From: a virus
Length of the DNA: 64,000 nucleotides
Strand: one strand, 5' to 3'
IMG/VR virus record: IMGVR_UViG_3300027983_000009
Coordinates: 18,681 to 82,680 of that record
Every line of letters begins with the position of its first letter. The first letter of the stretch is position 1. This document shows positions 1-64,000 of the stretch, one piece after another. Below the pieces are notes generated by a model, which was not told where the DNA came from, made no database searches, and saw nothing but the letters and a program-made list of their open reading frames with translations. A program made the translations under genes and the position numbers.

Positions 1-31
1 AGCGTTTAATATCCGACCTCTGGAGGTAGCG

Positions 32-211
32 ATGCCGGAGCAGCTGCGGACCGAGCAGCAGGTGGAGGAGATAGCACAAGAGATTGTGCAGGGGATGCTG
101 GAGTTAGAGGACACAGAGTACGAGTCAAGCATGCTGGCATTACGCGCCGACGATGTGCTGGTGTACACAGCGGTGGCTGCGGCTATCGCTAAAATTGGTC
201 AAGAAGAGTAA
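32..211 (+). CDS. Small acidic hypothetical protein, 59 aa
   Basis: An ATG lies 5-6 nt after a clear TGGAGG ribosome binding site, and the frame runs to TAA at 209-211. The protein is Glu-rich at its N-terminus and Ala-rich and helical at its C-terminus (VAAAIAKIGQEE). No family is recognised. The next gene starts 29 nt downstream with its own AGGAGG, so the two are probably co-transcribed. Confidence 0.6.
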   Translation: MPEQLRTEQQVEEIAQEIVQGMLELEDTEYESSMLALRADDVLVYTAVAAAIAKIGQEE

Positions 212-240
212 ACCACAGACAATAGCTAACAGGAGGCCAG

Positions 241-633
241 ATGGTCACAACAACAAAAGACGAAGTATCTACGAAGGTGCAGATAGAGCAGGGCGAGTCG
301 ACTGAGGCTGCCCTGCGAGAGGTTGGTGTCGCAGCAGCTGCTGCTGGCGTACTCGGGAAGTTGATGCGAGGAATTGCTGATCTTGTGGATGACGCGGTTT
401 CCACGGCCAGCATCTCACCAGCAATTTCAGGGATCGTGCTGACGAGGGACCACAACACCGACTATTTTATGGTGACAATCCAGTTCGATCGCGAGGTCGA
501 ACCTGTTGCAATCAGTGCGCTTACAGACAGGTTGTCTGCTAGCGTTAATACCGGCAGGGGTAACGAAGGTGGTGAGAGCACCATGCTCGAGAGGCGAGCA
601 AAAGCGGTGGACGTCCACGGTGAGACACCGTAG
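241..633 (+). CDS. Hypothetical protein, 130 aa
   Basis: The ATG follows an AACAGGAGG site at ideal spacing. Residues 20-45 form an Ala-rich helical stretch, followed by an alternating beta-like segment (GIVLTRDHN, YFMVTIQFD). I do not recognise the family. It follows the 59-aa gene in the same orientation and ends 55 nt before the next gene. Confidence 0.6.
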   Translation: MVTTTKDEVSTKVQIEQGESTEAALREVGVAAAAAGVLGKLMRGIADLVDDAVSTASISPAISGIVLTRDHNTDYFMVTIQFDREVEPVAISALTDRLSASVNTGRGNEGGESTMLERRAKAVDVHGETP

Positions 634-688
634 TACCGGCCATTTTGTTTTTGCTGTTTTTTTTAACTGGTCAGTGGAGTTGCCAACC

Positions 689-1465
689 ATGATGGGTCGC
701 AGTATATTTGGCAGATTATTCGGAACATCAAAGCCAGTGGCACCAGCACCGGATATTGCGGCAGTTCTGTTAAAGGTGGCTGAGCTGCAGCAACTGGTGC
801 TGGTGCAAATGGACACGTTGCGAGAGCTGCGGCAGTTCACGTTCAGAGCGGCTGCGTCATTGCTGACGCAGTCAGAAGGTTTGAGGACGTCGCAAGAAAA
901 TTTGCGGAAACTAGTGTGGCGGCACCTTGTGGTACCGCCAAACATACCAGAGATTGACGTTATTTCGGAGAGCGAGTTTATGTCCTACATCAATAAGCAA
1001 CTGACGCTGGCTGACCCACGTCTGACGGACTCGGATGTGGTTATCCAGCAGGTGACTATCAGTCAGGCTAACGCTGAGCCACTCGTTGTTAAGGTGCCAG
1101 CCCTGGCAGACCAGGTTGTGCAATTCTCCGTGTTGCAAGACACGGTGTACACAATAACCTTGAGCTACATCGACGACGCAGGTAACAGCTCAAACCCGAG
1201 CATTACGGAGTTTGTGGCGATCGACGATGTTGCGCCGTTGGGTCCGGATGGTGTAGGCACGGTCAAGTCATTCAGCGAGACAGCAAGTCCGCTGTTTGCC
1301 ACGCTACCAGCAGCACCAGAGGCGGTTGAGCCTGTTGTGGTTGAGCCTACTGTGGTTGAGCCTACTGTGGTTGAGCCTACTGTGGTTGAGCCTACTGTGG
1401 TTGAGCCTGTGGCGCCAAGCAGTCCAGACGGGGCGACAGGACCGACTGGCCCGTATGGGGAATAG
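689..1465 (+). CDS. Protein with VVEP tandem repeats and short collagen-like tail, 258 aa
   Basis: The reading frame is open further upstream (from 506), but that part overlaps the previous gene. The ATG at 689 gives a sensible N-terminus (MMGRSIFGRLFG) and is chosen. Residues 30-85 are helical. A central beta-rich region (YTITLSYIDDAGNSSNPS) resembles Ig- or fibronectin-like surface domains. Near the C-terminus there are five copies of a 5-residue unit TVVEP encoded by an almost perfect 15-nt DNA repeat at about 1330-1410, then a GATGPTGPYGE collagen-like tail. This layout suits a virion surface or fibre accessory protein, but that is inference. Confidence 0.6.
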   Translation: MMGRSIFGRLFGTSKPVAPAPDIAAVLLKVAELQQLVLVQMDTLRELRQFTFRAAASLLTQSEGLRTSQENLRKLVWRHLVVPPNIPEIDVISESEFMSYINKQLTLADPRLTDSDVVIQQVTISQANAEPLVVKVPALADQVVQFSVLQDTVYTITLSYIDDAGNSSNPSITEFVAIDDVAPLGPDGVGTVKSFSETASPLFATLPAAPEAVEPVVVEPTVVEPTVVEPTVVEPTVVEPVAPSSPDGATGPTGPYGE

Positions 1466-1549
1466 TAGGTCTTTGTGCGAATTCGCGGGTCGCAGGTTTA
1501 GCTGATAAACCGTCTAGTCAGCGAAGATCTGTGGCCCTGCGCTCAGTAG

Positions 1550-1574
1550 AGGACCCTCGGTTTCCGAGGGTCCT
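1550..1574 (+). terminator. Perfect 11-bp hairpin, probable terminator
   Basis: AGGACCCTCGG and CCGAGGGTCCT form a perfect 11-bp stem with a TTT loop between two genes. There is no U-tract, so it could be a processing or stabilising hairpin instead. A second perfect 7-bp hairpin (CCTGCTG/CAGCAGG) follows at 1596-1614, just before the DUF3310 gene. Confidence 0.6.
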
Positions 1575-1634
1575 CTCACTCATAACACTCACAACCCTGC
1601 TGGCTCACAGCAGGACATCAACAGGTTCGCAGAT

Positions 1635-2096
1635 ATGCCTAATTCAGCTTCAGTGTGTCGTGTTAGTCGTGTGAAACGGGAAATCGCAGAGGCGTCGCGT
1701 CAGCAGGGTGTGCTGGAGATCCAGCAGGGTGGTAGCCACTACAAAGGCTGTGGTATTGAGCCTGTGACGTACTCGTTGGCAAACAACCTAGGAGGTATCG
1801 AGTTCGAGGTTGTCAAGTACATCACGAGGCACGGAAAGAAAGGCGGCGTAGAGGGTGGTATCACAGATCTCAAGAAGGTGATTCACTACACGCAGATATT
1901 GTTGCAGGAGTTTTACGGTGTACGGTCTACGTTCAATGTCATCGAGGTAGAGAAAGCAAAGCAGAAGCAGAAGCATGAGAAGCATGACACAGATAAACAG
2001 TTCGGCGACACAGCGAAACGACGAAGCGTCAGGAATAAGGTGTCGAGTACTGGCCGACAGTCGGCACCCAAACGGAAGCCGTCTAACAACACTTGA
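1635..2096 (+). CDS. DUF3310 family protein with a C-terminal extension, 153 aa
   Basis: Residues 27-97 match the DUF3310 pattern known from many phages: QQGGSHYK, then IEPVTYSLANNLG, then FEVVKYITRHGKKGG and DLKKVIHYTQILLQ. The family is described as phage proteins of unknown function, often near nucleotide metabolism genes, which fits the ThyX gene next door. The C-terminal 50 residues are Lys-rich and lie outside the domain; their DNA overlaps the start of thyX by about 120 nt in another frame. The family assignment is firm; its role is not known. Confidence 0.88.
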   Translation: MPNSASVCRVSRVKREIAEASRQQGVLEIQQGGSHYKGCGIEPVTYSLANNLGGIEFEVVKYITRHGKKGGVEGGITDLKKVIHYTQILLQEFYGVRSTFNVIEVEKAKQKQKHEKHDTDKQFGDTAKRRSVRNKVSSTGRQSAPKRKPSNNT

Positions 2097-2922
2097 GATC
2101 AGGTATAATCGGTTCATCCACAGCGAGCTGTTGACTCACCGCAGAAACTCACGTAACTCCGCATCGTCCCGAGCCATCCCTGTGCGGCAGATGCTTCGTG
2201 ACGTTTATAGGGATCCGGTTGTACCGGTTTATTGGGGGGCGGCTCAGCAAGGTATGCAGGCCTACTCCCAAGTTTCTGCACTGAGAATCTGGGTTTGCAG
2301 ACGGCTGTGGCTCACTCTGCGACTTTTCGTGATCGCTGTTGCGTGGGCGATGCTGAAGCTCGGCCTACACAAACAGATCCCTAACAGGCTGCTGGAGCCA
2401 TGGATGTGGATCACTGTTGTCCTCTCAGGAACCACCAGCTCATTTGCGAACCTGTTCGCATTACGCTGCCACGAGAAAGCAGAGCCGCATATCCAGATAC
2501 TGGCTGGGCTTATTCGCGAATGTATGTCTGCTAATCAGGCAGCGGGGAAGGTCTCGCAACTCCATATTGGTGACTGGCATCTACCGTTCATAGACAAGGT
2601 CGAGGACTGGGCCATAGACTATATCGACTTACCGAAGGTGGCCGCTGCGAGGTGCGCTCGTGTGTCGTATTTGACACATAACGGTAGCAGGGCGCCAGCG
2701 AAAGATCTGGATCTGTATGACAGACTTGTTGCCGATACACCTAAGCACGCAAGTGCGCTGGAGCATGCCGCCAAGTGCATCAATGTAGATTGTACTACGC
2801 TAGAAGGCTACAAAGCAGCGGCGGCAGCGTCAGGTAATTTCGAGCATGGTTGGCAGCAGTTAAGGAAGCTGATCTCTAATGAGGCGACTGACCGGCCTGT
2901 GACCGACGAGCTATGGTCGTAG
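1975..2922 (+). CDS. thyX: Flavin-dependent thymidylate synthase, phage type
   Basis: ThyX makes dTMP from dUMP using methylene-tetrahydrofolate, FAD and NADPH. The ThyX signature RHRxxSxNxxSxR appears as THRRNSRNSASSRAIPV near residues 54-70, with Thr in place of the first Arg, as I recall for several phage versions. Further family blocks are FIHSELLTHR, GLHKQIPNRLLEPWMWITV, FALRCHEKAEP, GDWHLPF, AARCARVSYLTH and HASALEHAAK. The ATG at 1975 (alternative 1984) overlaps the DUF3310 gene by about 120 nt. The family N-terminal block CRVLADSRHPNGSRLTTLEIR lies inside or next to the overlap, so the overlap is real. It supplies dTMP for phage DNA synthesis independently of the host. Confidence 0.92.
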   Translation: MRSMTQINSSATQRNDEASGIRCRVLADSRHPNGSRLTTLEIRYNRFIHSELLTHRRNSRNSASSRAIPVRQMLRDVYRDPVVPVYWGAAQQGMQAYSQVSALRIWVCRRLWLTLRLFVIAVAWAMLKLGLHKQIPNRLLEPWMWITVVLSGTTSSFANLFALRCHEKAEPHIQILAGLIRECMSANQAAGKVSQLHIGDWHLPFIDKVEDWAIDYIDLPKVAAARCARVSYLTHNGSRAPAKDLDLYDRLVADTPKHASALEHAAKCINVDCTTLEGYKAAAAASGNFEHGWQQLRKLISNEATDRPVTDELWS

Positions 2923-2957
2923 TAGGGATCAGCTGATAGCTAAAGAAAAGAATTTGT

Positions 2958-2983
2958 AGCCCACACTCGTATGAGTGTGGGCT
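2958..2983 (+). terminator. Perfect 11-bp hairpin after thyX
   Basis: AGCCCACACTC and GAGTGTGGGCT pair perfectly around a GTAT loop, 36 nt after the thyX stop. They are followed by ATTTGTGTT, a weak U-rich run. This is a probable transcription terminator closing the thyX unit. Confidence 0.75.
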
Positions 2984-3032
2984 ATTTGTGTTCTAAGGTT
3001 GTGCTCTTTTACACGTAGAGAGGGGGTGTGAT

Positions 3033-3938
3033 GTGCAGATAACGGGCAGCGTCAAGCCTGTAACGTACGCTACGCAAGTTAAGAGTGACCCTTTACGCAA
3101 AGGGTGGTCTGCCGACTGCAAAGGAGATCCTGTAGGTGTCGGCAGGTACAGCCGAATCACGGAGGAGGTCGAATCGTTGGTGTGTGGGGTCATGGTGTTT
3201 AGTAAATACAACGGGGAACATGTAACGTGTTACAACGTAGACCATAGACTCAGTAAGTCACAAAATTTAGACAGTGTAATAAGCACCGCATTAGAGTCCC
3301 ACGACTACCTGGTTCCTGAAGATGTTGGACGCATTGGGTCTCAGTTGTTACGTAACCTTTTCATGTTTGAAGACAAGTACTACCGAAGGGTCGAGTCACA
3401 GCGGCAGGAGTATAGCGATACCAGAAAAACACCTGCGTCGTTTCAGCAACTGCTTGCATGGCTGACTATGATGTCTGTAGTTGTAGTGCCTGTGCGGTTG
3501 CGTAACGGTGTATTCCACAAGGTAGACTGGATACGGATAAACAAGCGTCGCAAATTGGTAGAGCGAGATGTCTCTGCAATTTTCGTGGTGTCATGTGGAT
3601 CCGCTGCTGCCTGTATAAGTCAGCAGTACCACCGAGACCGCGGCTCGTTGGAGGGTAAAACACTGAATCGGGTGTTTAGGTGGGCGGATGAGGCGGTGAC
3701 CGCAGAGATCCGAATGTTCAATAGCTGGTTCAGTAACGAATTGTACGCAACCATTGTACTACCCGACGGTACCTCAAGGGAGCCATACAAGTTATTCGGG
3801 TATGGCCACCGATACGGTGCAGACCACCGAACGAATGGCACACTGCAGATACTTGCAATCACCAGGCCAGATTACAGGTTCAAATTCATTACAGGGGCAG
3901 ACGCATGCGATTTATTAGCCTCCCGGCCAAGCCACTGA
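3033..3938 (+). CDS. Unknown protein, copy 1 of a triplicated family, 301 aa
   Basis: A GTG start follows GAGGGGG. The protein shares a layout with the next two genes: a short central block with YNGEHVTCYN, a two-helix region, then WADEAVTAEIRMFNSWFSNELY and, near the end, LFGYGHRYGADHRTNGTLQIL. The corresponding motifs in the next genes are WAVRVLRRDIDEYNAYL and WANKILNKELQQYNHWL, each followed by YGxxIRxxGxL. I recognise no known family. The first residues MQIT recur at the start of several other proteins here. It overlaps the next gene by 34 nt. Confidence 0.75.
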   Translation: MQITGSVKPVTYATQVKSDPLRKGWSADCKGDPVGVGRYSRITEEVESLVCGVMVFSKYNGEHVTCYNVDHRLSKSQNLDSVISTALESHDYLVPEDVGRIGSQLLRNLFMFEDKYYRRVESQRQEYSDTRKTPASFQQLLAWLTMMSVVVVPVRLRNGVFHKVDWIRINKRRKLVERDVSAIFVVSCGSAAACISQQYHRDRGSLEGKTLNRVFRWADEAVTAEIRMFNSWFSNELYATIVLPDGTSREPYKLFGYGHRYGADHRTNGTLQILAITRPDYRFKFITGADACDLLASRPSH

Positions 3939-4984
3939 CGGTAGGAATTGTTAAGTTGAATTTTGTCGGCGAGATGGGGCCGCTGGGTAGCGCAGCCAGA
4001 ATGCACAACCCCAGAGCCAATATCAGGCCGCTGGTATACAGAAACTTCAAATCGAATAACGTAGATGAGGAGGCAACAGCAGAAGCTTTTATGCGAGACC
4101 CTACTTCTACTGGCTGCGTGTTGTTTGGGGCGAAATACGGCAGGTTGCTGCCGAGTGACAGCCAGACCTGGTTATTCCCTTCGGCTGGGTGGATCAGTAT
4201 ATCCTCAGTCAACTGTGTACGATTACGTGAGGCAGGTGCTAAGCGGTCTATGCTGTTTAGGATGTTATCAGAGCTGCTAAACGAGCCGTCGGTCAGGAAT
4301 ACTCGCTTTATTGCCGACGAGATGGAGCCGTACAACCTTGGGCCGTGGGGGGGTCGTGGTTACATGGACATTTTGTCTGAGTTGGACTGGCTGCGGGATG
4401 TGGTAGCAAGAGAGGCCCGCAACGCTTTTGTCACTACGCAGGATAGGCTTGGCGGTAAAGCGGATGCTGATGCTGTCAGCAGTGTGCCTTTCTACAAGCT
4501 GTGTGAGTGGGTAAAGAACCTGTGCGGTGCTTGCATCTTTGTGAGATACGATGGTAGAAAACTCACAGAATACCACGAACTGTCGCATTTCACACAGCCA
4601 CGGGATATCTCTGGCGTGTTCTTCATGCGGGCGCACGCGTTTAGGATACCGTTGCTGGGCTCGCAGTTGCTTGCGACGCCCAAGGAGGTGGCTGTAGATA
4701 CTGTTAAAGACTGGGCAGTTCGAGTACTTCGGAGAGATATTGATGAGTACAACGCGTATCTGGCGTCGGATGTCTACACGTGGTTTACGCAAGTCGACGG
4801 TGAAGACAAGGTGCTCGGTACACCGCTGTTTTATGGCAGCGACATAAGGAGGAACGGCCTACTTTGTTGTCTGGATCGTGTTATCAAAATTATGCATCCG
4901 TCAACAACGGTGAGATTAAGGCCAGACATCGCGACAGTAAAAATGGGAGAAGTTTATGCAAGTTACAATGCAGGCGACAGCTGA
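3905..4984 (+). CDS. Unknown protein, copy 2 of a triplicated family, 359 aa
   Basis: The ATG lies inside the end of copy 1. An N-terminal part absent from copy 1 (residues 1-130) precedes the shared part: FVRYDGRKLTEYHELSHF, DWAVRVLRRDIDEYNAYLAS and LFYGSDIRRNGLLCCL. Copy 1 carries YNGEHVTCYNVDHRL and copy 3 carries VKYKDGRMQPVVITP at the position of the first motif. Conserved motifs across three tandem genes point to duplication and divergence. The function is unknown; the clustered Tyr, Trp and Gly residues suggest a folded binding domain. It overlaps copy 3 by 29 nt. Confidence 0.75.
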   Translation: MRFISLPAKPLTVGIVKLNFVGEMGPLGSAARMHNPRANIRPLVYRNFKSNNVDEEATAEAFMRDPTSTGCVLFGAKYGRLLPSDSQTWLFPSAGWISISSVNCVRLREAGAKRSMLFRMLSELLNEPSVRNTRFIADEMEPYNLGPWGGRGYMDILSELDWLRDVVAREARNAFVTTQDRLGGKADADAVSSVPFYKLCEWVKNLCGACIFVRYDGRKLTEYHELSHFTQPRDISGVFFMRAHAFRIPLLGSQLLATPKEVAVDTVKDWAVRVLRRDIDEYNAYLASDVYTWFTQVDGEDKVLGTPLFYGSDIRRNGLLCCLDRVIKIMHPSTTVRLRPDIATVKMGEVYASYNAGDS

Positions 4985-6383
4985 GCGTTTGTTGATACCG
5001 GTGCGGTGCGACCCGGGTGATAAGTTATCGCCGAGCAGGCAGTGTAACCCTCGTTTCGATAACAGCAGGCACAGGGAACTTGTGTTTGCAGCTTCAGAGG
5101 GTGTGAGCGTACACGACCGTAATGTGGTTGATGGTGATGGCGGTGACTACCGGTATACAAAGTTTGTTTGTGTAGAAGCGGGGAGAAGAACACCTGACGC
5201 TGAGCGTTTTTATAGCTTGTTTTATACCGACAGCTGGCAAACGGGCGTTAGGCGTAACATGTTTAAGCCTACAGTTACCATGTACGGCTCATCTCCGCTG
5301 GGTGGAAGCCTGTCGTCGGTCGCACACGAGTTATTGGATCAGGCACTGCTGAGCGGGTCTATGCTATCGGCACACACTGGGGATGACGGTAGTGTGCCGA
5401 AGATACTCGAATACATGCTGAGGAGATGGCAGGTCAACACAAAGGGTGTAACTACCCAAATCTATGGAGAGCGGTCGACGATGCGTACACGTTACGCATG
5501 TATGACTAACCTGCGGCAGAAGATCCATTTATTGCAGAGCCTCACAGCTGCGGTGGTGTTTGTGAAATACAAGGACGGCCGCATGCAGCCTGTAGTAATA
5601 ACACCCACTGTAGTTGATGAGGCTATTGATGGGTACTTCTTTGTAACGTGGCGAGATGTTGCGAACAGGTTGGCCGATGCTTTCCCTGAGGATGACGTAT
5701 CCATTAGTGAGGCTATGCGTCGCGGTAAAGTGTGGGCAAATAAGATCTTGAATAAGGAGCTCCAGCAGTACAACCACTGGCTGGATTCCAATGTGCTCAC
5801 ATGGTGCGAAATACCAAGGCTATCGCCAGGGCGGTCGGCTGTGGTGCTGTGGCCCATGCAGCAACCTATGTTTTATGGCGAGAACATCCGCACCAGCGGC
5901 ATGTTGACGTATTTGACCCTACTGCGCAGTGCCAGCGGTTGGCGTAATGTGAAGGTAGCTACGGGCTGTGTCGAGGCAGCTATCAGCGATATTCCGTCTG
6001 GTGGGGTCTATTCGACGGCACCTGTGACGGTGCACGCAACGGGAATCGCTTTACTAGATCAGGCACTTTACAAACCTATCCTGAAGGAGAAGACCACAAT
6101 GGCAAAAGCTAAACCCGATCCACGAGAAGTGGAGGCGCTGCGAATGAAGCAGCTGGAGGAGATTAATGCGAATCCCCGCACACGGGAGGAGCTCGAGGCG
6201 TTGTTCGGGCAAGCATGGGACACCGCCCAGCTGACTGAGGATTTCGAGGTTAGGTCGTTTATAGCCCCGTACTGTGTGGTGACGCGTAAATCTGATGGTG
6301 CTGTTGGATCTCTGTGCTTCCAGCACAGACCACGGTTCTATTTTGATTTTGTCGAAGACACCAGCGCGATACCAAAGCTATGA
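4956..6383 (+). CDS. Unknown protein, copy 3 of a triplicated family, fused to a C-terminal domain, 475 aa
   Basis: The ATG follows GGGAGAAG. Residues 1-340 are the third copy of the family (WANKILNKELQQYNHWL, FYGENIRTSGMLTYL). From residue 382 a separate-looking domain begins (MAKAKPDPREVEALRMKQLEE, ending in FYFDFVEDTSAIPKL). An AAGGAG followed by ATG at 6100 sits exactly at this junction, so the last 94 residues may also be made as an independent protein, or two genes may have fused by loss of a stop. The stop codon overlaps the start of the zinc-finger gene (ATGA). Confidence 0.75.
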   Translation: MQVTMQATAERLLIPVRCDPGDKLSPSRQCNPRFDNSRHRELVFAASEGVSVHDRNVVDGDGGDYRYTKFVCVEAGRRTPDAERFYSLFYTDSWQTGVRRNMFKPTVTMYGSSPLGGSLSSVAHELLDQALLSGSMLSAHTGDDGSVPKILEYMLRRWQVNTKGVTTQIYGERSTMRTRYACMTNLRQKIHLLQSLTAAVVFVKYKDGRMQPVVITPTVVDEAIDGYFFVTWRDVANRLADAFPEDDVSISEAMRRGKVWANKILNKELQQYNHWLDSNVLTWCEIPRLSPGRSAVVLWPMQQPMFYGENIRTSGMLTYLTLLRSASGWRNVKVATGCVEAAISDIPSGGVYSTAPVTVHATGIALLDQALYKPILKEKTTMAKAKPDPREVEALRMKQLEEINANPRTREELEALFGQAWDTAQLTEDFEVRSFIAPYCVVTRKSDGAVGSLCFQHRPRFYFDFVEDTSAIPKL

Positions 6384-6553
6384 CAGCCAGGCGGGTCGTG
6401 ATACCTGGCTGGTACCAGCATTACTGGAAGTGCCGGGTCCGCAGTTGTCAGGCTGTGCACTGGTACAGGGCGGACAAGTGTCAGCGATGCGGCGCCCAGC
6501 TGTACCAGTTTGATAACCCCAGCTACACGCCAAGGAGCAAGAAGGTCGAGTAA
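6380..6553 (+). CDS. Small zinc-binding protein, 57 aa
   Basis: The ATG overlaps the preceding TGA. The 57-residue product carries CRVRSC and CQRC pairs (residues 18-23 and 34-37), a plausible zinc knuckle, with many Trp, Tyr and Arg residues before and between them. This suggests nucleic-acid or protein binding. Translation is probably coupled to the gene upstream. I know no named family for it. Confidence 0.65.
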   Translation: MTARRVVIPGWYQHYWKCRVRSCQAVHWYRADKCQRCGAQLYQFDNPSYTPRSKKVE

Positions 6554-6804
6554 CTGTGTTGTGAGGCTTACTCTGTGTTTGAATCTTCGACGATTTTGTG
6601 GTTGTAACCGGTTACAGCCACTCGTCGGTCGGTTTCGGTAGATATTCCGTACGACCATTTTGCGAGGGTTGAATTTCTGGAGAGGCTGCGACATGATACG
6701 CCCATCATTTGTGACGGATACATTTGACGAGTTTCTTGGGGCTGCCGCGTTGGCTAGCTGTTTTCTATTGCTGCCTGCAAGTTGCAGTGATACCGTTGCG
6801 TCAG

Positions 6805-6832
6805 TGCCTGTGAGTGGTCCTCGTATCTGTAA
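6805..6832 (+). promoter_or_regulatory. Degenerate intergenic hairpin element
   Basis: TGCCTGTGAGTGGTCCTCGTATCTGTA matches the better copy at 7553-7580 in most positions, but the stem is damaged. If the acidic protein starts at 6870 this is its 5-prime leader; if it starts upstream, the element is translated. Confidence 0.4.
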
Positions 6833-6869
6833 ACCTTACACCCTACCGTCTCGGTGGGGCCTCGTTAAC

Positions 6870-7148
6870 ATGAAGGATGTTGAATTTATGGTAGATGATA
6901 TGCCGGAACATGATGAGCCGCTCTACAGTGGTGCGGACAGTGATTTGCTGGTGGCCCCCGCAGAGGAGGATGCAGCAAAGGTCAATGGTTTCGTTAATGA
7001 CGACTTCGCCGAAGATGCCGACGATGATGCCGATGACGACGATGACGACGATGATGATGATGACGATGACGATGACGATGATGATGACGACGATGATGAC
7101 GACGATGATGACGACGAAGAAGACTACGACGACAATTTTGCAGGTTAG
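6870..7148 (+). CDS. Acidic protein with a poly-aspartate tail, 92 aa
   Basis: The C-terminal third is an almost unbroken run of about 35 Asp residues (mixed GAT and GAC codons), then EEDYDDNFAG. The net charge is extremely negative, as in DNA-mimic or histone-like decoy proteins, but no mimic fold is visible. The frame is also open upstream to 6660 and includes LGAAALASCFLLLPASC, a possible lipoprotein-like signal. I prefer the ATG at 6870 because a degenerate hairpin element lies at 6805-6832. A strong terminator follows 49 nt after the stop. Confidence 0.55.
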   Translation: MKDVEFMVDDMPEHDEPLYSGADSDLLVAPAEEDAAKVNGFVNDDFAEDADDDADDDDDDDDDDDDDDDDDDDDDDDDDDDDEEDYDDNFAG

Positions 7149-7196
7149 CCCAGCTTACAACGCAGCCTGCGTTGTTCTGGGGGCGAGTTGAGCGAG

Positions 7197-7229
7197 AGAG
7201 CGGGGGTTAATCCCCTCGCTCTTTTTTTG
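7197..7229 (+). terminator. Strong Rho-independent terminator
   Basis: AGAGCGGGGG pairs with CCCC-T-CGCTCT (one bulged T) around TTAAT, and is followed by a run of seven T. This is the clearest intrinsic terminator in the left half and closes the poly-Asp gene. A reading frame that starts inside it (7188) is therefore not the start of the next gene. Confidence 0.9.
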
Positions 7230-7241
7230 TTTGGTCACGCC

Positions 7242-7266
7242 TCTGTAGCGGCTTCATTTCTGCAGA
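7242..7266 (+). promoter_or_regulatory. Type A leader hairpin
   Basis: TCTGTAG and CTGCAGA form a 7-bp stem (one G-U) enclosing the 11-nt loop CGGCTTCATTT. It lies between the terminator and the start at 7293. Confidence 0.7.
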
Positions 7267-7292
7267 CAAATATACAGAACTGGGTGTTCTTG

Positions 7293-7544
7293 ATGCGACA
7301 TGGTTTGGTACCGGGTCATAATGTTGACCAGCTGGATATCCGAGCAGGTCTGGAGGAGCTCAAGCTGTGCGGCTATACGGAGCTTGAAACTGTGCAGGTC
7401 ATCCAATATGCGATGCTGCGGTGGCGGCGAGGCGAGGAGGAGGCTGCAGAGCGGGGTGCAATCAATACTGAGTTCCATGGGATAAGTATGACATGTTGGA
7501 GACGTGTGCTGGCTGCAGCAATGGCTGCTGTGGCTGATAAGTAG
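7293..7544 (+). CDS. Hypothetical helical protein, 83 aa
   Basis: The ATG at 7293 is chosen because the longer frame begins inside a terminator and a leader hairpin. The protein begins MRHGLVPGHN and is mainly helical, with a LRWRRGEEEAAERGA segment and an Ala-rich C-terminus. No family is recognised. The ribosome binding site is weak. Confidence 0.5.
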   Translation: MRHGLVPGHNVDQLDIRAGLEELKLCGYTELETVQVIQYAMLRWRRGEEEAAERGAINTEFHGISMTCWRRVLAAAMAAVADK

Positions 7545-7552
7545 TGTTCCAG

Positions 7553-7580
7553 TGCCTGTGCAGGGGCCTCGTATCTGTAA
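7553..7580 (+). promoter_or_regulatory. Type A leader hairpin
   Basis: TGCAG and CTGTA pair (one G-U) around the 11-nt loop GGGCCTCGTAT, 18 nt before the start of the glycosyltransferase gene at 7598. Confidence 0.65.
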
Positions 7581-7597
7581 ATGGGGAGAAGGGCGAT

Positions 7598-8317
7598 ATG
7601 AGCGATCTTGAGGTATTTGTGCTTTGCCACCCGAGAAAGGTGTGCACGACGACGCAACTCCTGCAGCGAGCAGGCGTTACACACACGATGTATGTGAATG
7701 AGGACAGTGATTTACCGTTTGACCATGCCGAATACTCGGTAGACCGGTCCTGGCGGCCATCTCAGCGGGATTACGCGGTTAGGCAGTACAGAGCGATGTA
7801 CGGGCACACCCAGATCCACAAACGCTCAAACGCGGCCATTACGCTGGTCTTTGAGGACGACGTGAAGCTCGGGTCGCTGACTAAGGCTTACTTGCGTAGG
7901 GCCATGGATGTGTGTCAGGATATTTTTGAGGTGTACCCTGATGTTCAGGCAATCAGCTTCCATGGCAGGAATCTGTCGCCTAATCGGCCGATCGTGTCGC
8001 TGCCTGGCATGCAGTTCAGTGCGTTGCAGACCAAGCCGCTCACAGAAGAAGCGCAGGTCAGGTTCCTGGAGCCGCTCTGGAAGGTTTCCATGGGTCTGAC
8101 TACTCCTCCTGCGCTCAAGTGGCACGAGGGTTGTTTGATGTACGCTGTTAATGAGTCAGGTCGCAAGATCTGGGCTGATACAGACTTGAGGCAAGGTTGG
8201 CCTTGCGACCTGTTCCTGGTGAATAAGCTGAACACGCTGGTTGTAACGAACTCGCCCGTTATGCATAACGAAACTGGCTCACTGATGACTCGTCCGCTCT
8301 ACGAGTCACCGGTATAG
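7598..8317 (+). CDS. Glycosyltransferase family 25-like protein, 239 aa
   Basis: The ATG at 7598 follows GGAGAAGGG at good spacing; the open frame upstream is the leader hairpin. The N-terminus (DLEVFVLCHPRKVCTTTQLLQRAG) and the ITLVFEDDVKLG motif at about residues 83-94 match the GT25 (LPS glycosyltransferase) layout, where the EDD motif binds metal and nucleotide sugar. A DLFLVNKLN block and ALKWHEGCLMYAVNESG fit the C-terminal half. It may glycosylate a host envelope or virion component. The neighbouring gene is convergent and ends 7 nt away. Confidence 0.65.
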   Translation: MSDLEVFVLCHPRKVCTTTQLLQRAGVTHTMYVNEDSDLPFDHAEYSVDRSWRPSQRDYAVRQYRAMYGHTQIHKRSNAAITLVFEDDVKLGSLTKAYLRRAMDVCQDIFEVYPDVQAISFHGRNLSPNRPIVSLPGMQFSALQTKPLTEEAQVRFLEPLWKVSMGLTTPPALKWHEGCLMYAVNESGRKIWADTDLRQGWPCDLFLVNKLNTLVVTNSPVMHNETGSLMTRPLYESPV

Positions 8318-8323
8318 CGCTGT

Positions 8324-9604
8324 TTAGCTGGCCTTTGGTGCCAGGATGGCTAATCGCTGGAGCAGGGAGTGGATTTGGCCTCTGAGGTCCTGCTGCCCCT
8401 GCTCCAGACTGGCCACCCGTTCGGTGAGGAAGGTTAACCGTACTTCCGGGGCATCCATGTTGCAGACAGCATCTGAGTGCCGGCAGAAGATGTATTGGCG
8501 TAATCCGGGCTGATACCACAACTTTGGTGCCACAGGCTGCCAGATAAACGGTAATCGCTTCCCGGGAGCCAGTGTGAAGATGAGGTCCCCATCCTGACTG
8601 ACTTCGCCAGCGCTTAGTATTCTGTGTCTGGCCGGCATATCCTTCTCGGCTAGTGACAGCAGCCCGTTATGGGTTATTGGCTCTCCGAGGTAGACGGAGT
8701 ACTCCATGTTCCATCGGATAGACTCAGGGACAGCAGAATCCCCGATTGTTGCGATGGTGGGCGACATGTCCTGAGTGTTGACTGGTTTGTCGAAGACCTG
8801 CAACGCTGTACCGAACGTATCCCAGATAATCCCATAGCATGGTTGTCCTGTGTTATGCTGAATTTCCTGCATTTTCTTGCGAACAGCGATAATGTTACCC
8901 AGAGCAGTGCTCAGGGATGTCCCAGCGTTCGCATTAGCCCCGAAGCCCGGTCTGGTGTTCACGTACCAATTGACCCAATGCACAGGGATAGGGCGAATAA
9001 AGCGAGCGCTCTCTATGGTGACCCCTGTGATGGTAGTTCCGATCACTGGTGCGTTCACGTCAGCCCATTTATTGTTGTCTACAGCACTCGTACGCAGGTC
9101 TTTCTGTCTGACGACCTCACCGATCTGTAGATGTCTGTGTCCCGGAGGTGCGGATAACGTCCGCCACGTCGATCGAACAGGGTGTGCTACCATCGCACTC
9201 TGACGGTACATTGAATAGACAGCAGAGTTTCCTTTGACAGTCTGCTTTATGCTGCCAGGGTCGCTGTGCCAGTACTTGGAGACGCCAAGACCGTACCAGC
9301 AGACAGGAACAGGGATCCAGTGCCCCTGATGCCAGTACACAGCATCCTCAGAGATAACCTGATCCCCGTAGACGATCTTGTAGTCCTCAGGAGACGACGG
9401 AGCACAGAATAGCTGGAATGCTGTAGGAACAGCCTCAGAGTGCCAGAAAGCCGCAGTAGTGAGCTCCCACGTACCTGTGCTGGTATTACCAACGTAACAG
9501 CTGGGAAAGATGACCTCCCCTTCGGTCATCAGCCTGTATGGGGCCTTCATACTGTCAATTAACCGGTGTGTGTGAGTGGGGAAGGATTCTGCAGCTTCTG
9601 ACAT
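8324..9604 (-). CDS. Large hypothetical protein on the minus strand, 426 aa
   Basis: One of only two convincing minus-strand genes. The ATG at 9604 is preceded (minus strand) by GGGAG at good spacing, and the product begins MSEAAESFPTHTHRLIDSMKAPYRL. The body is rich in Trp, Tyr and beta-like segments (HWIPVPVCWYGLG, FIRPIPVHWVNWYV), and a 35-residue coiled coil near the C-terminus reads LTERVASLEQGQQDLRGQI. The layout suits a virion structural or fibre-associated protein; no family is recognised. Its position between + strand genes suggests an inserted cassette. Confidence 0.7.
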   Translation of the reverse strand: MSEAAESFPTHTHRLIDSMKAPYRLMTEGEVIFPSCYVGNTSTGTWELTTAAFWHSEAVPTAFQLFCAPSSPEDYKIVYGDQVISEDAVYWHQGHWIPVPVCWYGLGVSKYWHSDPGSIKQTVKGNSAVYSMYRQSAMVAHPVRSTWRTLSAPPGHRHLQIGEVVRQKDLRTSAVDNNKWADVNAPVIGTTITGVTIESARFIRPIPVHWVNWYVNTRPGFGANANAGTSLSTALGNIIAVRKKMQEIQHNTGQPCYGIIWDTFGTALQVFDKPVNTQDMSPTIATIGDSAVPESIRWNMEYSVYLGEPITHNGLLSLAEKDMPARHRILSAGEVSQDGDLIFTLAPGKRLPFIWQPVAPKLWYQPGLRQYIFCRHSDAVCNMDAPEVRLTFLTERVASLEQGQQDLRGQIHSLLQRLAILAPKAS

Positions 9605-9748
9605 CTGTTGTACTCCCTGTGTTTTGCGTTGCTGGCACGGATATGCCTCTGCGGTCTTGTGTTCTTCGCCTCTGTGTGGCAGACTATAACCCTGAACTCC
9701 ACCCCTTGCTACCAATCAAGTCAAACCAGCGGAAACAAAGGATTTATT

Positions 9749-11014
9749 ATGTCGGATGCACTTGCAGCGATCAGGGCGTGGAGAAAAAGTGCACTTGTTT
9801 CGCCAATGGTTGCACCGGGTAACACAGCACCAAGACAGCAGCCCGGGGCACGACATGTGATGGGGAGTGGAATACCGCAAACAGGGCTTTCGACGCAGCG
9901 AGGAAAGGCTCCAGCGTTTCCAGGGTTGCCAGGAAGTCCAGCAGGAAATCCCATAGAGACACACGGAGCGTTGGGGCCGGCTGGGACTGTGGATGGCAAC
10001 CACGCAGCAGGTGTAGCGAAAGGATTTAAGATTGGCAGGGCAAGGCTTGCGGAGAAGGGTATGCAGGCAACTTCTTCTGGGAAAATCAATGTTTTTAGTA
10101 AAGATTCATCCCAGCTCCGCGGGTTCGTAGCAGGGCAGAGGAAGACTGCAGGCATGTATGCGGCTCATATTGTCTCGGCAAACCTACCACCTGAGCAGCG
10201 CAAGCAACTACTTGCGATAGCGAAGAACGTGGCCAGGTTTCGCCAAGCTATCGCGACAGATATGTCATCGCAGGGTTATCAGTCGTACGCTGGTGGAAGC
10301 ACAAACTTCCGTGACGACATACTTGAGCAGTTTCTGGAAAAGAACAAGGATGCACAGGTGGAGGCTGGCGATTCTTATGAGATATCTGCGAGAGGTCCTC
10401 GTCGGTGGATGGGTTTGCGACAAGGTGCACGTATTCCGATTGGGGAGGGTTACGCGACGTTAATGGATCATTTTGATGAGGGTGGGCAGGGGTATGAGCG
10501 TGACGAGTCTCATGCTGTAACAGATTTTTACGGCGAGGTGGATCCCGCTATTCACAGCTTTTTAGGTCAGATGACAGGCGGCCGCTACAAAACACCGAAA
10601 CCTCCGAAGGCACCATCTGCTCCGAAGTTAGAGGGTGTACCGGCGATAAAGGCGGCATTCAGACAACCGACTGATGTGTCGCCATACGCAGGTATTCATC
10701 GACGGATTCGCCACACTCTGGCGGGTGGTGCGATGGGCGGGTTAGTTGGTGTTGGGGTTGGTGGTTTAACTGGGGCTGGCGGGGCTGCCGGTGCCACAAT
10801 TGGCGGGCTGCACGGCATGTTTAGCGATCCGGGTGTAGATGAGGAGGGCAAGAAGCGGAGCCGGATGATGGCTGCACTTCGTGGTTCTCTGGGTGGTGGG
10901 GCGTTGGGTGCAGCTGGCGGATTGGCAGCTGGTGTTGGCGGGCTGGCTGGTGGTGCAGCTGGCGGCACAGTCGGGGCCAGCATCGACGACTGGCCCGTGG
11001 CGCCGCAGCTGTGA
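9749..11014 (+). CDS. Ala/Gly-rich protein with a glycine-zipper C-terminus, 421 aa
   Basis: The ATG at 9749 follows AAAGGA. The N-terminal 100 residues are Pro/Gly-rich and disordered, the middle is helical (AHIVSANLPPEQRKQLLAIAKNVARF), and residues 320-410 consist of long GGAMGGLVGVGVGG-like runs typical of glycine-zipper membrane-active segments. This could be an internal virion protein delivered through membranes, but that is inference. The DNA for SSQLRGFVAGQ (10109-10135) matches the intergenic repeat that follows the gene. It shares style with the genes at 11426 and 63386. Confidence 0.65.
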   Translation: MSDALAAIRAWRKSALVSPMVAPGNTAPRQQPGARHVMGSGIPQTGLSTQRGKAPAFPGLPGSPAGNPIETHGALGPAGTVDGNHAAGVAKGFKIGRARLAEKGMQATSSGKINVFSKDSSQLRGFVAGQRKTAGMYAAHIVSANLPPEQRKQLLAIAKNVARFRQAIATDMSSQGYQSYAGGSTNFRDDILEQFLEKNKDAQVEAGDSYEISARGPRRWMGLRQGARIPIGEGYATLMDHFDEGGQGYERDESHAVTDFYGEVDPAIHSFLGQMTGGRYKTPKPPKAPSAPKLEGVPAIKAAFRQPTDVSPYAGIHRRIRHTLAGGAMGGLVGVGVGGLTGAGGAAGATIGGLHGMFSDPGVDEEGKKRSRMMAALRGSLGGGALGAAGGLAAGVGGLAGGAAGGTVGASIDDWPVAPQL

Positions 11015-11425
11015 GCTCTCACATATACGCTCTCACATATACTCTCTCACAGCACATTTTGACAACAATCCCAGCCTTGCGGGTTCGTAGCAGGATAACA
11101 GGGGGCCAAAGTATACAGCTCCTCACATATACTCTCTCACGTATACGCTCTCACAGCAATCCCAGCCAGGCGGGTTCATAGCACGGCAACTGCACAAGTC
11201 CTCACATATACTCTCTCACAACAATCCCAGCTCTGCGGGTTCGAAGCAAGGCATGAACAGGGTTGTCACAGTGCACAATTCCTCACATATACGCTCTCAC
11301 AGCAATCCCAGCCAGGCGGGTTCATAGCACGGCAGCACAGTCCAGGATCCACAATAACAATCCCAGCCTTGCGGGTTCGAAGCAGGGCATCGCGTGCAGC
11401 CGGACAAACAAGCACAGGAGAAAAC
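11015..11425 (+). repeat. Intergenic array of two alternating short repeats
   Basis: A 410-nt gap without a convincing gene. One repeat is CTCACATATAC[T/G]CTCTCAC, present about six times (11018-11052, 11120-11153, 11200-11219, 11281-11300). The other is a hairpin (type B), CAATCCCAGC + stem + GGGTTC[G/A][T/A]A + stem, at 11064-11094, 11154-11186, 11221-11252, 11300-11331 and 11357-11387. In the best copies CTTGC pairs with GCAGG around a 9-nt loop. Spacers vary from about 13 to 30 nt. It ends at the ribosome binding site of the next gene. A sixth copy lies inside the preceding gene and a seventh at 37273-37300. Confidence 0.8.
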
Positions 11426-12571
11426 ATGTTCAACAACCTCACGGATCTGCGGGCAGTCCACTGTCTATATGTGTTGACGCATCCGGATAGCCAGCTACAG
11501 AAGCAGGCCATCAACATGAAGGGTCTTTCCAAAGTCCTGTCCCGTACAGCCTCCAAAACAATGGGCAGGCCTGTGGCAGGACCTGGAGCTGCACCGATAC
11601 AGTCGCCGGTCAGGCAGATGCGTGTGCCTACACCGGCGCAGCAGAAATCAATCACCACATCAATGGCGACCAAGGTACCGCCGCCACCAGCCAAGTCGTT
11701 GGCGACCAGAGCTGTAGCAGCTGTGACACCTGCTGTGAAGGCTGTCGCGGCACCCAGATCGAGACCGGCACCAGCGTTGGTAGAAGCGAACATAGGCAAA
11801 CCTTTGCCGAGTCGTGCTGGTAGAGCCCTCAACACTGTCGCTAACGTGCCTGCAGGTGAGAGATTTCGCCAGAGGCCAGTCATGAACACAGCAAAACTGC
11901 TGTCCGCTGACGGTGTGCCGGGTATGCGTAGGCTGAATCAGGCCGCGGCTGCCGGCTTGGTGTATTCGGGAGCTCGGGGCCTCAGTGATGCGAATCAGGC
12001 TGTGAACGATTCGATCTACAACACGACCAGCGATTATGGTGTGCAGGCTGGGCTGACACCTAATCAGAGAAGGAGGCTGAGTGAGCAGGGGCAGAAGGTC
12101 AAGCAGTACACGTTGCAGGATGCAACCCTCGGGAGACTGAAACGAAATATTTTCGGTCATGGGGGTGACGAGGCTGCTGTAACCGCATCTAAATACAGAG
12201 ATGAGTTGTACGGCTTGGCGTTGAATGATGCGATGAAATATCAACTCTCTAAACCTGCTGTGGGTCGCGGTATGTTGGATTCCCTAATGCATTACAGAAG
12301 CCCGGCTGCTGCAGCTGTGTCAGGTGTGCAGCAGGCGGGTAAAAACTATCTGGGTGGTCATATGGAGTACAACGATCCAGCTGCGTACGCTGGGCCGATA
12401 CAGCAAATGTACTCTACTATGAGGCCAGAAAACGAGCAGGATGCTAAGGATATGGCAGCAGCTGCTGTTCAAGGCGGCTGGAAACACCTGACACCAGAGC
12501 AGCAGCGGAAGCTGATTGAGAAGGTTGGACCGGCTGCAATAGCAGCAATGACTGCAAGTGTCGGCAGGTGA
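11426..12571 (+). CDS. Ala-rich basic hypothetical protein, 381 aa
   Basis: The ATG follows CACAGGAG at ideal spacing. The N-terminus MFNNLTDLRAVHCLYVLTHP precedes a long Ala/Pro/Thr/Lys-rich, probably disordered, part (residues 30-150). A helical region follows (VPGMRRLNQAAAAGLVYSG, LTPNQRRRLSEQGQKVKQY, WKHLTPEQQRKLIEKVGP). It is similar in composition to the gene before it and to the gene open at the right end of the window, which suggests a family of virion-internal or tail-associated proteins. There is no recognised domain. Confidence 0.6.
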   Translation: MFNNLTDLRAVHCLYVLTHPDSQLQKQAINMKGLSKVLSRTASKTMGRPVAGPGAAPIQSPVRQMRVPTPAQQKSITTSMATKVPPPPAKSLATRAVAAVTPAVKAVAAPRSRPAPALVEANIGKPLPSRAGRALNTVANVPAGERFRQRPVMNTAKLLSADGVPGMRRLNQAAAAGLVYSGARGLSDANQAVNDSIYNTTSDYGVQAGLTPNQRRRLSEQGQKVKQYTLQDATLGRLKRNIFGHGGDEAAVTASKYRDELYGLALNDAMKYQLSKPAVGRGMLDSLMHYRSPAAAAVSGVQQAGKNYLGGHMEYNDPAAYAGPIQQMYSTMRPENEQDAKDMAAAAVQGGWKHLTPEQQRKLIEKVGPAAIAAMTASVGR

Positions 12572-12616
12572 CGCCAACGCATCACAGTAAACAGTAAACA
12601 GTATAGGAGGCAGAGT

Positions 12617-12847
12617 ATGCAGATAACACTGGCAGCCAGGTCGTCGACAACTGCGGTATCTCTTCGGCTGTACAGAGTGCTAGCACAGGACAGAGAGTGG
12701 TCTTCTGTGAATTATGTGCGGGCAGCTGACGAGGGTCACGCCGTCACGTGCGTCAGGAATACGAATCAGGATCTGTACAATAATAGCCGTGTGTGGTTCA
12801 GTGTGACCATACAGGATGATTCCAAAGGAGTCGTGTTCAGAAGATAG
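12617..12847 (+). CDS. Small beta-rich hypothetical protein, 76 aa
   Basis: A strong TAGGAGG precedes the ATG. The product starts MQITLAARSS and has alternating beta-like residues (VSLRLYRVLA, VWFSVTIQDDS). The MQITL start is shared with proteins at 48856 and 52946. The function is unknown. Confidence 0.65.
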   Translation: MQITLAARSSTTAVSLRLYRVLAQDREWSSVNYVRAADEGHAVTCVRNTNQDLYNNSRVWFSVTIQDDSKGVVFRR

Positions 12848-12872
12848 TGTGCTGCGAGTTAGTATTGCAGCA
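12848..12872 (+). promoter_or_regulatory. Type A-like leader hairpin
   Basis: GTGCTGC and GCAGCAC form a perfect 7-bp stem around the 11-nt loop GAGTTAGTATT. It begins at the stop of the previous gene and ends 32 nt before the giant repeat protein. The stem and loop sequences differ from other copies but the geometry is the same. Confidence 0.6.
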
Positions 12873-12904
12873 CTAAACCTCATTAAACAGAAAGCAGTAA
12901 ACAG

Positions 12905-15900
12905 ATGAAGCAGGTGAAGTTAGAAAAACTCACACAAGAACAGATCGCGCAGCTCCCGCTGCACACAGAGAAATGGTTGGAGATAGGGCTATCATGTGAG
13001 CCGTGCGATTTCGAGAAGGCCAAAGCGGCTGCAATCGAGTGCTACGTAGCAGCTGGGCTGGAGCCGCCCAAATTGTTTCTTCTTTTCGATTCGCCCATAG
13101 CGGCGGCTATGGGGGCGGTAGCACTGCAGTCTATTGCCTCGGATCAAGGTATGGAGCGGCTCCAGCACCAGCTCAGGAATAAAATCTTGGCGAAGGCCTG
13201 GGCGCAGGTCAGTGATCAGGTCGGTGCGAAGGTACGGGATCATGTCAAGGGACAGGTCGGCGATAGGATCGTGTATCAGATCTGGCAGACGGTCCGGGAT
13301 TCTCTCACTGCTCAGGTCGGTGATCGTGTCGATGCTCAGGTCAGCGAGCAGGTCACCGAGCAGGTCGGTAAGCAGATCAGGAATCAGCTCGCTGAGCAGG
13401 TCTTGGCTCAGCTCGACAACCAGGTCAGTGCTCAGGTCAGTTCTATGATCAACGATCGGGTCACGTGGTCGGTACGGGATATGGTCAACGGGGGGGTCAG
13501 TGATATGATCCGCGAGCAGGTCACGTGGCCGGTACGGGATATGGTCAACGAGGAGGTCTCGGATCAGGTCCGGAATCAGCTCACTGATCAGGTCTTGGAG
13601 CCGGTCGGTGATGCGATCCACTCGCAGGTCTCGGAGCTGCTACGGGAGCAGATCTGGGAGCAGGTCCGAGATCAGATCTGGGGTCGGATCGATACTCAGA
13701 TCCGTGATCATATCCGGGAACAGGTCGGCGATGATATCAGTGAGCAGATATGGGAGGCGGGCAATGCTACGCTCGCGGTTCGGGATCAGCTCTTGAGGCC
13801 GGTCCAGGATCAGGCCTGGGAGGTAGCCCAAGAGGCGATTGCGCATACTCCAGGCGAGAAAGTCAGCGATCAGGTACAGGTTAAGGTCTTGGGGCAGATC
13901 TGGGGTAAGCTCTGCGAGGAGCTCAGTAGTGAAGTCTTGGATCAGGTCATGAATCATGTCGTCGAGCCGGTCGAGCCGGTTATGTCGCAGATCCGGGACC
14001 GAATCCGGGAACAGGTCGGCGAGCAGGCCCAGGATCAGGCCAGTGCGGGGGTCCGCATTCAGGTCGATGCGCATGTCAGGTATGGGGTCACCGAGCCGGT
14101 CGGTGAGCAGGTTGGTACTCGTGTCTGGGGGCAGGTCTGGGCTGAGGCCAATAACCAGGTCAGTAATCAGGTCGCTGCACAAATCAGTGAGCTGATCAGT
14201 GGGCAGGTCGGTGAGCATGTCTGGGGTAAGGTCCGTGGTCCGGTCTCGGCTCAGGTACGCGAGAGCGTCGGTGAGCAGATCCAGGAGCAGGCTTGGAAGC
14301 AGGCCAGCGAGCAGACCCTTGAGGAGGTCGGTGATCAGGTCTCGGAGCCGCTCAGCGAGCCTGTCCGTGGGATGATCCGGGATCACGTCTTGGGTCAGGT
14401 TATTGATCAGATCCATGAGCAGATCAGCGAGACGGTCCGTAGGGTGATCCTGGGGCAGGTCAGCGGGCAGGTTCGGGAGCAAGTCTGGGAGCAGATCCGG
14501 ATGCGCGTCAGCGGTCAGGTCGGCGAGCAGGTCCGGGATACTGTCTCGGGTCAGGTCCATGAGCTGGTCAGCGAGACGACCATGGAGCAGGTCGGTGATC
14601 AGGTCTGGGGTCGGGTCATGAACACTGTAGGTGCACAGGCCCGGGCAGGGGGCCAGAATCAGGATTCGACTTGGGATCGGGTACAGGTTAAGGTCTTGGA
14701 GACTGTAGCGGATACGGTACGAGAGCAGGTCTTGAATCAGCTCAACGATCAGGTCTTGGAGCAGGTAGGTATGCCGGTATTGGCGCAGATCCAAAATCAG
14801 GCTCGGGAACAGGTCGGTGGTCAGGTCAGTGATCAGGTCAGTGATAGGGTCAGTGATCAGGTCAGTGATGAGGTTCGTGCGGAGGTCTCAGCCCGGGTCC
14901 GGAATTCGATCTGGGATCAGGTCATGGAGCAGGTCCGGCATCAGGTCGATGCGGATGTCAGGGATCTGGTCGGCGGGCAGATCCAAGAGCAGACCTCGGG
15001 GCAGGTCAGAAATCAGGTCTGGGCTCAGACCTGGGATAAGGCCTGGGAGAGTATCAACGCGACGATCCGGGAGAAAATCAGCGAGCAGGTCCGAGAGCAG
15101 CTCAAGGATCCGGTCAGGACTCAGGTCTGGGATCAGCTCCGGAGTCCGATCTGGGGGCAGGTCCGAGATCAGGTCGGCGAGCCGGCCATGGAGCAGGTCG
15201 TGGATCAGGTCTCGAATAAGGTCTCTGATCAGGTCAACACGGCGATCATGGATCAGGTCCGGGGGCAGGCCCGGAAGCAGACCCAGGAGCAGACCCCGGA
15301 GCAGTTACGAGAGCAGCTCCTGAATAAGGTCAGCGATCAAGTTTTTGGATCGCACGACGTAGGGTGGTTATCTTATTACGCATTTTTCCGCGAGCATTGC
15401 GGGTTAACGGAGGCTACAGATAAACTTTCCGGACTGCTTGAGCTGGCCAAGAACTGTGGCTGGTGGGCACCGTATAAGGGTGTGTGCATTTTTCAGCACC
15501 GGCACAGTGAGCTGCACCGAGATGAAGCGGGGCGACTGCACAACGAGACAGGGATGGCGTGTCGGTACCGTGATGGTTTTGGGGTCTGGTCGCTTCACGG
15601 CATACTAGTGGATGAGCAGATTGTTATGCGACCGGAGACACAAACGGTTGCGCAGATCAACGAGGAGACGAATCAAGACATCCGATCTATCCGAATCACC
15701 CGGTTTGGGTGGGCCAGGTATATTGAAGAGTCTGGTGCGGTGTGTGTGCACAGCATGATCAATCAGATCAGCAACACACCAGAAGCGTTGTACCGATTGG
15801 CAGACAATTCACAGAGGCTTGTTGCTGGCTGTGTGACTGGTAAGATGGTTACGATGGGTGTCCCATCTACCATCATGACGTGCGAGCAGGCTCAGCTGTG

Positions 15901-15943
15901 GCTTGCTGGCGACAAAAAGTTCAATCTGATAGCAGCTACATGA
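12905..15943 (+). CDS. Giant DUF6745-type protein with about 720 residues of QV repeats, 1012 aa
   Basis: Both ends match what I know of DUF6745 proteins. Residues 8-75 contain LTQEQIAQLPLHTEKWLEIGLSCEP and AAGLEPPKLFLLFDSPIAAA; residues 815-960 contain HRDEAGRLHNETGMACRYRDGFGVWSLHG and an ITRFGWARYIEESGA block. Between them residues 95-815 are built of 4-residue units x-Q-V-x (DQVSDQVREQVWEQV), so the domain is split by a long repeat insertion. The repeat DNA is full of GATCAGGTC, hence very many GATC sites. The repeats may form a fibrous or solenoid rod. The biochemical role of DUF6745 is unknown to me. Confidence 0.8.
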   Translation: MKQVKLEKLTQEQIAQLPLHTEKWLEIGLSCEPCDFEKAKAAAIECYVAAGLEPPKLFLLFDSPIAAAMGAVALQSIASDQGMERLQHQLRNKILAKAWAQVSDQVGAKVRDHVKGQVGDRIVYQIWQTVRDSLTAQVGDRVDAQVSEQVTEQVGKQIRNQLAEQVLAQLDNQVSAQVSSMINDRVTWSVRDMVNGGVSDMIREQVTWPVRDMVNEEVSDQVRNQLTDQVLEPVGDAIHSQVSELLREQIWEQVRDQIWGRIDTQIRDHIREQVGDDISEQIWEAGNATLAVRDQLLRPVQDQAWEVAQEAIAHTPGEKVSDQVQVKVLGQIWGKLCEELSSEVLDQVMNHVVEPVEPVMSQIRDRIREQVGEQAQDQASAGVRIQVDAHVRYGVTEPVGEQVGTRVWGQVWAEANNQVSNQVAAQISELISGQVGEHVWGKVRGPVSAQVRESVGEQIQEQAWKQASEQTLEEVGDQVSEPLSEPVRGMIRDHVLGQVIDQIHEQISETVRRVILGQVSGQVREQVWEQIRMRVSGQVGEQVRDTVSGQVHELVSETTMEQVGDQVWGRVMNTVGAQARAGGQNQDSTWDRVQVKVLETVADTVREQVLNQLNDQVLEQVGMPVLAQIQNQAREQVGGQVSDQVSDRVSDQVSDEVRAEVSARVRNSIWDQVMEQVRHQVDADVRDLVGGQIQEQTSGQVRNQVWAQTWDKAWESINATIREKISEQVREQLKDPVRTQVWDQLRSPIWGQVRDQVGEPAMEQVVDQVSNKVSDQVNTAIMDQVRGQARKQTQEQTPEQLREQLLNKVSDQVFGSHDVGWLSYYAFFREHCGLTEATDKLSGLLELAKNCGWWAPYKGVCIFQHRHSELHRDEAGRLHNETGMACRYRDGFGVWSLHGILVDEQIVMRPETQTVAQINEETNQDIRSIRITRFGWARYIEESGAVCVHSMINQISNTPEALYRLADNSQRLVAGCVTGKMVTMGVPSTIMTCEQAQLWLAGDKKFNLIAAT

Positions 15944-15956
15944 AAGAGGTCGCATC

Positions 15957-16403
15957 ATGACAACAGTGATTCAGGAAATCGAGAGTACTATGTGTCGTGT
16001 GAGGGCAGGTGTGGACCCACTTGTTCAGCCGGGGAGGCCCGAGAGCTTTACAAGGGGTTGCGTCGCTGGCGACGCCATCAGGCAGGGTGATTTGTATTTA
16101 GTTATTGTGGATACAGTGCCTGCGCACTTTATCCGGGCCACTGACGACTCGTGTCAGCTTGTGCCGGGTAACACTGAAGGAGCCAAGCACTGTCTTGACT
16201 CGTTGGAGGGTGTCACAAAGTGGTATCCACCTAACTGGTCCAGCGAGTCGTTGGAGGGTCCAATGTTGGTGCTGACAAAAGATCGCGTGGTGCTGCACCC
16301 AACACATGGACCGGTTACGCTGTTGGCGGAAACGACAATTGCGTGTCACTACCAGCGAGAGTTCGACGCGATTGAGATGAGGGAGCGAAGAGCTCTCGAT
16401 TAG
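15957..16403 (+). CDS. Companion of the DUF6745 gene, beta-rich protein, 148 aa
   Basis: It starts 13 nt after the DUF6745 stop. The pattern IRQGDLYLVIVDTVPAHF, then a middle block, VVLHPTHGPVTLL and a final CHYQREFD, matches a family I know only as uncharacterised proteins (QGDVLL...VP...HEEHGPI...QREY) found beside DUF6745 genes. It is probably a small beta-barrel. Whether it acts with the repeat protein is inferred from adjacency only. A perfect 12-bp hairpin follows. Confidence 0.6.
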   Translation: MTTVIQEIESTMCRVRAGVDPLVQPGRPESFTRGCVAGDAIRQGDLYLVIVDTVPAHFIRATDDSCQLVPGNTEGAKHCLDSLEGVTKWYPPNWSSESLEGPMLVLTKDRVVLHPTHGPVTLLAETTIACHYQREFDAIEMRERRALD

Positions 16404-16431
16404 TTGCTCATAAGCAGCAAGGTCCACTCTG

Positions 16432-16460
16432 TGCAGCCGGCTCATTGCGAGCCGGCTGCA
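16432..16460 (+). terminator. Perfect 12-bp hairpin
   Basis: TGCAGCCGGCTC and GAGCCGGCTGCA pair around ATTGC, 29 nt after the previous stop and 34 nt before the Gly-rich array. There is no T-run, so it could be an attenuator or RNA-stabilising hairpin rather than a full terminator. Confidence 0.6.
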
Positions 16461-16494
16461 GCAGGTGGCGGACAAAAAGAGAAGGGAGCGATAA

Positions 16495-16755
16495 GTGGAG
16501 GAACCCAGCAGCTTCAAACCAGTCGGTAGCAACCACATCGACGGCTACGGCAACCAGTGCGGCAACGGCTCCGGCTATGGCAACGGATACGGCTATGGCA
16601 ACGTCTACGGCTATGGCAACGGATACGGCTACGCCAGCGCCTACGCCAACGTCTACGCCAGCGGTTGCGGCAACGGCAGCTGTTCCGGTTACGGCGACGG
16701 CAACGGTTTCGGCAACGGCAGCAGCACAGTGTCGACATCTACCAGACGACGGTAA
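16495..16755 (+). CDS. Gly/Tyr/Asn-rich low-complexity protein, array copy 1, 86 aa
   Basis: A GTG start follows GAAGGGAGCG. The N-terminus is EEPSSFKPVGSN, the core is GYGNGYGYGNVYGYGNG-like, and the C-terminus STVSTSTRRR is shared with the next four genes. The core also holds Ala and Cys residues (YASGCGNGSCSG). The conserved ends and variable core suggest tandem duplication with selection on both ends. Its role is unknown: it could be a structural, adhesive or processed product. Confidence 0.7.
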   Translation: MEEPSSFKPVGSNHIDGYGNQCGNGSGYGNGYGYGNVYGYGNGYGYASAYANVYASGCGNGSCSGYGDGNGFGNGSSTVSTSTRRR

Positions 16756-16774
16756 CAGGAAGCAGGAAGGTAAA

Positions 16775-17071
16775 ATGCGCAGCTTAAAACTAGTAGGCTA
16801 CAGCTTAGGCTACGATCCAAGTTACGGCAACGGCAATGGCAATGGCTACGGCTATGGCAACGGCCACGGCAACAGCAACGGCTGCGACTACGGTAGCGGC
16901 TACGGTACCGGCAGCTGTTCCGGTTACGGCAACGGTTACAGCTATGGCAACCAATACGGCTCCGGCTCAGGCCCCGGCTCTGGCTTCGGGAACGGTTACA
17001 ACGGCTACAGCAACGGCGACGGCGGCGGTTACGGCGACACCACCATCTCAACGACTACCAGAAGACGGTAG
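16775..17071 (+). CDS. Gly/Tyr/Asn-rich low-complexity protein, array copy 2, 98 aa
   Basis: The ATG follows CAGGAAGGTAAA, the same leader sequence used by the following copies. It starts MRSLKLVGYSLGYDPSYGNG and ends TTISTTTRRR. The SLKLVG N-terminal block matches copies 5 and 6, and SVKLVG in copy 4. The core contains two Cys (NGCDYGSGYGTGSCSG). It sits 19 nt after copy 1. Confidence 0.75.
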   Translation: MRSLKLVGYSLGYDPSYGNGNGNGYGYGNGHGNSNGCDYGSGYGTGSCSGYGNGYSYGNQYGSGSGPGSGFGNGYNGYSNGDGGGYGDTTISTTTRRR

Positions 17072-17091
17072 CAGAAAGCAGGAAGGTAAAA

Positions 17092-17388
17092 ATGAGTAGT
17101 GTAAAACCAGTAGGTGGCGGTATTCGTTACGGTAGCGGACAAGGTTACGGCGCCGGTTACAGCTTCGTCAACGGTAACGGCCACGGCTTCGGCTTCGGCA
17201 ACAGCTGCAACCGCGGTACCGGCAATGGTTACATTAGCGGCCGCAGCTTCAGCAACGGCTACGGCAGCGGCTACAGTAACGGCGACGGCGACGGTTATGG
17301 CGACGGCAACGAGCGAGGCGGCCACAGTTACGGCGACGGCTACGGCTATGGCAACGGCACAGTCTCAACAGTTACCAGAAGACGGTAG
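17092..17388 (+). CDS. Gly-rich low-complexity protein, array copy 3, 98 aa
   Basis: CAGGAAGGTAAAA precedes the ATG. The N-terminus is MSSVKPVGGGIRYG, with a core of GYG, GFG and GDG units, and the end is TVSTVTRRR. It has charged residues (GDGNERGGHSYGDG) that the neighbours lack. The spacing of 20 nt and the repeated leader indicate tandem duplication of a unit of about 320 nt. Confidence 0.75.
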   Translation: MSSVKPVGGGIRYGSGQGYGAGYSFVNGNGHGFGFGNSCNRGTGNGYISGRSFSNGYGSGYSNGDGDGYGDGNERGGHSYGDGYGYGNGTVSTVTRRR

Positions 17389-17408
17389 CAGGAAGCAGAG
17401 AGGTAAAA

Positions 17409-17735
17409 ATGAGCAGTGTAAAACTAGTAGGTGGCGGCCTCCGTTACGGCGGAGGCCGCAGTTCCGGGCAGAACAGTGGCTGTGGTAGCGGCTGTGGCTA
17501 CGGTGACAGCTACGGCTGTGCCAGCGGCAGCGGTAGTGGCAGTGGTTACGGCAGCTACGGCAGCGACGGCGGCGGAGGCTACGGCGAAGGCTACTGCAAC
17601 GGCAGCGGCGCTGGCAACGGCGCCGGTTACCGTGGAGGAAACGGCGGCGGCTACGGTAACGGTACCGACAACAGCTTCGGCAACGGCTTCGGTCATGGCA
17701 TCAGCACAATCTCAACAGCCACCAGAAGACGTTAA
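17409..17735 (+). CDS. Gly-rich low-complexity protein, array copy 4, 108 aa
   Basis: CAGAGAGGTAAAA precedes the ATG. The protein starts MSSVKLVGGGLRYGGG and ends TISTATRRR. It is the longest copy and has fewer Tyr and more Ser and Gly in the middle, with three Cys (CGSGCGYG, YGCASG). The opposite strand and other frames also stay open because of the repetitive GGC codons; those are not genes. Confidence 0.75.
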   Translation: MSSVKLVGGGLRYGGGRSSGQNSGCGSGCGYGDSYGCASGSGSGSGYGSYGSDGGGGYGEGYCNGSGAGNGAGYRGGNGGGYGNGTDNSFGNGFGHGISTISTATRRR

Positions 17736-17755
17736 TAGGAAGCAGGAAGGTAAAA

Positions 17756-18043
17756 ATGAGCAGCTTAAAACTAGTAGGTAGCGGCCACGGCCTGGGTTAC
17801 GGCTTCGGCAACGGCTTCGGATTCGGATACGGTTACAGCACCGGATACGGTAACGGCTTCGGCTTCGGCTTTGGCTTCGGCAACAACGGTCGATACGGCA
17901 GCACCAACGGCTCCGGCTCCGGTTCTGGCACTGGCTCCGGCGACTGCGACAGCTACAGCAGCAACGGCAACGGCTACAGCAGGAACGGCTTCGGCAACGG
18001 CAACGGTAACGGCACAGTGTCGACCTCTACCAGAAGACGATAA
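17756..18043 (+). CDS. Gly/Phe-rich low-complexity protein, array copy 5, 95 aa
   Basis: CAGGAAGGTAAAA precedes the ATG. It starts MSSLKLVGSGHGLGYGFG, the core has many GFG units where other copies have GYG, and the end is TVSTSTRRR. It is the last copy with the intact TRRR end. The following 115 nt hold an inverted repeat (CGGTTAT/ATAACCG near 18070) and an imperfect hairpin near 18098-18120 that may stop or attenuate transcription. Confidence 0.75.
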   Translation: MSSLKLVGSGHGLGYGFGNGFGFGYGYSTGYGNGFGFGFGFGNNGRYGSTNGSGSGSGTGSGDCDSYSSNGNGYSRNGFGNGNGNGTVSTSTRRR

Positions 18044-18158
18044 TGTGTAGCAGGGTGTAAAGGGTGTAATCGGTTATTGATAACCGAGCTCATAGAGAGC
18101 TGACTCATTGTGAGGCAGCGACAGTAAGTGGTAAGCAATAATCAGAAAAAGAAACAGA

Positions 18159-18482
18159 ATGATCGATCAGACAGTAGTGATCAACGGTGTTAAGTATGTC
18201 CGAGAAGACTCAGTTCCAGTACCACGACCGACTGGAAGCAGGGCTGTAGTTGTGGTGGATCGCGGGTGGATCTTCGCTGGGGATGCTCGGCGGGAGGACG
18301 GCAGGATCTTCCTGAGCAGAGCGATCCTTGTCTTCAAATGGGAAGAAGTTGGGTTCGACGGGATGCTCTCAAATCCGCTGTCGACTAAAGTATTCCTGCG
18401 ACCGCTGCAGAATGATGTCGAGATCCCGGCAGGGTCGGAGATTTGCTCCGTTCCGGTATCGGAAAACTGGGGGCTGAAGTGA
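18159..18482 (+). CDS. GWIFAG-type small protein, 107 aa
   Basis: The pattern VVVVDRGWIFAGDARREDGRIFL, then FKWEEVGFDGML, then a final PVSENWGL resembles small uncharacterised phage proteins (the DUF6948 group is my closest guess) that read as one compact beta-rich domain. The stop overlaps the GTG start of Gly-rich copy 6, so the two are translationally coupled. In my recollection this kind of protein occurs beside Gly-rich genes in other genomes; that needs checking. Confidence 0.5.
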   Translation: MIDQTVVINGVKYVREDSVPVPRPTGSRAVVVVDRGWIFAGDARREDGRIFLSRAILVFKWEEVGFDGMLSNPLSTKVFLRPLQNDVEIPAGSEICSVPVSENWGLK

Positions 18483-18688
18483 GCCCAGCCCCGAGCGGCA
18501 ACACCTTGAAACTTGTAGGCTACAGCTTAGGCCACTGTTACGGCGCCGGCTACGGTTACGGCAGCGGCAACAGCTACGGCTATGGCTACGGCTATGGCAG
18601 CGGCTATGGCAGCGGATTCGGCAGCGTCTATGCCAGCGGTGACGGTTTCGGCAACGACAGGCAATCAAACAGGAGGACTCAGTGGTAG
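18479..18688 (+). CDS. Gly/Tyr-rich protein, array copy 6 with a divergent end, 69 aa
   Basis: A GTG start (GTGA overlap with the previous stop). The product reads VSPAPSGNTLKLVGYSLGH, then GYGYGSGNSYGYGYGYG-like units, and ends FGNDRQSNRRTQW instead of STxTRRR, so the conserved tail is lost or replaced. The next gene starts inside its last codons. Confidence 0.65.
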   Translation: MSPAPSGNTLKLVGYSLGHCYGAGYGYGSGNSYGYGYGYGSGYGSGFGSVYASGDGFGNDRQSNRRTQW

Positions 18689-19362
18689 TAGAGCAGCACC
18701 AAGAATCAGGCAAAACCGAACCAGCGGATCTGGTAACAATCACGATCAGCCGAGTTGTGGCACGTTGGCTGGATCTACATCTCCAGCAACAATTCAAAAT
18801 GCACGGGTTCCGACCGCACGATCCGGTACCTCCAGAGGTAGCGGTGGTGGGGCAGGCTGTACAGGAGGCGATGGAGCCCACACCAGCTTTCGCAGGTTTC
18901 TCACACGGTTCAGATGTTAATGTTTCGTGGGAAGAAGCCATCGTACTTGCGGGGATGTGCCGTCGAGCTCATAAGCAAGCGGGGATAGAGCTGGAAGCCA
19001 TGCGATCAACCGACCCGGATCGGCGACTGCTGCCAGAAAGTTTACGCGACGCGCCGCTAGAAGAGCTGCGTGATCAGGTTAACCCGTGGTGCAGCAGGTG
19101 TATGTTGCTGGAGCATCTGGTCAAGGTATTCACAGACGCAGTACCAGATAGTTACACGGATCGATTCAAGAGTGCGGGTGATCACCTAACGATCACACCA
19201 CAACCCACTCTGCTGGATCCTATCATGCGAAGAATGATAGCTGCTGAGGATAGCAGGATATTAGCTTCTATTGCGGCTCCTGCCGCTGGCTCGGAGGATG
19301 TGGCCCGCAGGGAGCGGCAGAAACTACATCGCGAGCCGGATAACCTAATCTACTTCCAGTAG
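18682..19362 (+). CDS. Helical hypothetical protein, 226 aa
   Basis: A GTG start follows AGGAGG at 18671-18676. The protein is mostly helical with Cys residues (CRRAHKQAG, CSRCMLLEH), and the central part SWEEAIVLAGMCRRAHKQAGIELEA looks like a folded domain. I do not recognise it. Confidence 0.6.
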   Translation: MVVEQHQESGKTEPADLVTITISRVVARWLDLHLQQQFKMHGFRPHDPVPPEVAVVGQAVQEAMEPTPAFAGFSHGSDVNVSWEEAIVLAGMCRRAHKQAGIELEAMRSTDPDRRLLPESLRDAPLEELRDQVNPWCSRCMLLEHLVKVFTDAVPDSYTDRFKSAGDHLTITPQPTLLDPIMRRMIAAEDSRILASIAAPAAGSEDVARRERQKLHREPDNLIYFQ

Positions 19363-19402
19363 TAGTTCTGCAAACAGTGGAGACTAGATAAAGGAGCTAG
19401 AA

Positions 19403-19960
19403 GTGAAGAAAAAAGGTAAGGCTGCAGTTATCCGGCAGCGGTGGTCGTGTGTCCCGCGATGGGTGACTCGACAGATATCTGGACTACGGCAGATCGGCCG
19501 AATCGACCCATACTACGAAGTCCATCGCTGCGCGGTGTCTATTCGCATGCTAGCGCAGGAGCTTGATGACAAACACGAGTTTAGTCGACTGATGGATCAT
19601 TGGGGTAGTTGCGGCGATGTGTTTTACTGTGAGCCGTACTGGACGAAGGTCGAGGTGAAACCAATCGCAGACAGGCTTTCCAGGTTGCTGTGCTGCTCGT
19701 GGAGATTCGCTAAGCCTAGATGGAATGACTCGACAATTCGTGTCGAGTTCTATAGGTCACCAGAGGATCAGCTGCCGCTCAGCGGGTTGCGGCGGCAGCA
19801 GGTTTTTGCGGATATCGTCTCCCCAGCTATCGAGGCGAAAATTAAGGCATATATGGATACACCGTACAGGAAGCATAAGCGACTCGAAGATCTAAGAGTG
19901 ATCACCACTACAAAGGTCTGGGTGCGGGTAAGGAAGATGCTTGGAGTTCCGATGTTTTGA
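19403..19960 (+). CDS. Basic hypothetical protein, 185 aa
   Basis: A GTG start follows AAGGAG. The N-terminus is strongly basic (MKKKGKAAVIRQRWSCVPRW), and later parts are mixed alpha/beta (FYCEPYWTKVEVKPIADRLSRLL; TIRVEFYRSPEDQ). The basic start may bind nucleic acid. The family is unknown. Confidence 0.55.
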   Translation: MKKKGKAAVIRQRWSCVPRWVTRQISGLRQIGRIDPYYEVHRCAVSIRMLAQELDDKHEFSRLMDHWGSCGDVFYCEPYWTKVEVKPIADRLSRLLCCSWRFAKPRWNDSTIRVEFYRSPEDQLPLSGLRRQQVFADIVSPAIEAKIKAYMDTPYRKHKRLEDLRVITTTKVWVRVRKMLGVPMF

Positions 19961-20021
19961 CCGGCAACCAGGTAATTGCGTCGTAGTTGGTTATGAATAA
20001 CGAACCTTTGACCCGATAGTA

Positions 20022-20055
20022 TGCCTACTTGGGGGCTTCGTAGCCAAGCGGAGGC
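20022..20055 (+). promoter_or_regulatory. Type A leader hairpin with an outer stem
   Basis: CTTGG and CCAAG enclose the 11-nt loop GGGCTTCGTAG, and GCCT/AGGC (20023-20026 and 20052-20055) adds an outer stem. It lies between the stop at 19960 and the gene at 20123. A GTTAT-GA-ATAAC inverted repeat precedes it near 19990. Confidence 0.75.
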
Positions 20056-20122
20056 ACACATGGGTAGCCTGACACTGCATACACAACGGACAAAAACACA
20101 AAAGGAAGGTTAGAGTTAGAGT

Positions 20123-20308
20123 ATGGCTATTAACTTGAAAAAGTTGGCTGAGGCGTTGAGCAATCTAAACCCGGCTGCCGCGGCAGTCCTTCGCAGAGCT
20201 ACAGCGGATGCCCCCACGACAGATGCAGCGGATGAGGAGTGCGAGGTTAAGCTTGTGCTTATCATGATGGCTATGCGGATTGCGGAGAAAGAGGGGTTGA
20301 ACCCGTGA
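20123..20308 (+). CDS. Small helical hypothetical protein, 61 aa
   Basis: The ATG follows AAAAGGAAGG at a somewhat long spacing. The product is helical (MAINLKKLAEALSNLNPAAA) and ends MAMRIAEKEGLNP. Its stop overlaps the next start (GTGATG), which suggests coupling. Role unknown. Confidence 0.55.
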   Translation: MAINLKKLAEALSNLNPAAAAVLRRATADAPTTDAADEECEVKLVLIMMAMRIAEKEGLNP

Positions 20309-20565
20309 TGGTTAACGTGCAGCCCGGGGCGGCTAATAACCACCCGGCCACCCCTGAATCCGCGTCACAGATAGTCCGGCACATGAAAGCCGGGGGTCGG
20401 TGTATGGTGCAGATGCTGCCGCGTCGTGATGCAACGATAACCTACCCCAGAGTGGTAGAGCAGGCGAGAATGGATAAAAATGGTGAGTGGTACTTTGGTG
20501 TGTCGCTCTGGGCGTTCTCGTGGTTTACGTTCCCCTCGGCGGGGTTGGTGTGGACGCTGAATTAG
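20308..20565 (+). CDS. Hypothetical protein, 85 aa
   Basis: Start at the ATG at 20308 or the GTG at 20305, overlapping the previous stop. The middle reads MVQMLPRRDATITYPRVVE and the end is Trp/Phe-rich (WYFGVSLWAFSWFTFPSAG), possibly membrane-associated or a beta-sheet core. No family recognised. Confidence 0.5.
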   Translation: MVNVQPGAANNHPATPESASQIVRHMKAGGRCMVQMLPRRDATITYPRVVEQARMDKNGEWYFGVSLWAFSWFTFPSAGLVWTLN

Positions 20566-20807
20566 GGTAAGCCCCGGGTCGGTGACGGTACAGCATTTGT
20601 ACGGGTGCGTAGCCCGTAGTTTTCAGAACAACCGTTGCCGCTGGGGTAGCACCCAGCGCCTACCAGCTGTACCTAAACGACGCTATTGGAGTGCGAAGAG
20701 CGTCAGGTTGATGATGTGCTGTACCGTCTGACAGAGAAAATCTGGAAGAAAGTTAAAATCGAGCTCAACATCCAAGACTGAGAGCGACGTGAGGAGAAAT
20801 ATTTCAA
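20566..20807 (+). other. Intergenic region with two hairpins and a possible 31-codon frame
   Basis: A 242-nt gap. ACGGG/CCCGT at about 20603-20620 and CGCTGGG/CCCAGCG at 20639-20658 (loop GTAGCA) form two hairpins. From a TTG near 20689 a short frame reads LECEERQVDDVLYRLTEKIW and stops at about 20781. It is plausible but unsupported by a ribosome binding site. Confidence 0.4.
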
Positions 20808-21152
20808 ATGTCAGACACTGAGCCCGGGCAACCAAGTGTGGATCATACTAGTATGCTGAAGGACCGCAAAATGACTGAAAACCAGCCAGTCCTGGCAGCA
20901 GAGGCCCTCTCTACAGAGGCTCACATGGTTTCCATGCTGTTAAGCGTGGGCTGGGTAATACACCTGACGGACTACCCAGCATTATCCGTGAAGATGTTTA
21001 AGTGCGTAACAACAGGTAATACCACAGCAGTGGAGCAGCTGGAGGTAGAAGTGGACACAATTCTGGAGTTGCAGAGAGCGGGTAAGTTAAAGCGGCACAA
21101 ACAGTTCAAATCACAGGGTGTAACAACAACAATTTTTACTGCAGGAGAGTAG
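20808..21152 (+). CDS. Hypothetical protein, 114 aa
   Basis: The ATG follows GAGGAG at a longer spacing (about 11 nt). An internal ATG at 20871 is possible. The protein has a helical N-terminal half and a VIHLTDYPALSVKMFK segment. No recognised domain. The ParB-like gene follows immediately. Confidence 0.5.
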   Translation: MSDTEPGQPSVDHTSMLKDRKMTENQPVLAAEALSTEAHMVSMLLSVGWVIHLTDYPALSVKMFKCVTTGNTTAVEQLEVEVDTILELQRAGKLKRHKQFKSQGVTTTIFTAGE

Positions 21153-21153
21153 A

Positions 21154-22161
21154 GTGTTTACAACAGACAGCAGGACGGAAAACTTCCTGACGCAGATGGG
21201 TGTGCAATACTCGTATCGCAACGGATTGCGATTCCCGGAGGAGTTTGCACCGGGTTGGGATCAGGAGAACCTGGGAAGACCGGTGGCCGTCCGTGAGGAC
21301 GCTGTGTTGGAGTATGCGGCGCTGATGGAGGGAGGCTCAGCCGCCCCAGCCACGATACTATGTGCGACACGTGATGGTTTTCGTGTGTTGGATGGGGTCC
21401 AGCGTCTATCTGCAGAGCTTCTGCAGGAGACTACCAGGATTTCTGCCTACGTTGTGGAGACGGACTCGGAGGACTCACTTGCGGCAATCCGGGTGCTGGC
21501 GAATGCGAGAATGCAGGGCCGTGCAGAGCCGGCTGAGTGGACTCGTCGACGAGCTGTCGAGGTGTTGGTAATCGCCAGAAAAATGAGTTACGCAGAGGTC
21601 GCCAAGATGGGCGGCTGGAAGACAGCAGACGTGAAGAGGATAGCGGAGGCTATCGAGCTCCAGAGCTGGATTCGAGATGTTGGAGGACCGGCGGATCTCC
21701 CAGATTTGCTGCTGGCGGAGCTGCGACCACACCTTGAGACTGGTAACCTCCTGGAGAAGGCAACACTGCCAATAACAGCCTTCCTGCAGACTATCCGGAA
21801 GGCGAAGCTGTCTGTTCAGGACGCTGTACCATTTATTGACGAGTTCTTTGCCCCGCTACCGAAGGGGTCGAACCCGTATCAGGTGTACTCGAGCAGGCTT
21901 GATGATGTCCACAAAGAGACAGAGATCTCAACCAGGCTAACCGGCCGGCAGAGAATGGAGATACCCAAAGACGTTGTCTTGTTAAGGGCGCTGAAAACTG
22001 TCGAGACAGTTGTTGACAGCATCCTGACGCACGGCGAGCCGGTACCAAACGTGGACGAGTTTTTCCACATACTGAACAGGGTCACAAAAAAGCTGAAGGT
22101 GTTCTCTACGAACAAGAAAAATCAGAAGGGGCAGCCAGCAGTAGACAGGACGAGCAGATGA
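21154..22161 (+). CDS. ParB/sulfiredoxin-fold domain protein, 335 aa
   Basis: A GTG start follows GCAGGAGAG. Residues 45-110 show the ParB-like pattern: a variable recognition part, PATILCATRDGFRVLDGVQRLSAELL (DG and R like the DGxHR motif), then ISAYVVETDSEDSLAAIRVLANA. A possible HTH follows (SYAEVAKMGGWKTADVKRI). The C-terminal third is helical. Phage ParB-like proteins may act in partition, transcription or as nucleases; the catalytic type here cannot be decided. The stop overlaps the next ATG. Confidence 0.6.
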   Translation: MFTTDSRTENFLTQMGVQYSYRNGLRFPEEFAPGWDQENLGRPVAVREDAVLEYAALMEGGSAAPATILCATRDGFRVLDGVQRLSAELLQETTRISAYVVETDSEDSLAAIRVLANARMQGRAEPAEWTRRRAVEVLVIARKMSYAEVAKMGGWKTADVKRIAEAIELQSWIRDVGGPADLPDLLLAELRPHLETGNLLEKATLPITAFLQTIRKAKLSVQDAVPFIDEFFAPLPKGSNPYQVYSSRLDDVHKETEISTRLTGRQRMEIPKDVVLLRALKTVETVVDSILTHGEPVPNVDEFFHILNRVTKKLKVFSTNKKNQKGQPAVDRTSR

Positions 22162-22892
22162 TTTCGCAGATAAAGCGGAGGTTTGAGGATTTATCCTCAT
22201 ACCTCAACAAGGACACAGAGGGTCTGAAAAGATTGAAGGCGCTTAAAGACGATGTGAATGTGTTGCGGAAGGCGTTAGCCGTCGCGGAAGATAGCACCAG
22301 ACGAGCAGAGGAGACCAAGAATGCTGCCAGGGCGAGGGCCGACAGTGCAGAGGCGGCTAACTACGCAGCACAGCTGGAGAGTATGCAGCTGCTGGTCAGG
22401 GTTGATGCTTTAACCAGAGAAGTGGCATCGCTAACACCTGCAGAGGTCATCGAGGAGGGTGATCACGCAGAGTCAGCTGGTGGTGATATGCAGGAACACG
22501 TTGTTAGGGCCGTATTGAAAAAACTCAGGAAGGAAGTACGCTGCTGCCCTAAAGCTATAATGCGGGAAAAAGAAACCGGCCGTACAAGATCGGCCGCTTC
22601 AACAACTCGTGCTGATACCTATGTGCGAGAGGAGTTTGCGACAGGTTGGTCGCATAAAGACCTGTGGACGCTAGGTGCAGCAGTTGCAGTTATCGCAAGC
22701 ATGAACGGTGGTGTGACAATTGTGACGGATAAACTGTTCAAGCAGATGGCTGTTAAAGGAGACGAGGGGCCAGTGGAGCGACATATGTGGCAATGGTTCG
22801 CCCCGAAAAACGTTGAACAGTTCTCTGCTGCTTCTTCTAAGCTGTATGAGGCGGCGGATTCAGGACAACATCCAAGTCACGACTATATTTAG
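22158..22892 (+). CDS. Coiled-coil protein, tandem paralogue 1, 244 aa
   Basis: It starts with ATG overlapping the previous TGA. The first 60 residues (MISQIKRRFEDLSSYLNKD, then LKALKDDVNVLRKALA) form a long coiled coil, followed by an Ala-rich helix and a C-terminal half with WSHKDLWTLGAAVAVIASMNGGVTI. The next gene repeats this plan, and the DNA of the first 25 nt and of the LKDDVNVLRKA block is nearly identical. Possibly a structural or scaffolding factor. Confidence 0.65.
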   Translation: MISQIKRRFEDLSSYLNKDTEGLKRLKALKDDVNVLRKALAVAEDSTRRAEETKNAARARADSAEAANYAAQLESMQLLVRVDALTREVASLTPAEVIEEGDHAESAGGDMQEHVVRAVLKKLRKEVRCCPKAIMREKETGRTRSAASTTRADTYVREEFATGWSHKDLWTLGAAVAVIASMNGGVTIVTDKLFKQMAVKGDEGPVERHMWQWFAPKNVEQFSAASSKLYEAADSGQHPSHDYI

Positions 22893-22901
22893 GGGCGCAC
22901 G

Positions 22902-23690
22902 ATGATTTCGCAGATAAAGCGGAGGTTTGAGGAGCTCTCGGAATACCTGAACAACGATACCGCGGGGCAGAAGAGACTGAAGGCCCTTAAAGACGATGTG
23001 AATGTGTTGCGGAAGGCGATGGCTGCAGCGGTGGAGGACACAAAGCGAGCAGAGGAGATCAAGCACACAACCAGAGTGCGGGCCGATTCGGCCGAGCTGC
23101 AAGTTGAGAAGGCCGAGCAGGTCGCCACACAATTGAAGGATCAGGTTGCCAGTCTTCGTCGCGAGGTGACAGAGCTTGAGCGAAAGCTGCGACCAGATTT
23201 GGTGACTGCTGAAAGCATACCGGGCGATAAATCGCACAGACTGCGCGAGGCTATTTTGGAGGCGCTGTTGCACCTCCGTAAAACCAACCCTATTTGTCCT
23301 ACCTATATAGCGACAGTAAGTGCGACAGGGTTTTCACCTGGGTATAACGGGAAGGTGAGGACCGTCGCTGAGGTTTATGATCTCGACGAGTTTGAGAATG
23401 ACTGGTCACCGGCCAGTCTTTGTCGACTAGGTACAGCGATGGCGCTGATAGTTCAAATGACAGGAGAGGTTACGTTTATTGGCGATGCATCTTTAGCCAG
23501 GAAGGACTATTTAGGGGGTCATGTTAGTAAAGTCCTGGAGATAGGGTTGCACAGCTGGTTTTCTGCAAATCTCGATCAGATGGTTGCTGAGGATCAGCAA
23601 GAGGTAGTCGCACACAGGGAGCTGATGCGAGGTCCATCTACCAAGAAGCAGTTCAACAGAGCAAAAAAAGAAGAAAAGGGGACTACATGA
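22902..23690 (+). CDS. Coiled-coil protein, tandem paralogue 2, 262 aa
   Basis: It starts MISQIKRRFEELSEYLNND, as in the gene before. The coiled coil is longer (about residues 10-110: VEKAEQVATQLKDQVASLRREV), and the C-terminal half has WSPASLCRLGTAMALIVQMTGEVTF in place of WSHKDLWTLGAAVAVIASMNGGVTI. It is a diverged duplicate with a clear hydrophobic and turn pattern kept in the tail. The stop overlaps the next ATG. Confidence 0.65.
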   Translation: MISQIKRRFEELSEYLNNDTAGQKRLKALKDDVNVLRKAMAAAVEDTKRAEEIKHTTRVRADSAELQVEKAEQVATQLKDQVASLRREVTELERKLRPDLVTAESIPGDKSHRLREAILEALLHLRKTNPICPTYIATVSATGFSPGYNGKVRTVAEVYDLDEFENDWSPASLCRLGTAMALIVQMTGEVTFIGDASLARKDYLGGHVSKVLEIGLHSWFSANLDQMVAEDQQEVVAHRELMRGPSTKKQFNRAKKEEKGTT

Positions 23691-23974
23691 AGATCTGCGA
23701 TAACTGTAGGCTGGAGAAAAACATACTTATCCTACTAGACAGCGAGTTTGGCGGCGGAGGTGTGGAGCTGTGTGTGCACTGCCACGACAAGCTGGCGAAG
23801 CAGGTCGAGAAGATAAATAGCCGATTGGCAGCAATTCGGGACAGGGCTCGGCAGCGGGCCTTCAAAGAGTTAATGAGTGAGAACCCTCTACCTATCCGGG
23901 TTCAGCGAGCCCGGTGGGCTATCACAGCGTTACTGTTGACTCTGTTTAGCTCCTCCACAAAGGGCGAACCGTGA
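23687..23974 (+). CDS. Small zinc-ribbon protein with a membrane segment, 95 aa
   Basis: CDNC near residue 4 and CVHC near residue 29 form a CxxC-x(~21)-CxxC zinc ribbon. The middle is charged and helical, and residues 74-90 (ARWAITALLLTLFSS) are hydrophobic enough for a membrane anchor. The stop overlaps the next GTG start. Confidence 0.55.
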   Translation: MKICDNCRLEKNILILLDSEFGGGGVELCVHCHDKLAKQVEKINSRLAAIRDRARQRAFKELMSENPLPIRVQRARWAITALLLTLFSSSTKGEP

Positions 23975-24261
23975 GCACAGGGAAGCAGATGTGTGATCGC
24001 GAGCAAACGCCACTTTACTCGATAGGTACGTGGGATACGCACAGACAGGCCTTCACGCCGCATCGGGGGCTGTCTGTGCCGTCTTTCAACATTACTATCC
24101 TCCAGTTGAGGGTAGCTATGCGGGAGCTGCAAGAGACGGGCTATAGGTGCCACAGGTACCGAGGCCTAAACGGCGGAGAGGAGGACAATGACACGAGTGT
24201 GCTCATTGAAAGAACAGACGGGCAACCCTGGCGGGATATCCGTCGGGGTTGGAACAGATAA
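23971..24261 (+). CDS. Hypothetical protein, 96 aa
   Basis: A GTG start inside the previous stop. It contains YSIGTWDTHRQAFTPHRG and NITILQLRVAMRELQETGYRCHRYRG, a compact alpha/beta pattern. Unknown family. Confidence 0.5.
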   Translation: MSTGKQMCDREQTPLYSIGTWDTHRQAFTPHRGLSVPSFNITILQLRVAMRELQETGYRCHRYRGLNGGEEDNDTSVLIERTDGQPWRDIRRGWNR

Positions 24262-24292
24262 CGAGCACCTAACACGCGAAGGGTTGAGAATT

Positions 24293-24739
24293 ATGATGCT
24301 TGAAGAGGGTAAATACTACAAGAGCAGAGATGGGTATATAGTAGGCCCGGTAAGGCTAAGACTGCCGGTCGAGCGATATACTACTTTCCCATTCACGAGC
24401 CAGCTCGGAATAACGTACACGAATAACGGGGTGGTTTATCGCACGCACGAGACAGGCGACGATTTGGTAAGCACGTGGGACCCTGTTGTGGCTCTAGCAG
24501 CACAGGCAGCACCGGTAGCACCGGTAGCACCCGTTTCAGACAGTTGTGCGATCACGGGCATACCGTGGGTAGACTGGTTTAATCTGCAGAGCGATACCGA
24601 TAGGCGGGTGATTGCGATAGAAGCACTTGCGGAGCTGCTCAGCCAGGCCACAATACTTGTCCGCACAGTTGGGGATACTGATGAAGTGGAATCTCTGTGT
24701 TGGGACAGCGGCGGAGAGAGTTTGAGTATACCCCTCTAG
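24293..24739 (+). CDS. GKYYKSRDG-type domain protein, 148 aa
   Basis: I chose the ATG at 24293 (or 24296); an upstream ATG at 24188 overlaps the previous gene. It starts MMLEEGKYYKSRDGYIVGPVRL, a pattern seen in uncharacterised phage proteins. An APVAPVAPV linker follows, then a helical C-terminal part with WVDWFNLQSDTDRRVIAIEAL. The ribosome binding site is weak. Confidence 0.5.
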   Translation: MMLEEGKYYKSRDGYIVGPVRLRLPVERYTTFPFTSQLGITYTNNGVVYRTHETGDDLVSTWDPVVALAAQAAPVAPVAPVSDSCAITGIPWVDWFNLQSDTDRRVIAIEALAELLSQATILVRTVGDTDEVESLCWDSGGESLSIPL

Positions 24740-24761
24740 AGTGGTGAGTATGTTTGGTTAT

Positions 24762-24866
24762 TCTGCAGAAATGAAGCCGCTGCAGAGGCATGCCTACCAC
24801 TGTACGCTGAACTTGAGGCAGGTCAACTTCACAGGTAAAAAATTGTGTAACAGCACCACGGAATTA
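24762..24866 (+). repeat. About 100-nt structured repeat (R100), copy 1
   Basis: Three near-identical copies occur at 24762, 42539 and 43811. The 5-prime end has CTGCAG-AAATGAAGCCG-CTGCAG (an 11-nt loop between CTGCAG boxes), then GCATGCC, then a part ending CACAGGTAAAAAATTGTGTAA, in which CACA and TGTG may pair. In this copy a reading frame runs through into the next gene, but in the other copies stops follow early, so conservation is not coding. It lies in the leader of the gene at 24897. Confidence 0.75.
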
Positions 24867-24896
24867 CGAGATAACGAGAAACAGAGGGGACTAGAC

Positions 24897-25211
24897 ATGC
24901 AGATTTTTGGATCAAAACTCTGGCGGTTCTTTGGCGGAGAGAGGATTGAGGATGGGTTCAGACAGCTGTCCGACAGCATTATCAGTAACCGCAAGTTGAT
25001 TTCAGAACTGCGCACAGAGATCCTGTTGTTGCAGCGGAGAGTGTGGGCATTAGAATCGCACACTATTGAGGAGTCCGTGGCAGAGTGCGAGAAGAAGCTT
25101 GCGTCGTTTGAGGCGAGTGTAATAGCGTGGGCACCGATAGCACCAGATGAGCCGGACGCGCCGGATGTGGCAGTTGAGCCGGACGCGCCGGATGTGGCAG
25201 TTGAGCCGTGA
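24897..25211 (+). CDS. Coiled-coil protein with a PDAPDVAVE repeat tail, 104 aa
   Basis: The ATG at 24897 follows GAGGGGA; the open frame before it is the R100 repeat. The first 70 residues form a coiled coil (WRFFGGERIEDGFRQLSDS, then SELRTEILLLQRRVWAL), with a helix containing CEKKLASFEAS. The tail has two copies of a 9-residue PDAPDVAVE unit encoded by a perfect 27-nt DNA repeat. Confidence 0.65.
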   Translation: MQIFGSKLWRFFGGERIEDGFRQLSDSIISNRKLISELRTEILLLQRRVWALESHTIEESVAECEKKLASFEASVIAWAPIAPDEPDAPDVAVEPDAPDVAVEP

Positions 25212-25259
25212 CAGTTTCCTCACACCAGCAACTCAAGGAGTGCCGCCATCAAAAATCTA

Positions 25260-25781
25260 GTGTTAATGTTCACTTTGTTTGATCCTGCGAAGCACATGTT
25301 CTCCGTACTGAGGTTGGAGAAAGAGCTGGCCCCGTATCCGCTACCGCAACACGAGATTCTGGCTATGCACAGGTGTTCCAACATAATGCATATGGTGATC
25401 GAGGCGGATCATGGGGTGATCGGTCACTATGCGTTGCTATTCGCCAAGAAGAAGCAACCAGAGCTGTTACTGATTGCGATCACAGCCGAGTACCAGCGAA
25501 GGGGTATTGGGGCGGCTGTGTTGCACAGGATCGTGCTGCGTACTCTTCTGGGTAGGCAGAAGGGGGAGGACCTGATTGTCCGTGTGGCTGAGATCAACAC
25601 ACCTGCGCAACTCTTTTTCAGTAAGTGTGGGCTAAAGTGTGTGAGCATGGTCCCAGAATACTATCCCAGCGGTGAGACAGCCTACAGTTTCAGGGGGGAC
25701 GCGTTGGGTATTGTGGGCAACACGGTAGATAGGCTGCCGGAAGGCTACCCCAAGGAGCGAAGCAGCCGGGTGTCTGGCTGA
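25260..25781 (+). CDS. GNAT-family acetyltransferase, 173 aa
   Basis: The acetyl-CoA binding motif A appears as ITAEYQRRGIGAAVLHRIV at about residues 76-94 (QRRGIG is the pyrophosphate loop), preceded by the beta strand PELLLIA. Later blocks RVAEINTPAQLFFSKCGL match motif B, and the region ends YSFRGDALG. Start at GTG 25260 or ATG 25266. Substrates may be host proteins, tRNA or small molecules; not predictable here. Confidence 0.75.
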   Translation: MLMFTLFDPAKHMFSVLRLEKELAPYPLPQHEILAMHRCSNIMHMVIEADHGVIGHYALLFAKKKQPELLLIAITAEYQRRGIGAAVLHRIVLRTLLGRQKGEDLIVRVAEINTPAQLFFSKCGLKCVSMVPEYYPSGETAYSFRGDALGIVGNTVDRLPEGYPKERSSRVSG

Positions 25782-25825
25782 GGCAGGATCCAAAAACAGA
25801 AAGTAGACAAAGTGGGGCAAGAACA

Positions 25826-26290
25826 GTGCGGATTGGCAGAAGGGTTACAGGGCTGCCCTGTTTGAGTGTGCTCTCAATTCCTGTGAAGCAGGTAGTTGCA
25901 CCGAAAGAAACTGAGCAGCCAGCGGAGAGCTTAGCGACGGCCAGTGAAGACTGGGCTGAACTAACCGACCCGTTGCACCTTCTGCGGGTAGATGTAGACT
26001 GGGTGCTCGAACCTACCGACACGGGCGAGCGACCAGAGCCGTGGGTAGTGGTTACATCGGTGTTGGAGGGTTATTGCCTAGGCAACATGCGAAAAGACCT
26101 CAAGTTCCGGTGCCTGCATAAAGACTTACCATTACCACTTCGAAAAATTGTGCTAACCAAGTGGCTCGTAGAGCACCCGGACTTGCGGTATACCGTGCAG
26201 TTTAGCACCTGCAGGCCAACCCCTAGACGACATTACATCCGTATTACAGCAATCGGTACAGAGACAGTGGAGATACCACAATCAAAGTAA
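25826..26290 (+). CDS. Hypothetical protein, 154 aa
   Basis: A GTG start (weak site GGGGCAAGAACA). The C-terminal half is mixed beta (WVVVTSVLEGYCLGN; LRYTVQFSTCRPTPRRHYIRI). Nothing recognised. Two tiny genes follow. Confidence 0.5.
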   Translation: MRIGRRVTGLPCLSVLSIPVKQVVAPKETEQPAESLATASEDWAELTDPLHLLRVDVDWVLEPTDTGERPEPWVVVTSVLEGYCLGNMRKDLKFRCLHKDLPLPLRKIVLTKWLVEHPDLRYTVQFSTCRPTPRRHYIRITAIGTETVEIPQSK

Positions 26291-26347
26291 GGACCTGCAT
26301 TGTGTAGGTACCTGCAGTAAACAATTAATTCGCAGAGAGGCAGAGAG

Positions 26348-26443
26348 ATGACTCGTGAGACTATGAGACTGCAGCTGACAGCTGCAGCACTTGAGCGGCT
26401 AATAGGCGAGGATGTAGAGCTCGAGCTGGAGCTCAAAAATTGA
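26348..26443 (+). CDS. Very small acidic protein, 31 aa
   Basis: The ATG follows AGAGAGGCAGAGAG. The reading is MTRETMRLQLTAAALERLIG plus a Glu/Leu-rich end. Weak evidence, but the position between genes and the purine-rich leader fit a real gene. Confidence 0.4.
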   Translation: MTRETMRLQLTAAALERLIGEDVELELELKN

Positions 26444-26450
26444 CCGGAAG

Positions 26451-26597
26451 GTGCGAGACGCTGTAGCACTAGCTACCCGTGCGATGGTAGACACAGCTGT
26501 TGCCGCAGCGGTCAAAGTAGCAGTAGAAGAAGCGCAGAAGTCGATGCCTCCGATCCAGCTGAAACTGGTTCAAGAAAACACCGTAACTACAAGCTAA
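26451..26597 (+). CDS. Very small helical protein, 48 aa
   Basis: A GTG start 7 nt after the previous stop. The product is Ala/Val-rich and helical (VRDAVALATRAMVDTAVAAA) with a C-terminal PPIQLKLVQENTVTTS. The ribosome binding site (CCGGAAGG) lies too close, so translation may be coupled to the gene before. Confidence 0.4.
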   Translation: MRDAVALATRAMVDTAVAAAVKVAVEEAQKSMPPIQLKLVQENTVTTS

Positions 26598-26619
26598 CAG
26601 AAACAGTGGAGATACCCCT

Positions 26620-27027
26620 ATGATTGATGAGGCGGCACCAGATACACCCTATGTCAGAGCAATCCAGAAAAGGTTGGAGTTGCTCCAGCATATGCTAGGC
26701 GCCACCAGCCAGAAGAGACCAGCAACGTGGGGTGAGAGAAATTACTTCTGTGCCGAGATAGGCAGCGAAGACCACACTGTGCTGGTCAGTATGGTTGAAG
26801 AGGATCTCGTGCAGGCTGGCGGCACTATCAACGAGGGTACCGACCAGTATTTTTTCGCCACCAGGGCGGGGGCGCAAGCCATAGGGATGAGCAAAGCTGC
26901 TATCGGCAGAATGATCGATCGGCAGAGGGCGAGGACTAAGGCCCGGCAGGACGCTGCCGCTGTTGCAGCCGCTGTCGCTGCAGCTGCTGAGGGTAGTGTA
27001 GAGCCCACTGAGGGCGACGCTGTGTAA
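26620..27027 (+). CDS. Hypothetical protein, 135 aa
   Basis: ATG after GTGGAG. It has a mixed fold with VLVSMVEEDLVQAGG, YFFATRAGAQAIGMS and a basic helix MIDRQRARTKARQDAAA, followed by a low-complexity Ala run. This could be a small nucleic-acid-associated protein. Not recognised. Confidence 0.55.
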   Translation: MIDEAAPDTPYVRAIQKRLELLQHMLGATSQKRPATWGERNYFCAEIGSEDHTVLVSMVEEDLVQAGGTINEGTDQYFFATRAGAQAIGMSKAAIGRMIDRQRARTKARQDAAAVAAAVAAAAEGSVEPTEGDAV

Positions 27028-27057
27028 CTCAGATACTTATTTTTCGCGGGAGCAGAG

Positions 27058-27357
27058 ATGCCAATTTACAGGGTTATAGTACGCACGATGTTCGAGATTG
27101 ATGCAGAGTCAGAACACGCAGCTAGAGTGCAGGCGTTTGAGGCTGCCGATAACTGTCTGGAGGAGACCCACGACACATTCCAACGATGTCGAAAGCGTGA
27201 CCAGTTGTACGGACGCATCCACAGCGCCAATGACGGCAATCGTACGCTGTGCGGATTACCGATGGACGAGCGGTGGTGGATCCTGACCACAGACGGCAAA
27301 CACGCTCCAGAGTGTGACCAGTGTGCCGTATACGGACTAACAGAGAGCAGCAAATAG
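27058..27357 (+). CDS. Hypothetical protein with a beta strand and several Cys, 99 aa
   Basis: ATG after GGGAGCAG. It starts MPIYRVIVRTMFEIDAESEHAARVQA, a typical beta-alpha start, and carries Cys at NCLEETH, QRCRKR, LCGLP and CDQC, possibly a metal site. Unknown. Confidence 0.5.
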   Translation: MPIYRVIVRTMFEIDAESEHAARVQAFEAADNCLEETHDTFQRCRKRDQLYGRIHSANDGNRTLCGLPMDERWWILTTDGKHAPECDQCAVYGLTESSK

Positions 27358-27363
27358 GAGACG

Positions 27364-27756
27364 ATGATGTTCAAAGTAATGATCAACCCGAAGCCGGAAG
27401 AGCAAGGCACCGGCATCACCAGTGTGCGAAGGTGGGAAGACCCGGAGGTACTGGACAGCCTGCGTAAACTGTTCGACATGACCAGCAACGAAGTTCTGCT
27501 ACAGCTGGAGATCAGCAAGGCAGGCATCGTAGGGAGGTTTGGTCGCACCGCGGTTACGCCCAAACAGAAAGACAGCTGGATCTACACCAGCGAAAAGATG
27601 CCCCAACCGGGCGAGCGTGTGCTGGGTATGACTGAAGATGGTATGTGGGCTGTGGTAATATGGACGACCAAGTACGTACCTATGCTGTACGTGCCGTCTG
27701 TTGACACTACCACGCAGTGTAAACCAGTCGTGAAATGGAAACGCGTAACACTATAG
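27364..27756 (+). CDS. Protein with a DUF551-like segment, 130 aa
   Basis: ATG at 27364 or 27367 after TAGGAGACG. The first half is unknown. Residues 75-130 (DSWIYTSEKMPQPGERVLGM, then MWAVVIWTTKYVPMLY and VVKWKRVTL) resemble the WIPVSERLPEPGxxVLV pattern of DUF551, a short domain of unknown function found in phage proteins. Low to moderate confidence. Confidence 0.5.
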   Translation: MMFKVMINPKPEEQGTGITSVRRWEDPEVLDSLRKLFDMTSNEVLLQLEISKAGIVGRFGRTAVTPKQKDSWIYTSEKMPQPGERVLGMTEDGMWAVVIWTTKYVPMLYVPSVDTTTQCKPVVKWKRVTL

Positions 27757-27814
27757 TGTCCGCGTTGTGACTCTGGTTATTAGTAACAGACACTACAACT
27801 GAAAGAGAGTATAC

Positions 27815-28135
27815 ATGACCACAGAATTGCCGAAGTACGTTTGTCACAAAGAGGTGCGAGCGCTAAAGATCGCAAGAGTGGCGAAGCACGCTCACTCAGA
27901 CCCTAACGTAGATGACGCGACGTTTGAGGCGTCATCTGTATTCCAGGGGGCGCACCTGATGCCGGAGCGAAAGGACTTCCTGCCGGTCCCGGTCGACCCA
28001 GCGTGGTATCGGAAACACAAACCGTCAGGTGAGGGCTACTACGTTGTGTACGCTGACGGTTACACGTCGTGGTCACCGGTTGAGGCGTTTGAGCAGGGTT
28101 ACGTATTGGCAGATGAGCCGAAGACAGGAGAATGA
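27815..28135 (+). CDS. Conserved phage-type protein (KYVCHKEVRALKI), 106 aa
   Basis: ATG after GAAAGAGAG. The patterns PKYVCHKEVRALKIA, then YYVVYADGYTSWSPVEAFEQGY correspond to a widespread uncharacterised phage protein as I recall it. No catalytic motif is visible. The upstream 58 nt hold a long imperfect stem (AGTGTC/GACACT) around a GTTA-TTAG-TAAC. The stop overlaps the next ATG. Confidence 0.6.
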   Translation: MTTELPKYVCHKEVRALKIARVAKHAHSDPNVDDATFEASSVFQGAHLMPERKDFLPVPVDPAWYRKHKPSGEGYYVVYADGYTSWSPVEAFEQGYVLADEPKTGE

Positions 28136-28413
28136 CCGTGAGCAGCGACTCTACGTGCCCATACTGTCAGCAGGATGGTATGGTCACAGAGTCAATGTCT
28201 GAAGACGAGGAGGTCGAGGTAGAGTGTGGAGGTTGCAGTGAGACGTTCATAGTCACAGCCTCGGTTCGTGTGCTGTATAATGTATCCTGTGCACCGGGTA
28301 AGCACGACCTGCGGCCAAACAAAAAACACGACGGCTGGTACAACTGCAGCAAATGTGACTCATTCTTGAATGAGGTGATCCACCAAGACGAGTTCACCAA
28401 ACCAGCCAGCTAG
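28132..28413 (+). CDS. Zinc-ribbon protein, 93 aa
   Basis: ATG overlaps the previous TGA. CPYC, CGGC and CSKC pairs (residues 9-12, 33-36, 76-79) plus a lone Cys (NVSCAPG) make two metal sites plausible. Possibly a small DNA- or protein-binding factor. Confidence 0.6.
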   Translation: MTVSSDSTCPYCQQDGMVTESMSEDEEVEVECGGCSETFIVTASVRVLYNVSCAPGKHDLRPNKKHDGWYNCSKCDSFLNEVIHQDEFTKPAS

Positions 28414-28468
28414 GTAGCGTATTTTAACGCAGCGGAGTAGACCCGTGTACGAAGAACGGAGAAGACCT

Positions 28469-28666
28469 ATGCATATCGATGAGGTGCAGGCAGACGTGGA
28501 TGACGTCACCAAAGCTGCAAATGAGCTTGTAGAGCACCTGACCACCGCGGAGTGTTGTGAGACTATAGAGGACCTTCAGGTGAACCTCGAGAATGCTGTG
28601 CGTACAGCTGGCGAGATTCAGGCAGCCGCAAAGAGGCTGCATAAATTGGCAATGCGACTACGGTAG
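28469..28666 (+). CDS. Small helical protein, 65 aa
   Basis: The ATG at 28469 follows GGAGAAG; a GTG at 28445 is also open. The product (MHIDEVQADVDDVTKAANEL) is all-helical, two amphipathic helices, with an Arg/Lys-rich end (KRLHKLAMRLR). Unknown. Confidence 0.55.
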   Translation: MHIDEVQADVDDVTKAANELVEHLTTAECCETIEDLQVNLENAVRTAGEIQAAAKRLHKLAMRLR

Positions 28667-28690
28667 TCGCGAGCGTGATAGTGTTTAGTA

Positions 28691-28718
28691 TGCCTACTTG
28701 GGGGCTTCGTATCCAAGC
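28691..28718 (+). promoter_or_regulatory. Type A leader hairpin
   Basis: CTTGG and CCAAG around the 11-nt loop GGGCTTCGTAT. It shares TATGCCTACTTGGGGGCTTCG with the copy at 20022, 8 kb away. Located 29 nt before the next start. Confidence 0.75.
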
Positions 28719-28746
28719 TGCTCCGGTTGAAAGGGATGTGGCTACT

Positions 28747-29046
28747 ATGTCTAAATCATCTGAAGCTCTACAGCGTGCGTTCATAGCAGACCCCGGAGCT
28801 ATCCGGTCGCTGATGTTGAACAGAGCGCCGTGCAATGCGGCTCTGGTTGACCATGAATTTGTTCCGGTTGAAAGAGATATGTGTATGCCGGGGGCGCATT
28901 TCACAATCAGCGCTATTGGGCTGGTCAACGCAGTACTTGCAGCGAACGGCCTGCCGCTGGTTGCAGGTATGTGGGAGGATGGCGAAAAGGTAGGGTGTGA
29001 CAATTTTGTAGGGTTCTGTGAGTGCACACCAACTGTAGAGATCTAA
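28747..29046 (+). CDS. Hypothetical protein, 99 aa
   Basis: The ATG at 28747 follows AAAGGGA; the frame open before it is the hairpin element. It has SEALQRAFIADPGAIRSLML and IGLVNAVLAANGLPLVAGMWEDG, a compact alpha/beta pattern with three Cys near the end. No family known. Confidence 0.55.
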   Translation: MSKSSEALQRAFIADPGAIRSLMLNRAPCNAALVDHEFVPVERDMCMPGAHFTISAIGLVNAVLAANGLPLVAGMWEDGEKVGCDNFVGFCECTPTVEI

Positions 29047-29062
29047 TCTAAGGAGGTGAGCC

Positions 29063-29278
29063 GTGGATGCAGATAACCTAATAGCGAGAGCCAGAAGGCA
29101 GCAAGTTGTCGGCAATGGCAAGGCGCAGATTGCGGCCCTCGTGTACGAACTGGAGATGCGGGAGGCTCAGGTGGGCGGTATGACAATCCGCTTGCATGAA
29201 GCTGAGTCACAGTTAGCGAACTACATCAAACTTATTAAGGAAGGCGCAGCTAGGCGTCTTAAGCAAGGGGGTGTATAA
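29063..29278 (+). CDS. Small coiled-coil protein, 71 aa
   Basis: A GTG start behind a textbook TAAGGAGGTGA site. The whole protein is a helix (LVYELEMREAQVGGMTIRLH, then ESQLANYIKLIKEGAA) with a basic end. The stop overlaps the next ATG (TAATG). Confidence 0.6.
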   Translation: MDADNLIARARRQQVVGNGKAQIAALVYELEMREAQVGGMTIRLHEAESQLANYIKLIKEGAARRLKQGGV

Positions 29279-29388
29279 TGTTCAATAGACACAATAATAT
29301 GGATGGGATGGCGGCACTAGCCAGTTCCGGTTGGGGTGGTGTTACTTCGTGTGGATATCCCAGTGATAGTGCGGGTTACTGCGAGTAG
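29278..29388 (+). CDS. Very small protein, 36 aa
   Basis: ATG inside the previous stop. The sequence MFNRHNNMDGMAALASSGWG continues with a Ser/Gly-rich end. It overlaps the next frame by about 53 nt. The coupled start supports it, but it may be a non-functional remnant. Confidence 0.35.
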   Translation: MFNRHNNMDGMAALASSGWGGVTSCGYPSDSAGYCE

Positions 29389-29566
29389 GGCTACCCAAGA
29401 CGGGTTGCCAGCCCAGCTCGTTGTTGTGTTTCCGCAAGGTAGGCTGTGTGTCGAGGATATGAGTGGCGACTGGCAAGCTGTGCGGACCCCGCCAAAGATG
29501 TTGAAGACAGTCGCGATGAGAGAGCAAGCAGCGGTAAGCCCCGTAGCAAACACCAGACAGGAGTAG
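29336..29566 (+). CDS. Hypothetical protein, 76 aa
   Basis: GTG start (alternative GTG at 29351). A beta-rich N-terminus (VLLRVDIPVIVRVTASRATQ), then LVVVFPQGRLCVEDMSGDW. It overlaps the 36-aa frame and ends 2 nt before the next start. Possibly the real gene of the pair. Confidence 0.45.
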   Translation: MVLLRVDIPVIVRVTASRATQDGLPAQLVVVFPQGRLCVEDMSGDWQAVRTPPKMLKTVAMREQAAVSPVANTRQE

Positions 29567-29568
29567 AT

Positions 29569-29928
29569 GTGGGAGAATTTGAAAAGTCAAAACTGCCAGT
29601 AACCTTCGAAGAGTGGGCCACACACCCCAGACCCAAACCGCTAGACGCAGACGCCCTGGAGCTGTGGCTAGCTGCGCAGGGGCGTTGTAAACCGTGCCCA
29701 TTTTGCGGCACAAGCCGTACGCTAGTGTCTAGCGAGCTGAACGCTCAGACTAATATTTACATCACACACATTGCCTGCAGTAACTTCAAGTGCTTCGTTG
29801 TAGTAGCAGGTAATTCGAGATACAGCCGATTGCAGGCACAGCAGGAGGCGTTTAACAAGTGGCAACGCAGACCGGCAGGAGTAACAGAAACAGGAGACAA
29901 TAACCCACCCCTCAAGCAGCTACCGTAG
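29569..29928 (+). CDS. Lar-like zinc-ribbon protein, 119 aa
   Basis: A GTG start behind CAGGAG. Residues 45-105 show the Lar/restriction-alleviation pattern: CKPCPFCGTSR, then HIACSNFKC, then EAFNKWQRR. Lar proteins of Rac/lambda-type prophages modulate type I restriction; here only the zinc-ribbon module is matched, so an anti-restriction role is an inference. The terminator hairpin begins at the stop codon. Confidence 0.65.
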   Translation: MGEFEKSKLPVTFEEWATHPRPKPLDADALELWLAAQGRCKPCPFCGTSRTLVSSELNAQTNIYITHIACSNFKCFVVVAGNSRYSRLQAQQEAFNKWQRRPAGVTETGDNNPPLKQLP

Positions 29929-29933
29929 CTGCT
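29915..29933 (+). terminator. Hairpin overlapping a stop codon
   Basis: AGCAGCTA and TAGCTGCT pair perfectly around CCG, followed by TTTCATTATT. The stop codon lies in the right arm. Probable terminator of the small-gene operon. Confidence 0.7.
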
Positions 29934-29958
29934 TTCATTATTAATAACCAACTTTACA

Positions 29959-29986
29959 TGCCGTTGCAGAGGCTTCGTGGCTGCGA
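29959..29986 (+). promoter_or_regulatory. Type A leader hairpin
   Basis: TTGCAG and CTGCGA (one G-U) enclose AGGCTTCGTGG (11 nt). It lies 16 nt before the start at 30003. Confidence 0.7.
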
Positions 29987-30002
29987 GAGAGGGTAGTGAA
30001 CA

Positions 30003-30311
30003 ATGACAAAAAACCAGCAATCTCTACCTGTGGGCGAGCGTCGGGTTCGTTGGGTAGCAGCTGAACGAGATGACTCTTCGTTCGTAACGGAGTACAGGCT
30101 TATCGTTGGCAAGCTTATTAGACGCGGCAAGATGCGGTGTGTAGCGACAGTCTGGGTTAAACCGGAATGCAACTATGCAACGTGGCACACGTGGGACATT
30201 CAAGGGACAGGTGGCGAGAATAGTGTTGAGTACGCCGACAGCTGCGAGGCAGCTACGCTGCAGGCTAAAGGTATGGCGTCATTAGCGGCAATTACTCAGG
30301 GTTTCGTGTAG
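30003..30311 (+). CDS. Basic hypothetical protein, 102 aa
   Basis: ATG after AGAGGG. It is beta-rich (FVTEYRLIVGKLIRRGKMRCVATVW region) with WHTWDIQGTGG near the middle. Unknown. Confidence 0.5.
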   Translation: MTKNQQSLPVGERRVRWVAAERDDSSFVTEYRLIVGKLIRRGKMRCVATVWVKPECNYATWHTWDIQGTGGENSVEYADSCEAATLQAKGMASLAAITQGFV

Positions 30312-30331
30312 GTAATCAGCAGGAGAGTAAT

Positions 30332-30544
30332 ATGACAGAGCCGTGCTATATGTTGAAGATAGCAGACAGGCTGACAGGGCATGCGCACTGTGGAGCGAGC
30401 GACGCAGAGGCTGCGGCAGACATCATCAGACAGGTGCACGGTATTCTGGTGCAGGTGCGGCAGCAGTATTTACTCCCGACAGAGGCCGGATACCGTGGAG
30501 GGCTGAGTCAGGAAGTGCGAGCACAGATCATGACACTACTTTGA
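30332..30544 (+). CDS. Hypothetical helical protein, 70 aa
   Basis: ATG after CAGGAGAG. Residues MLKIADRLTGHAHCGASDAE, then a helix rich in Ala and Val and a LLPTEAGYRGGLSQEVRAQ end. Unknown. Confidence 0.5.
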   Translation: MTEPCYMLKIADRLTGHAHCGASDAEAAADIIRQVHGILVQVRQQYLLPTEAGYRGGLSQEVRAQIMTLL

Positions 30545-30560
30545 AGAGGAGCAGAGAGAA

Positions 30561-30998
30561 GTGAAGAAACAGAAAGCAGCACTAACTGAGGCGCAGCAAC
30601 CACCAAAAACACTACGCGACTTAAAGGTCGGTGACAGCGTGTTTGTTGTGCATCAGCGTGGGAGGTGGGATCCTGCAGAGTATAGGACAGCGGTTGCCAC
30701 TGTGGTAAAGGTGGGTAGGTTGTACGCATACATTGAGCAGGGTGTGTACAGTGACCTGTCACCGTTCTGTCGCGACACTGGGTCTAGCGTCCACCCGGGT
30801 GATGGTAATGTGAGATCTAATAACCGCGGGTTTGATGTGCACCTGTCACAGCAAGGCTACCATGAATCCGGGCAGAGAAGCGCGGAGATGGCCAGGCTGA
30901 CCAGACGGATCATCGCGAGGATGGGTGATCTGATACAGCTACCGCCAGAAGTTGTGACAGCGATACACAAGCTGTTGGACGACGCCAAGCTGGATTAG
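30561..30998 (+). CDS. Hypothetical protein with a DLKVGDSVFVV beta domain, 145 aa
   Basis: GTG start after AGAGGAGCAG. The middle LRDLKVGDSVFVVHQRGR, then VATVVKVGRLYAYIE resembles a small SH3/KOW-like beta barrel. The C-terminal helix has MARLTRRIIARMGD. A role in RNA or protein binding is plausible. It ends 19 nt before the Cas12m-like leader. Confidence 0.5.
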   Translation: MKKQKAALTEAQQPPKTLRDLKVGDSVFVVHQRGRWDPAEYRTAVATVVKVGRLYAYIEQGVYSDLSPFCRDTGSSVHPGDGNVRSNNRGFDVHLSQQGYHESGQRSAEMARLTRRIIARMGDLIQLPPEVVTAIHKLLDDAKLD

Positions 30999-31016
30999 CA
31001 ACCCAGCCAATGTGTA

Positions 31017-31046
31017 GTGCCGCTGCAGAGGCGTAATATCTGCAGA
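31017..31046 (+). promoter_or_regulatory. Type A leader hairpin upstream of the Cas12m-like gene
   Basis: CTGCAG/CTGCAG around the 11-nt loop AGGCGTAATAT (31023-31045). It is 84 nt before the Cas12m-like start. Confidence 0.75.
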
Positions 31047-31133
31047 GCCCAGAATATGGTGACAACCCTGCCGACGTTCGGCGGGGTTGGCAGCAAGCAG
31101 CAAACATCAAACAGAGAGCAGGAATCAGAATGA
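31017..31133 (+). CDS. Possible leader peptide overlapping the Cas12m-like start, 38 aa
   Basis: A GTG-initiated frame (MPLQRRNICRAQNMVTTLPT at its start) crosses both hairpins and ends with TGA overlapping the ATG of the next gene (ATGA). It could couple translation or act as a leader. There is no clear ribosome binding site and no homology, so it may be fortuitous. Confidence 0.35.
   Translation: MPLQRRNICRAQNMVTTLPTFGGVGSKQQTSNREQESE
31063..31089 (+). ncRNA. Strong hairpin upstream of the Cas12m-like gene
   Basis: CAACCCTGCCGA pairs with TCGGCGGGGTTG over 12 bp with one G-U, around the loop CGT. No T-run follows, so this is not a typical terminator. It could be an attenuator or a stabilised part of a small RNA. 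A guide-RNA role is only a hypothesis: nothing shows repeats or a spacer. Confidence 0.5.
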
Positions 31134-33121
31134 CTGAAGTAACACGTAACTGGTGTTATGGAGCCAAGGCGCCAACGTTGAATGCCGACATGGTGGACCA
31201 CCAGCTTTGGCTGGCCCACAATTACAAGAACCGGCACATCGAGCTGGAGCGGAACAGGCGAATTACTGCGGATGCGTTCGCCAGATCTCTTCACCCACAG
31301 TTCGAACTGGATGCCGCAGAATATGAGGTTGCAGACGCTGCAGTGGATGCAGCGTTCGACCTACTTAAAGCTGAGCGGATTGCGGCACGGAGCCGTGTAG
31401 ACGCGACGCCGGCGGTTGCTGCAGCAATCAGGGAAGCTAAGCGGATCCGGTGTGATGTAGGTGCTCGCAAGAAAATAAGCTCGAGAGCTGCATACAAGCT
31501 GGTCAATGAGTCGCAGGAGCCGTACAAAGAGAGAGCTGCGGCTGAGACAGTTATTCCGGAGGGGACAACCCCTGCAGCTCGTGATCAGCTGATTTATCGC
31601 AATAGGTTGGCGATGATGGAGGCGGCTGGCGTAGATGCCGGCGCCAAGGTGATGTACGACGCCAGACTCGCAGCCCGCGAAGAGTTCCGCGATCTTGGGC
31701 TGAATTGGGGCACCTACCTGACGGTGGAGGCTGCGACAAAGGACTACCACAAAGGAGCACCCCCGGAATTTCGCAGATTTGATGGTCGCGGGTCCATCGG
31801 TGTGCAGATACAGGTAGGCGGAGGATTAACGTATGCTGCTGCTGTTGCCTGCGCGAATACGTTTTTGAGAATTCAGTTGCCACCACTATCTGAGCGGTTG
31901 GCAACAACAGGCTCGGACAGCGGCGTGCAGGCTCACGGGGTGGCGTGGTTAAGGATCGGCTCAGTCGGACACCAACCGATCTGGGCGACAGTCCCTTTTG
32001 TGTACAGTCGCGAGATTCCGCACGATGCTGTAATCAAGTGGGCGTACCTGGACAGGGTTCGTGTCGGCCAGAAGTATCACTGGAAGCTGCGGCTTAACCT
32101 GAAGACTTCGCAGGTCAGGAGGCCGGCAGAGAACAGAGATATGGTTGCAGCCCATCTCGGGTACAGGCTGGTAGGCGAAGAAATCCGTGTGCTGACAACC
32201 TTGGATACCAGCGGAGAAGTAAGCACCCTCTCCATCTCGCGGGAAGAGGTGGCAGCGTTCGGTTACATGCGCAAGCTGGAGTCGATCCGAGAGAATGCCT
32301 CGAATCTGGTGACAGCAGCTCTCGGTCGCTGGTCGCGTGTAGCTAATATCTCAGAGTGGTTCCAGGAACATTCGGACAACATCTCAAGGTGGCGAGGCCC
32401 TGAGAGGATGAGTCGACTTGCCCGGTCTTGGCGTGATAACAGGTTCGACGCAGACCAATCTTCGTCTGCAGAGATTCCTGAGTTTTTGGAGTGGGCGCAG
32501 CTCAAGCTGGAGGAGTACCGGAGACAGCCGCACTATCGGCCGACCAACCCGGATGATTTGACTACAGTTTTCGGGGTGGTAGAGTTCTGGAGGAAGTACG
32601 ACAAGCACCTGTGTGAATGGTCGGCGAATCAGTCGCGGAAATGTATCGCAAGGCGTGAGCAGCTCTACAGGACATATGCTGCTAATTTGGCCAGGCGGTA
32701 CAACGCGTTGGCGATTCCGGATGTTGACTGGGCCGAGCTTCGAGAAAAGCCAGCGGTCGACGAGACAGATGCGCAGAGCAAGGAATTGCGGAGATTGGCA
32801 TCTATCGTCTCACCGGGCAGACTATCGGCAATCCTGGTCGAGGTGTTCAGCGACCGAGCTCACAAGACAGCCGCTCAGGGGATGACTATCATCTGCAATG
32901 CGTGCGGTAAGGTCCATGAGTTCGACAAGAAGCAGCGTGTGACAACTTGTGTCCACTGCGGGGCAACGTGGGACCAGGATGAGAATGCTGTCCGCAACAC
33001 GTTGGCAAATGGCCTGGTAAAGCGGGCGAGGGTAGAGTCCAGAAACGGGGCACCAGATCCGGACGCCCCTGTGAAAGTGCGAGCGGTCAGACGGGACCGG
33101 AGGAGACCTGCTACGACGTAG
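31130..33121 (+). CDS. Cas12m/C2c4-like RNA-guided effector with substituted RuvC residues, 663 aa
   Basis: The layout matches type V-M (V-U1) proteins: an N-terminal helix block (YGAKAPTLNADMVDHQLWLA), a WED-like part with LGLNWGTYLTVEAA and FRRFDGRGSIGVQIQ (residues 189-230), then RuvC and zinc ribbon. RuvC-I reads VAAHLGYR with His342 where Asp is expected (codon CAT, one base from GAT). RuvC-II reads LAIPDVDWAELREKP with Pro530 where Glu is expected. RuvC-III DQDENAVRN (Asp617) is intact, and the ribbon CNACG...CVHCG (C589, C592, C607, C610) is complete. Cas12m binds DNA to block transcription; here cleavage seems lost altogether. No Cas1/Cas2 or array is adjacent. It may repress host or rival phage genes. 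Confidence 0.85.
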   Translation: MTEVTRNWCYGAKAPTLNADMVDHQLWLAHNYKNRHIELERNRRITADAFARSLHPQFELDAAEYEVADAAVDAAFDLLKAERIAARSRVDATPAVAAAIREAKRIRCDVGARKKISSRAAYKLVNESQEPYKERAAAETVIPEGTTPAARDQLIYRNRLAMMEAAGVDAGAKVMYDARLAAREEFRDLGLNWGTYLTVEAATKDYHKGAPPEFRRFDGRGSIGVQIQVGGGLTYAAAVACANTFLRIQLPPLSERLATTGSDSGVQAHGVAWLRIGSVGHQPIWATVPFVYSREIPHDAVIKWAYLDRVRVGQKYHWKLRLNLKTSQVRRPAENRDMVAAHLGYRLVGEEIRVLTTLDTSGEVSTLSISREEVAAFGYMRKLESIRENASNLVTAALGRWSRVANISEWFQEHSDNISRWRGPERMSRLARSWRDNRFDADQSSSAEIPEFLEWAQLKLEEYRRQPHYRPTNPDDLTTVFGVVEFWRKYDKHLCEWSANQSRKCIARREQLYRTYAANLARRYNALAIPDVDWAELREKPAVDETDAQSKELRRLASIVSPGRLSAILVEVFSDRAHKTAAQGMTIICNACGKVHEFDKKQRVTTCVHCGATWDQDENAVRNTLANGLVKRARVESRNGAPDPDAPVKVRAVRRDRRRPATT

Positions 33122-33143
33122 TCGGTTTGCAGTGCACGTGCCA

Positions 33144-33166
33144 GCTCTGCGGCTTCATGGCAGAGC
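33144..33166 (+). promoter_or_regulatory. Leader hairpin after the Cas12m-like gene
   Basis: GCTCTGC and GCAGAGC pair perfectly (7 bp) around the 9-nt loop GGCTTCATG, between the stop at 33121 and the start at 33211. Confidence 0.7.
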
Positions 33167-33210
33167 AAAGAGATGAAGAGCGAATATATGCCTCACACAG
33201 GAGATAGCTA

Positions 33211-33414
33211 GTGGTAGATCTGGGGAAAAGTAAACCAACCTCTCTCGGCACAACGTTGCGACAACTTGGATTTGACGAGACTGCGTATGACCGTACGACG
33301 AAGTATTACACACCGAAGTGCTCGAGCTGTCAGGCGGTGGTTGTAAACGGTACCGCGTGTCATGAACAGGGGTGCCCTAACGCGAGGCGGCCGACCGACG
33401 ACTATGATGATTGA
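33211..33414 (+). CDS. CHEQGCPN-type small zinc protein, 67 aa
   Basis: GTG start after AGGAGATAG. It contains PKCSSCQAVVVNGTACHEQGC with C-x2-C and CHEQGCPN, a motif set known from small phage proteins of unknown role. A metal-binding fold is likely. The end is Asp/Tyr-rich (TDDYDD). Confidence 0.7.
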   Translation: MVDLGKSKPTSLGTTLRQLGFDETAYDRTTKYYTPKCSSCQAVVVNGTACHEQGCPNARRPTDDYDD

Positions 33415-33424
33415 TGTATGTGTT

Positions 33425-33444
33425 CTGCAGACACGAAGCTGCAG
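33425..33444 (+). promoter_or_regulatory. CTGCAG hairpin, reverse-type loop
   Basis: CTGCAG/CTGCAG around ACACGAAG, which is the reverse complement of the CTTCGTGT loop core of the type A elements. It may be an inverted or degenerate copy. It lies 27 nt before the next start. Confidence 0.5.
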
Positions 33445-33471
33445 AGGCAGTAAACAGAAAGAGGGAAAACC

Positions 33472-33786
33472 ATGGGAAGAAGAAAAAGCAATAACAACTC
33501 GCAGCCTATTCAGGTTGCGACCAACGGTAAAGCGATAGCAGGCTACCGCCAAGGTATGTATTGGTTCGGCTGCAATGGCCGAACCGTTTATGGGCTGTGC
33601 AGTGCCTCGTTCAAAGATGAGCGAGACCTGCTACAGCAATACGACTCGGCGTTCGGGCACCGCGGGGCTGCAGGCGGCTTGATTCGCGTGTACGAAGACG
33701 GTGAGACTTTAGTTTTGCGTAAAGACCCGAAGCAGATTGCACAAGACGAGGAGACACAGCAACATGAGTCAGAGCTTCCAAATTAA
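33472..33786 (+). CDS. Hypothetical protein, 104 aa
   Basis: ATG after AAAGAGGGAAAA. It starts MGRRKSNNNSQPIQVATNGK and includes MYWFGCNGRTVYGLC and HRGAAGGLIRVYEDGETLVL, a small beta-rich fold. It overlaps the next gene by 23 nt. Confidence 0.55.
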   Translation: MGRRKSNNNSQPIQVATNGKAIAGYRQGMYWFGCNGRTVYGLCSASFKDERDLLQQYDSAFGHRGAAGGLIRVYEDGETLVLRKDPKQIAQDEETQQHESELPN

Positions 33787-34090
33787 CTGCGAGTACAACG
33801 CAGCAACAGATGCGACTATCACACTTCCGGAGGGTCGACGAATTGAGGACATCAAGAGTTCGCACGTGGCGTATGATACGTTGTATATCCGTTTTAAGGA
33901 TGGCGAAGCTTGGGAGACCCGGCTCGACTCTGACAGTGAAGACAATATCGACTGGAATAGTCCGACAGCTGTATCAGTGCATGCGGTGTCAGATGACGGC
34001 GATGTAGACTACGACAGCGACCTGGCTAGCGAGTTCGGTATGGGTGACGTAGAGACTGACCAAAGCAGAGGGGGTATCCATGGCAGATAG
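33764..34090 (+). CDS. Acidic hypothetical protein, 108 aa
   Basis: ATG at 33764 behind GAGGAGACACAG. It begins MSQSFQINCEYNAATDATIT with a beta core (HVAYDTLYIRFKDGEAWE), then an Asp-rich tail (SDDGDVDYDSDLAS). Unknown. Confidence 0.55.
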   Translation: MSQSFQINCEYNAATDATITLPEGRRIEDIKSSHVAYDTLYIRFKDGEAWETRLDSDSEDNIDWNSPTAVSVHAVSDDGDVDYDSDLASEFGMGDVETDQSRGGIHGR

Positions 34091-34520
34091 GTTCTATCAA
34101 CGTCTGACTATTGGCGGAAATCCGGGTGACGACTACATCAAGATCATGGACCTGCTCATAGACGAGACAGGTCTGGAATTTGAGGAGGAGTCATCCGAAG
34201 GCCTGGTAGTCGGGTGCAGCGATGCAGCCCCAGGGGATTTTGAGGAAGCTAAGACGGCCCTGCGAGAGGCAGGCCTGTCGTACGATCACTTCTGCGAGGC
34301 AAAGTGGGATCACGAAGGTGAGATCTGGTACTGGCGACCGGGACTGAACCCAGACGGAGAAACTGAGTGCCACGCGTGGTCGAGGCAGGGTGGGGTGCAG
34401 ACCGTTACCGTGGAAGACCTGCAAGAGTTTCTGGAGAGCGCCCAGACATTGCAGGAGGTGATCGATATGATTCGGATACCACCACTACCAGAGTGGGTAC
34501 AACCAAAGGAGGTCAGCTGA
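34080..34520 (+). CDS. Acidic hypothetical protein, 146 aa
   Basis: ATG inside the end of the previous gene, after AGAGGGGG. It contains a repeated alpha-beta pattern (FYQRLTIGGNPGDDYIKIMD; YDHFCEAKWDHEGEIWYWRP). Highly acidic. Its stop overlaps the next ATG. Confidence 0.6.
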   Translation: MADRFYQRLTIGGNPGDDYIKIMDLLIDETGLEFEEESSEGLVVGCSDAAPGDFEEAKTALREAGLSYDHFCEAKWDHEGEIWYWRPGLNPDGETECHAWSRQGGVQTVTVEDLQEFLESAQTLQEVIDMIRIPPLPEWVQPKEVS

Positions 34521-34723
34521 TGCCGGAGCACACGATTTGGCGAGATGGGAGTCTCTTCGATAAGATGGACCCGACTACACACGCGATCAAGCAGATTGCG
34601 GCCAGCTATTCGGATGATATGCACGGAAGTGTGTTTGAGGTAAGAGACGAGAACAGCGAGTCGTATTACTCTGCAGGACCTGTCACAGTACATCACGCTA
34701 AGCCGAAGGTACCTAAGAACTAG
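34520..34723 (+). CDS. Hypothetical protein, 67 aa
   Basis: ATG 6 nt after a perfect AAAGGAGGT site. The upstream open frame is not used. It contains HTIWRDGSLFDKMDPTTHAI and DDMHGSVFEVRDENSESYY. Unknown. Confidence 0.6.
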   Translation: MPEHTIWRDGSLFDKMDPTTHAIKQIAASYSDDMHGSVFEVRDENSESYYSAGPVTVHHAKPKVPKN

Positions 34724-34724
34724 A

Positions 34725-34779
34725 TTCTTTAATGTTCTTCAACCCGTTAAGTGCCTACGCAGGGGCGACATATCTGCGA
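34725..34779 (+). promoter_or_regulatory. Type A leader hairpin with an extended flank
   Basis: CGCAG/CTGCG around GGGCGACATAT (11 nt). The 5-prime flank (TCTTTAATGTTCTTCAACC) is repeated almost exactly at 36270-36325. It is 17 nt before the start at 34796. Confidence 0.75.
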
Positions 34780-34795
34780 ATAGAAAGAGGTCAAT

Positions 34796-34978
34796 ATGCA
34801 GTACGTGGAATACATCGTAGCGATTCTGTTCACAGCGGCCCCGGGTTTGGCTGCTGTGTGCGCCTTTTGTGGCAACACAGTTGACGCAGGAGAGAAGCAG
34901 CAGCGGAGAGCTGGTGCCAGGTGTGTAGCAGCTCGCTGCGCAGCACGAGCTAAGTACCTGAGAACGCTGGATGAGTGA
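34796..34978 (+). CDS. Small membrane protein with a CxxC, 60 aa
   Basis: ATG after AAAGAGG. Residues 3-23 (YVEYIVAILFTAAPGLAAVC) are hydrophobic, followed by CAFCGN and a basic part RRAGARCVAARCAARAKY. A single-pass or signal-bearing protein. Confidence 0.55.
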   Translation: MQYVEYIVAILFTAAPGLAAVCAFCGNTVDAGEKQQRRAGARCVAARCAARAKYLRTLDE

Positions 34979-34991
34979 GCCTGAGCAATGC

Positions 34992-35021
34992 ATCGCCCAC
35001 GCAGAGGCGTTATATCTGCGA
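34992..35021 (+). promoter_or_regulatory. Type A leader hairpin
   Basis: CGCAG/CTGCG around AGGCGTTATAT (11 nt). Its flanks, starting with ATGAGTGAGCC at 34971, match those of the copy at 36729, 1.7 kb away. It is 47 nt before the next start. Confidence 0.75.
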
Positions 35022-35067
35022 CGTTGGCAAATAGCAGCAAACTAAAACCCACAACGGAGTATGCAAG

Positions 35068-35343
35068 ATGCAACTAAGCACAATTAAGTACACCGACAAA
35101 GTAACCTTAACAGACCACGAAGTGACAGGTGCGGCAGCACGGAGGTGCCGCAGGCGATTCATGTTGAGTGTGAAAGAGGTTGCAGTAGCGGCTGGCTTAT
35201 CACCCGTCTACCTCGCACAGCTGGAGGCGGGAGATATAGTCTGGACGCAGCCTGTGTTGGACGCCGTTACTAATGCGATCTACAGCCAACATAACAGCTC
35301 GCTCCCGCGTAAGCGCTTTGAACATCTATCCGGACAGTACTGA
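35068..35343 (+). CDS. Small HTH (XRE-like) protein, 91 aa
   Basis: ATG after AACGGAG. The segment RRRFMLSVKEVAVAAGLSPV, then YLAQLEAGDIVW at residues 28-60 fits a helix-turn-helix of the Cro/CI type. A basic arm (RRCRRRF) precedes it. A putative transcription regulator of nearby phage genes. Confidence 0.65.
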   Translation: MQLSTIKYTDKVTLTDHEVTGAAARRCRRRFMLSVKEVAVAAGLSPVYLAQLEAGDIVWTQPVLDAVTNAIYSQHNSSLPRKRFEHLSGQY

Positions 35344-35352
35344 CCGCGGATT

Positions 35353-35370
35353 ACATTCCACAAATAGGAG
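35353..35370 (+). promoter_or_regulatory. Repeated ribosome-binding leader ACATTCCACAAATAGGAG
   Basis: An 18-nt sequence, containing TAGGAG, identical to 35777-35794. Both precede starts of unrelated genes (35379 and 35802). Likely a copied translation leader. Confidence 0.6.
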
Positions 35371-35378
35371 TACCAGAT

Positions 35379-35708
35379 ATGCGAGTAGATGTTAGTGAGC
35401 TCAGTGAGCAACCAAGCGGCGGCACGGCCGCACCACGTGTAGAGGTTATGCCCGTCTTCAGCGGCGAGTCGTTCATCAGAACGCTGTCCTATCCGGTGAT
35501 TGTTGAGGCATGGAAGAAGAAAAACAGCGGTAGAGGTAAGCGAGCCTGGCTCGTGGAATTCACCGAGAAGGAGCGAGACCTCCTGTGTAAATGGCACGCC
35601 AGGTTCCACGACTGGCACTTGGTCTCCGGCACACCGGGTCGGGTTGTAATGAAATTGACAACGCTCGAGCTGCTGCAGCGAGCTGTTAACTTCTTTGCGG
35701 CTATTTGA
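35379..35708 (+). CDS. Hypothetical protein, 109 aa
   Basis: ATG after TAGGAG. It contains VEVMPVFSGESFIRTLSYPV and KRAWLVEFTEKERDLLCKWH, then TLELLQRAVNFFAAI, a compact alpha/beta pattern. Unknown. Confidence 0.55.
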   Translation: MRVDVSELSEQPSGGTAAPRVEVMPVFSGESFIRTLSYPVIVEAWKKKNSGRGKRAWLVEFTEKERDLLCKWHARFHDWHLVSGTPGRVVMKLTTLELLQRAVNFFAAI

Positions 35709-35726
35709 ATCGCACACCAGCAACCT

Positions 35727-35772
35727 CCTCCGTTATGCATAACGGAGGCTTCGTATCTGCGGACGGCCGCAG
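35727..35772 (+). promoter_or_regulatory. 22-bp palindrome plus a type A-like hairpin
   Basis: A perfect 22-bp palindrome (35727-35748) with half-site CCTCCGTTATG, then CTTCGTAT, then CTGCGG/CCGCAG (35757-35772) with loop ACGG. It is 19 nt after one gene and 29 nt before the TTG start. It could be a protein-binding operator in DNA or a long hairpin in RNA. Confidence 0.7.
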
Positions 35773-35776
35773 CATC

Positions 35777-35794
35777 ACATTCCACAAATAGGAG
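35777..35794 (+). promoter_or_regulatory. Repeated ribosome-binding leader, second copy
   Basis: Identical 18-nt ACATTCCACAAATAGGAG, here serving the TTG start at 35802 with 7-nt spacing. Confidence 0.6.
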
Positions 35795-35801
35795 ACATAA
35801 A

Positions 35802-36101
35802 TTGAAACCGTACACAGTGATCGGGCATTATAAGGACACCGGGTTGTTGTATTGCAGCATAAACCTCCACGCCGAGACCCCGGATGCTGCCGCTGCGTTG
35901 GTGGCAGAGCTGTACCCCGATGAGGACATTGCTATCAGCGCAGTGATTGCGGGGGAGCACGAGAGTGTGCTGGAGGGTGAATACCTGTTAGACACATCAA
36001 CCATAAGATCGTGGGGTACAGACGATGAAGGAAACGGTCCCAGTGTTTCAGCTGTTGTGCGGGTGCCCGACAACAGCAACAACGAAGTACAGAGCGGGTA
36101 G
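35802..36101 (+). CDS. Hypothetical protein with TTG start, 99 aa
   Basis: TTG behind TAGGAG. It starts (M)KPYTVIGHYKDTGLLYCSIN, a beta-alpha fold, with TPDAAAALVAELYPDEDIAI. An acidic middle follows. Unknown. It overlaps the next gene by 77 nt. Confidence 0.5.
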   Translation: MKPYTVIGHYKDTGLLYCSINLHAETPDAAAALVAELYPDEDIAISAVIAGEHESVLEGEYLLDTSTIRSWGTDDEGNGPSVSAVVRVPDNSNNEVQSG

Positions 36102-36258
36102 CAGGTGCTATCTGGACTTTATCTTCAGCGGACTTGTCCCAGCTAAAGTCCTGCGTGTGCTTGTATCCGGTCGCGGGTTCGTTAGCACAGAGGGTAGAGT
36201 CGAGGTTGAAGTCACAGAGTCCCGTGGTCCGTATAAAAAGGGTGAAGTTTCAAAGTAG
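36025..36258 (+). CDS. RGPYKKGE-type small protein, 77 aa
   Basis: ATG at 36025, overlapping the previous gene; no strong ribosome binding site. Residues 24-75 (YRAGSRCYLDFIFSGLVPAK, then VEVEVTESRGPYKKGE) resemble a family of small phage proteins ending in TRGPYRRGE, unknown function. Start uncertain (GTG at 36043 is an option). Confidence 0.5.
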   Translation: MKETVPVFQLLCGCPTTATTKYRAGSRCYLDFIFSGLVPAKVLRVLVSGRGFVSTEGRVEVEVTESRGPYKKGEVSK

Positions 36259-36269
36259 GTCAGCTGATG

Positions 36270-36325
36270 CTTCTTTAATGTTCTTCAACCAGTTAAGTGC
36301 CTACGCAGGGGCGTCATATCTGCGT
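36270..36325 (+). promoter_or_regulatory. Type A leader hairpin with extended flank, second copy
   Basis: CGCAG/CTGCG around GGGCGTCATAT. The 5-prime flank matches 34725-34750 at almost every position. A small 26-codon frame starts at the conserved ATG in the flank but is not conserved as a protein end. Confidence 0.75.
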
Positions 36326-36420
36326 ATTGGAGCCGGCCAGCGTGGTCGTGCCGCCTAAGCACGTTATTCGTAGGCAGTATTCCACCAGTATCAACACAGC
36401 GTATGAATGGGAGAAAGACG

Positions 36421-36693
36421 ATGACAGAAAATAATCCAGGTGCGTGTGGCGGGGGTCAGTGCAGCCCGAAACGCGTACCGTACAAACCACCGCAAGCAAC
36501 GGTTATTAAGCGGCACACATTTTTCACAGCTGAAGAACTGGCGACGGAATTGGAAATGGATGCAGTCGAGATGCCGGGTAGGCAGCCCACCGTATTGTAT
36601 CTGGCACAAGACGTACAGAGTGGTGTGGCTGGTGAGGCGGTTGTAGCGTGGGTTCTTTGCGACGCGGTTAAACTATTCGGAAGACGGTCCTAG
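36421..36693 (+). CDS. Hypothetical protein, 90 aa
   Basis: The ATG at 36421 is behind GGGAGAAAG; an ATG at 36403 precedes it. It contains a Gly-rich start (ENNPGACGGGQCSPKRVPYK), then HTFFTAEELATELEMDAVEM, and VLYLAQDVQSG. Unknown. Confidence 0.55.
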   Translation: MTENNPGACGGGQCSPKRVPYKPPQATVIKRHTFFTAEELATELEMDAVEMPGRQPTVLYLAQDVQSGVAGEAVVAWVLCDAVKLFGRRS

Positions 36694-36728
36694 TGTTTCA
36701 GCACTAAATGAGTGAGCCCGAGAAACGT

Positions 36729-36758
36729 AGTGCCCCCGCAGAGGCGTTATATCTGCGA
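36729..36758 (+). promoter_or_regulatory. Type A leader hairpin
   Basis: CGCAG/CTGCG around AGGCGTTATAT. It ends 13 nt before the next ATG, with GGGAGG between. The shared flank with 34992 includes an ATGAGTGAGCC start. Confidence 0.75.
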
Positions 36759-36770
36759 AGGGAGGCGCTG

Positions 36771-36983
36771 ATGCTGAGGAAAGACACATTTCGAACGTCC
36801 CGGTACAAGGGTTACTGGATTCACACACACTACGAGTACGAGCGGGGCAGCCTGTTTGGCCACGAAGTTGTGAAAGTGCAGGATCCTGAAAACCTCTCTA
36901 GTAGGTTGGTGGTATCGGTCCGAGCTGCTAAGCTGCTAATCACCAAACTGATTAGTGCGAGCTCAGATACAGTTGCAGTGTAG
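36771..36983 (+). CDS. Hypothetical protein, 70 aa
   Basis: The ATG at 36771 sits 6 nt after GGGAGG, better than the upstream in-frame ATG at 36708, which lies in the repeated leader. It has RTSRYKGYWIHTHYEYERGS, then EVVKVQDPENLSSRLVVSV and a C-terminal helix. A beta-hairpin rich fold; unknown. Confidence 0.55.
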   Translation: MLRKDTFRTSRYKGYWIHTHYEYERGSLFGHEVVKVQDPENLSSRLVVSVRAAKLLITKLISASSDTVAV

Positions 36984-37086
36984 GCACACTACCGGAATAC
37001 ATTTGCGTAAACTGACCGTTGTTGAGATACTATCGACGGCAGCGTGTCAGTTACGCAGGCGTATTCGATGCGTAGGAGTATCTATC

Positions 37087-37254
37087 ATGAAAAACTGGAA
37101 AACGACAGCAGCTGGTATTTTGAGTGCGATTGTGCTGATAGCCCCACAGCTGTTAGCTCTGATTGACAACAACCCGTCTACACACTTTGATCTGTCCGTG
37201 GTACTTGCAGCGTTGAGTGTTCTCGGCATCGGCTGGAGCGCTAAAGACAAATAG
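37087..37254 (+). CDS. Small holin-like membrane protein, 55 aa
   Basis: The ATG at 37087 follows TAGGAG. The product has two hydrophobic segments (AAGILSAIVLIAPQLLALID; SVVLAALSVLGIGW) separated by NNPSTHFD, and ends SAKDK. Such phage proteins with WKTTAAGI ends are often holin-like or superinfection membrane proteins. Next to a lipoprotein and a papain-like gene, a role in host lysis or envelope modification is plausible but unproven. Confidence 0.6.
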   Translation: MKNWKTTAAGILSAIVLIAPQLLALIDNNPSTHFDLSVVLAALSVLGIGWSAKDK

Positions 37255-37272
37255 GTTTATGTTTTACACAGT

Positions 37273-37300
37273 ACCCCCAGCTCAGCGGGTTAGTAGCTGA
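37273..37300 (+). promoter_or_regulatory. Type B hairpin, isolated copy
   Basis: TCAGC/GCTGA around the 9-nt loop GGGTTAGTA with a CCCCCAGC 5-prime flank. It has the same layout as the five copies at 11064-11387. It precedes the gene at 37325. Confidence 0.65.
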
Positions 37301-37324
37301 ACAGAGAGTAGAAAAGGTGTTTGT

Positions 37325-37846
37325 ATGAACAGGCTAATCTCAGCAATCGTTGCGGTACTACTTGGCGCTGCCGGCTCCGCAGTTGGAGGGTACTGGAACC
37401 CGCAGGGGGTTGTCCCTGTTGGCGACGCGAGGATCCCGGCCCAGCTTGTCGGCTGGCTGATTACTGGGCTGACTGGCATTAGCGGCCTGTTCGGCGGGGC
37501 TGCGGTCCCGTGGAAAACCTGGATGGCTGCGGCTACGGCTAAGCTGAAAGCTGGGTTTGCTACCACTACACTGCCAGGTGCATTGTCGCGATTGCAAATC
37601 GACGCAGTACCCTATAACGGGTCGCATAAATCCTCGGTGTCGGCTGTACCGATTGCGGTAGAGCACCTGCAAGGGTGTGTCTACCACCTGAGGGTTGCAC
37701 TGAGAGATGACCGACCGGCGCAGGATCTGCTGGACCAGATTGCCGTCAAGGTTGGTAGAGTCACGGCAGAGGTCGGGCAGCATCCAGTTGCTCCAATTGC
37801 TGAGGTAGAGACATTTGCGACGCTGACGAAAGGTGGTGTAATTTGA
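37325..37846 (+). CDS. Membrane-anchored protein, 173 aa
   Basis: ATG at a poor site. Residues 3-25 (LISAIVAVLLGAAGSAVGG) and 38-60 (QLVGWLITGLTGISGLFGG) are hydrophobic, followed by a soluble part with YNGSHKSSVSAVPIAVEHLQ. Probably an inner-membrane protein of the envelope or lysis cassette. It overlaps the next gene by 4 nt. Confidence 0.6.
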   Translation: MNRLISAIVAVLLGAAGSAVGGYWNPQGVVPVGDARIPAQLVGWLITGLTGISGLFGGAAVPWKTWMAAATAKLKAGFATTTLPGALSRLQIDAVPYNGSHKSSVSAVPIAVEHLQGCVYHLRVALRDDRPAQDLLDQIAVKVGRVTAEVGQHPVAPIAEVETFATLTKGGVI

Positions 37847-38295
37847 AGTACCTAATCTTATCCCTGTGTGTTCTGCTGTCCGGGTGCGTACAAGTACCTG
37901 GCGACACATCTAAACCCGCGTTACCGAACCTGCCATCCCCGTCGACGCCTGACGCGCAATTCGGGGGTGTCGATGAGACACTGGTGGCGAGAATCCTGCA
38001 GTCACCAGAATTGCAGGACGCCGCCAGACTGCGTCGCTATGCCGCTCTATACCGTGGGTTATCTGAGACGGTACAGCAGCCAGAGCTGCTACCTATGCAG
38101 GTACTGCAAGGCGGTATCAAAGCCACGGAGCAGTTTATAAAGCCCAGAAGCGCCGCCATGCAGGCTATCTTGGTGTCCCACCTACCCAAGCCGCCTCTGA
38201 GCGATAGCGACAGGCAGCGAATAGTGGACGCGTTTGGCAGCTTGTCTTTGGCGTGCCACGCTGCTGCTCACCGACTCGAAACTGGGGGTAAGTGA
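37843..38295 (+). CDS. Lipoprotein, 150 aa
   Basis: TTG start (TTGA overlap with the previous stop). MKYLILSLCVLLSGCVQVPG is a lipoprotein signal peptide with lipobox LLSGC. The mature part is helical with a Pro-rich linker. It could be a spanin-like or outer-membrane-anchored phage component; the family is unknown. Confidence 0.65.
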   Translation: MKYLILSLCVLLSGCVQVPGDTSKPALPNLPSPSTPDAQFGGVDETLVARILQSPELQDAARLRRYAALYRGLSETVQQPELLPMQVLQGGIKATEQFIKPRSAAMQAILVSHLPKPPLSDSDRQRIVDAFGSLSLACHAAAHRLETGGK

Positions 38296-38296
38296 T

Positions 38297-39253
38297 ATGA
38301 CAATCACCACGGCAAATCTGAACGATTATTGTGGGTGGGGTCGTGTCGACTCCGTAACACCCAGAGAGCGAGTACTGGAAGCGCAGCGTATGGCTGACGA
38401 GACGGCGGCTGCGTTTGCCAAGCCGTTCTTCGTTGCTGGGCAGGTTGAGAGCGGGGCCGGGAAATGCGCAAGGCTGCATAAGGTTGTAGAGAAGGTGACA
38501 GGGAAGTCACTGTACATAGGGCCGCAACTCACAGGGGACTGCGTTTCGACCTCCAGTTTCATGACTGCACAAATACGCTCGTGCATAGAAATAGCGAAGG
38601 GGGACTTTGCAAACTACAAAAAGCTCTTTACCCCTTTCCATTACGCGACCGGTCGCGTACTGGTGGGCAAGAACCGACTTCGCGGCGGTGCTGGGTCTAT
38701 CGGCGGCTGGCAGGCGGAGGCGAACGCAACGTATGGCTGGCTCGCAGAGGAAGATAACGGAGGCTTGGTCTACTCGAAGGCTATAGCCGACGCGTGGGGC
38801 GACGACAAGAAGTCCCAGGGCAAGTCGTTCCGTGACTTCATGGTGGTCGCAAAAGACTCAAACCTCGAGCAGTGGAGCCGCGTCCAGTCGTGGAACGAGG
38901 CTCGCGACGGCATGTGGCACGGCTACCCACTTACGATTGGTAGTAATCGTGGGTATACGATGAAGCCCGACAAGGACGGCTTCCACAGACCATCCGGAAC
39001 ATGGTCTCACCAGCTCACACTTTTCGCATTCTGGGAGAATGTAAAGGTCCCAGCTGTAGCTATAGGTAACACCTGGGGAGGCGTACACGGGGAGGTTAAA
39101 GACCCTGAGACCGGCGAACCTCTGCCGAAAGGTGTACTACTTGTGCGGTTGGAGGATTTCGTTAAGTACCACTTGACGAGTTCCGCTGAGTGCATTGCTT
39201 ACAGTGACGTTAACGGATTCGGTGCTACGTTTGACTGGTCGGCGTTCGGCTAG
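38297..39253 (+). CDS. Papain-like cysteine peptidase-type protein, 318 aa
   Basis: ATG at 38297 right after the previous stop (TGATATG), within GGGGGTAAG. The catalytic-like residues are Cys82 in GDCVSTSS, His238 in TWSHQLTL, and Asn258 in GNTWGGVHGEV, in the papain order. The NTWGG-x-HG block resembles NSWGxxWG. It could be a phage endolysin or virion peptidase: near holin-like and lipoprotein genes, the former fits. The family cannot be named by eye. Confidence 0.6.
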   Translation: MTITTANLNDYCGWGRVDSVTPRERVLEAQRMADETAAAFAKPFFVAGQVESGAGKCARLHKVVEKVTGKSLYIGPQLTGDCVSTSSFMTAQIRSCIEIAKGDFANYKKLFTPFHYATGRVLVGKNRLRGGAGSIGGWQAEANATYGWLAEEDNGGLVYSKAIADAWGDDKKSQGKSFRDFMVVAKDSNLEQWSRVQSWNEARDGMWHGYPLTIGSNRGYTMKPDKDGFHRPSGTWSHQLTLFAFWENVKVPAVAIGNTWGGVHGEVKDPETGEPLPKGVLLVRLEDFVKYHLTSSAECIAYSDVNGFGATFDWSAFG

Positions 39254-39288
39254 GCTGCGGCCCGATAGTGACCATATGGAGAATTGGC

Positions 39289-40524
39289 ATGAAGAGAATT
39301 TTGGGATTGGTAGCAGTACTGCTGCTTACAGTTGGTTGCGGGCAGCTGCAGCTACCAAAAGTTATAATTGTGACACCGCTCAGCGAGCAGGATGTCCTTG
39401 ACGCGAGAGCGTTAGCCTTGATCGGTGCAAATGCAGACCTGGGCGCCACCATTGAGGAGGATGACAAGCCGCAGGCGTGCCCATGCGGAGGGACCGGCCG
39501 TAGCGGTGACGGTCTAGGGCCGTGCGAGTGTGCAGGCGGCTGCAAGTGTAAAGCTAGAAGTGCGGCACCGATCAGCGACCCTGACCCAGAGCCATCCCCG
39601 GTCGACGAGCTCGAACCCGAGGTGGCAGAGGACCCAGAACCTGTCAGTAGCGCCGCCGCAGTAGGTAGCGTGTCGGCAGAGGCGGAGCTGTTTCAGCAGC
39701 TCGCAGATACGCTGAAACAGTTGAGTGAGATTGATAAGTCGACTGCTACGGTTGTCTCAGCTTTGGATAAGCGAATTACTGCACTCGAAGCAAGCAGGCA
39801 GACTGCTACCACTGCTACGGTTACGAAAGCAGTGAACGACAGCCCTGAGCGGCAGCTGATCATCCTGTATACGGATAAAGACATTGATGCGATCGATACG
39901 TGGGAGACAGAGCAGGGATCCCAGTTGGTTGATGTTGGGTGGTCGGTGGGCACGGACTCTAGTTATCAAGTGGTGAAGCTCAGGATTGAAGCACCAGATG
40001 CCGGTCAGTATCAGCAGGCCTTGGAGCTCGCCACAAAGAACGGTACACCATACTGGGCTGTATTCACTGCAGCTAAATTTCAGAAAGGCGGCGTCGGCCT
40101 GCCGGCTGCTTCCGTTGTGTCGACGATGCTGAACACTAAGCTCGCACCAGCAACCAGTCAGCTGGAGCCTTGGAAGGCTATCCCTGAAACGTGGCCAGCG
40201 CGTGTCCCTATCAACGGTACGACAACACCATCCAAGCGGACGTTCGTGTCGCATTTGCGTGGCGGTGGGAAGGGTGGTGAAAAACATGTAACCAAGTACT
40301 TCCAGAGCTGGCCTCTAGAAAGTATGACGATCGGACAGCTTGCCACGCTGCACGATCAGGACCATTCGGCTAGCACTGTTACCAGCAACCAAGGGACCAC
40401 AACGCAGCCGACTGTGAAATACACACAGCCGACTGTGCAGTACATGCAGCCTACCCAGAGCAATCGGCGACGAGGTGGTCTCTTTCAATCTCGCGGCAAT
40501 TGCGCAAACGGGAAGTGCTTTTAA
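39289..40524 (+). CDS. Lipoprotein with a DnaJ-like Cys motif, 411 aa
   Basis: ATG at 39289 after GGAG. A lipoprotein signal (ILGLVAVLLLTVGCG), then CPCGGTGRSGDGLGPCECAG with CxCxGxG units as in DnaJ zinc domains, a Glu/Pro-rich linker, a coiled-coil-like helix (LADTLKQLSEIDK), and a globular part beginning RQLIILYTDKDIDAIDTWE. Two QPTVxYxQPT repeats and a basic RRR tail with CANGKCF follow. Its surface location and metal site suggest envelope interaction. The stop overlaps the next ATG (TAATG). Confidence 0.65.
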   Translation: MKRILGLVAVLLLTVGCGQLQLPKVIIVTPLSEQDVLDARALALIGANADLGATIEEDDKPQACPCGGTGRSGDGLGPCECAGGCKCKARSAAPISDPDPEPSPVDELEPEVAEDPEPVSSAAAVGSVSAEAELFQQLADTLKQLSEIDKSTATVVSALDKRITALEASRQTATTATVTKAVNDSPERQLIILYTDKDIDAIDTWETEQGSQLVDVGWSVGTDSSYQVVKLRIEAPDAGQYQQALELATKNGTPYWAVFTAAKFQKGGVGLPAASVVSTMLNTKLAPATSQLEPWKAIPETWPARVPINGTTTPSKRTFVSHLRGGGKGGEKHVTKYFQSWPLESMTIGQLATLHDQDHSASTVTSNQGTTTQPTVKYTQPTVQYMQPTQSNRRRGGLFQSRGNCANGKCF

Positions 40525-41288
40525 TGTCAGACTCTGCAGTATTCGTAACGCAGCTCCTGGGATTGCAGGTAGTGCAAGCCGGGCTGCTTGAGTGTGCCCA
40601 CAGCAGCGGTCCGCCGGTAGGTCAGACTGCTGACGGCCCTGTTGTGGGATTATTCCGTGTGCGGAGAGAGCTGGATGTGTCTCCGCAGGTTCAGAAGATT
40701 GCGGAGTCTGTATTGGACGGGGATAAGGATATCCGTATCGGCGGAATCCGCATTGTGATACCGGTTAGCAGGCAATACGTGTTTGCTACACCGCTGCCAG
40801 TATTCGTAGCAGCGGTAGGTACTGAGTTCAACGTATCGATTAGTAAGCTGGAGCTGATCCGGGACGAGCAAACCTCACAACCTGCGATCCTGGTTACGAC
40901 AGCTTCCAGCATCAAGCCAGACTTGGTTGTGGTGCTGGCGGTGTTGCCGGAAAATAAACCGGATACTGAGCCGTCGGGTTTTGATATCTCACTGATCACC
41001 ACCAAGTTGCTGCAAACCAACCGTGTCCCTGCGCAGCATACTGCTGCAATCATTAAAGCGACCCAGCACGCCTGGCGGACAGGGATGGCAACCCAAACAG
41101 CTTCGAGGATGCTGCCCAAGACAGGCAAGAAGGCATCACAGCACCAGCTTGAGGCTGCGGCTCGAGAGATAGTGAAACAGCTGGTAGATCAGCAGGTTGT
41201 CACGATGGGCCTATTTTTCTGGATGCGGCTGGGTTATTGGCTTCTCACTATTATCATGCTCCTTCTGGAGCAACCAGACAGCGACTAG
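40524..41288 (+). CDS. Protein with a C-terminal membrane segment, 254 aa
   Basis: ATG inside the previous stop. The main part is beta-rich (RIGGIRIVIPVSRQYVFATP, AILVTTASSIKPDLVVVLAV), then a helix with HTAAIIKATQHAWRTG, and the last 25 residues (FFWMRLGYWLLTIIMLLLEQ) are a membrane segment. It may sit in the envelope with the lipoproteins upstream. Unknown family. Confidence 0.6.
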   Translation: MSDSAVFVTQLLGLQVVQAGLLECAHSSGPPVGQTADGPVVGLFRVRRELDVSPQVQKIAESVLDGDKDIRIGGIRIVIPVSRQYVFATPLPVFVAAVGTEFNVSISKLELIRDEQTSQPAILVTTASSIKPDLVVVLAVLPENKPDTEPSGFDISLITTKLLQTNRVPAQHTAAIIKATQHAWRTGMATQTASRMLPKTGKKASQHQLEAAAREIVKQLVDQQVVTMGLFFWMRLGYWLLTIIMLLLEQPDSD

Positions 41289-41331
41289 ACCGTTGTGGTC
41301 TTGCAGTCGTTTTTGTTTTTTTGGCTGTTAC

Positions 41332-41401
41332 GCCTCTGCAGAGGCTTCGTGTCTGCAGCTGAAGAAATGAAGCCTCTGCAGAGGCTTTGTGTCTGCAGAG
41401 G
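41332..41401 (+). promoter_or_regulatory. Two tandem type A leader hairpins
   Basis: First: CTGCAG/CTGCAG around AGGCTTCGTGT (41336-41358). Second: a 9-bp perfect stem CCTCTGCAG/CTGCAGAGG around AGGCTTTGTGT (41373-41401), the strongest copy in the window. Located between the stop at 41288 and the start at 41463. Confidence 0.85.
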
Positions 41402-41462
41402 CAGAGATACTGCGCCTGCGAATGGTGCATCATCAGTTCACTGTAGCTATGTAGGGAGTAAC

Positions 41463-41942
41463 ATGCAGCCACGACTGGACCGTATAGGTGATATCACCAG
41501 AGCAGCTGTCACGCAGCTGTTTATGCAACTGCTCAACCCGCAGCGGCGATACAGAGTGGCAGAGTTTGACTTTACTACGTACGACATTGCTAAGCCTGTA
41601 GTAGAGGCTGCGCAGTTCATGCTATCTCAAACACTGACTCCGACAGAGATCGATACTGTGCGTAAGAAGTCAGTAGAGCTGTGGAAGAGATATGTGAGCA
41701 TGACCGGAGTGGCTGAGTGGTGCGGAGAAGGAGCTGACGGCTCTACCCCGGAGAAGCTGATGATGCGGTGGGCTACAGACGCCCAGCAGCTGCTGGAAGC
41801 TGGCACACGCGAAGACTTAGCGGAAGCTAAGACGCACATGACACTGATACAGAACACGATTAAAGAGCTACAGCAGCAACGTGGTATTTCGGGCACACCA
41901 GTCAGCAGGCCACCAGCTATACAGCAGAGAAAGAGGAAGTAG
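41463..41942 (+). CDS. Helical hypothetical protein, 159 aa
   Basis: ATG at 41463 behind GGGAG; the open frame before it crosses hairpins. Helical, with VTQLFMQLLNPQRRYRVAEF and EAKTHMTLIQNTIKELQQQR. Pro-rich basic end. Unknown. Confidence 0.55.
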   Translation: MQPRLDRIGDITRAAVTQLFMQLLNPQRRYRVAEFDFTTYDIAKPVVEAAQFMLSQTLTPTEIDTVRKKSVELWKRYVSMTGVAEWCGEGADGSTPEKLMMRWATDAQQLLEAGTREDLAEAKTHMTLIQNTIKELQQQRGISGTPVSRPPAIQQRKRK

Positions 41943-41988
41943 TGTGAGCAGGCTTGTGCAACTACAGTCGGTGATTGGAGACTAAGCT

Positions 41989-42183
41989 ATGTTAGCGTAC
42001 GGAGCTAGAGTTATTGAGTTCATGGACGGCCCATTACAGGGCGAGTTTCACGAAGTAGAGAACGGCTTCCCGTGCCCGGATAGGATGTCCGTACCAGATG
42101 CGACAGCGAAGTGGGAATACATATACGACATAGATAGCAGTACAGGCAGAGCGACCTTCGTCAGCGAGGGTGTGCGCAGATAG
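41989..42183 (+). CDS. Small hypothetical protein, 64 aa
   Basis: ATG after GGAGACTAAG. It contains AYGARVIEFMDGPLQGEFHE and WEYIYDIDSSTGRATF. A beta-rich fold, unknown. Confidence 0.5.
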   Translation: MLAYGARVIEFMDGPLQGEFHEVENGFPCPDRMSVPDATAKWEYIYDIDSSTGRATFVSEGVRR

Positions 42184-42194
42184 CAGGAGACACA

Positions 42195-42509
42195 ATGAGC
42201 GTCAAATACATCCGATACACAGACGAGAAAACAGAGCCGGTAGCTCGCAAACCTATCAGCGTAGGTAAAGACCCGGCAGCACAGGGTTTCCTGAGGATGT
42301 TTGGTCAGCCGACCAAGCTACCAGGTCAGGACGACGAGGGTTACGGCGGCAAGATCACCACAGACAAGATGGTCTACGTCAACCGTAGTGATACTAGCAC
42401 CAATGGCAACGCTAGAGGCGGTCGCTGGTACCGCGTGTATGCAACTTGCTACGGCAATGCGACATCCTCTTGGGTGCTCATAGGAAAAACTCGGTACCAC
42501 TTACGTTGA
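42195..42509 (+). CDS. Hypothetical protein, 104 aa
   Basis: ATG 7 nt after CAGGAG. Its C-terminal part (WYRVYATCYGNATSSWVLIG, then KTRYHLR) is a beta sheet. The DNA for this end and the following 20 nt is duplicated at 42765-42840. Confidence 0.55.
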   Translation: MSVKYIRYTDEKTEPVARKPISVGKDPAAQGFLRMFGQPTKLPGQDDEGYGGKITTDKMVYVNRSDTSTNGNARGGRWYRVYATCYGNATSSWVLIGKTRYHLR

Positions 42510-42538
42510 CCGCAGAGGCAGCAAACAGGACGTAGCGA

Positions 42539-42642
42539 TCTGCAGAAATGAAGCCTCTGCAGGGGCATGACTAGCACTGTACGCTGAACCTGTGGCGAGT
42601 CAACTGCACAGGTAAAAAATTGTGTAACAGCACCACGGAATT
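42539..42642 (+). repeat. R100 repeat, copy 2
   Basis: Same sequence as 24762-24866 with few changes. It begins CTGCAG-AAATGAAGCCT-CTGCAG, and the part after GCATGACTAGCACTGTACGC is conserved to AATTGTGTAACAGCACCACGG. A TAG near its start shows the element is not a coding repeat. Confidence 0.8.
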
Positions 42643-42674
42643 TGAAGAGACAGCAAACAGAAAGCAGGAAAATC

Positions 42675-42824
42675 ATGAAAGACCAGGACTACTACAAAGA
42701 GCTCTACCCAGTGATCCTAGACCGTTGGTTTTTACGCCTCTGCAGGGGCTTCGTGTCTGCAGCTTACGGCAATGCGACATCCTCTTGGGTGCTCATTGGA
42801 AACATTCAGTACCACTTACGTTGA
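42675..42824 (+). pseudogene. Chimeric gene fragment joined through a hairpin element, 49 aa
   Basis: The start (MKDQDYYKEL, with GAAAGCAGGAAAATC leader) matches the gene at 43000. The middle (LRLCRGFVSA) is a type A hairpin (42734-42763: CTGCAG/CTGCAG around GGGCTTCGTGT). The end (YGNATSSWVLIG, then HLR) matches the C-terminus of the gene at 42195. It has a ribosome binding site, so a short hybrid protein may be made. Confidence 0.7.
42734..42763 (+). promoter_or_regulatory. Type A hairpin inside the chimeric fragment
   Basis: CTGCAG/CTGCAG around GGGCTTCGTGT, exactly at the joint between the two gene fragments. Confidence 0.75.
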
Positions 42825-42841
42825 CCGCAGAGGCAGCAACA

Positions 42842-43003
42842 ATGGTTACGGGAAATAAGGTGACGGTTAAAGAAGAGCACAAGAAGACCAAACAGCCAGC
42901 AGCTGGATACAGTCGACCACTTGGGGAGTCTTGTGCTGAGTGCGGGTTAATATTTGGACAGCACCGCCATAATTGCAGTAAACAGAAAGCAGGAAAATCA
43001 TGA
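42842..43003 (+). CDS. Small zinc-binding protein, 53 aa
   Basis: ATG after GCAGCA (weak site). The end has CAECG, then HRHNC, a C-x2-C...H-x-H-x2-C pattern. Its stop overlaps the next ATG (ATGA). Confidence 0.45.
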   Translation: MVTGNKVTVKEEHKKTKQPAAGYSRPLGESCAECGLIFGQHRHNCSKQKAGKS

Positions 43004-43626
43004 AAGACTGGGACTACTACACCGAAACGGACGTTCGATTTTACGGATTCAAGGAAGAGAGTACTCTGTTTAGTGAGCGATTGCAGGCGATAGACGCAGC
43101 AAAACTAACAGCAGAGGAGCGAGAGACGGCCAAGAGAGAGCTGAAGCCGACGATTCGCCGAGAGTTTCGGGAATTAAATGCTCCGCACAGGGCGGCATTA
43201 AGACGCAAGCAAGACGAGTTCTGGGCAGACGCCCGGGAAGATTTGGGGTATACCGAGACCTTGTCGAAGGAAGCTGTAGCAGCCATGGAGAGCGAAGCCT
43301 GGGAGCAGGAGCACTCTGATGGTTTCTCTGAAGTGTACATCGCACTGCAAGACTTGTGGGCTGTTGTTGAGGCGGCAGCGGCAGCGGCAGTTAAAGTCGC
43401 TACCGTGCCGGCTGAGACGGCAACCAAAAAACCGGAAAAGAATACGAGACAGATCCGCCAATTGCAAGACCTGACAACAGCGGTGATGATCTCGCTGAAT
43501 CACAGTTCGTCGCCTAGGGTCGTTGGGATTGCTAGGGACACTGCTAGCAACACGCCGAATGTACTGCTCGCTACAGCTCAGGATGTACCTATCCGTATTA
43601 CTGTAGATCTGCAGGTGGGGCTCTAA
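43000..43626 (+). CDS. Helical hypothetical protein, 208 aa
   Basis: ATG behind CAGGAAAATC. A long charged helix (AERETAKRELKPTIRREFRE), then an Ala-rich helix and a beta part at the end (RVVGIARDTASNTPNVLLAT; VPIRITVDLQVGL). Unknown. The leader and first 10 codons were copied into the chimera at 42648-42700. Confidence 0.6.
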   Translation: MKDWDYYTETDVRFYGFKEESTLFSERLQAIDAAKLTAEERETAKRELKPTIRREFRELNAPHRAALRRKQDEFWADAREDLGYTETLSKEAVAAMESEAWEQEHSDGFSEVYIALQDLWAVVEAAAAAAVKVATVPAETATKKPEKNTRQIRQLQDLTTAVMISLNHSSSPRVVGIARDTASNTPNVLLATAQDVPIRITVDLQVGL

Positions 43627-43627
43627 G

Positions 43628-43846
43628 ATGGCCAGATTCACAATCGCAGAGCTGAAGGCTGGTACGTGCAGCATGACAGAGCTGGCTCGCGTGATAGATT
43701 TGAAATTGAGTAGATGGCCGGGGAATTGCGACTTTGTGGCGACGAAGCTGGTAGAGTACGGCCAATTACCGGGCCGCGTAGTGCGAGGTCACTACCATGG
43801 CCGAATATCATCTGCAGAAATGAAGCCTCTGCAGAGGCATGCCTAG
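43628..43846 (+). pseudogene. GHYxG-type phage protein truncated by R100, 72 aa
   Basis: The sequence FTIAELKAGTC, then RWPGNCDFVATKLVEYGQLP and RVVRGHYHG matches an uncharacterised phage family whose members continue with a HGWI...PDGxIxDPTRW region. Here the frame runs into R100 copy 3 after GHYHG, ends ISSAEMKPLQRHA, and the expected second half is missing. Likely truncated by insertion of the repeat. Confidence 0.6.
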
Positions 43847-43899
43847 CACTGTACGCTGAACTTGAGGCGAGTCAACTGCACAGGTAAAAAATTGTGTAA
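43811..43899 (+). repeat. R100 repeat, copy 3, disrupting a gene
   Basis: CTGCAG-AAATGAAGCCT-CTGCAG at the start, as in copies 1 and 2. It is identical to copy 2 over long stretches (GGGCATGAC vs AGGCATGCC differ). It diverges after AATTGTGTAA. Located at the broken 3-prime end of the gene at 43628. Confidence 0.8.
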
Positions 43900-43947
43900 A
43901 ATCCCCCTAAACGCCTCAATAGAGGCTGCTCGAACGAAAGGATAACT

Positions 43948-44193
43948 ATGACCAAGCAGGCGCCAGTATGGTTTGCGTTAATTGGAGGGGCCTATGAGAT
44001 CTGCATTGCGTGCAGCGAGACGCTGGCTGAAATAGAGAGTGCCCAGAAGGATGTTGTGACGGCCACCAGGATCGTCGAGACAACCCGAGAGTACGAGCGT
44101 GGTGAGAAAGTCACCCAGTACACGTACACTGAAAAAGTGAGCAAACTACAGGCCGAGCCCGACGCCGTACCGAACCCGCCAGAGGAAGGGTAG
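43948..44193 (+). CDS. Hypothetical protein, 81 aa
   Basis: ATG after CGAAAGGA. It contains WFALIGGAYEICIACSETLA and YERGEKVTQYTYTEKVSK. Unknown. Confidence 0.5.
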   Translation: MTKQAPVWFALIGGAYEICIACSETLAEIESAQKDVVTATRIVETTREYERGEKVTQYTYTEKVSKLQAEPDAVPNPPEEG

Positions 44194-44199
44194 TAAACT

Positions 44200-44418
44200 G
44201 TGCTGTGCCGTAACCAGCAGTGCGAAAGACTGCAACCAGATGCAATATACCGAGATGGTATGCTGCACACACCTATCCCCGAGGCTAGACGAGTTACGGG
44301 GGTAGTTGCTTATTTTCGGGAGATTGTTCGTCAGCACCAACAGTCAGCCAAGTGGGGTCGTACGGACTCCGCTGGCAGACTGGTGCACCTCATTTACCCA
44401 GATGGAGCCGACACATGA
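44200..44418 (+). CDS. Small Cys-containing hypothetical protein, 72 aa
   Basis: GTG start. CRNQQC at the N-terminus; then VTGVVAYFREIVRQHQQSAK, helical. The stop overlaps the next ATG. Confidence 0.45.
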   Translation: MLCRNQQCERLQPDAIYRDGMLHTPIPEARRVTGVVAYFREIVRQHQQSAKWGRTDSAGRLVHLIYPDGADT

Positions 44419-45257
44419 GTACAGAGCAGCGATACGCAGAGATCCTCGGGACCAACGTTATCGAGATTCCGACCCACCCGAAGAGGGAGATACCAAGTTG
44501 GGTGACCCCCATCAGCAGCATGGGGTACATTATGGCGAGACTCGCCGTGGTGCAGCAGCTTATCGCCGCACTGAGGAAACTGTTGCCGGATACAAGTATG
44601 GATTACGTTACACCAATCTGGGTACACCCTATTGATGAGGCCGTGGCCACACCAGAATTCCGACCTGTTGTGTGGGGCAACTGCAGCCATCCACTGTTGG
44701 CTATCCCTGATGTCAGGGTACTGACGCACCACATACAGAGAGCACCACAATTCCAAGCAGAGATAGCGGCAGTGTACAGCGAGTTGTGGGGGAGCGTGCT
44801 GCAGCTAAACTCCGAGGCTTTTACTCATCGAGACATTGTCGCGGACTGTGTTAAAACAGTTATGTCAATCCGCATGGGCCGCACGCAGGTCAGGCCGGTC
44901 AGGTTGTCATCCTCCCGCTGGGTGTTCGATTGCCACAGTCCCGACCTGGAGTGTCAGTTAACGGAGTTTCTGCTGTTTGCAGTGATCGGAATGTCGCGGG
45001 AGATAAATAAGGTAATGCGTGACAAGCTGCGGTCAGCGGAGCCCGGCGACGTTGCGCATGTCAGCTACGAGGTGCCGCAGCTTGAGTTTCAGCTATCGCA
45101 GCACATGTTGTCTATAGTCAGCACCACCCACCTTGTTGTAGTCGTTGTGCCGGAAGACGTCCCGTCGCCGCTGTATGTGTACGCTCCAGACTCTACGCCA
45201 GACGGCACGCTGCATTTCTTCAGTATCGACGGCAATAGCATCGACTACGACAAGTAG
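44415..45257 (+). CDS. Hypothetical protein, 280 aa
   Basis: ATG inside the previous gene's end. A mixed alpha/beta protein; central part FTHRDIVADCVKTVMSIRMG, then DLECQLTEFLLFAVIGMSRE and a C-terminal LVVVVVPEDVPSPLYVYAPD. No family recognised. A terminator follows. Confidence 0.6.
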   Translation: MSTEQRYAEILGTNVIEIPTHPKREIPSWVTPISSMGYIMARLAVVQQLIAALRKLLPDTSMDYVTPIWVHPIDEAVATPEFRPVVWGNCSHPLLAIPDVRVLTHHIQRAPQFQAEIAAVYSELWGSVLQLNSEAFTHRDIVADCVKTVMSIRMGRTQVRPVRLSSSRWVFDCHSPDLECQLTEFLLFAVIGMSREINKVMRDKLRSAEPGDVAHVSYEVPQLEFQLSQHMLSIVSTTHLVVVVVPEDVPSPLYVYAPDSTPDGTLHFFSIDGNSIDYDK

Positions 45258-45277
45258 GACCTTGTGAGGTGAGCCGT

Positions 45278-45310
45278 ACTGCCGTAGTCATCTGCGGCAG
45301 TTTTTTATTT
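45278..45310 (+). terminator. Rho-independent terminator
   Basis: ACTGCCG/CGGCAGT around TAGTCATCTG, followed by TTTTTATTTATA. A clear intrinsic terminator. Confidence 0.85.
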
Positions 45311-45315
45311 ATACT

Positions 45316-45339
45316 GCCACTGCGGTGGCGTATCTGTGA
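45316..45339 (+). promoter_or_regulatory. Type A leader hairpin
   Basis: CACTG/CTGTG (one mismatch) around the 11-nt loop CGGTGGCGTAT, directly after the terminator and 12 nt before the next start. Confidence 0.65.
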
Positions 45340-45350
45340 GGGGGATAAAC

Positions 45351-45791
45351 GTGGCGATCAGAGTAACTCCGCAACAGCGGGACAGTATGGCTGAGCATGT
45401 TTACCAGACAGCCAGGAGCTGGCTGGAGGTGAACTACGGCGAGCGGTGCGACGAGTACGAGTTAGGCTGCGAAAGTTGCCTGCGGTATGAGCTGCTGGAT
45501 AAACTATTGGCAGGTACTACTACTGTGGCAACACTCATAAAGGAGGTTGAGCGGCTGGATACAGCCCTGGCGTGGCGGTGGGCTATGTTGGAGAGTATGG
45601 AAGACACTAAGCAGCCAGAGGCGGACAGGACGCGTGTGTTACGGCTAGTGGAGCAGGTGTTCGGCGTAGCCGAGCAGGCAGTTAAGCAGTTGGACGACTC
45701 GCTAGAGTCGGCTGCAATCAAGAAAGAGCTGGAAAAAGTAACAGCAGCGAGGGAAGTGTTATGCCAAGACAGGGTGTGCCCGCCGAAGTAA
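45351..45791 (+). CDS. Helical hypothetical protein, 146 aa
   Basis: GTG at 45351 behind AGGGGGA. It is helical with a Cys pair (GCESC) and VERLDTALAWRWAMLESMED. It overlaps the next gene by 31 nt. Confidence 0.55.
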   Translation: MAIRVTPQQRDSMAEHVYQTARSWLEVNYGERCDEYELGCESCLRYELLDKLLAGTTTVATLIKEVERLDTALAWRWAMLESMEDTKQPEADRTRVLRLVEQVFGVAEQAVKQLDDSLESAAIKKELEKVTAAREVLCQDRVCPPK

Positions 45792-46204
45792 GTGGGACGT
45801 TGCGAATGTCAAGCCTGCCAGAGGACATGCATAAACTGGTAGGAGATTTGCTTGAGGAGGTGCAGACTATAGAACTCGTAGGTAGTGGTGTAAACGTATA
45901 CGCAGACTTGGATCTGTGCGTGGTCCATACATCGCTTGAGCCGTACAGGCAGGATGCTGTAAATATGCTGGTAGAGTGGGGGCTGCCCGATCTTCGTAAA
46001 CTCTCGCAGTACTGTCAGGCTATGCAGGGAGGGGATGTATTCCCGCCGTTAGTTTTAATGTGCGAGTACGGACAGCTAGCAGACGGTTTTCACAGACTGG
46101 CTGCTATGTTGCTCCTCGGTATTACAACGCATCCGGCTATCTTGTTACAGGAGTCGCTGCAGATGAACAGCAACCAACAAAATGAAAGAGAGAAGCATGA
46201 GTAG
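45761..46204 (+). CDS. ParB/Srx-like protein, 147 aa
   Basis: ATG after GAGGGAAG. Residues 95-128 (DVFPPLVLMCEYGQLADGFH, then RLAAMLLLGITTHPAIL) carry the DGxHR motif of ParB/sulfiredoxin-fold domains. Its N-terminal part is a small alpha/beta fold. Function is unknown: nuclease, regulator or partition factor. Confidence 0.5.
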   Translation: MPRQGVPAEVSGTLRMSSLPEDMHKLVGDLLEEVQTIELVGSGVNVYADLDLCVVHTSLEPYRQDAVNMLVEWGLPDLRKLSQYCQAMQGGDVFPPLVLMCEYGQLADGFHRLAAMLLLGITTHPAILLQESLQMNSNQQNEREKHE

Positions 46205-46556
46205 CGTCGTAAAACCAAAAGAGCTCACGTGGGTAGAGTGCGTAGGGTTGTTCTGTGGGACCCAGGATTGTACTCCGCTGCAGCTAGCAGGGGATCTGGA
46301 CAGACAGCGAAAAAAGTTTAACCCGACAGGGTGGGTACTGCTGGAATGTCAGCAGCTTGACTCCCGCTACATGGGCACACACACAATGGCTCCGTTCGGC
46401 CCAACCAACACATTCAAAGAGCCGCCTACCCGACCAGTCAGTCCGCGAGGGTTGTCTTCTGATATGAGTGTAGTGATCGGTATCTTGCTGGTGAAGGAAC
46501 TACCGATGCTGGCCACCACCACAGGAGCGGCCAGTGCCGAAGAACAAAAACCGTAA
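46197..46556 (+). CDS. Hypothetical protein, 119 aa
   Basis: ATG at 46197 after GAAAGAGAG; an ATG at 46182 is also open. It contains ELTWVECVGLFCGTQDCTPL, then a Pro-rich linker and a hydrophobic MSVVIGILLVKELPMLA. Unknown. Confidence 0.5.
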   Translation: MSSVVKPKELTWVECVGLFCGTQDCTPLQLAGDLDRQRKKFNPTGWVLLECQQLDSRYMGTHTMAPFGPTNTFKEPPTRPVSPRGLSSDMSVVIGILLVKELPMLATTTGAASAEEQKP

Positions 46557-47085
46557 TAAGCCTCGTAAGAATTCGCACCACCGAAGATTTGTAAAACAGC
46601 GAGAGCCAGACAAGCGTAGAAATTCACTATTCCGGGTAGTGATCTACAAAGCTGACCTTAGTGTCATTACTGTAGGTACGGCTAACAATCTGGAGGTTGT
46701 ACTGCGACTGGCGGAGAGTCGGGATGTGTTTCGGCAAGTAGGCCCTGCCGAAGATCTCGTGGTAGAGCGGCAGGTCCACACACTAACCGCGGGGTTGCAG
46801 TGGCGACTGGATCGTGTAGTGAAGTACGCCACGGACAGACCCAGGTCTGCAGAGATCCTGAACGGTAGTCGGGTACGGGTGTACGATGGCCTGGATTTCA
46901 AAGACGACGTGAGTACTCCGGTAGGTATGCTGATGCGGCCGGCTACTGTCGTTTGCCGTTACGGCTGTAAGCGAGAGCTGGGCGGGGAGGTCTTTATGTA
47001 CCCAGATAATCTGGATGTCGTGTTTGACCACAGACCTAAACAGGTTTCACATGGCCACTTCACTGAAGGGGCTGAGTTACTTTAA
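46534..47085 (+). CDS. Basic hypothetical protein, 183 aa
   Basis: GTG start. The N-terminus is very basic (KNKNRNKPRKNSHHRRFVKQ), then a beta-alpha fold (SLFRVVIYKADLSVITVGTA; NNLEVVLRLAESRDVFRQ). Possibly a nucleic-acid-binding protein. Not recognised. Confidence 0.55.
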   Translation: MPKNKNRNKPRKNSHHRRFVKQREPDKRRNSLFRVVIYKADLSVITVGTANNLEVVLRLAESRDVFRQVGPAEDLVVERQVHTLTAGLQWRLDRVVKYATDRPRSAEILNGSRVRVYDGLDFKDDVSTPVGMLMRPATVVCRYGCKRELGGEVFMYPDNLDVVFDHRPKQVSHGHFTEGAELL

Positions 47086-47097
47086 CTGGGAGCAGCC

Positions 47098-47283
47098 GTG
47101 GACATTGAAGCTAACTTGCGAGAGCAGCTAGAGCTTGCGGAAGAGATTACAGCGTTGTGGGATGTATGCCCGGAGAGTGGCGAACCCACAGCAGCACAGG
47201 TCGATAAAGTGTATCAAGCGGGAATAAGGTTGGCCGAGCTGGTCATAGCGGCCGACCTGTTTAATAACACGATTAAAGTTTAG
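47098..47283 (+). CDS. Small acidic helical protein, 61 aa
   Basis: GTG after GGGAGCAG. Two helices (LREQLELAEEITALWDVCPE; VYQAGIRLAELVIAADLF). Unknown. Confidence 0.5.
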   Translation: MDIEANLREQLELAEEITALWDVCPESGEPTAAQVDKVYQAGIRLAELVIAADLFNNTIKV

Positions 47284-47297
47284 CGAGAAGGGTCACG

Positions 47298-47546
47298 ATG
47301 CTTATAAGGTACGTACACACTACTCGAGACAATGAGGATCACCGCCGGACACGAGACTTTGACAGGTGGCTGCATGAAAGTATTAACGCTGGCGGTATAG
47401 AGTGGCGGTTAAGGCAGCTGACAGCTGTTGTAGCCATACTGGTTACAACGCACCTGGAGCAGCACCCGCAGGATATTGGTAAGGTGGCTGACGCACTTGG
47501 TGACGACGGCCGAGATCACGAATTGTTACAAGACGAGCAAGGTTAA
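47298..47546 (+). CDS. Hypothetical protein, 82 aa
   Basis: ATG after GAAGGG. It contains LIRYVHTTRDNEDHRRTRDF and WRLRQLTAVVAILVTTHLEQ. Unknown. Confidence 0.5.
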   Translation: MLIRYVHTTRDNEDHRRTRDFDRWLHESINAGGIEWRLRQLTAVVAILVTTHLEQHPQDIGKVADALGDDGRDHELLQDEQG

Positions 47547-47551
47547 TAATC

Positions 47552-47707
47552 ATGCAGGCAGTTTATATAAGTTTAGCTATTGCAGCCGCGATGCTGGCAG
47601 GCCTGGTCGCTCTCAGCTCCGGGGGTGTAGTGCAGATCGTTGTGTGTGTAACGATAGCGGCGTATCTGCTTGGTGTTCGTGACGTGCATCCGCGAAGACG
47701 CGATTAA
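47552..47707 (+). CDS. Small two-helix membrane protein, 51 aa
   Basis: ATG after GGTTAATAATC. MQAVYISLAIAAAMLAGLVA and IVVCVTIAAYLLGV are hydrophobic, with a VHPRRRD end. Probably a membrane protein, role unknown. Confidence 0.6.
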   Translation: MQAVYISLAIAAAMLAGLVALSSGGVVQIVVCVTIAAYLLGVRDVHPRRRD

Positions 47708-47726
47708 TTGTAGGGAGTGAGTTCTT

Positions 47727-48041
47727 ATGGCTTCTAAGCCAGAGTGGTGTTACCAAGGTGTTGTGTATGCGTCTATGGACGCTGTAAAACTAGGTAGTCG
47801 CTATACAGTGAGTGGCACTACATCAACGGGGGGAAAAGTAACTACAGTTCTCCCTGTTACGTCCCCGGCAGCTCGTGCACCCGGTGTAGAGTATAAGGCT
47901 GGTGTTATGCTTCAGCCAAAGTCTATCCAGTTTGTGGACGACTACGGCAACACGCATACCATCACGACAAGAAGGGTACCTCCGGCGTGGTGGCGGAAAT
48001 TTCGAGCATCATTACACGCGTCCGGTTTTCAGCAGGAGTAA
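47727..48041 (+). CDS. Hypothetical protein, 104 aa
   Basis: ATG after AGGGAG. A Trp and Tyr rich start (MASKPEWCYQGVVYASMDAV), then beta strands (TTGGKVTTVLPVTS-like). Unknown. Confidence 0.5.
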   Translation: MASKPEWCYQGVVYASMDAVKLGSRYTVSGTTSTGGKVTTVLPVTSPAARAPGVEYKAGVMLQPKSIQFVDDYGNTHTITTRRVPPAWWRKFRASLHASGFQQE

Positions 48042-48047
48042 AAAAAC

Positions 48048-48371
48048 ATGAAGACAAAGAAGCCAGTTACGGCGGTTAGAGCTCCAGCACGGCGCCTGCA
48101 ATCCATGCACCCAAGTGCAGCTGCAGCGGTAGCTAATCGGGCGGCCTACGAGTTGCGGGAAATAGTGCAACGAATGACGAGAGATTGTGACGCACCAGCT
48201 GGTGGCGAGCTGGAATCAGCGGAACGGGAAAGCATGATGGCTGCTGTCTATCTGCTGGTTCAGATTATCCACGAGGCAGACGGACCTTGGCAAAGTAAAA
48301 CTGTGCTACACTTAGCGGCAGCACTGTCGGGCAAGGATGTCGCTACCCAATCGGAATACATGTACAGCTAA
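48048..48371 (+). CDS. Basic/helical hypothetical protein, 107 aa
   Basis: ATG after CAGGAGTAAAAAAC. A basic N-terminus, then helical (AAVANRAAYELREIVQRMTR; MAAVYLLVQIIHEADGP). Unknown. Confidence 0.5.
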   Translation: MKTKKPVTAVRAPARRLQSMHPSAAAAVANRAAYELREIVQRMTRDCDAPAGGELESAERESMMAAVYLLVQIIHEADGPWQSKTVLHLAAALSGKDVATQSEYMYS

Positions 48372-48383
48372 CGGGAGATTACC

Positions 48384-48977
48384 GTGGCAAGTCGCAGCCC
48401 CAGATCGAGACGGAGACGTCACCGCCGCAGAGCCGGTGTCAAACCTGCCTGTTGTGTGAGTACTGCCAGGCTTGTCCGAGTGTGGTGTGATGCGTCCTTC
48501 TGCAGTGTGGGGTCGCTTAGTGTTGGGGCAATCAGTATCGATGGGCAACCTGTGCAACTAGTTAGGTTCTTTGCAGGGTCCAGCGTGCAGGCGGAGGTGT
48601 TAACCCTACTGTTTGCTGCATTGTTCGCCCCGCACGGCAGCCTGATTTACTCAGACCTGCGGGACGTTACAAACATTATCCGCAAAAAGCACTGTGTGTA
48701 TGTGATGCTAACTAAGGTGCTGACTGCGAGACAGCATATTTTGCGGTACTGTAAACCGAACCTCCGCGCAGCTGTGTACGAGGAGTGCCACCTGTCTGCG
48801 AGCTCGGAAGCTAGACGGTTAATTCAAATAGCTAGAGGGTTATGGCGAGTCAAACATGCAGATCACGTTGAGAGCCAAGAGGGGGAGGGTGGGTGTATTT
48901 GCGAGGTTCGCAGCACCGTGGAAGGAGATTTATCTGCGGCCGGGTCAACCAGATTGTACTGCAGCGATAGTAGATGA
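48384..48977 (+). CDS. RNase H-like fold protein, 197 aa
   Basis: GTG after GGGAG. A basic N-terminus (SPRSRRRRHRRR), then VWCDASFCSVGSLSVGAISI, AEVLTLLFAALFAP and SLIYSDLRDVTNIIRKK, with an Asp, Glu and Asp at positions that fit RNase H catalytic residues D-E-D. The fourth residue is not certain. It may remove RNA-DNA hybrids or act as a nuclease. The last 120 nt overlap the next gene. Confidence 0.5.
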   Translation: MASRSPRSRRRRHRRRAGVKPACCVSTARLVRVWCDASFCSVGSLSVGAISIDGQPVQLVRFFAGSSVQAEVLTLLFAALFAPHGSLIYSDLRDVTNIIRKKHCVYVMLTKVLTARQHILRYCKPNLRAAVYEECHLSASSEARRLIQIARGLWRVKHADHVESQEGEGGCICEVRSTVEGDLSAAGSTRLYCSDSR

Positions 48978-49125
48978 CCGAGGTATGGTGATTGTCGAAG
49001 AGTTAAAAAATAGGCAGCTATACCAAGTCACCTTGACGCTATACAACGCATCTGTAGTGGGAATACTAGGGAACGATCGTTGGGCTATAGCTGACCGTGC
49101 AGGCTTACCAGGGGAGACACAGTGA
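48856..49125 (+). CDS. Small beta protein starting MQITL, 89 aa
   Basis: ATG at 48856 lies inside the end of the RNase H-like gene; no clear ribosome binding site, so coupling is likely. It starts MQITLRAKRGRVGVFARFAA and has several beta strands (QLYQVTLTLYNASVVGIL). The MQITL start supports this choice. Confidence 0.5.
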   Translation: MQITLRAKRGRVGVFARFAAPWKEIYLRPGQPDCTAAIVDDRGMVIVEELKNRQLYQVTLTLYNASVVGILGNDRWAIADRAGLPGETQ

Positions 49126-49535
49126 CAGAGAAGTACCTCAGGGTGATACCCCGAGACCTATTTAACGAGGCGACACTATTGAAGTGTCTAGGTCAGCTGA
49201 CCTTGTGTATTTATGACGAGTGGTGCCAGCACAGCAACGTAGGTCTGGTACGCTTCAAGCTTGAGGTCGTGCAACGAGCACCGAAGTCTGGGTTCCGAAT
49301 AGCTCAGAACAGCAGTGATGGCAGCATCTATTGCAGCAACCTGATGATACGCAGTCACGGCATAGTGCTGTCTATTAGGTGCCCACTGAATGCTCGTGGT
49401 AGGTATCCGTTATTCGTAACGGCAGAAGACATCGAGGAGTTCACAGAGGAAGACGTAGATGTGTTCGCCTATGATTCGCCAGCCATCAGCCAAGAGTTCG
49501 TACGGCTGCTTGCTAGGATTGCGGTAGATAAATAA
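49122..49535 (+). CDS. Hypothetical protein, 137 aa
   Basis: GTG start, overlapping the previous stop. A beta-rich protein (VGLVRFKLEVVQRAPKSGFR; SHGIVLSIRCPLNARGRYPL). Unknown. Confidence 0.5.
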   Translation: MTEKYLRVIPRDLFNEATLLKCLGQLTLCIYDEWCQHSNVGLVRFKLEVVQRAPKSGFRIAQNSSDGSIYCSNLMIRSHGIVLSIRCPLNARGRYPLFVTAEDIEEFTEEDVDVFAYDSPAISQEFVRLLARIAVDK

Positions 49536-49545
49536 GGGGGGTACA

Positions 49546-49568
49546 CTCCTGTATTCTACTCACAGGAG
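49546..49568 (+). promoter_or_regulatory. Hairpin that hides a ribosome binding site
   Basis: CTCCTGT (49546-49552) pairs with ACAGGAG (49562-49568); the right arm contains the AGGAG that serves the ATG at 49576. Loop of 9 nt. A translational switch or thermometer-like control is possible. Confidence 0.65.
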
Positions 49569-49575
49569 ATAGCCC

Positions 49576-49866
49576 ATGACTGAGTTTGAGCGGATAGGTA
49601 AGCAGTTAGGTAAAACAGCCGGAGAAGCGATTGCAGCGACAGTGATGCCGGTGCGGTCGACTGTTCGCACATATGCCAAACCCGGCAAGAAGCCTATGCC
49701 GCAACCGGCTTATCGTAAGCAGGCATCGGGTGTGTTTGATTCGTTACTGTACCCAGACAGGCCGCCGGCACCTAAAGCATCAACCAAGGGTAGGCAGCAG
49801 CCCGCTAAAGCGAGCGGACCGGTGCAGGTTGTGAAAAAAATAAACACAAAAGGTGGTGAAAAGTGA
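49576..49866 (+). CDS. Basic hypothetical protein, 96 aa
   Basis: ATG after ACAGGAG in the hairpin above. The N-terminus is helical, the rest is Pro/Lys-rich and disordered (YAKPGKKPMPQPAYRKQASG; PKASTKGRQQPAKASGPVQ). May bind nucleic acid. The stop overlaps the next GTG. Confidence 0.55.
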   Translation: MTEFERIGKQLGKTAGEAIAATVMPVRSTVRTYAKPGKKPMPQPAYRKQASGVFDSLLYPDRPPAPKASTKGRQQPAKASGPVQVVKKINTKGGEK

Positions 49867-50072
49867 GTTCGGAGATCGTAGCAATACAAGGTACGACTAC
49901 AGTGGTGCGCAGCACGGCGAAAGCCGGCTGTTTCAGATTGAGCACAGGTAGAGAAGTGTGGCTACCGTGGTCTGCTGTAGATGATGGCAGTGTAGACAAA
50001 GACGGGGCAACCGGTACGCTGTACGCGAAGCAGTGGTTGGCAGATAAGGAGAGTCTACCATATGGGGACTAA
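49863..50072 (+). CDS. Small beta-rich protein, 69 aa
   Basis: GTG overlap start. It contains VAIQGTTTVVRSTAKAGCFR, then EVWLPWSAVDDGSVDKDGAT and LYAKQWLADKE, resembling small phage proteins with a WVPxSxI...W layout. It overlaps the next gene by 11 nt. Confidence 0.5.
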   Translation: MSSEIVAIQGTTTVVRSTAKAGCFRLSTGREVWLPWSAVDDGSVDKDGATGTLYAKQWLADKESLPYGD

Positions 50073-50325
50073 AGGGCGGCACAGGAGAGCGGCAGGCTCC
50101 CCGCTAGCTGCAGGTCAGAAGGTTATGCTGGGTCTTGGCGTGACGCCCAGCATCAAGAAGCTGGAAGCAAAGTTAGGTATCAGTGTTTTCACGGTGGCCA
50201 GCACATTCAAGGCAATCGCCCCGCACAACAAGAGTGGGTGGTGTGCTCACCTGAGCGAGCTGTCAGCTATATCGCTCGAGAGTGTAGTGCTTGATGTCGC
50301 AGATCTTGTGCTTTCTGACATGTGA
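50062..50325 (+). CDS. Hypothetical protein, 87 aa
   Basis: ATG inside the previous gene; a basic start (MGTKGRHRRAAGSPLAAGQK), then VTPSIKKLEAKLGISVFTVA and a helical end. Its last 79 nt overlap the convergent gene on the minus strand, so one of the two ends may be wrong. Confidence 0.45.
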   Translation: MGTKGRHRRAAGSPLAAGQKVMLGLGVTPSIKKLEAKLGISVFTVASTFKAIAPHNKSGWCAHLSELSAISLESVVLDVADLVLSDM

Positions 50326-50702
50326 TATCGTTTAATCTCAGTGAATTCCGGCTGTTGCACGTGTGCCGAGATAGCATTCTTGATCGCGACACGTCGGAAG
50401 TTCACTTCGCGAATGTGTAGAGCCCGCCGACCGATGGCGTCCAGTGTAGCTCCATCATCAACTCCGGCTTTAAGTGCAGCTTCTGCATCCCAGCCTGATG
50501 AGTTGATTTCAAGCAAGGTGGCCAGCAGGTGCTGCAACACTGCATCATCTGCTGCAACACCCTTTTCATAGTAAGAGATCTGCGCACGTAGCAGGTCATA
50601 TTCTGCCGAGGTGAGAGACAACTTCTTCAGGCGGATCTTTGCAATTGTAAGTCGGTCACACAATTCTGCGACCGGCATTGGTATAGGTACGCAATTTGAC
50701 AT
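50247..50702 (-). CDS. DUF6165-like helical protein on the minus strand, 151 aa
   Basis: The minus-strand ATG is at 50702, behind AGGGA in the minus sense. It starts MSNCVPIPMPVAELCDRLTI, then AKIRLKKLSLTSAEYDLLRA, a pattern resembling DUF6165-type proteins (PxxVGELxDxLTIxxIKL). A helical middle and a Ser-rich end. It overlaps the 3-prime end of the + gene before it. Confidence 0.5.
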   Translation of the reverse strand: MSNCVPIPMPVAELCDRLTIAKIRLKKLSLTSAEYDLLRAQISYYEKGVAADDAVLQHLLATLLEINSSGWDAEAALKAGVDDGATLDAIGRRALHIREVNFRRVAIKNAISAHVQQPEFTEIKRYHMSESTRSATSSTTLSSDIADSSLR

Positions 50703-50713
50703 GAGGGGTCCCT

Positions 50714-52162
50714 ATGAGTGATTCAGTTTTTGTAGATGGCAATCTCCCTGTACAGTATTCGTCTGCAGAGGAGCTTGCAACCCTGCTTGAGCGGGCGGTA
50801 CCGGAGATAGAGTCTCTGCAGCGGCAGCTTCGTGAGCTGCTCCAGCGACTCAGTGATGGGTTTAATACGACGAGCTTTCATGGGGGTATTCAAGTCTGTG
50901 GAGTGGGTGACCCGATACAGATTCGCCGAGAGCTAAAGCGGGCAGCGTGGCGGGTTATTTTTGACAAGCTGGATATACAGCCATATTACAGCCTGAAGAG
51001 GCTGAAGAAGATGCACGAGGCACTGTCTGCGGACGTCGACAAGCGTGGCCCTGATAGCGAGGGAATAGATACGATGCCGGATATCACCGCAGAGAGTATG
51101 CGGCAGATTGTCAGCGGCATCCGGGTAGACCGGGACATGTACATCACAGAAAAAGTCTGCGAGGTCTACCAGAAGATGAAGCCATCGCTTCGGGATCAGT
51201 ACAAGACGAATATCCGCAACCGGTGGAAGCTGAGCGACAAGGTGCTGTTCTCGAACATGGTTAGCCTGCACTCCGGCTCCCAGTTCAGTATAAGCTGCAC
51301 CACCAATACCAGCATGTTGCACGGGCTGGATATTGCGATGCATTATTTTGACGGTAAACCCGTTCCGACCGGGTACAGATCCCCCCTGATGGAGGAGCTG
51401 CACATGAATAACGGGAAAGGTGAGACAGAGTACTTCTCGTTCAGATGCTTTAAGAATAGAGCACTACACCTGAAGTTACTGCGGTCGGATCTTGTTGCTT
51501 TGTTTAACCAACGCTGCGGGCACCCTAGGGCGCTACCAGGTCGAACAGAAGATCCGTATCAGGCTGGTGATTTGGAGTACGACTTCACTCACATCGCACC
51601 AGGTACAGATTACGAGCTGTTTGAGACACCTCAAGAGCTGGCTGAGGAGATGTGCGACATCGCAGATGTCAGCCGACACGACAGGGTACTCGAACCGTCC
51701 TGCGGTAAGTTACGGATTGCGTTTGCGGCAGCAAAGCGGGGTGCGCTGGTGCACGGCTACGAGTTGCAGCAACAACTTACGACGACGAGTAAGGTGTACG
51801 AAATGTGCTATAAAGCTGGTTACGATGAGCTGTATACCAGCATCTGTGTGCAGAAGGCGGATTTCCTGAAAACGGTATCGTCGGAGTACATGGAGTACGA
51901 CAGCGTGTTGATGAACCCGCCGTTTTCTCGCGGGAGAGCTGCAGCCCATATCCGGCATGCCTGGTCGTTCCTGAAGACTGGCGGTGTGTTGGTGGCCATA
52001 GCGGACGCCGGTATCACATTCCGGCAACGGTCTGCAGACACGGAGTTCCGAGCGTGGCTGGACAGCATTAACTCCGAGGTGCTAGAGCTACCAGCTGGGG
52101 CATTCAAGGAATCTGGCACAAGTGTTAACGCTGTGCTGCTGATACTAAGAAAGTACACATGA
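50714..52162 (+). CDS. DUF4942-type protein with an N6-adenine methyltransferase domain, 482 aa
   Basis: ATG behind GAGGGG. Residues 1-260 fit the DUF4942 region: helical, then RLKKMHEALSADVDK, WKLSDKVLFSNM and YFSFRCFKNRALHLKLLRSD. Residues 290-480 form a class I methyltransferase with a SAM site EPSCGKLRIAFAA (EPSAGxG-like) and the catalytic NPPF motif at about residue 400 (VLMNPPFSRGRAAAHIRHAW). Such phage enzymes can protect phage DNA against host restriction; the target sequence is unknown. Divergent from the minus-strand gene, 11 nt apart. Confidence 0.8.
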   Translation: MSDSVFVDGNLPVQYSSAEELATLLERAVPEIESLQRQLRELLQRLSDGFNTTSFHGGIQVCGVGDPIQIRRELKRAAWRVIFDKLDIQPYYSLKRLKKMHEALSADVDKRGPDSEGIDTMPDITAESMRQIVSGIRVDRDMYITEKVCEVYQKMKPSLRDQYKTNIRNRWKLSDKVLFSNMVSLHSGSQFSISCTTNTSMLHGLDIAMHYFDGKPVPTGYRSPLMEELHMNNGKGETEYFSFRCFKNRALHLKLLRSDLVALFNQRCGHPRALPGRTEDPYQAGDLEYDFTHIAPGTDYELFETPQELAEEMCDIADVSRHDRVLEPSCGKLRIAFAAAKRGALVHGYELQQQLTTTSKVYEMCYKAGYDELYTSICVQKADFLKTVSSEYMEYDSVLMNPPFSRGRAAAHIRHAWSFLKTGGVLVAIADAGITFRQRSADTEFRAWLDSINSEVLELPAGAFKESGTSVNAVLLILRKYT

Positions 52163-52944
52163 CTAATAGACCGGCAGTTAAATTGGCAGATAGGAAATAC
52201 CTTCAGAAACTAAAAAAGGAGGGCCGGCTTCGCGGCACGGTAGACGAAGCACTACAAAAGCGAGGAGGTAGAGCTAGAAGACGATCGGATTACGAAATCT
52301 GGTGCGAAAAGCGGAGCCTGCGGCTACCTAGAGTTGTGTTAGCTGTTGGCGACGATACATCAGCGAGGTTGAGTAGCCTCGCACGTGCTATGTACCCCCG
52401 CAGACAGCGATGGGTTCACAACGTTGTAGCTACAAACAACCATAAAGATAAGCAGCTGGATATCACAGCAGAGTCTGATGGTAGGTACTCCAGCAGATGT
52501 ACCTATAAGAAAGTTAACTATGTGTTGTCTATCCGGTCGTTTTGTGTAGTGGGCAGACACAGACTTCTCTACTTCCATGGTGACGGACATACAGCAATCA
52601 GGCTACCTAAAGGGTTCTACTTCACCGCTTTTGGGGGGTTCTTGAATGTTCGCAGCGAGTTAAAGAAGTACGCTGCACAGTTCTTGCGCATACCGACTGG
52701 GGATAGACTTCTCCACATCGGCAGATGTAGTAAGACAGTTTTACGGAACGCATTTGAAGTAAAGCTGATGGACGCGGAGGAGGAGCGCAACAAGGGGCGA
52801 CTAGAGAGGAAAATGAAGAAGACGATGCTCAGACTCAGCAAAACAAAGATATCTGTGCGGTGTGTGTTTGCTGGTACAAGTGTTACACTCGTACGCGTAC
52901 CAACGCAGCCAGACAAGAGTTGCGTGATCATCGAGGGGCTATAG
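52159..52944 (+). CDS. Basic hypothetical protein, 261 aa
   Basis: ATG overlapping the previous stop. It has a basic N-terminal region (KKEGRLRGTVDEALQKRGGR), a beta-rich core (HRLLYFHGDGHTAIRLPKGF; GFLNVRSELKKYAAQFLRIP), and a long charged helix (ERNKGRLERKMKKTMLRLSK). It may bind nucleic acid. No family. Confidence 0.6.
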   Translation: MTNRPAVKLADRKYLQKLKKEGRLRGTVDEALQKRGGRARRRSDYEIWCEKRSLRLPRVVLAVGDDTSARLSSLARAMYPRRQRWVHNVVATNNHKDKQLDITAESDGRYSSRCTYKKVNYVLSIRSFCVVGRHRLLYFHGDGHTAIRLPKGFYFTAFGGFLNVRSELKKYAAQFLRIPTGDRLLHIGRCSKTVLRNAFEVKLMDAEEERNKGRLERKMKKTMLRLSKTKISVRCVFAGTSVTLVRVPTQPDKSCVIIEGL

Positions 52945-52945
52945 T

Positions 52946-53335
52946 ATGCAAATAACACTACAGCCTCCTGTACTACCAAGAACCGCACTAGGTGATAAAA
53001 ATCAGTTAGTGCGACTGGCTGGGATACCGCAGCACGATAAGAGCTATAACCGCATTGCTGTTCTGACTAGAAGAACAGAAGACGGTACTAGCTACGGTAC
53101 ATGGGTGTTTATGGGGTGGAGCTACGGCATGCGTAACATATCGTGGGGTGAGTGGATGCATGTTTTTCTAGTTATGCGTGGGGAGTTATCTAAAAACCTT
53201 CCGGTTTACTATTACGCAACCGAAGCAGAGGATGAAAGAAGTACAAATGACTACGAAAAAGAAAACGAAACGAACTACCAAAAAGGCGACCCTGCCGACA
53301 GGTATCGGTCCGCACGAGATCGTGCAGCCCTTTAA
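52946..53335 (+). CDS. Hypothetical protein starting MQITL, 129 aa
   Basis: ATG after GGGGCTATAGT. It starts MQITLQPPVLPRTALGDKNQ, then YGTWVFMGWSYGMRNISWGE. The last part is charged (DERSTNDYEKENETNYQKGD) and overlaps the next gene. Function unknown. Confidence 0.5.
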   Translation: MQITLQPPVLPRTALGDKNQLVRLAGIPQHDKSYNRIAVLTRRTEDGTSYGTWVFMGWSYGMRNISWGEWMHVFLVMRGELSKNLPVYYYATEAEDERSTNDYEKENETNYQKGDPADRYRSARDRAAL

Positions 53336-54098
53336 CGAGCAGTTCAAGTTCCCCGGTGGCGGCAAAAGCATTACGTTTGACGCAGAGAGTTACACAGCTT
53401 GGCTGCATACCGTGTTACCGGTAGTAAAAGATTTGACGCCGTGCAGCGGACTAACCATGGAGGTGATTGCAGAGAACGGTGTCCCTGTAGGCGACTACTT
53501 GTTGTATGCTCGCGAGATGCCGTTGTGGTACTGGGGCTCTTATTGGGGTGGTATTGGTTTCGCTACGTTGCCTAGTGAAAACCAGTACGCGAAAAGGTTA
53601 ACGCTGCAGATCTACCGTGGCACAACGTCTGCGAATATTGGGTTCTCGGCCCCTGTGGTGATACCTGTGTTGTGCGAGAAGCGGTACGGTATGCCGGAAG
53701 TGTGGATGTCGCTGACACCTAATGAGATCCTAACTCTTCGTGGGCAGGTTCGCCGAGCTCGTGGTATTGTGGGTGTGGCAGGGCTGGGACTTGGTTGGGT
53801 GGTTCGCAGGATACTGGAGAGGCCAACAGTCAAGAAAGTGACTGTGGTAGAGCGTAATTCTGCGGTTATTGAGATGTTCGGTACACCGCTACTGCGGGAG
53901 TTCGGTGATCGGCTGCAGATTGTTAATGAGGACGCTTACGCGCACGACTGGCACCAGTATGATGTCTCACTGTGGGATATCTGGCCAGGGTACGGTGACG
54001 CAGATTTTGACAACCTGTTCACTGAGATTCGCAACAGCCTTCGCAAGGCCGGTAAGGTGTGTGTGGGTTGGGGTGACAAACTTCACGGAGTGAGCTGA
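53247..54098 (+). CDS. Class I methyltransferase-fold protein (spermidine-synthase-like), 283 aa
   Basis: The ATG at 53247 follows GAAAGAAG (53232 is an alternative). The N-terminus is Lys-rich (MTTKKKTKRTTKKATLP). The C-terminal half has GVAGLGLGWVVRRILERPTV, then KKVTVVERNSAVIEMFG and a DIWPGYGDADFDNLFTEIR block, a Rossmann-like SAM fold of the spermidine synthase or MTase type. The first beta-loop is GLGLG and the acidic VVERN fits ribose binding. The substrate is unknown. Confidence 0.65.
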   Translation: MTTKKKTKRTTKKATLPTGIGPHEIVQPFNEQFKFPGGGKSITFDAESYTAWLHTVLPVVKDLTPCSGLTMEVIAENGVPVGDYLLYAREMPLWYWGSYWGGIGFATLPSENQYAKRLTLQIYRGTTSANIGFSAPVVIPVLCEKRYGMPEVWMSLTPNEILTLRGQVRRARGIVGVAGLGLGWVVRRILERPTVKKVTVVERNSAVIEMFGTPLLREFGDRLQIVNEDAYAHDWHQYDVSLWDIWPGYGDADFDNLFTEIRNSLRKAGKVCVGWGDKLHGVS

Positions 54099-54751
54099 TG
54101 CGAGTTCTAGTGAGTTGCGAATGTTCGGGAATAGTGAGGGATGCGTTTATCGCCAACGGGCACGACGCCTGGAGCTGCGACTTCAAACCGAGCGAGCGAT
54201 CAGGTCCTCACTTGCAGTGCGACGTCTTAACTGTGTTGGATCAGGGTTGGGATCTGTGCATTAACCACCCAGACTGCACCTTTCTGACGATATCTGCGGC
54301 GTGGGCCTACACAGACGGCCCATACCATCAGAAGGTCAAACCGGGTACGCTGGTTGGGGAGCCGAGACGGCAAGCTCGTCGAGAGGCGATTCAGTTTGTG
54401 CGACAATTGTGGAATGCCCCAATTCCTCACATAGTCATCGAGAACCCTATCGGTGTACTGTCTGCGGAGTTGGGCAAGCCGCAGATAGTGCAGCCGTGGC
54501 AATTCGGTGACGACGCCAGCAAGGCGACATGTTTGTGGCTGAAAGGCGTACCACCACTACAGCTGGACCCGGCGGCAGCATGCCTGCCCAGGTTCGTTAT
54601 GCATAACGGGAAGCTGTGCAAGCGATGGGCGAATCAAACTGACTCCGGCCAGAATAGGTTAGCACCGTCAGCGAACAGGTCAGCAGATCGGGCGAGGACG
54701 TACCCGAGTCTGGCTAGAGCTATGGCAGAACAGTGGGGGCGGTTGCAGTAA
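54098..54751 (+). CDS. Phage cytosine methyltransferase-like protein, 217 aa
   Basis: ATG inside the previous stop. VLVSCECSGIVRDAFIANGH, then WDLCINHPDCTFLTISAAWA and the block PHIVIENPIGVLSAELG match a family annotated as DNA cytosine methyltransferase-like, in which the PxC pattern usually reads HPPCTYL; here it is HPDCTFL. PWQFGDDASKATCLWLKGVP is conserved in such proteins. It may methylate DNA or act on a base; the weakened motif makes this uncertain. A terminator follows. Confidence 0.65.
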   Translation: MRVLVSCECSGIVRDAFIANGHDAWSCDFKPSERSGPHLQCDVLTVLDQGWDLCINHPDCTFLTISAAWAYTDGPYHQKVKPGTLVGEPRRQARREAIQFVRQLWNAPIPHIVIENPIGVLSAELGKPQIVQPWQFGDDASKATCLWLKGVPPLQLDPAAACLPRFVMHNGKLCKRWANQTDSGQNRLAPSANRSADRARTYPSLARAMAEQWGRLQ

Positions 54752-54782
54752 TGTAGTGCGACATGCTACAGTGTCAGGATCT

Positions 54783-54829
54783 CAGCTGGGTCGGGTGTAA
54801 TACCTGACCAGCTGTTATCCTTTTTTTTT
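54783..54829 (+). terminator. Strong Rho-independent terminator
   Basis: CAGCTGG/CCAGCTG extended by TCGGGT/ACCTGA with one bulged G, loop GTAAT, and then a run of nine T. It separates the methyltransferase operon from the sugar/sulfate cluster. Confidence 0.9.
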
Positions 54830-54854
54830 AGCTATCAGAGATCCGAGAGTACTT

Positions 54855-55856
54855 ATGACTACTGAAGATCAAGCGATCGCCAAGATGATCGCACCCGGGA
54901 CCAAGCGTAAGAAGATTTGGCGAAATGGTGTGTTGCAGATTTTCATAACTAGAGCCTGCGATAAGAAGTGCTTTCACTGCACACAGAACTCGCAGATGGC
55001 CGGAGCCGCGGCAAAGATAACCCCAGAACAGTTGCGGCAGGCGTTAGAGTCGCTGAACTTCAAAGACGGCACCAGACCTTACTTCGGTGTCGTAGGCGCA
55101 TTTGGCGGAAATCCCCCCCTTCACCCACAGTTCGAAGAGCTCTGCAGCATTTTTCGGGAGTATGTACCCTTTGAGCAGCGAGGGATCTGGAGCAATCACC
55201 CACGCGGTCAGGGTGCGATTATGCGGCAGACCTTCAACCCGAAGGTCTCTAACTTGAATGTCCACGAGAGTAAAGAAGCTTACGACGAATTCGCCGCATC
55301 GTGGCCTGAGTGCAAGTCTGAGCTCAAGGGGTTAAAGGCGGACTCGCGACACACCCCGGCACTGGTAGCTATGCAGGATCTGGATGTGCTCCCTGGTGGT
55401 GTAGAGAACACAGAAGCTAACCGGCTTACGCTGATTGCAGACTGTGATATCAACAAGTACTGGTCTGCAATGATCTGCCCTGTGCGGAACGAGCTGCGAG
55501 CCTTTTTCTGCGAGTTAGCAGCCGCGCAAGCCATGCTGCACCAGAATAATCAGAACTGGATGGGTACAGGGCAGCCTATGCCAGATACCGGCCTGCCAGT
55601 TACCCCAGGTTGGTGGCGAGAGCCGATGGAGAGCTTCCGGCAGCAGGTAAGAGTGCACTGTCATGCGTGCGGTATCCCGTTGCGTGGTTACGGAGCACTA
55701 GCGAATGCTGGACCGCACGAGCAGATCAGCGAGACGCACATGGGTGTTTCTCGTATGAAAGACAGCCGGCAGATCATGCAGATCACCCAGCTCGTACAGC
55801 TGGGTGCTGACTATCTGGGAAAAGCAACAGACTACATCGAGAACGGGGGAGTTTAG
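54855..55856 (+). CDS. Radical SAM protein with a C-terminal Cys cluster, 333 aa
   Basis: ATG after GAGAGTAC. The CxxxCxxC motif is ACDKKCFHC (C35, C39, C42), binding the radical-SAM 4Fe-4S cluster. GVVGAFGGNPPLHP fits the GGE-like and ribose motifs. The C-terminal CDINKYWSAMICPV, then FFCELAAAQ and CHACGIPLRGYGA supply further Cys, like an auxiliary cluster (SPASM/twitch type). Leading the glycan cluster, it may modify a sugar or a peptide; the reaction is unknown. Confidence 0.8.
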   Translation: MTTEDQAIAKMIAPGTKRKKIWRNGVLQIFITRACDKKCFHCTQNSQMAGAAAKITPEQLRQALESLNFKDGTRPYFGVVGAFGGNPPLHPQFEELCSIFREYVPFEQRGIWSNHPRGQGAIMRQTFNPKVSNLNVHESKEAYDEFAASWPECKSELKGLKADSRHTPALVAMQDLDVLPGGVENTEANRLTLIADCDINKYWSAMICPVRNELRAFFCELAAAQAMLHQNNQNWMGTGQPMPDTGLPVTPGWWREPMESFRQQVRVHCHACGIPLRGYGALANAGPHEQISETHMGVSRMKDSRQIMQITQLVQLGADYLGKATDYIENGGV

Positions 55857-56444
55857 ATGACACCGGATAAGGTAAATGTCAAAGATATACACTATCTACC
55901 TCGCACATATAGTGGCCTTCTGGGGTACTCGTGGCTCGGACACCCCGAGCTGCTTTCGGTTATCCCGCAGTTACCACACACAGGTACGCTGGTCGAGGTG
56001 GGTACAGCTTCTGGTGTTACAGCAGCATTATTCTCAGCGTCGCGACCAGAGTTGCAACTTGTTTGTCTGGATACTTTCGTAGAGGCTCCCGCCCACTTAC
56101 CGACAGATAGGCCAGACTGTCGCAGCGGCGCAGACAGACGCAATGACTGGCGGCATAATGCAACCCCTCGCATGGTGTTGCTGGAGCAGACATTAGCAGA
56201 CTTTGCAAAAAGTATCCGGATAGCTGACATGGCTGTCTTCATTGATGGAGACCACTCTTATGAGGGTGTAGTAGCCGACCTGGCCGTGTGTGAGGAGTAT
56301 CTTCCAGAAGTTATCTTCTGCCACGATTACGGCGACCCACACTGGACTGGCGTGAAGCGAGCCGTAGATGAGTTCCTGATACGGTGCCCAGTTTACGGCC
56401 TCACTAACAAGTGCAATTCTGCCATCACACTGAGAAAAAAATGA
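55857..56444 (+). CDS. Class I SAM methyltransferase, family 24 type, 195 aa
   Basis: ATG directly after the previous TAG. LVEVGTASGVTAALFSASRP is the SAM-binding loop, LQLVCLDTFVEAP the second strand, and AVFIDGDHSYEGVVADL the metal/catalytic DGDHSYE block seen in Methyltransf_24. It likely methylates a sugar or small acceptor in this cluster. The stop overlaps the next ATG. Confidence 0.75.
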   Translation: MTPDKVNVKDIHYLPRTYSGLLGYSWLGHPELLSVIPQLPHTGTLVEVGTASGVTAALFSASRPELQLVCLDTFVEAPAHLPTDRPDCRSGADRRNDWRHNATPRMVLLEQTLADFAKSIRIADMAVFIDGDHSYEGVVADLAVCEEYLPEVIFCHDYGDPHWTGVKRAVDEFLIRCPVYGLTNKCNSAITLRKK

Positions 56445-57277
56445 ATCCTCGTGGCATCACCGTGTGTGTAGACTACGACGACTTATTGCAACTAACACTA
56501 CCGCAGAACCTGCAGTTTGTGTCAGAGCAGTGGGTCGTCACGTCGCCAACAGACGACAGGACACAAAAATTACTGCGGGACAAATTCCCTGCTGTTAAGG
56601 TATTTGTAACGGATGCGTTTACTCGCTACGGGGCCAGTTTTAACAAAGGCCTGGCCATGGAAGAAGCATTTACTGCCATGGGTCGCGACGGCTGGATCCT
56701 GATATGGGACGCAGACACGGTGTTCGAGAGTCGCCTGTTTTCCGGGTTCGCGGGGGTAGCTAGATTCAGTAAGGACATCCTGTACGGCTGTCGCAGACTG
56801 ATACTGACAGACCCGACTATTTACGAGGCGGACCCAGCAGCAGCGTGGCGGCAAGCGGTGAGGACAGATGACACCGACATCCCGGGCTACTTTCAGCTAT
56901 TCAACGCAGCAGCTCCGCAGCTCAAAGGTAGAGAATTTTGGTACGACCCGACTTTCGCCCACGCTGGGGGTGGGGACGCGTACTTTCACAGCCTGTGGTC
57001 GGTCAGGCGTAAACGGAGGCTGCCTATACTCGTCTTGCATTTAGGCCCTCGAGACTGCAACTGGTTCGGGAGGGTCTCCGCTCGTGTCGATGGCGGTGAC
57101 GTGGCGGGCGAGGGGCGGCAGGAGGTTGAGCTAGCTGCGCTGCGTAAATTTCAAGGGTGGAGGGATATACACAGAGGCAAGCACAAGAACGCAGACGGGA
57201 AAGTGCTGGACAGGGTAAGTGTACCGGGTGTTAAATCTACATATGTTTGGGGAAGATCCAAGCCGCCGGAGCAGTGA
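56441..57277 (+). CDS. GT-A fold glycosyltransferase-like protein 1, 278 aa
   Basis: ATG overlap (ATGA). DGWILIWDADTVFESRLF at residues 80-98 carries the DxD metal motif of GT-A enzymes, and the preceding RYGASFNKGLAMEEAF is a nucleotide-sugar binding-like helix. A C-terminal FAHAGGGDAYFHSLWSVRRK, then LHLGPRDCNWFGR matches the following gene, so the two are paralogues. Sugar donor unknown. Confidence 0.7.
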   Translation: MNPRGITVCVDYDDLLQLTLPQNLQFVSEQWVVTSPTDDRTQKLLRDKFPAVKVFVTDAFTRYGASFNKGLAMEEAFTAMGRDGWILIWDADTVFESRLFSGFAGVARFSKDILYGCRRLILTDPTIYEADPAAAWRQAVRTDDTDIPGYFQLFNAAAPQLKGREFWYDPTFAHAGGGDAYFHSLWSVRRKRRLPILVLHLGPRDCNWFGRVSARVDGGDVAGEGRQEVELAALRKFQGWRDIHRGKHKNADGKVLDRVSVPGVKSTYVWGRSKPPEQ

Positions 57278-57281
57278 TTCG

Positions 57282-58025
57282 ATGCAGTGTATTACCGTAG
57301 CAGTAGGGTACGCAGACATACTAGCAATTACATTACCAAGGAATCGACAGCACTTCAGCTGCATGCACCTTGTGACCTCAGAGGACACCCAAGACGACGC
57401 GGTAGTCGAGCTAGGTAAGCAGTTCAACTGTAGCGTGACCCGCACACCCGCCTTTTATCGTGACGGTGCATCCTTCAATAAGTTTCTGGCTGTAAATGCG
57501 GCGCTGGCAGCGGTGCGACCACGCGGCTGGTTGTGTTTCATGGATGCCGACGTTGTGTTACCGCCAACGCTACCTGTGAACGATTTCGATGCAGGTAACA
57601 TCTACAGCCCGCCACGCCGAATGCTTGTAGATACTTTTGCTGAGATACCGCCGCACACAGAGTGGGGCAGGTTACCACTCGGCCCGCCTGCGCCGCGTGG
57701 TAAAATTATGGCCGGATACACGCAAATTTTCCACACAGCGGACGTTGTGCTGCAGGCGTTACCGTGGTACGGGTCGGACTACAAGAATGCATCTGACGGG
57801 GATACGCAGTTTGCAAGGCGGTGGCCCAAAGCAAACCGGCTAAGACCAGCTTTTGACGTTTGCCATCTTGGGCGGGACTCTGTAAACTGGTGCGGCCGCG
57901 TCGCAGAATATGCGGACGGTAGCTTACCGCCGCAGGCAGGTGAGCGACTGATTCAGGTGCAGGCTTTTCTTGCTGGTAGGCGAGCGGCAGCCCGCAAAGC
58001 ACCTGAGAAGCCAAAGCGTAAGTAG
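57282..58025 (+). CDS. GT-A fold glycosyltransferase-like protein 2, 247 aa
   Basis: ATG at 57282 after CCGGAGCAG. Similar to the gene before: YRDGASFNKFLAVNAALAAV, then WLCFMDADVVLPPTLP (DxD) and CHLGRDSVNWCGR. A tandem duplicate with divergence. It ends with a basic tail (RAAARKAPEKPKRK). A small hairpin follows. Confidence 0.7.
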   Translation: MQCITVAVGYADILAITLPRNRQHFSCMHLVTSEDTQDDAVVELGKQFNCSVTRTPAFYRDGASFNKFLAVNAALAAVRPRGWLCFMDADVVLPPTLPVNDFDAGNIYSPPRRMLVDTFAEIPPHTEWGRLPLGPPAPRGKIMAGYTQIFHTADVVLQALPWYGSDYKNASDGDTQFARRWPKANRLRPAFDVCHLGRDSVNWCGRVAEYADGSLPPQAGERLIQVQAFLAGRRAAARKAPEKPKRK

Positions 58026-58026
58026 A

Positions 58027-58048
58027 AGATCGACAACGTAGTCGATCT
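58027..58048 (+). terminator. Perfect 8-bp hairpin after the glycosyltransferase pair
   Basis: AGATCGAC/GTCGATCT around AACGTA, directly after the stop. No T-run, so termination is uncertain; possibly a stabilising end. Confidence 0.45.
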
Positions 58049-58099
58049 CAGTGCGACAGTCCGGTGGTTATGCGTAGCCACCCAGCAGGAGTAGAGAAG

Positions 58100-58684
58100 A
58101 TGGAAGAGAGTACAACAACCAGCGTCGTCCCGTACAGTGAATTCGTACGAGCACTGTCTAAACCTGGTGAGGTTATGCTGGCGGAGATGACGCCGGAAAA
58201 GCTACACCTGTGGCACATGTCGAGTGCGTTGCTGGATGAGGTGGCCGAGCTTGCCGAGTGCATGGTAGACTACGACCACGGCAAGAAGACAAACGCGATT
58301 GAAGAGTTTGGCGATATGCGATTCTTTTTGCAGGGTATCTGCAACGTGATCGACGAAAACCTCAACTATACGTTTGCAGCCTGCCACGGGGTGCGAATCC
58401 GTAACAGTGATACGACTGAGACACTGATGCTGCTCATTGCTGCGGGTAAGCTGTTTGATGCAGTGAAACGCTATGTTATTTACAACGGGCAACTGGATAG
58501 AGTCAAACTCGTTGACTCGCTGGTGGAGGTTGTCCGCAGCATTACGCGGCTGTATCTGGTTGTCGAGGTGAGTGATGAGATCGTAGAGCGATCTAACCGC
58601 GTCAAGCTGGGTTTGCGGTACGCGAAGCTGACCTACGGCGACCAGGCCGCCCAGCAGCGAGCAGATAAACCTGCTGGCGAGTAA
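58100..58684 (+). CDS. MazG-like nucleotide pyrophosphohydrolase, 194 aa
   Basis: ATG at 58100 behind CAGGAG. LLDEVAELAECMVDYDHGKK, then NAIEEFGDMRFFLQGI carries the ExxE...ExxD metal motif of the MazG/all-alpha NTP-PPase family. It hydrolyses nucleotides (perhaps dUTP, ppGpp-like or modified NTPs) in the phage cycle. The C-terminal half repeats a similar helical fold with less clear motifs. Confidence 0.7.
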   Translation: MEESTTTSVVPYSEFVRALSKPGEVMLAEMTPEKLHLWHMSSALLDEVAELAECMVDYDHGKKTNAIEEFGDMRFFLQGICNVIDENLNYTFAACHGVRIRNSDTTETLMLLIAAGKLFDAVKRYVIYNGQLDRVKLVDSLVEVVRSITRLYLVVEVSDEIVERSNRVKLGLRYAKLTYGDQAAQQRADKPAGE

Positions 58685-58728
58685 CTCACTGACCGGATCT
58701 GGAATATCACACCGTGGGACGATAGGTA

Positions 58729-59502
58729 ATGGCTCATACGAAGTTTGTTTTGCAGAGTATACACAGATCCGGTGCCGGGATGTTGATGAGTGCGTTAAAC
58801 GGGCACCCCCAGTGTGCGATGCACGGGTGCCCGTTTAACGACTACAGCGAAGACCTCACTGTAGCAACCGCATGGAAGTCGCTGTTTGACGAGACTACAG
58901 AAGTCTGTGAGTACGCAGACCCAGCAGAGAATACAGCTTCCGGGTTTACCAGCTACAGATTCCCACCCGCTGCCGCTGGCGGTCGGTCTGTCAGGTGGGA
59001 GTTGACCAACTCGCTGTGGCAGTACCTGACAGATAAAGGTGCGGATACGGCAAAGGTTATTAGGCTGCACAGGAAAGACGCGATCGCCCGCGCGATCAGT
59101 GAATTCTTCGCAATCGTTACAGACATACGATCTGCACGGCTCTGTACAGACGCACTGAGGCTCTACAAAAGCAACAAACTTAAACCACGGGCCGTACCGC
59201 CGTACCTGTTTCGCACCCTTCTGGATGACTGGCTGCTCGAGCGATCACTACAATTCGGCCGGGCTGAGGTTCTTGAAGTAACCTACGAACAGTTGGAGCA
59301 GGACTGGTCTGGCAGCATTGCGACTATTCAGGAATACCTCGGGCTGCCGTGGTCTGACCTGCAACCTACGCTTGCCAAGCTCAGTGTCCCGCAACCGCAC
59401 ACCTTGGTAACTAACTGGGAAGAGATAGTACTGGCGTTCAGGAATACAGGGTACGAGCACCTGTTCGTAGACTATGCTATTAAGTGTAAAGAGGGAAGGT
59501 AG
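58729..59502 (+). CDS. Sulfotransferase-type protein 1, 257 aa
   Basis: ATG after GACGATAGG. The 5-prime phosphosulfate-binding loop appears as SIHRSGAGMLMSALNGHP (residues 10-27; usual pattern PRSGTxLLxxLLxxHP), and LHRKDAIARAISEFFA and VTYEQLEQDWSGSIATIQEY fit the 3-prime phosphate and dimer regions. It is likely to transfer sulfate from PAPS to a carbohydrate. Adjacent glycosyltransferases fit that. Confidence 0.75.
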   Translation: MAHTKFVLQSIHRSGAGMLMSALNGHPQCAMHGCPFNDYSEDLTVATAWKSLFDETTEVCEYADPAENTASGFTSYRFPPAAAGGRSVRWELTNSLWQYLTDKGADTAKVIRLHRKDAIARAISEFFAIVTDIRSARLCTDALRLYKSNKLKPRAVPPYLFRTLLDDWLLERSLQFGRAEVLEVTYEQLEQDWSGSIATIQEYLGLPWSDLQPTLAKLSVPQPHTLVTNWEEIVLAFRNTGYEHLFVDYAIKCKEGR

Positions 59503-59504
59503 CT

Positions 59505-60209
59505 GTGTTTGTTCTGCGAGGCTACACCCGCTCAGGTACAGAGATGCTGCGGTCCGCCCTGGATCAGCACCCTGACATAATATGCCACGGCCCAATATTT
59601 ACAGATAAGAACAAAGACGAGTTAGCCAAAGGTGACCCTCAGCGGCTACTCCTGGCTAAGAACCTTCGACCAACTGACGGGTTCGTGATGGGTGCCGGGC
59701 CTCCGCGTGGTGATGATGTAGTGCGGCTGGCCGTAAGCGAAATGTGGGGGTACGTAGCTTCCCAGAGTATGGCTGTAGTAGCTATCCAGCGAAGAGATAT
59801 ACTGAGGATGGTTGTATCTGACGCTATACAGCGTACTGGTCGGCCCCGCACGGTCAAGTTAAGCGACAAGCCGAACAAGACTAAACAGACACTGCTGATA
59901 AGACCGGAACAACTATTGCGAGCGGCCGCTGCAGCTCAGCAAGTTGCGGATATAACGGCAAGCCAGTTCCCCTGGGCTAAAGTGGTCTACTATGAAGATA
60001 TGCTTGCAAACTGGAATACCAAGATAGATGAGATCCTGTCTTACATAGGTGCGACTCGTATGTATCTCGGTGCCATGACCCGCCGACAGGAGGTCCGCAA
60101 GATCCGAAAAATAGTCCAGAATTACGAAGAGCTTAAAACAGAGCTGTACGGCTCGAGGCCAGAGTTGTTTGATATAGCGGAGCACACAGATGGTATCTTC
60201 AGTTACTAA
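59505..60209 (+). CDS. Sulfotransferase-type protein 2, 234 aa
   Basis: GTG start, 2 nt after the previous stop. The PSB-like loop GYTRSGTEMLRSALDQHP is intact; IQRRDILRMVVSDAIQ and VYYEDMLANWNTKIDEILSY match the other two. It is a second copy of the enzyme family; sequence differences suggest different acceptors. It overlaps the third by 20 nt. Confidence 0.75.
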   Translation: MFVLRGYTRSGTEMLRSALDQHPDIICHGPIFTDKNKDELAKGDPQRLLLAKNLRPTDGFVMGAGPPRGDDVVRLAVSEMWGYVASQSMAVVAIQRRDILRMVVSDAIQRTGRPRTVKLSDKPNKTKQTLLIRPEQLLRAAAAAQQVADITASQFPWAKVVYYEDMLANWNTKIDEILSYIGATRMYLGAMTRRQEVRKIRKIVQNYEELKTELYGSRPELFDIAEHTDGIFSY

Positions 60210-61383
60210 ACAGGTTAAAATACAACTTAAAACAACAACACCAGCATCACCTATGCTGGACAGGTACCATTTCAGTTATGTGGCTGGGTGGGTTAGACGT
60301 GTGCTGGTGACAGACCACACGGACATAGAGTTAATAGACGCACTGCTGAGCTATTCCTGCGCGGTGACAGTTATTATACCACCATCTGCAACCCTACAGA
60401 GTCTGCAGGCTGTTGCGACCGCCGCAGGCAGACCGCTGGCGGCAACTGTCGTAGTGTGTGACTTACGGGCATTCTTGTCGGCCTGCGAGCTGCAGCAATT
60501 CTTTGCTATATTTGCGACCCAGGAGACGGTTGTCGAGCTTCCCGGCTTGGCAGACCTGGCGAGGAGAGCAATAGCGTGGAACGGCACACTCCATGTGACA
60601 GGTATGAAACATGACGAGCTAACTGCCGGATCTCTACAGTGTATATCCACAGCAAGCTCGCCGATTGTGTCACTCAGAAAGGATGTAGGCTGGTTGTTGG
60701 CTACGTACCCACGTTGCGGGACCCACATGCTACTATCGGCACTGCAGCAACACTCAAAACTACAGGTTGGTACCGAGCTATTTAACCACAACACAGCGAC
60801 AGGGTCCCACAGGTTTAACACCGTTAGGCAGTCGCTGGAGGTAGGGTGGCCCAAGGCGAGCAGCGGTTTTGCAGTACACAGTTCGATAGAGGGGCCGCAG
60901 CACGCCCTCAGCATGCAGGAGACAATGCAGGGCACAGCTAATTTCTGGGAGACTATACCGGACTACACGCCGACGATACTGTTACAGCGGGATAATCTGC
61001 TGGAGCGGTATGTCTCACAAAAAGTAGCCATGGCTACACGGTCGTGGAACAGCACCGACAGCGGTAAGACGGCCAGCTCGTACGCCTCAGTGTATGTGGG
61101 CTTGGGTGAGCTAGCTGCAGACATAGCGTACGTGCGACGCTGCTACGACAAAGCCGCCGCTTATTTCAAGTACTCGCTGGTTGTGCGATATGAGGATATG
61201 TGCGAGGATCCTGTAAGAGAGTTGCGGCGGGCGCAGGAATTCCTTCGAGTAGACTGGGAGGATGTGCGGCCGCTAACCGTGAAACTGACAGCAAACACTC
61301 TCGAGATTGTAGAGAACTACACACAAGTGAAAGCTTGGTGTCGTAGAAATGGGTATGGTAATTTTCTTGTAGAGGAACAGTAA
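60190..61383 (+). CDS. Sulfotransferase-type protein 3 with an N-terminal domain, 397 aa
   Basis: ATG overlapping the previous gene. Residues 160-397 contain TYPRCGTHMLLSALQQHSKL (PSB loop with Arg-Cys-Gly), LQRDNLLERYVSQKVA and VVRYEDMCEDPVRELRRAQE, a typical sulfotransferase. Residues 1-155 form an extra part (VLVTDHTDIELIDALLSY; VVVCDLRAFLSACEL) of unknown type, possibly an acceptor-binding or regulatory domain. The stop overlaps the next ATG (TAATG). Confidence 0.75.
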   Translation: MVSSVTKQVKIQLKTTTPASPMLDRYHFSYVAGWVRRVLVTDHTDIELIDALLSYSCAVTVIIPPSATLQSLQAVATAAGRPLAATVVVCDLRAFLSACELQQFFAIFATQETVVELPGLADLARRAIAWNGTLHVTGMKHDELTAGSLQCISTASSPIVSLRKDVGWLLATYPRCGTHMLLSALQQHSKLQVGTELFNHNTATGSHRFNTVRQSLEVGWPKASSGFAVHSSIEGPQHALSMQETMQGTANFWETIPDYTPTILLQRDNLLERYVSQKVAMATRSWNSTDSGKTASSYASVYVGLGELAADIAYVRRCYDKAAAYFKYSLVVRYEDMCEDPVRELRRAQEFLRVDWEDVRPLTVKLTANTLEIVENYTQVKAWCRRNGYGNFLVEEQ

Positions 61384-62111
61384 TGCAGGGTGCACCACCA
61401 ATTGCAGCTATAATGGTGACAGGAAAAACAGTAGCCCGTTACGCACTAGCTAGAGCAGCTATGCAATCGTTTTTGTCACAAGACTATAACGGTAAGACGC
61501 ACCTGTTTATCATCAACGACAACCCTGCCCCTCTATTGGAAGAGGCAACGTCATATGCCAACGTCACGGAGGTCCGTGTCCCGTTAAGGGCCACACCCTG
61601 CACCCTCGGAGAGCTTAGAAATGTAGGCTTGGACATGGCAGCCGACGGCTTCGACTACGTTGTGCAGTGGGACGATGACGACTTCTCGTTGCCGCACAGG
61701 CTGAGTTACCAGATAAAAGAGACCACGCGAGGCACGGCCTCTATATTCAGATGGCAGACACAGTACAACCTGGCTACCGGTGCGTGTTTTGCTGGTTGCG
61801 GTAACGTGTCTACAGTTAAAGGCTTCGCAGGGACTATGTTGTTCCCAGCAACCACAAAAGCCCGGTTTCAATCAGTGGCTCGCGGTGAGGACACTTACTT
61901 TTTGCAGGCTGTAAAGCAAAAGACAACACTGCATGTGATATCAAACAGGCCAGAGATATACCTACGGCTATACCACGGTCACAACACTTGGCCAGAGTCG
62001 CACGTGATGAGGCGAAGGGCCGGCTCACGCCAGCTGCACGACAACGAGCTGGCGATTGTGCGGCAGATAGTAGAGACCAACTACCCGTGGGCGGCTAGCG
62101 GGGCTGAGTAA
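61383..62111 (+). CDS. GT2-type glycosyltransferase, 242 aa
   Basis: ATG overlap start. PIAAIMVTGKTVARYALARA, then HLFIINDNPAPLLEEAT and VVQWDDDDFSLPHRLSYQIK carry the GT-A nucleotide-sugar strand and DDDD metal motif. GEDTYFLQAVKQ resembles the GT2 acceptor-site ED motif. It probably adds a sugar to a surface glycan. Confidence 0.8.
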   Translation: MQGAPPIAAIMVTGKTVARYALARAAMQSFLSQDYNGKTHLFIINDNPAPLLEEATSYANVTEVRVPLRATPCTLGELRNVGLDMAADGFDYVVQWDDDDFSLPHRLSYQIKETTRGTASIFRWQTQYNLATGACFAGCGNVSTVKGFAGTMLFPATTKARFQSVARGEDTYFLQAVKQKTTLHVISNRPEIYLRLYHGHNTWPESHVMRRRAGSRQLHDNELAIVRQIVETNYPWAASGAE

Positions 62112-63103
62112 TGTTCAAAAAACACCCACACAGGTCAGCCTGTGTCGGAGAGCACCGAAGTGGTTGGGATTATGTGCGGTCGCATTTAGCGGCAGCGTAC
62201 ACAGCTGATGGTATAATCCTGGACGACTTTGTAGAGCGTACCTTCCTGTACGACGATAGCTGGCACAACAACCACGTGTACACGGAGCCGTGGGTTGGCA
62301 TAGCTCATCATGCCCCAGATATCCCGTCATGGTACATGGACAAGCTGCAGCTGTGGGACATGGTCCAGTCGCATAGATGGTTAGAGAGTCTGCCGCAGCT
62401 CAAGATGCTGGTCACCATGGCTCCCAATCTGCAGCGGTGGTTCAAGACGCACTACCCGCAACTCCCTGTAGTCTGCATTAAGCACCCGACAGGTAGACCG
62501 TTATTGGAGTGGACCCCAGCCAGGTTTACCCACAATCAGGAGAAGTTACTGCTGCAAGTAGGTTGGTTCTGTAGAAACACTGGCGCAATCTATCAGGTGG
62601 ACACACCTGCTGATTTTTTTCTGCGTAAGGGCCACTTGCGGCAAGCGGCCAGATGGATAGGTTACACTGAGCTGCTGTGCCAGACGAGTTTCAGGACAGC
62701 TGACTATAACCGCGGCAGGACGATAGTCCTGGAACCGCAGGGGAATGCAGACTACGACCACCTGCTGGCTAAAAACGTAGTGTTTATTGAGGTAATTACA
62801 GCAGTAGCGAACAATACAGTGGTGGAGTGTATTGCCAGGAATACACCCATTGTGATAAACAGACACCCGGGGCCTGCGTTTTATCTTGGGGAAGAGTATC
62901 CTCTGTTCTATGATGACATTCAGGATGTCCCTAAATTGTTAACACTGGAAAGAATACTTGAAGCACATTACTATTTGCGTCAGCTGGATAAGACATGGAT
63001 TCGCGGGAGGTGTTTTGTGGAGTCGCTGCTCAGCAGTTGCGAACTTCACGGAATACCGACTCGCGACAGGTTGTCGACAGATGACGCACTTGTGTGTGTT
63101 TAG
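62111..63103 (+). CDS. GT-B fold glycosyltransferase-like protein, 330 aa
   Basis: ATG overlaps the previous stop. The last third (FIEVITAVANNTVVECIARN, then TPIVINRHPGPAFYLGEEYP) resembles the C-terminal nucleotide-sugar domain of GT-B (GT1/GT4-type) enzymes, where the E and the HPGPAxxYLG region bind donor. The N-terminal part has W/H-rich segments (HNNHVYTEPWVGIAHHAPDI). Donor unknown. Confidence 0.65.
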   Translation: MFKKHPHRSACVGEHRSGWDYVRSHLAAAYTADGIILDDFVERTFLYDDSWHNNHVYTEPWVGIAHHAPDIPSWYMDKLQLWDMVQSHRWLESLPQLKMLVTMAPNLQRWFKTHYPQLPVVCIKHPTGRPLLEWTPARFTHNQEKLLLQVGWFCRNTGAIYQVDTPADFFLRKGHLRQAARWIGYTELLCQTSFRTADYNRGRTIVLEPQGNADYDHLLAKNVVFIEVITAVANNTVVECIARNTPIVINRHPGPAFYLGEEYPLFYDDIQDVPKLLTLERILEAHYYLRQLDKTWIRGRCFVESLLSSCELHGIPTRDRLSTDDALVCV

Positions 63104-63117
63104 ATGAGGGTGCAGGG

Positions 63118-63417
63118 ATGGCAGCTAATGTAGCGGAAGAGATCAGAGCCGGGGCTATCAGTAAAGTGGTAGCAGATAAAGGATTCGGATTCATACAACC
63201 AGACATGCCGATAGGGTCGCAGCCCGTGGCGGACCTGTTCTTTCATGCCGCGTCGGTAGTACCTCGAGAGTTATTCGACCTACTTAAAGCTGGCGTGCGG
63301 GTGGTCTACAGACTGCAGATTTCAGAGCGAGACAATAAGCTGAGAGCTGGCGACGTGCGGCTGCCTACTCTGGAGATCCGTGTAAATGAAAAGCCAGAAA
63401 TCATCTCGGCCGATTAA
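63118..63417 (+). CDS. Cold-shock domain protein, 99 aa
   Basis: ATG at 63118 after GCAGGG; the upstream frame is not used. GAISKVVADKGFGFIQPDMP, then DLFFHAASVVPRELFDLLKA matches RNP1 (KGFGFI) and RNP2 (DLFFHAA) of cold-shock domains. It binds single-stranded RNA or DNA; here probably an RNA chaperone for phage transcripts. Confidence 0.85.
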   Translation: MAANVAEEIRAGAISKVVADKGFGFIQPDMPIGSQPVADLFFHAASVVPRELFDLLKAGVRVVYRLQISERDNKLRAGDVRLPTLEIRVNEKPEIISAD

Positions 63418-64000
63418 ACAAGCAGCGATAGCACCAGCGATGCCTGCTGCCCCGGCGGCAACAGCAGCCCCACCGGCGCCGAAGCCTGCAGTACCAGTAC
63501 CAACACCAGCTACAGCCGGTGCGGACGCCGGTAATGCTCGCTGGGACTTTTTCGACGATGCCGGCAAATCCTCTATACGGGATGCATCACTGGCGACATC
63601 AGCCGGCGCAGCCGCTGGTAATCGGGCTGCACAACTGGCGACAGCAGCAGGCGCTGGTAGTCGACTAGCGCCGGCAGCGGCAGCGGCAGCGGCAGCGGCT
63701 ACCGGTACAGCTCAACGACAACCGGCCACACATTCGCAGTTTTCGGCAGCCTTGCAGACACCCGGCTTACGGTCTGGTAGCACTAGCGGTCAAGCCCTTG
63801 ACCCAAATAGTCGCGACGCTCAGCAATACTGGGCTCGTCGGAGACAGGCTAGTCAGGAGCGGGGTGCTCAGCCGCTTAACCCGAAGAGCGTTGCTCGCGA
63901 CTATGTCATGGAGACGGACGCCAGTCGACAAGCTGAGACCTCAGCAGACAATCGCGGCTCGTTGATGGGGCGGCTGGCTGGATTCAACAGGGTGGACCCC
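63386..64000 (+). CDS. Ala/Pro-rich protein, 3-prime end outside the window
   Basis: ATG at 63386 inside the previous gene. 205 codons visible, no stop: an Ala/Pro-rich N-terminal part (PAMPAAPAATAAPPAPKPAV), a WDFFDDAGKSS block, a poly-Ala run, and a basic helical region (DAQQYWARRRQASQERGAQP). Composition is like the genes at 9749 and 11426; maybe a virion-internal protein. Confidence 0.6.
   Translation, partial: MKSQKSSRPIKQAAIAPAMPAAPAATAAPPAPKPAVPVPTPATAGADAGNARWDFFDDAGKSSIRDASLATSAGAAAGNRAAQLATAAGAGSRLAPAAAAAAAAATGTAQRQPATHSQFSAALQTPGLRSGSTSGQALDPNSRDAQQYWARRRQASQERGAQPLNPKSVARDYVMETDASRQAETSADNRGSLMGRLAGFNRVDP

Follow-up and report, generated by a model that had tools for sequence, protein, structure and literature searches.

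Duplicated gene pieces around a hairpin at 42–43 kb

The window, the whole stretch of 64,000 nucleotides analysed here, comes from an IMG/VR virus record of 82.7 kb (G000). At the locus it carries two genes, referred to as X and Y, and the following features in and between them:

42195–42509, + strand: gene X (ORF, 104 aa), the original whose 3' end was copied; protospacer at 42449–42465, TTG motif at 42446–42448
42539–42642, − strand: cassette of the D7 family (described below), with TTGACT at 42603–42598, TACAGT at 42581–42576, repeat at 42572–42539 and guide from 42538 downwards
42651–42696, + strand: duplicated leader and start of gene Y (93% to 42976–43021)
42730–42763, + strand: 'type A hairpin', a predicted Cas12m-type repeat with stem GCC/GGC and pseudoknot TGCAGG/TCTGCA
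42764–42780, + strand: putative guide TTACGGCAATGCGACAT, directly after the repeat 42730–42763
42765–42839, + strand: duplicated 3' end of gene X (direct repeat of 42450–42524)
42842–43003, + strand: small CxxC...HxxxxC zinc-ribbon-like ORF (53 aa, unnamed in Pfam), overlapping the start of gene Y
43000–43626, + strand: gene Y (ORF, 208 aa), source of the copied leader and start (42976–43021)

Gene Y gives a weak match to PHROG 10980, a family of unknown function, and no relatives of it were found in viral_contigs. Distant relatives of X, encoded at two loci (L004 and L005), have the C-terminal motif WYRVYATC in common with it.

A preliminary description of this region, made from the sequence alone, had reported duplicated gene pieces that meet at the hairpin, and this is borne out. 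The segment 42450–42524 recurs at 42765–42839 (75 nt, 95% identity) and 42651–42696 recurs at 42976–43021 (46 nt, 93% identity); both direct repeats were obtained with two methods, and their local alignment scores of 130 and 77 lie far above the shuffled maxima of 22 and 25. The pieces had been named correctly, with only the outer ends 42532, 42971 and 43023 placed a few bases too wide. The hairpin sits between the duplicated pieces, and its surroundings (42725–42764) are 92.5% identical to 41321–41360. The pieces lie 315 and 325 bp apart with their order preserved, and the stretches between them bear no relation to each other; an intact simple tandem duplication was rejected for this lack of homology in the middle parts.

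The open frame reported at 42675 is present, running from ATG 42675 (or TTG 42642) to 42824: MKDQDYYKELYPVILDRWFLRLCRGFVSAAYGNATSSWVLIGNIQYHLR. It had been taken as two genes joined exactly through the hairpin. The joint itself is real, in that recombination or duplication put a copy of the 3' end of X directly 3' of the hairpin. A functional fused gene is doubtful, since K/R residues common to X and its relatives are lost in the copy; for the same reason, X is the original. The first 32 nt of the copy are identical to X and are followed by four differences, three of which change amino acids, so that the copy does not appear to be kept as a protein. As no forward frame is closed by the repeat, the 'fused ORF' of 49 aa probably arose as a by-product.

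Only G000 spans 42–43 kb. A search for the X joint yielded no second record that contains it, and the joint may be an assembly artefact. As a separate observation, a gene-leader motif (CAGTAAACAGAAAGCAGGA...ATG) recurs ahead of several genes (at 42976, 42651, 33448 and 12881) and could serve as a seed for recombination between leaders.

Repeat fold and Cas12m effector

Copies of the hairpin fit one compact H-type pseudoknot, composed of a 3-bp stem (GCC/GGC), 2 nt, a 6-bp pseudoknot helix and a 6-nt loop. Across 31 sites from the window phage and a near relative, the sister phage G001 (IMGVR 3300027832_000009; both records are incomplete), 96.9% of cells pair as compared with 92.4% in shuffles, and double changes affecting both sides of a pair occur in 15 cells as compared with 5.3; slid controls of this covariation test collapse. 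Even divergent helices still pair (CTTGGG/TCCAAG and CTCTGC/GCAGAG), and another repeat type has a CCC/GGG stem. A structure scan returned 22 sites in G000 (0.15 expected from shuffles) and 31 in G001, whose shuffles gave none; four control sequences were free of sites. The identity of the hairpin as a known RNA family was rejected, given that nothing in Rfam matched the repeat at the gathering threshold. The repeats do show the pseudoknot-plus-stem build of the published Cas12m2 crRNA, in which C-22 to C-17 pair with G-8 to G-3 and the pseudoknot is stacked on the stem (PMC10442227).

The genome also encodes a candidate effector for such an RNA:

31130–33121, + strand: cas12m, encoding a predicted nuclease-dead effector of 663 aa (from homology and RuvC motifs H-P-D)

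This protein matches Cas12u1 in PADLOC (4e-66) and, in the PDB, Cas12m (E 3e-44) and Cas12m2 (3e-14). With an AlphaFold model of moderate quality (pLDDT 77, pTM 0.50), the top Foldseek matches are all Cas12m; TnpB is matched weakly, and the closest relatives are Cas12m proteins. No close relatives were found in viral_contigs. Aligned with other Cas12m, the RuvC-I aspartate is replaced by histidine (VAAHLGYR) and the RuvC-II glutamate by proline (LAIP), and WDQD is kept. Given these motifs, the protein should bind DNA without cutting it, as is typical of type V-M, where RuvC is inactive in many members. Type V-M is also devoid of adaptation genes, and Cas1 was not found in G000 or G001, both of which are incomplete records.

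The repeat pattern alone, without the effector, was used as a query against 2.9 million viral contigs. All loci with multi-copy arrays found in this way (L056, L057/L069, L060, L062, L064, L067 and L071) carry Cas12m, which is encoded by the phages G012 and G013 as well. Three other V-M phages (G006, G012 and G013) have arrays together with some scattered repeats. In the sister phage, a degenerate array lies at 73.0–74.3 kb (L045:12800–14331), with at least 12 diverse repeats and spacers of about 20 nt. In G000, no regular array was found beside cas12m, where the repeats are irregular and scattered. From its fold and distribution, we conclude that the 'type A hairpin' is a Cas12m (type V-M) CRISPR-type repeat and is not inherently a recombination joint.

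Phages are known to use solitary repeats as decoys (PMC10651486), and the scattered repeats could in principle be RNA decoys of this kind (Racr, solitary repeats) directed against a host Cas12m. We consider this very improbable, as the phage encodes an effector itself, its repeats vary, with a different sequence after each, and the sister phage has an array.

Several related loci were noted in passing. In phage Rctr197k (L102, KX853510.1, 109498–116739), a Cas12m homolog annotated as 'similar to transposase' adjoins an annotated CRISPR array, whose repeat has a fold geometry identical to that of the window repeats. G013 (L078–L085, IMGVR 3300032770_000005, 152.9 kb) encodes two Cas12m homologs (8784–10532 and 57340–59157) and contains 71 pseudoknot repeats, in several arrays and single copies. 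The window itself holds the second repeat type, with the CCC/GGG stem and an unchanged pseudoknot build, as an irregular array at 11064–11390 (also at 10110 and 37276); G001 has more units of it at 23.2–24.3 kb, with partly different spacers.

Scattered repeats and their putative guides

More than 20 lone repeats are spread over the phage genome, and a short guide-like stretch follows each of them. Beyond those listed above, they include the following, given with one empty site:

6568–6587, + strand: empty site, TTA (6568–6570) and the next 17 nt; in G001 a cassette lies between them
7233–7581, + strand: repeats 7233–7266 and 7548–7581; the cassette 7497–7581 is the one copied in the sister phage
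24762–24865, − strand: D7 cassette, in place of which G001 has another leader
28630–28736, + strand: repeat cassette with repeat 28686–28719, pseudoknot CTTGGG/TCCAAG and guide 28720–28736
29954–29987, + strand: repeat just upstream of a start codon (structure scan)
31013–31046, + strand: repeat 84 nt upstream of cas12m (structure scan)
33134–33167, + strand: repeat just past the cas12m stop, with a swapped pseudoknot helix CTCTGC/GCAGAG (structure scan)
34725–36759, + strand: four repeats (34747, 34989, 36293 and 36726) downstream of cas12m, forming two leader-sharing pairs
41326–41359 (+), 41366–41399 (+) and 41391–41358 (−): three overlapping or adjacent repeats (structure scan)
43811–43914, − strand: D7 cassette, a D7 copy with repeat 43844–43811 and guide TGATATTCGGCCATGGT

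These cassettes fall into several families, which differ in their leaders and have the scaffold in common. Copies with a common leader are alike up to the repeat end and then diverge. In the D7 family (seven copies in two phages, 21 pairs), 26–29 of 30 positions are identical upstream of the repeat and 26–28 of 28 within it, as compared with 2–10 of 20 downstream (mean 4.8 over the 21 pairs, where chance is near 5). The smallest common D7 piece comprises TTGACY and TACAGT (TATAGT in one copy) and continues to the repeat end. The two boxes form a promoter-like pair, from which an RNA would start near the repeat; this predicted layout of promoter, scaffold and private guide is as expected of a guide gene. 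At 24741–25211, the forward frame runs open through the D7 cassette, which extends the reading frame of the downstream gene; in the sister phage, both the leader and the N-terminus differ.

The preliminary description had interpreted the hairpin family as a homologous-recombination joint that shuffles genes. In its favour, the duplicated pieces do meet at the hairpin, there is a weak 12-nt similarity between the repeat end and X, and the phage encodes a UvsX/RecA-like recombinase. However, in every family whose members have a leader in common, the homology lies on one side only, breaking where the guide starts, and a recombination joint is not expected to look so; moreover, the element corresponds to a Cas12m crRNA scaffold with covariation, and its cognate effector is present in the genome. 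We therefore rejected this interpretation of the nature of the hairpin, which we regard as highly unlikely.

The sister phage offers a view of how such units may be gained. G001 contains an exact 85-bp repeat cassette, a copy of that at 7497–7581, which is absent from G000 at 6570/6571; on both sides of it the two phages align without a difference, and no target sequence was duplicated. We infer an insertion in G001, as opposed to a loss in G000. The cassette directly follows TTA and is directly followed by the sequence that it would turn into a guide. This guide thus matches the empty allele beside a TTN motif, which the filled allele has lost. The position at this PAM/protospacer boundary suggests guide gain without adaptation machinery.

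An exact insertion after TTA without target duplication, together with cassette copies at many sites, would also suit small mobile elements (IS200/IS605-like) whose end merely happens to be a repeat. Yet no Y1 transposase (TnpA) was found in the records, for which reason a TnpA-mobilized element was rejected, and there are several families with different leaders but one scaffold; such an origin of the cassettes thus seems hardly credible to us.

The comparison of the sister phages also brought up two strongly rearranged regions in the window, at 12905–15943 an ORF of 1012 aa that consists of a 12-bp repeat (QVRDQV-like) and at 16400–18650 a Gly/Ser-rich repeat region. Elsewhere, at 58729–61383, the window carries three tandem sulfotransferase-family genes (Sulfotransfer_3), which is unusual in a phage.

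Putative guides, their matches and possible function

The guide register was taken from regular arrays, where the repeat ends 3 nt past CTGC. In this register, the guide at 42764–42780 matches X at 42449 in 16 of 17 positions, with TTG adjoining (42446–42448), and the guide at 28720–28736 matches 28861–28877, in the directly downstream gene, in 15 of 17, preceded by TTT. When 22 guides were tested within 1.5 kb, these two were the best, with 16 and 15 matches; the next reached 11, and 1,320 shuffled guides did not exceed 13. Binding in type V-M depends on a PAM and is directed by a single crRNA. The matched targets carry TTG, TTT and TTA, which conform to a TTN motif assumed from MmCas12m2; this may not be the PAM of the window Cas12m, as other Cas12m recognise other motifs (PMC11013384). 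A 17/20 match of the guide at 34995 near cas12m (31086) was set aside, being without TTN. For the other 20 guides, no target beyond chance was found in the window phage or its sister, and a search of the phage collection gave just two chance-level matches (E about 7). Self-targets above the level of shuffled guides were likewise not found in G006, G012 and G013. From the lack of self-targets in these three other V-M phages, self-regulation may be special to the lineage of the window phage, or the duplication may have produced the X match by accident.

With moderate confidence, and on the strength of sequence comparisons, we read the joint as a unit of repeat and guide that belongs to a CRISPR-Cas12m (type V-M) system, encoded by the phage and predicted to be nuclease-dead, in which the guide derived from the X piece would dampen X. 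The duplication would have placed the 75-nt piece of the X 3' end beside the repeat and so made X sequence a guide. Read-through from the X region could then yield a crRNA, which Cas12m would process and use to bind X without cutting, dampening its transcription. The copy would be spared from its own silencing, because the repeat end stands in place of the TTN motif.

What speaks against a guide role is the length of the copy, which at 75 nt far exceeds that of a guide, and the match may be a by-product of the duplication. Accordingly, the repeat could be of the V-M type and the X copy a product of tandem or unequal duplication that serves as no guide, with the working guides aimed at other phages or the host. 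The order and spacing of the pieces fit a tandem duplication with replaced middles, and for V-M systems elsewhere a role in the competition between elements is assumed (PMC11656645, PMC13232261). Still, the copy begins exactly at the TTG/protospacer boundary, like the guide in G001, and the second guide, whose homology to its target of about 22 nt is about guide length, also has a TTN target in a neighbouring gene. We take this alternative seriously, but hold it to be rather unlikely.

More tentatively, the phage may use its predicted nuclease-dead Cas12m as a gene-regulation network of its own, in which the more than 20 scattered units would be guide genes, some of them silencing their neighbours. 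New guides would arise without Cas1-Cas2 whenever a cassette lands between a TTN motif and a target, the guide then matching cassette-less sisters and the carrier being protected. This wider picture is possible, though we lean against it in its full extent.

With type V-M as represented by Cas12m2 of Mycolicibacterium mucogenicum and its relatives, the system has in common the effector family, a RuvC predicted here to be inactive, the pseudoknot and stem of the crRNA and the TTN-like motif at matched targets. It differs in its single, scattered repeats in place of one regular array, in the H-P-D RuvC motifs and in the two guides that match genes of the carrier. As there is no regular array beside the effector in G000, we place it as a V-M variant, working like V-M, and not as a canonical V-M locus. 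TldR proteins, the RNA-guided repressors of phages, are nuclease-dead, as is predicted here, and expected to block transcription, but they derive from TnpB and use a single guide to a host gene, whereas here a Cas12m comes with numerous guides, of which some match genes of the phage. Viral CRISPR mini-arrays and solitary repeat units (Racr) also place single repeats in viral genomes; these rely on or block host Cas proteins, while the window phage carries its own effector. In TnpB/IS605 systems, too, the guide is the sequence next to the insertion point beside a target motif, so that empty sites are targeted; here, by contrast, no TnpA was found and the effector is a Cas12m, predicted to be inactive.

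Plasmids and some viral genomes are known to carry type V-M, with ordinary arrays silencing rivals. In a literature search covering few of the subscription journals, we met no account of single, scattered guides together with a Cas12m of a phage. If our reading is true, these scattered single guides, of which some have promoter-like boxes and two match genes of the phage itself, would represent natural CRISPR interference as a means of viral gene regulation.

Follow-up and report, generated by a model that had tools for sequence, protein, structure and literature searches.

Radical SAM enzymes encoded together with glycosyltransferases have been described in SAR11 myophages, where the gene cassettes lie in the host-recognition region and the glycosyltransferases are argued to modify the host O-chain (PMC7029224). 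The cluster described here is similar in that large phages carry radical SAM and glycosyltransferase genes together in a variable part of the genome; however, the pelagimyophage paper names no sulfotransferases, and the likeness to the radical SAM protein reported here is one of gene type. A second point of reference is T4, with its alpha and beta glucosyltransferases and its 5hmC pathway; the glycosyltransferases of T4-like phages modify 5hmC (PMC6024577). Phage glycosyltransferases are common to both systems, but the T4 pathway includes neither a radical SAM enzyme nor sulfotransferases, and the present record has no recognised hydroxymethylase. Phage sulfotransferases as such are already known (PMC8290583), and literature searches for a phage system of radical SAM enzymes, glycosyltransferases and sulfotransferases found only general surveys.

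Gene content of the cluster

The window, which is the whole 64,000-nucleotide stretch that was analysed, corresponds to bases 18,681-82,680 of an 82,680-bp IMG/VR record (IMGVR_UViG_3300027983_000009); it ends where the record ends, and the downstream context is missing. The source genome is that of a large, uncultivated tailed phage. A portal-like protein that is distantly related to proteins of Vibrio phage D181 and Salmonella phage Arash (22-26% identity) is encoded within the first 18.7 kb of the record, there are genes for a UvsX-like recombinase and a RuvC-like resolvase, and neither an Rfam scan nor a tRNA scan gave a match in the window. The ten open reading frames proposed by an earlier, sequence-only reading of this DNA were all recovered where it had placed them, all on the + strand, and the strong terminator that it put before the cluster is present as a hairpin followed by nine T residues that parts the cluster from the preceding gene. 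The cluster genes form a single collinear run without large gaps. That reading had treated them as one operon and one pathway, which comparison with other phages does not support (see below); the cluster is two adjacent and separable modules, A (radical SAM enzyme, Methyltransf_24 and one or more GT-A enzymes) and B (three sulfotransferases, ST1-ST3, followed by a GT2, a GT-B-like protein and a cold-shock-domain protein). The features are as follows.

54776..54829, +, intrinsic terminator, long hairpin and T9 (sequence and RNA fold, z = -3.25)
54855..55856, +, module A radical SAM enzyme; Radical_SAM PF04055, 27.6 bits; CxxxCxxC formed by C35, C39 and C42
55857..56444, +, module A class I SAM methyltransferase (Methyltransf_24); 39.7 bits, above cut-off
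56441..57277, +, module A GT-A glycosyltransferase a (GTa); DxD (D100/D102), GGD and HxG; ORF open from 56411
57282..58025, +, module A GT-A glycosyltransferase b (GTb); paralogue of GTa, 34% identity; ORF open from 57219
58064..58684, +, MazG-like NTP pyrophosphohydrolase; phrog_229, 4.8e-12; ExxE...ExxD visible
58729..59502, +, module B sulfotransferase 1 (ST1); Sulfotransfer_3, 33.4 bits; PAPS loop HRSGAGML; R115/S124; Cys at the catalytic Glu position
59505..60209, +, module B sulfotransferase 2 (ST2); Sulfotransfer_3, 28.8 bits; PAPS loop TRSGTEML; Arg/Ser kept; Pro at the catalytic Glu position
60190..61383, +, module B sulfotransferase 3 (ST3); Sulfotransfer_3, 30.6 bits, and Sulfotransfer_1, 26.5 bits; PRCGTHML, Arg/Ser and Glu (VGTELF) kept
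61383..62111, +, module B GT2-type glycosyltransferase; PF00535, 0.0027, below cut-off; WDDDD; 43% identical in G001
62111..63103, +, module B GT-B-like protein; C-terminal motif only; 46-48% identical in G001
63094..63417, +, module B cold-shock-domain protein; PF00313, 31.8 bits; closes the block in both phages

Family matches were found for the enzymes of the earlier inventory, including the MazG-like protein, for which PHROG 229 is the single family call; the exception is the GT-B enzyme, which is read from its C-terminal motif and has no Pfam match. Of the overlapping starts described previously, the large ones of GTa and GTb depend on upstream GTG codons; conserved alignment starts favour ATG 56441 and about ATG 57282 respectively.

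There are several other features elsewhere in the window. A 663-aa protein (31130-33121, + strand) has a Cas12f1/TnpB-like zinc-ribbon end (PF07282, 1.6e-4); its likely RuvC-I position reads VAAHLGYR, without an Asp, and it may therefore be a nuclease-dead TnpB-like protein. A repeat search of window positions 29000-36500 revealed no CRISPR array. The 27-nt repeat GCCTACGCAGGGGCGNCATATCTGCG is present at four window sites (31019, 34753, 34995 and 36299) and is possibly a shared regulatory element.

Module A and its relatives in phages and bacteria

The radical SAM assignment proposed earlier is borne out by a Radical_SAM match (4e-6) that scores just under the curated cut-off (27.6 against 29.5 bits) together with the CxxxCxxC motif. 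This motif and the GG motif of the superfamily are invariant or nearly so among 79 viral homologues, in all of which seven Cys residues (C35, C39 and C42 of the SAM cluster, and C197, C219, C269 and C272) are invariant; these suggest one auxiliary Fe-S cluster, of which the latter four are the likely ligands. The best solved match of the radical SAM profile is the radical SAM dehydrogenase BtrN (PDB 4m7t), but it is very weak (0.0027) and the alignment is restricted to the radical SAM core. The extra conserved Cys residues, together with weak NCBIfam matches to SPASM maturases, raise the prospect of a biosynthetic cluster for a small molecule or a RiPP-like peptide, which we regard as very improbable; the maturase matches span only the radical SAM core and lie far below their cut-offs, and no precursor peptide, transporter or protease is recognised among the ORFs. 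The methyltransferase is of the family 24 type as first proposed, scoring above the Methyltransf_24 cut-off, and the two GT-A enzymes are indeed a paralogous pair with GT2-like matches. These matches, like that of the module B GT2, are all below the Pfam cut-offs, and a GT-A profile gave no match in the PDB; the GT-A score is under the Pfam cut-off, with the Asp residues of the DxD metal site (D100 and D102) invariant across 56 proteins.

The set of radical SAM, methyltransferase and glycosyltransferase genes recurs in dozens of metagenomic phages. An alignment of the radical SAM protein matched 268 stretches of viral contigs, and the 80 best were carried forward; among the 78 of these loci with a readable radical SAM gene, a GT-A gene is nearby in 52 and a class I methyltransferase gene lies within 3 kb in 51, counts that are to be read with the contigs being mostly fragments and the ORF picker overlooking some genes (15 GT-A loci have no chosen GT-A ORF). 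A reciprocal search starting from the GT-A protein, regardless of the radical SAM gene, found the latter close by in 50 of 65 loci, and in 48 of these it is upstream on the same strand; many contigs are common to both searches, so this is a check of direction and not an independent sample. With both searches pooled, the GT-A gene is downstream in 61 of 63 non-identical pairs from viral contigs, and in one instance (L006) the two are fused in a single ORF. The distance matrices of the two proteins are correlated (Mantel r 0.47, 0 of 2000 permutations); the sequences are related, and related loci share neighbours, so this result shows joint inheritance and not by itself function. Searches of 50,697 deposited phage records with the radical SAM protein and with GTa gave no match for either.

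Bacterial relatives of the radical SAM protein sit in polysaccharide loci, their 104 neighbours being richest in the GT2, epimerase/dehydratase, Polysacc_synt_2 and FkbM methyltransferase families. A GT-A partner of the phage type is almost absent beside them (1 of 67), and the phage reaction may thus differ.

The sulfotransferases and the rest of module B

All three sulfotransferases, which had been proposed as tandem paralogues, exceed the PF13469 (Sulfotransfer_3) cut-off. Each has the residues on which PAPS binding depends, namely the PAPS loop together with an Arg and a Ser contacting the 3'-phosphate; a lack of such residues, named by the earlier reading as what would refute its proposal, did not occur. 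Residues R13, G15, R115 and S124 of ST1 are invariant in the alignment of ST1-ST3, with GA instead of GT in the ST1 loop. The best PDB match of the sulfotransferase profile is the LPS sulfotransferase NodH (PDB 9vki; E 1e-8), with which the module B proteins have in common the PAPS loop and an Arg/Ser site of the same spacing, and ST3 the catalytic Glu. The likeness is at the profile level only, however, and the phage proteins differ in being encoded in three tandem copies, in an additional domain (about 165 aa) at the N terminus of ST3, and in the absence of the NodH catalytic Glu from ST1 and ST2. The position of this residue, which we take to be the catalytic base of TPST, was placed through alignments with the 'GEE' of TPST and the 'HDE' of NodH; ST3 and the three proteins of the related record G001 (see below) all have Glu there, whereas it is replaced by Cys (ST1) and by Pro (ST2) in the other two. 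Both ST1 and ST2 have a His two residues before the replaced position, and they could use this nearby His or be impaired. ST3 is the likeliest of the three to be an active transferase, with ST1 and ST2 having diverged. A structure model of ST3 has an overall pLDDT of 56, with the catalytic segments at about 80-90 and the N-terminal 165 residues not resolved in the model; only sulfotransferases, TPST2 and Stf0 among them, head its list of PDB matches, and phage sulfotransferases are among its best viral matches. Direct searches of phage records with the cluster DNA, ST1 and ST3 gave no match, nor did a single-protein viral search with ST3.

That three sulfotransferases in one phage operon are unusual agrees with their distribution, since three in a row are rare: a scan of viral contigs with the sulfotransferase alignment found one other locus (L167, in the 184-kb record G001), and profiles of the sulfotransferases, GT2 and GT-B-like proteins matched just this one other viral record. 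The gene order in G001 is the same, with three sulfotransferases, GT2, GT-B-like and cold-shock proteins at 25-48% identity, and the cold-shock-domain gene (63094-63417) is therefore part of the conserved block. The 62111-63103 protein has no profile match, a GT-B-like profile found nothing in the PDB, and its structure model (pLDDT 31) is one from which two Rossmann domains are not readable. G001 and our phage also share the portal (58%), UvsX (47%), a glycosyltransferase encoded immediately behind the portal (40%) and further proteins, indicating that G001 is a distant member of the same lineage; by this comparison module B looks to have been kept vertically. Neither a radical SAM nor a GT-A gene of the module A type was found in G001, and module A is thus separable.

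There are further enzyme genes of note in the two phages. In G001, a methyltransferase and a tandem pair of PhyH dioxygenases are encoded upstream of the sulfotransferases (L167 5087-7243). A protein whose motif resembles GT25 is encoded at window positions 7544-8317 (+ strand), about 50 kb from the sulfotransferases, and its G001 homologue (39%) directly adjoins them. The gene right after the portal (L004 17783-18607, + strand) is GT2-like, as is its similarly placed G001 counterpart, and the product may glycosylate a virion protein.

Given this separability, the modules could be functionally unrelated and merely adjacent, with B a lineage trait (e.g. virion glycan sulfation) and A a mobile accessory set acting elsewhere. 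G001 has B without the radical SAM and GT-A genes, and many phages have A without B, with a Sulfotransfer_3 match of any kind in only 5 of 49 radical SAM records. However, all of the cluster genes here are in one collinear run, and a small sulfotransferase-like gene adjoins the radical SAM gene in three other phages; we judge the explanation unlikely. The small proteins concerned have a GTGRCGT/S loop (L101 8656-9375, L117 11867-12619 and L127 9414-9998), and a profile of the six module B sulfotransferases detected no further sulfotransferases in radical SAM loci.

Possible functions of the two modules

The polysaccharide loci of the bacterial radical SAM relatives, and NodH as the nearest sulfotransferase of solved structure, make glycan tailoring the reading that we prefer, and we consider it somewhat probable that these are two adjacent phage glycan-tailoring modules acting on a surface glycan of the host envelope or the virion. 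The gene content, the catalytic motifs, the division into two modules and the gene linkage are observed, and from them we infer the following substrates, product, location and benefit. The GT-A enzyme or enzymes of module A would use a nucleotide-sugar as donor and attach its sugar to an acceptor; the radical SAM enzyme would act on this sugar, or on a precursor of it, by a radical reaction (oxidation, epimerisation or dehydration), and the methyltransferase would cap the modified sugar. The GT2 and GT-B-like enzymes of module B would attach further sugars, and the sulfotransferases would move sulfate from host PAPS to the glycan. The product would change phage recognition, most likely through an altered glycan on the envelope of the infected host and less likely through decoration of the virion. 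Glycan tailoring had been proposed before, and this part is supported by the polysaccharide loci, the NodH profile match and the ST3 model matches, whereas the single pathway is not; a single product bearing sulfate as well as methyl groups, and its place on virion or envelope, we would likewise infer. No gene for a lipid carrier, flippase, nucleotide-sugar synthesis or membrane anchoring was recognised in the cluster, which speaks against this reading, as do the glycosyltransferase scores below the Pfam cut-offs, the replaced Glu of ST1 and ST2 and the near-absence of the GT-A partner beside the bacterial radical SAM relatives.

An alternative is that the glycosyltransferases, radical SAM enzyme and methyltransferase decorate a hydroxymethylated base of the phage DNA and counter restriction, as the T4 precedent might suggest. 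DNA methyltransferase-like genes lie directly upstream of the cluster (window 50714-54751, + strand; a DUF4942/N6-type protein, a phrog_15480 protein and a phrog_757 protein), and a divergent ThyX-like protein (window 1975-2922, + strand; PF02511, 30.7 bits) keeps the idea under consideration. Two radical SAM phages (L264 and L265) encode a TS-like protein with Asp at the dCMP-specificity position of the T4 hydroxymethylase, this residue being of the dCMP type (PMC6400193), but in the readable TS-like proteins of radical SAM phages the residue is mostly Asn, and the TS-like genes are 11-29 kb from the radical SAM gene in the cases compared by coordinates. A PF00303 hydroxymethylase was found neither in the record of the window, which is incomplete, nor in G001; a Tet/JBP search of 50 records gave no match, but no control matched either; no literature report of sulfated DNA bases was found; and the bacterial radical SAM relatives, as noted, point to polysaccharide. 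On balance we think DNA modification distinctly unlikely. Among the TS-like genes encountered, G008 has a similarly divergent ThyX-like copy and a TS-like protein with the dCMP-type Asp, and L277 (G012:7200-9500) has a 645-aa TS-like ORF in which what looks like the end of an intein (VLVHN/C) immediately precedes the catalytic Cys.

Beyond the glycan-tailoring reading of this cluster, we suggest tentatively, and with less confidence, that the radical SAM, methyltransferase and GT-A genes could represent an unrecognised and widely shared phage system for counter-recognition, one that makes a sugar modified by radical chemistry and carried on DNA, the virion or a host glycan; sulfation would be a lineage-specific addition to this system. 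The radical SAM and GT-A set is common in metagenomic phages and gave no match in the deposited phage records searched. Phage-driven sulfation of a glycan, if true, would be a clear route to altered recognition by other phages or hosts.
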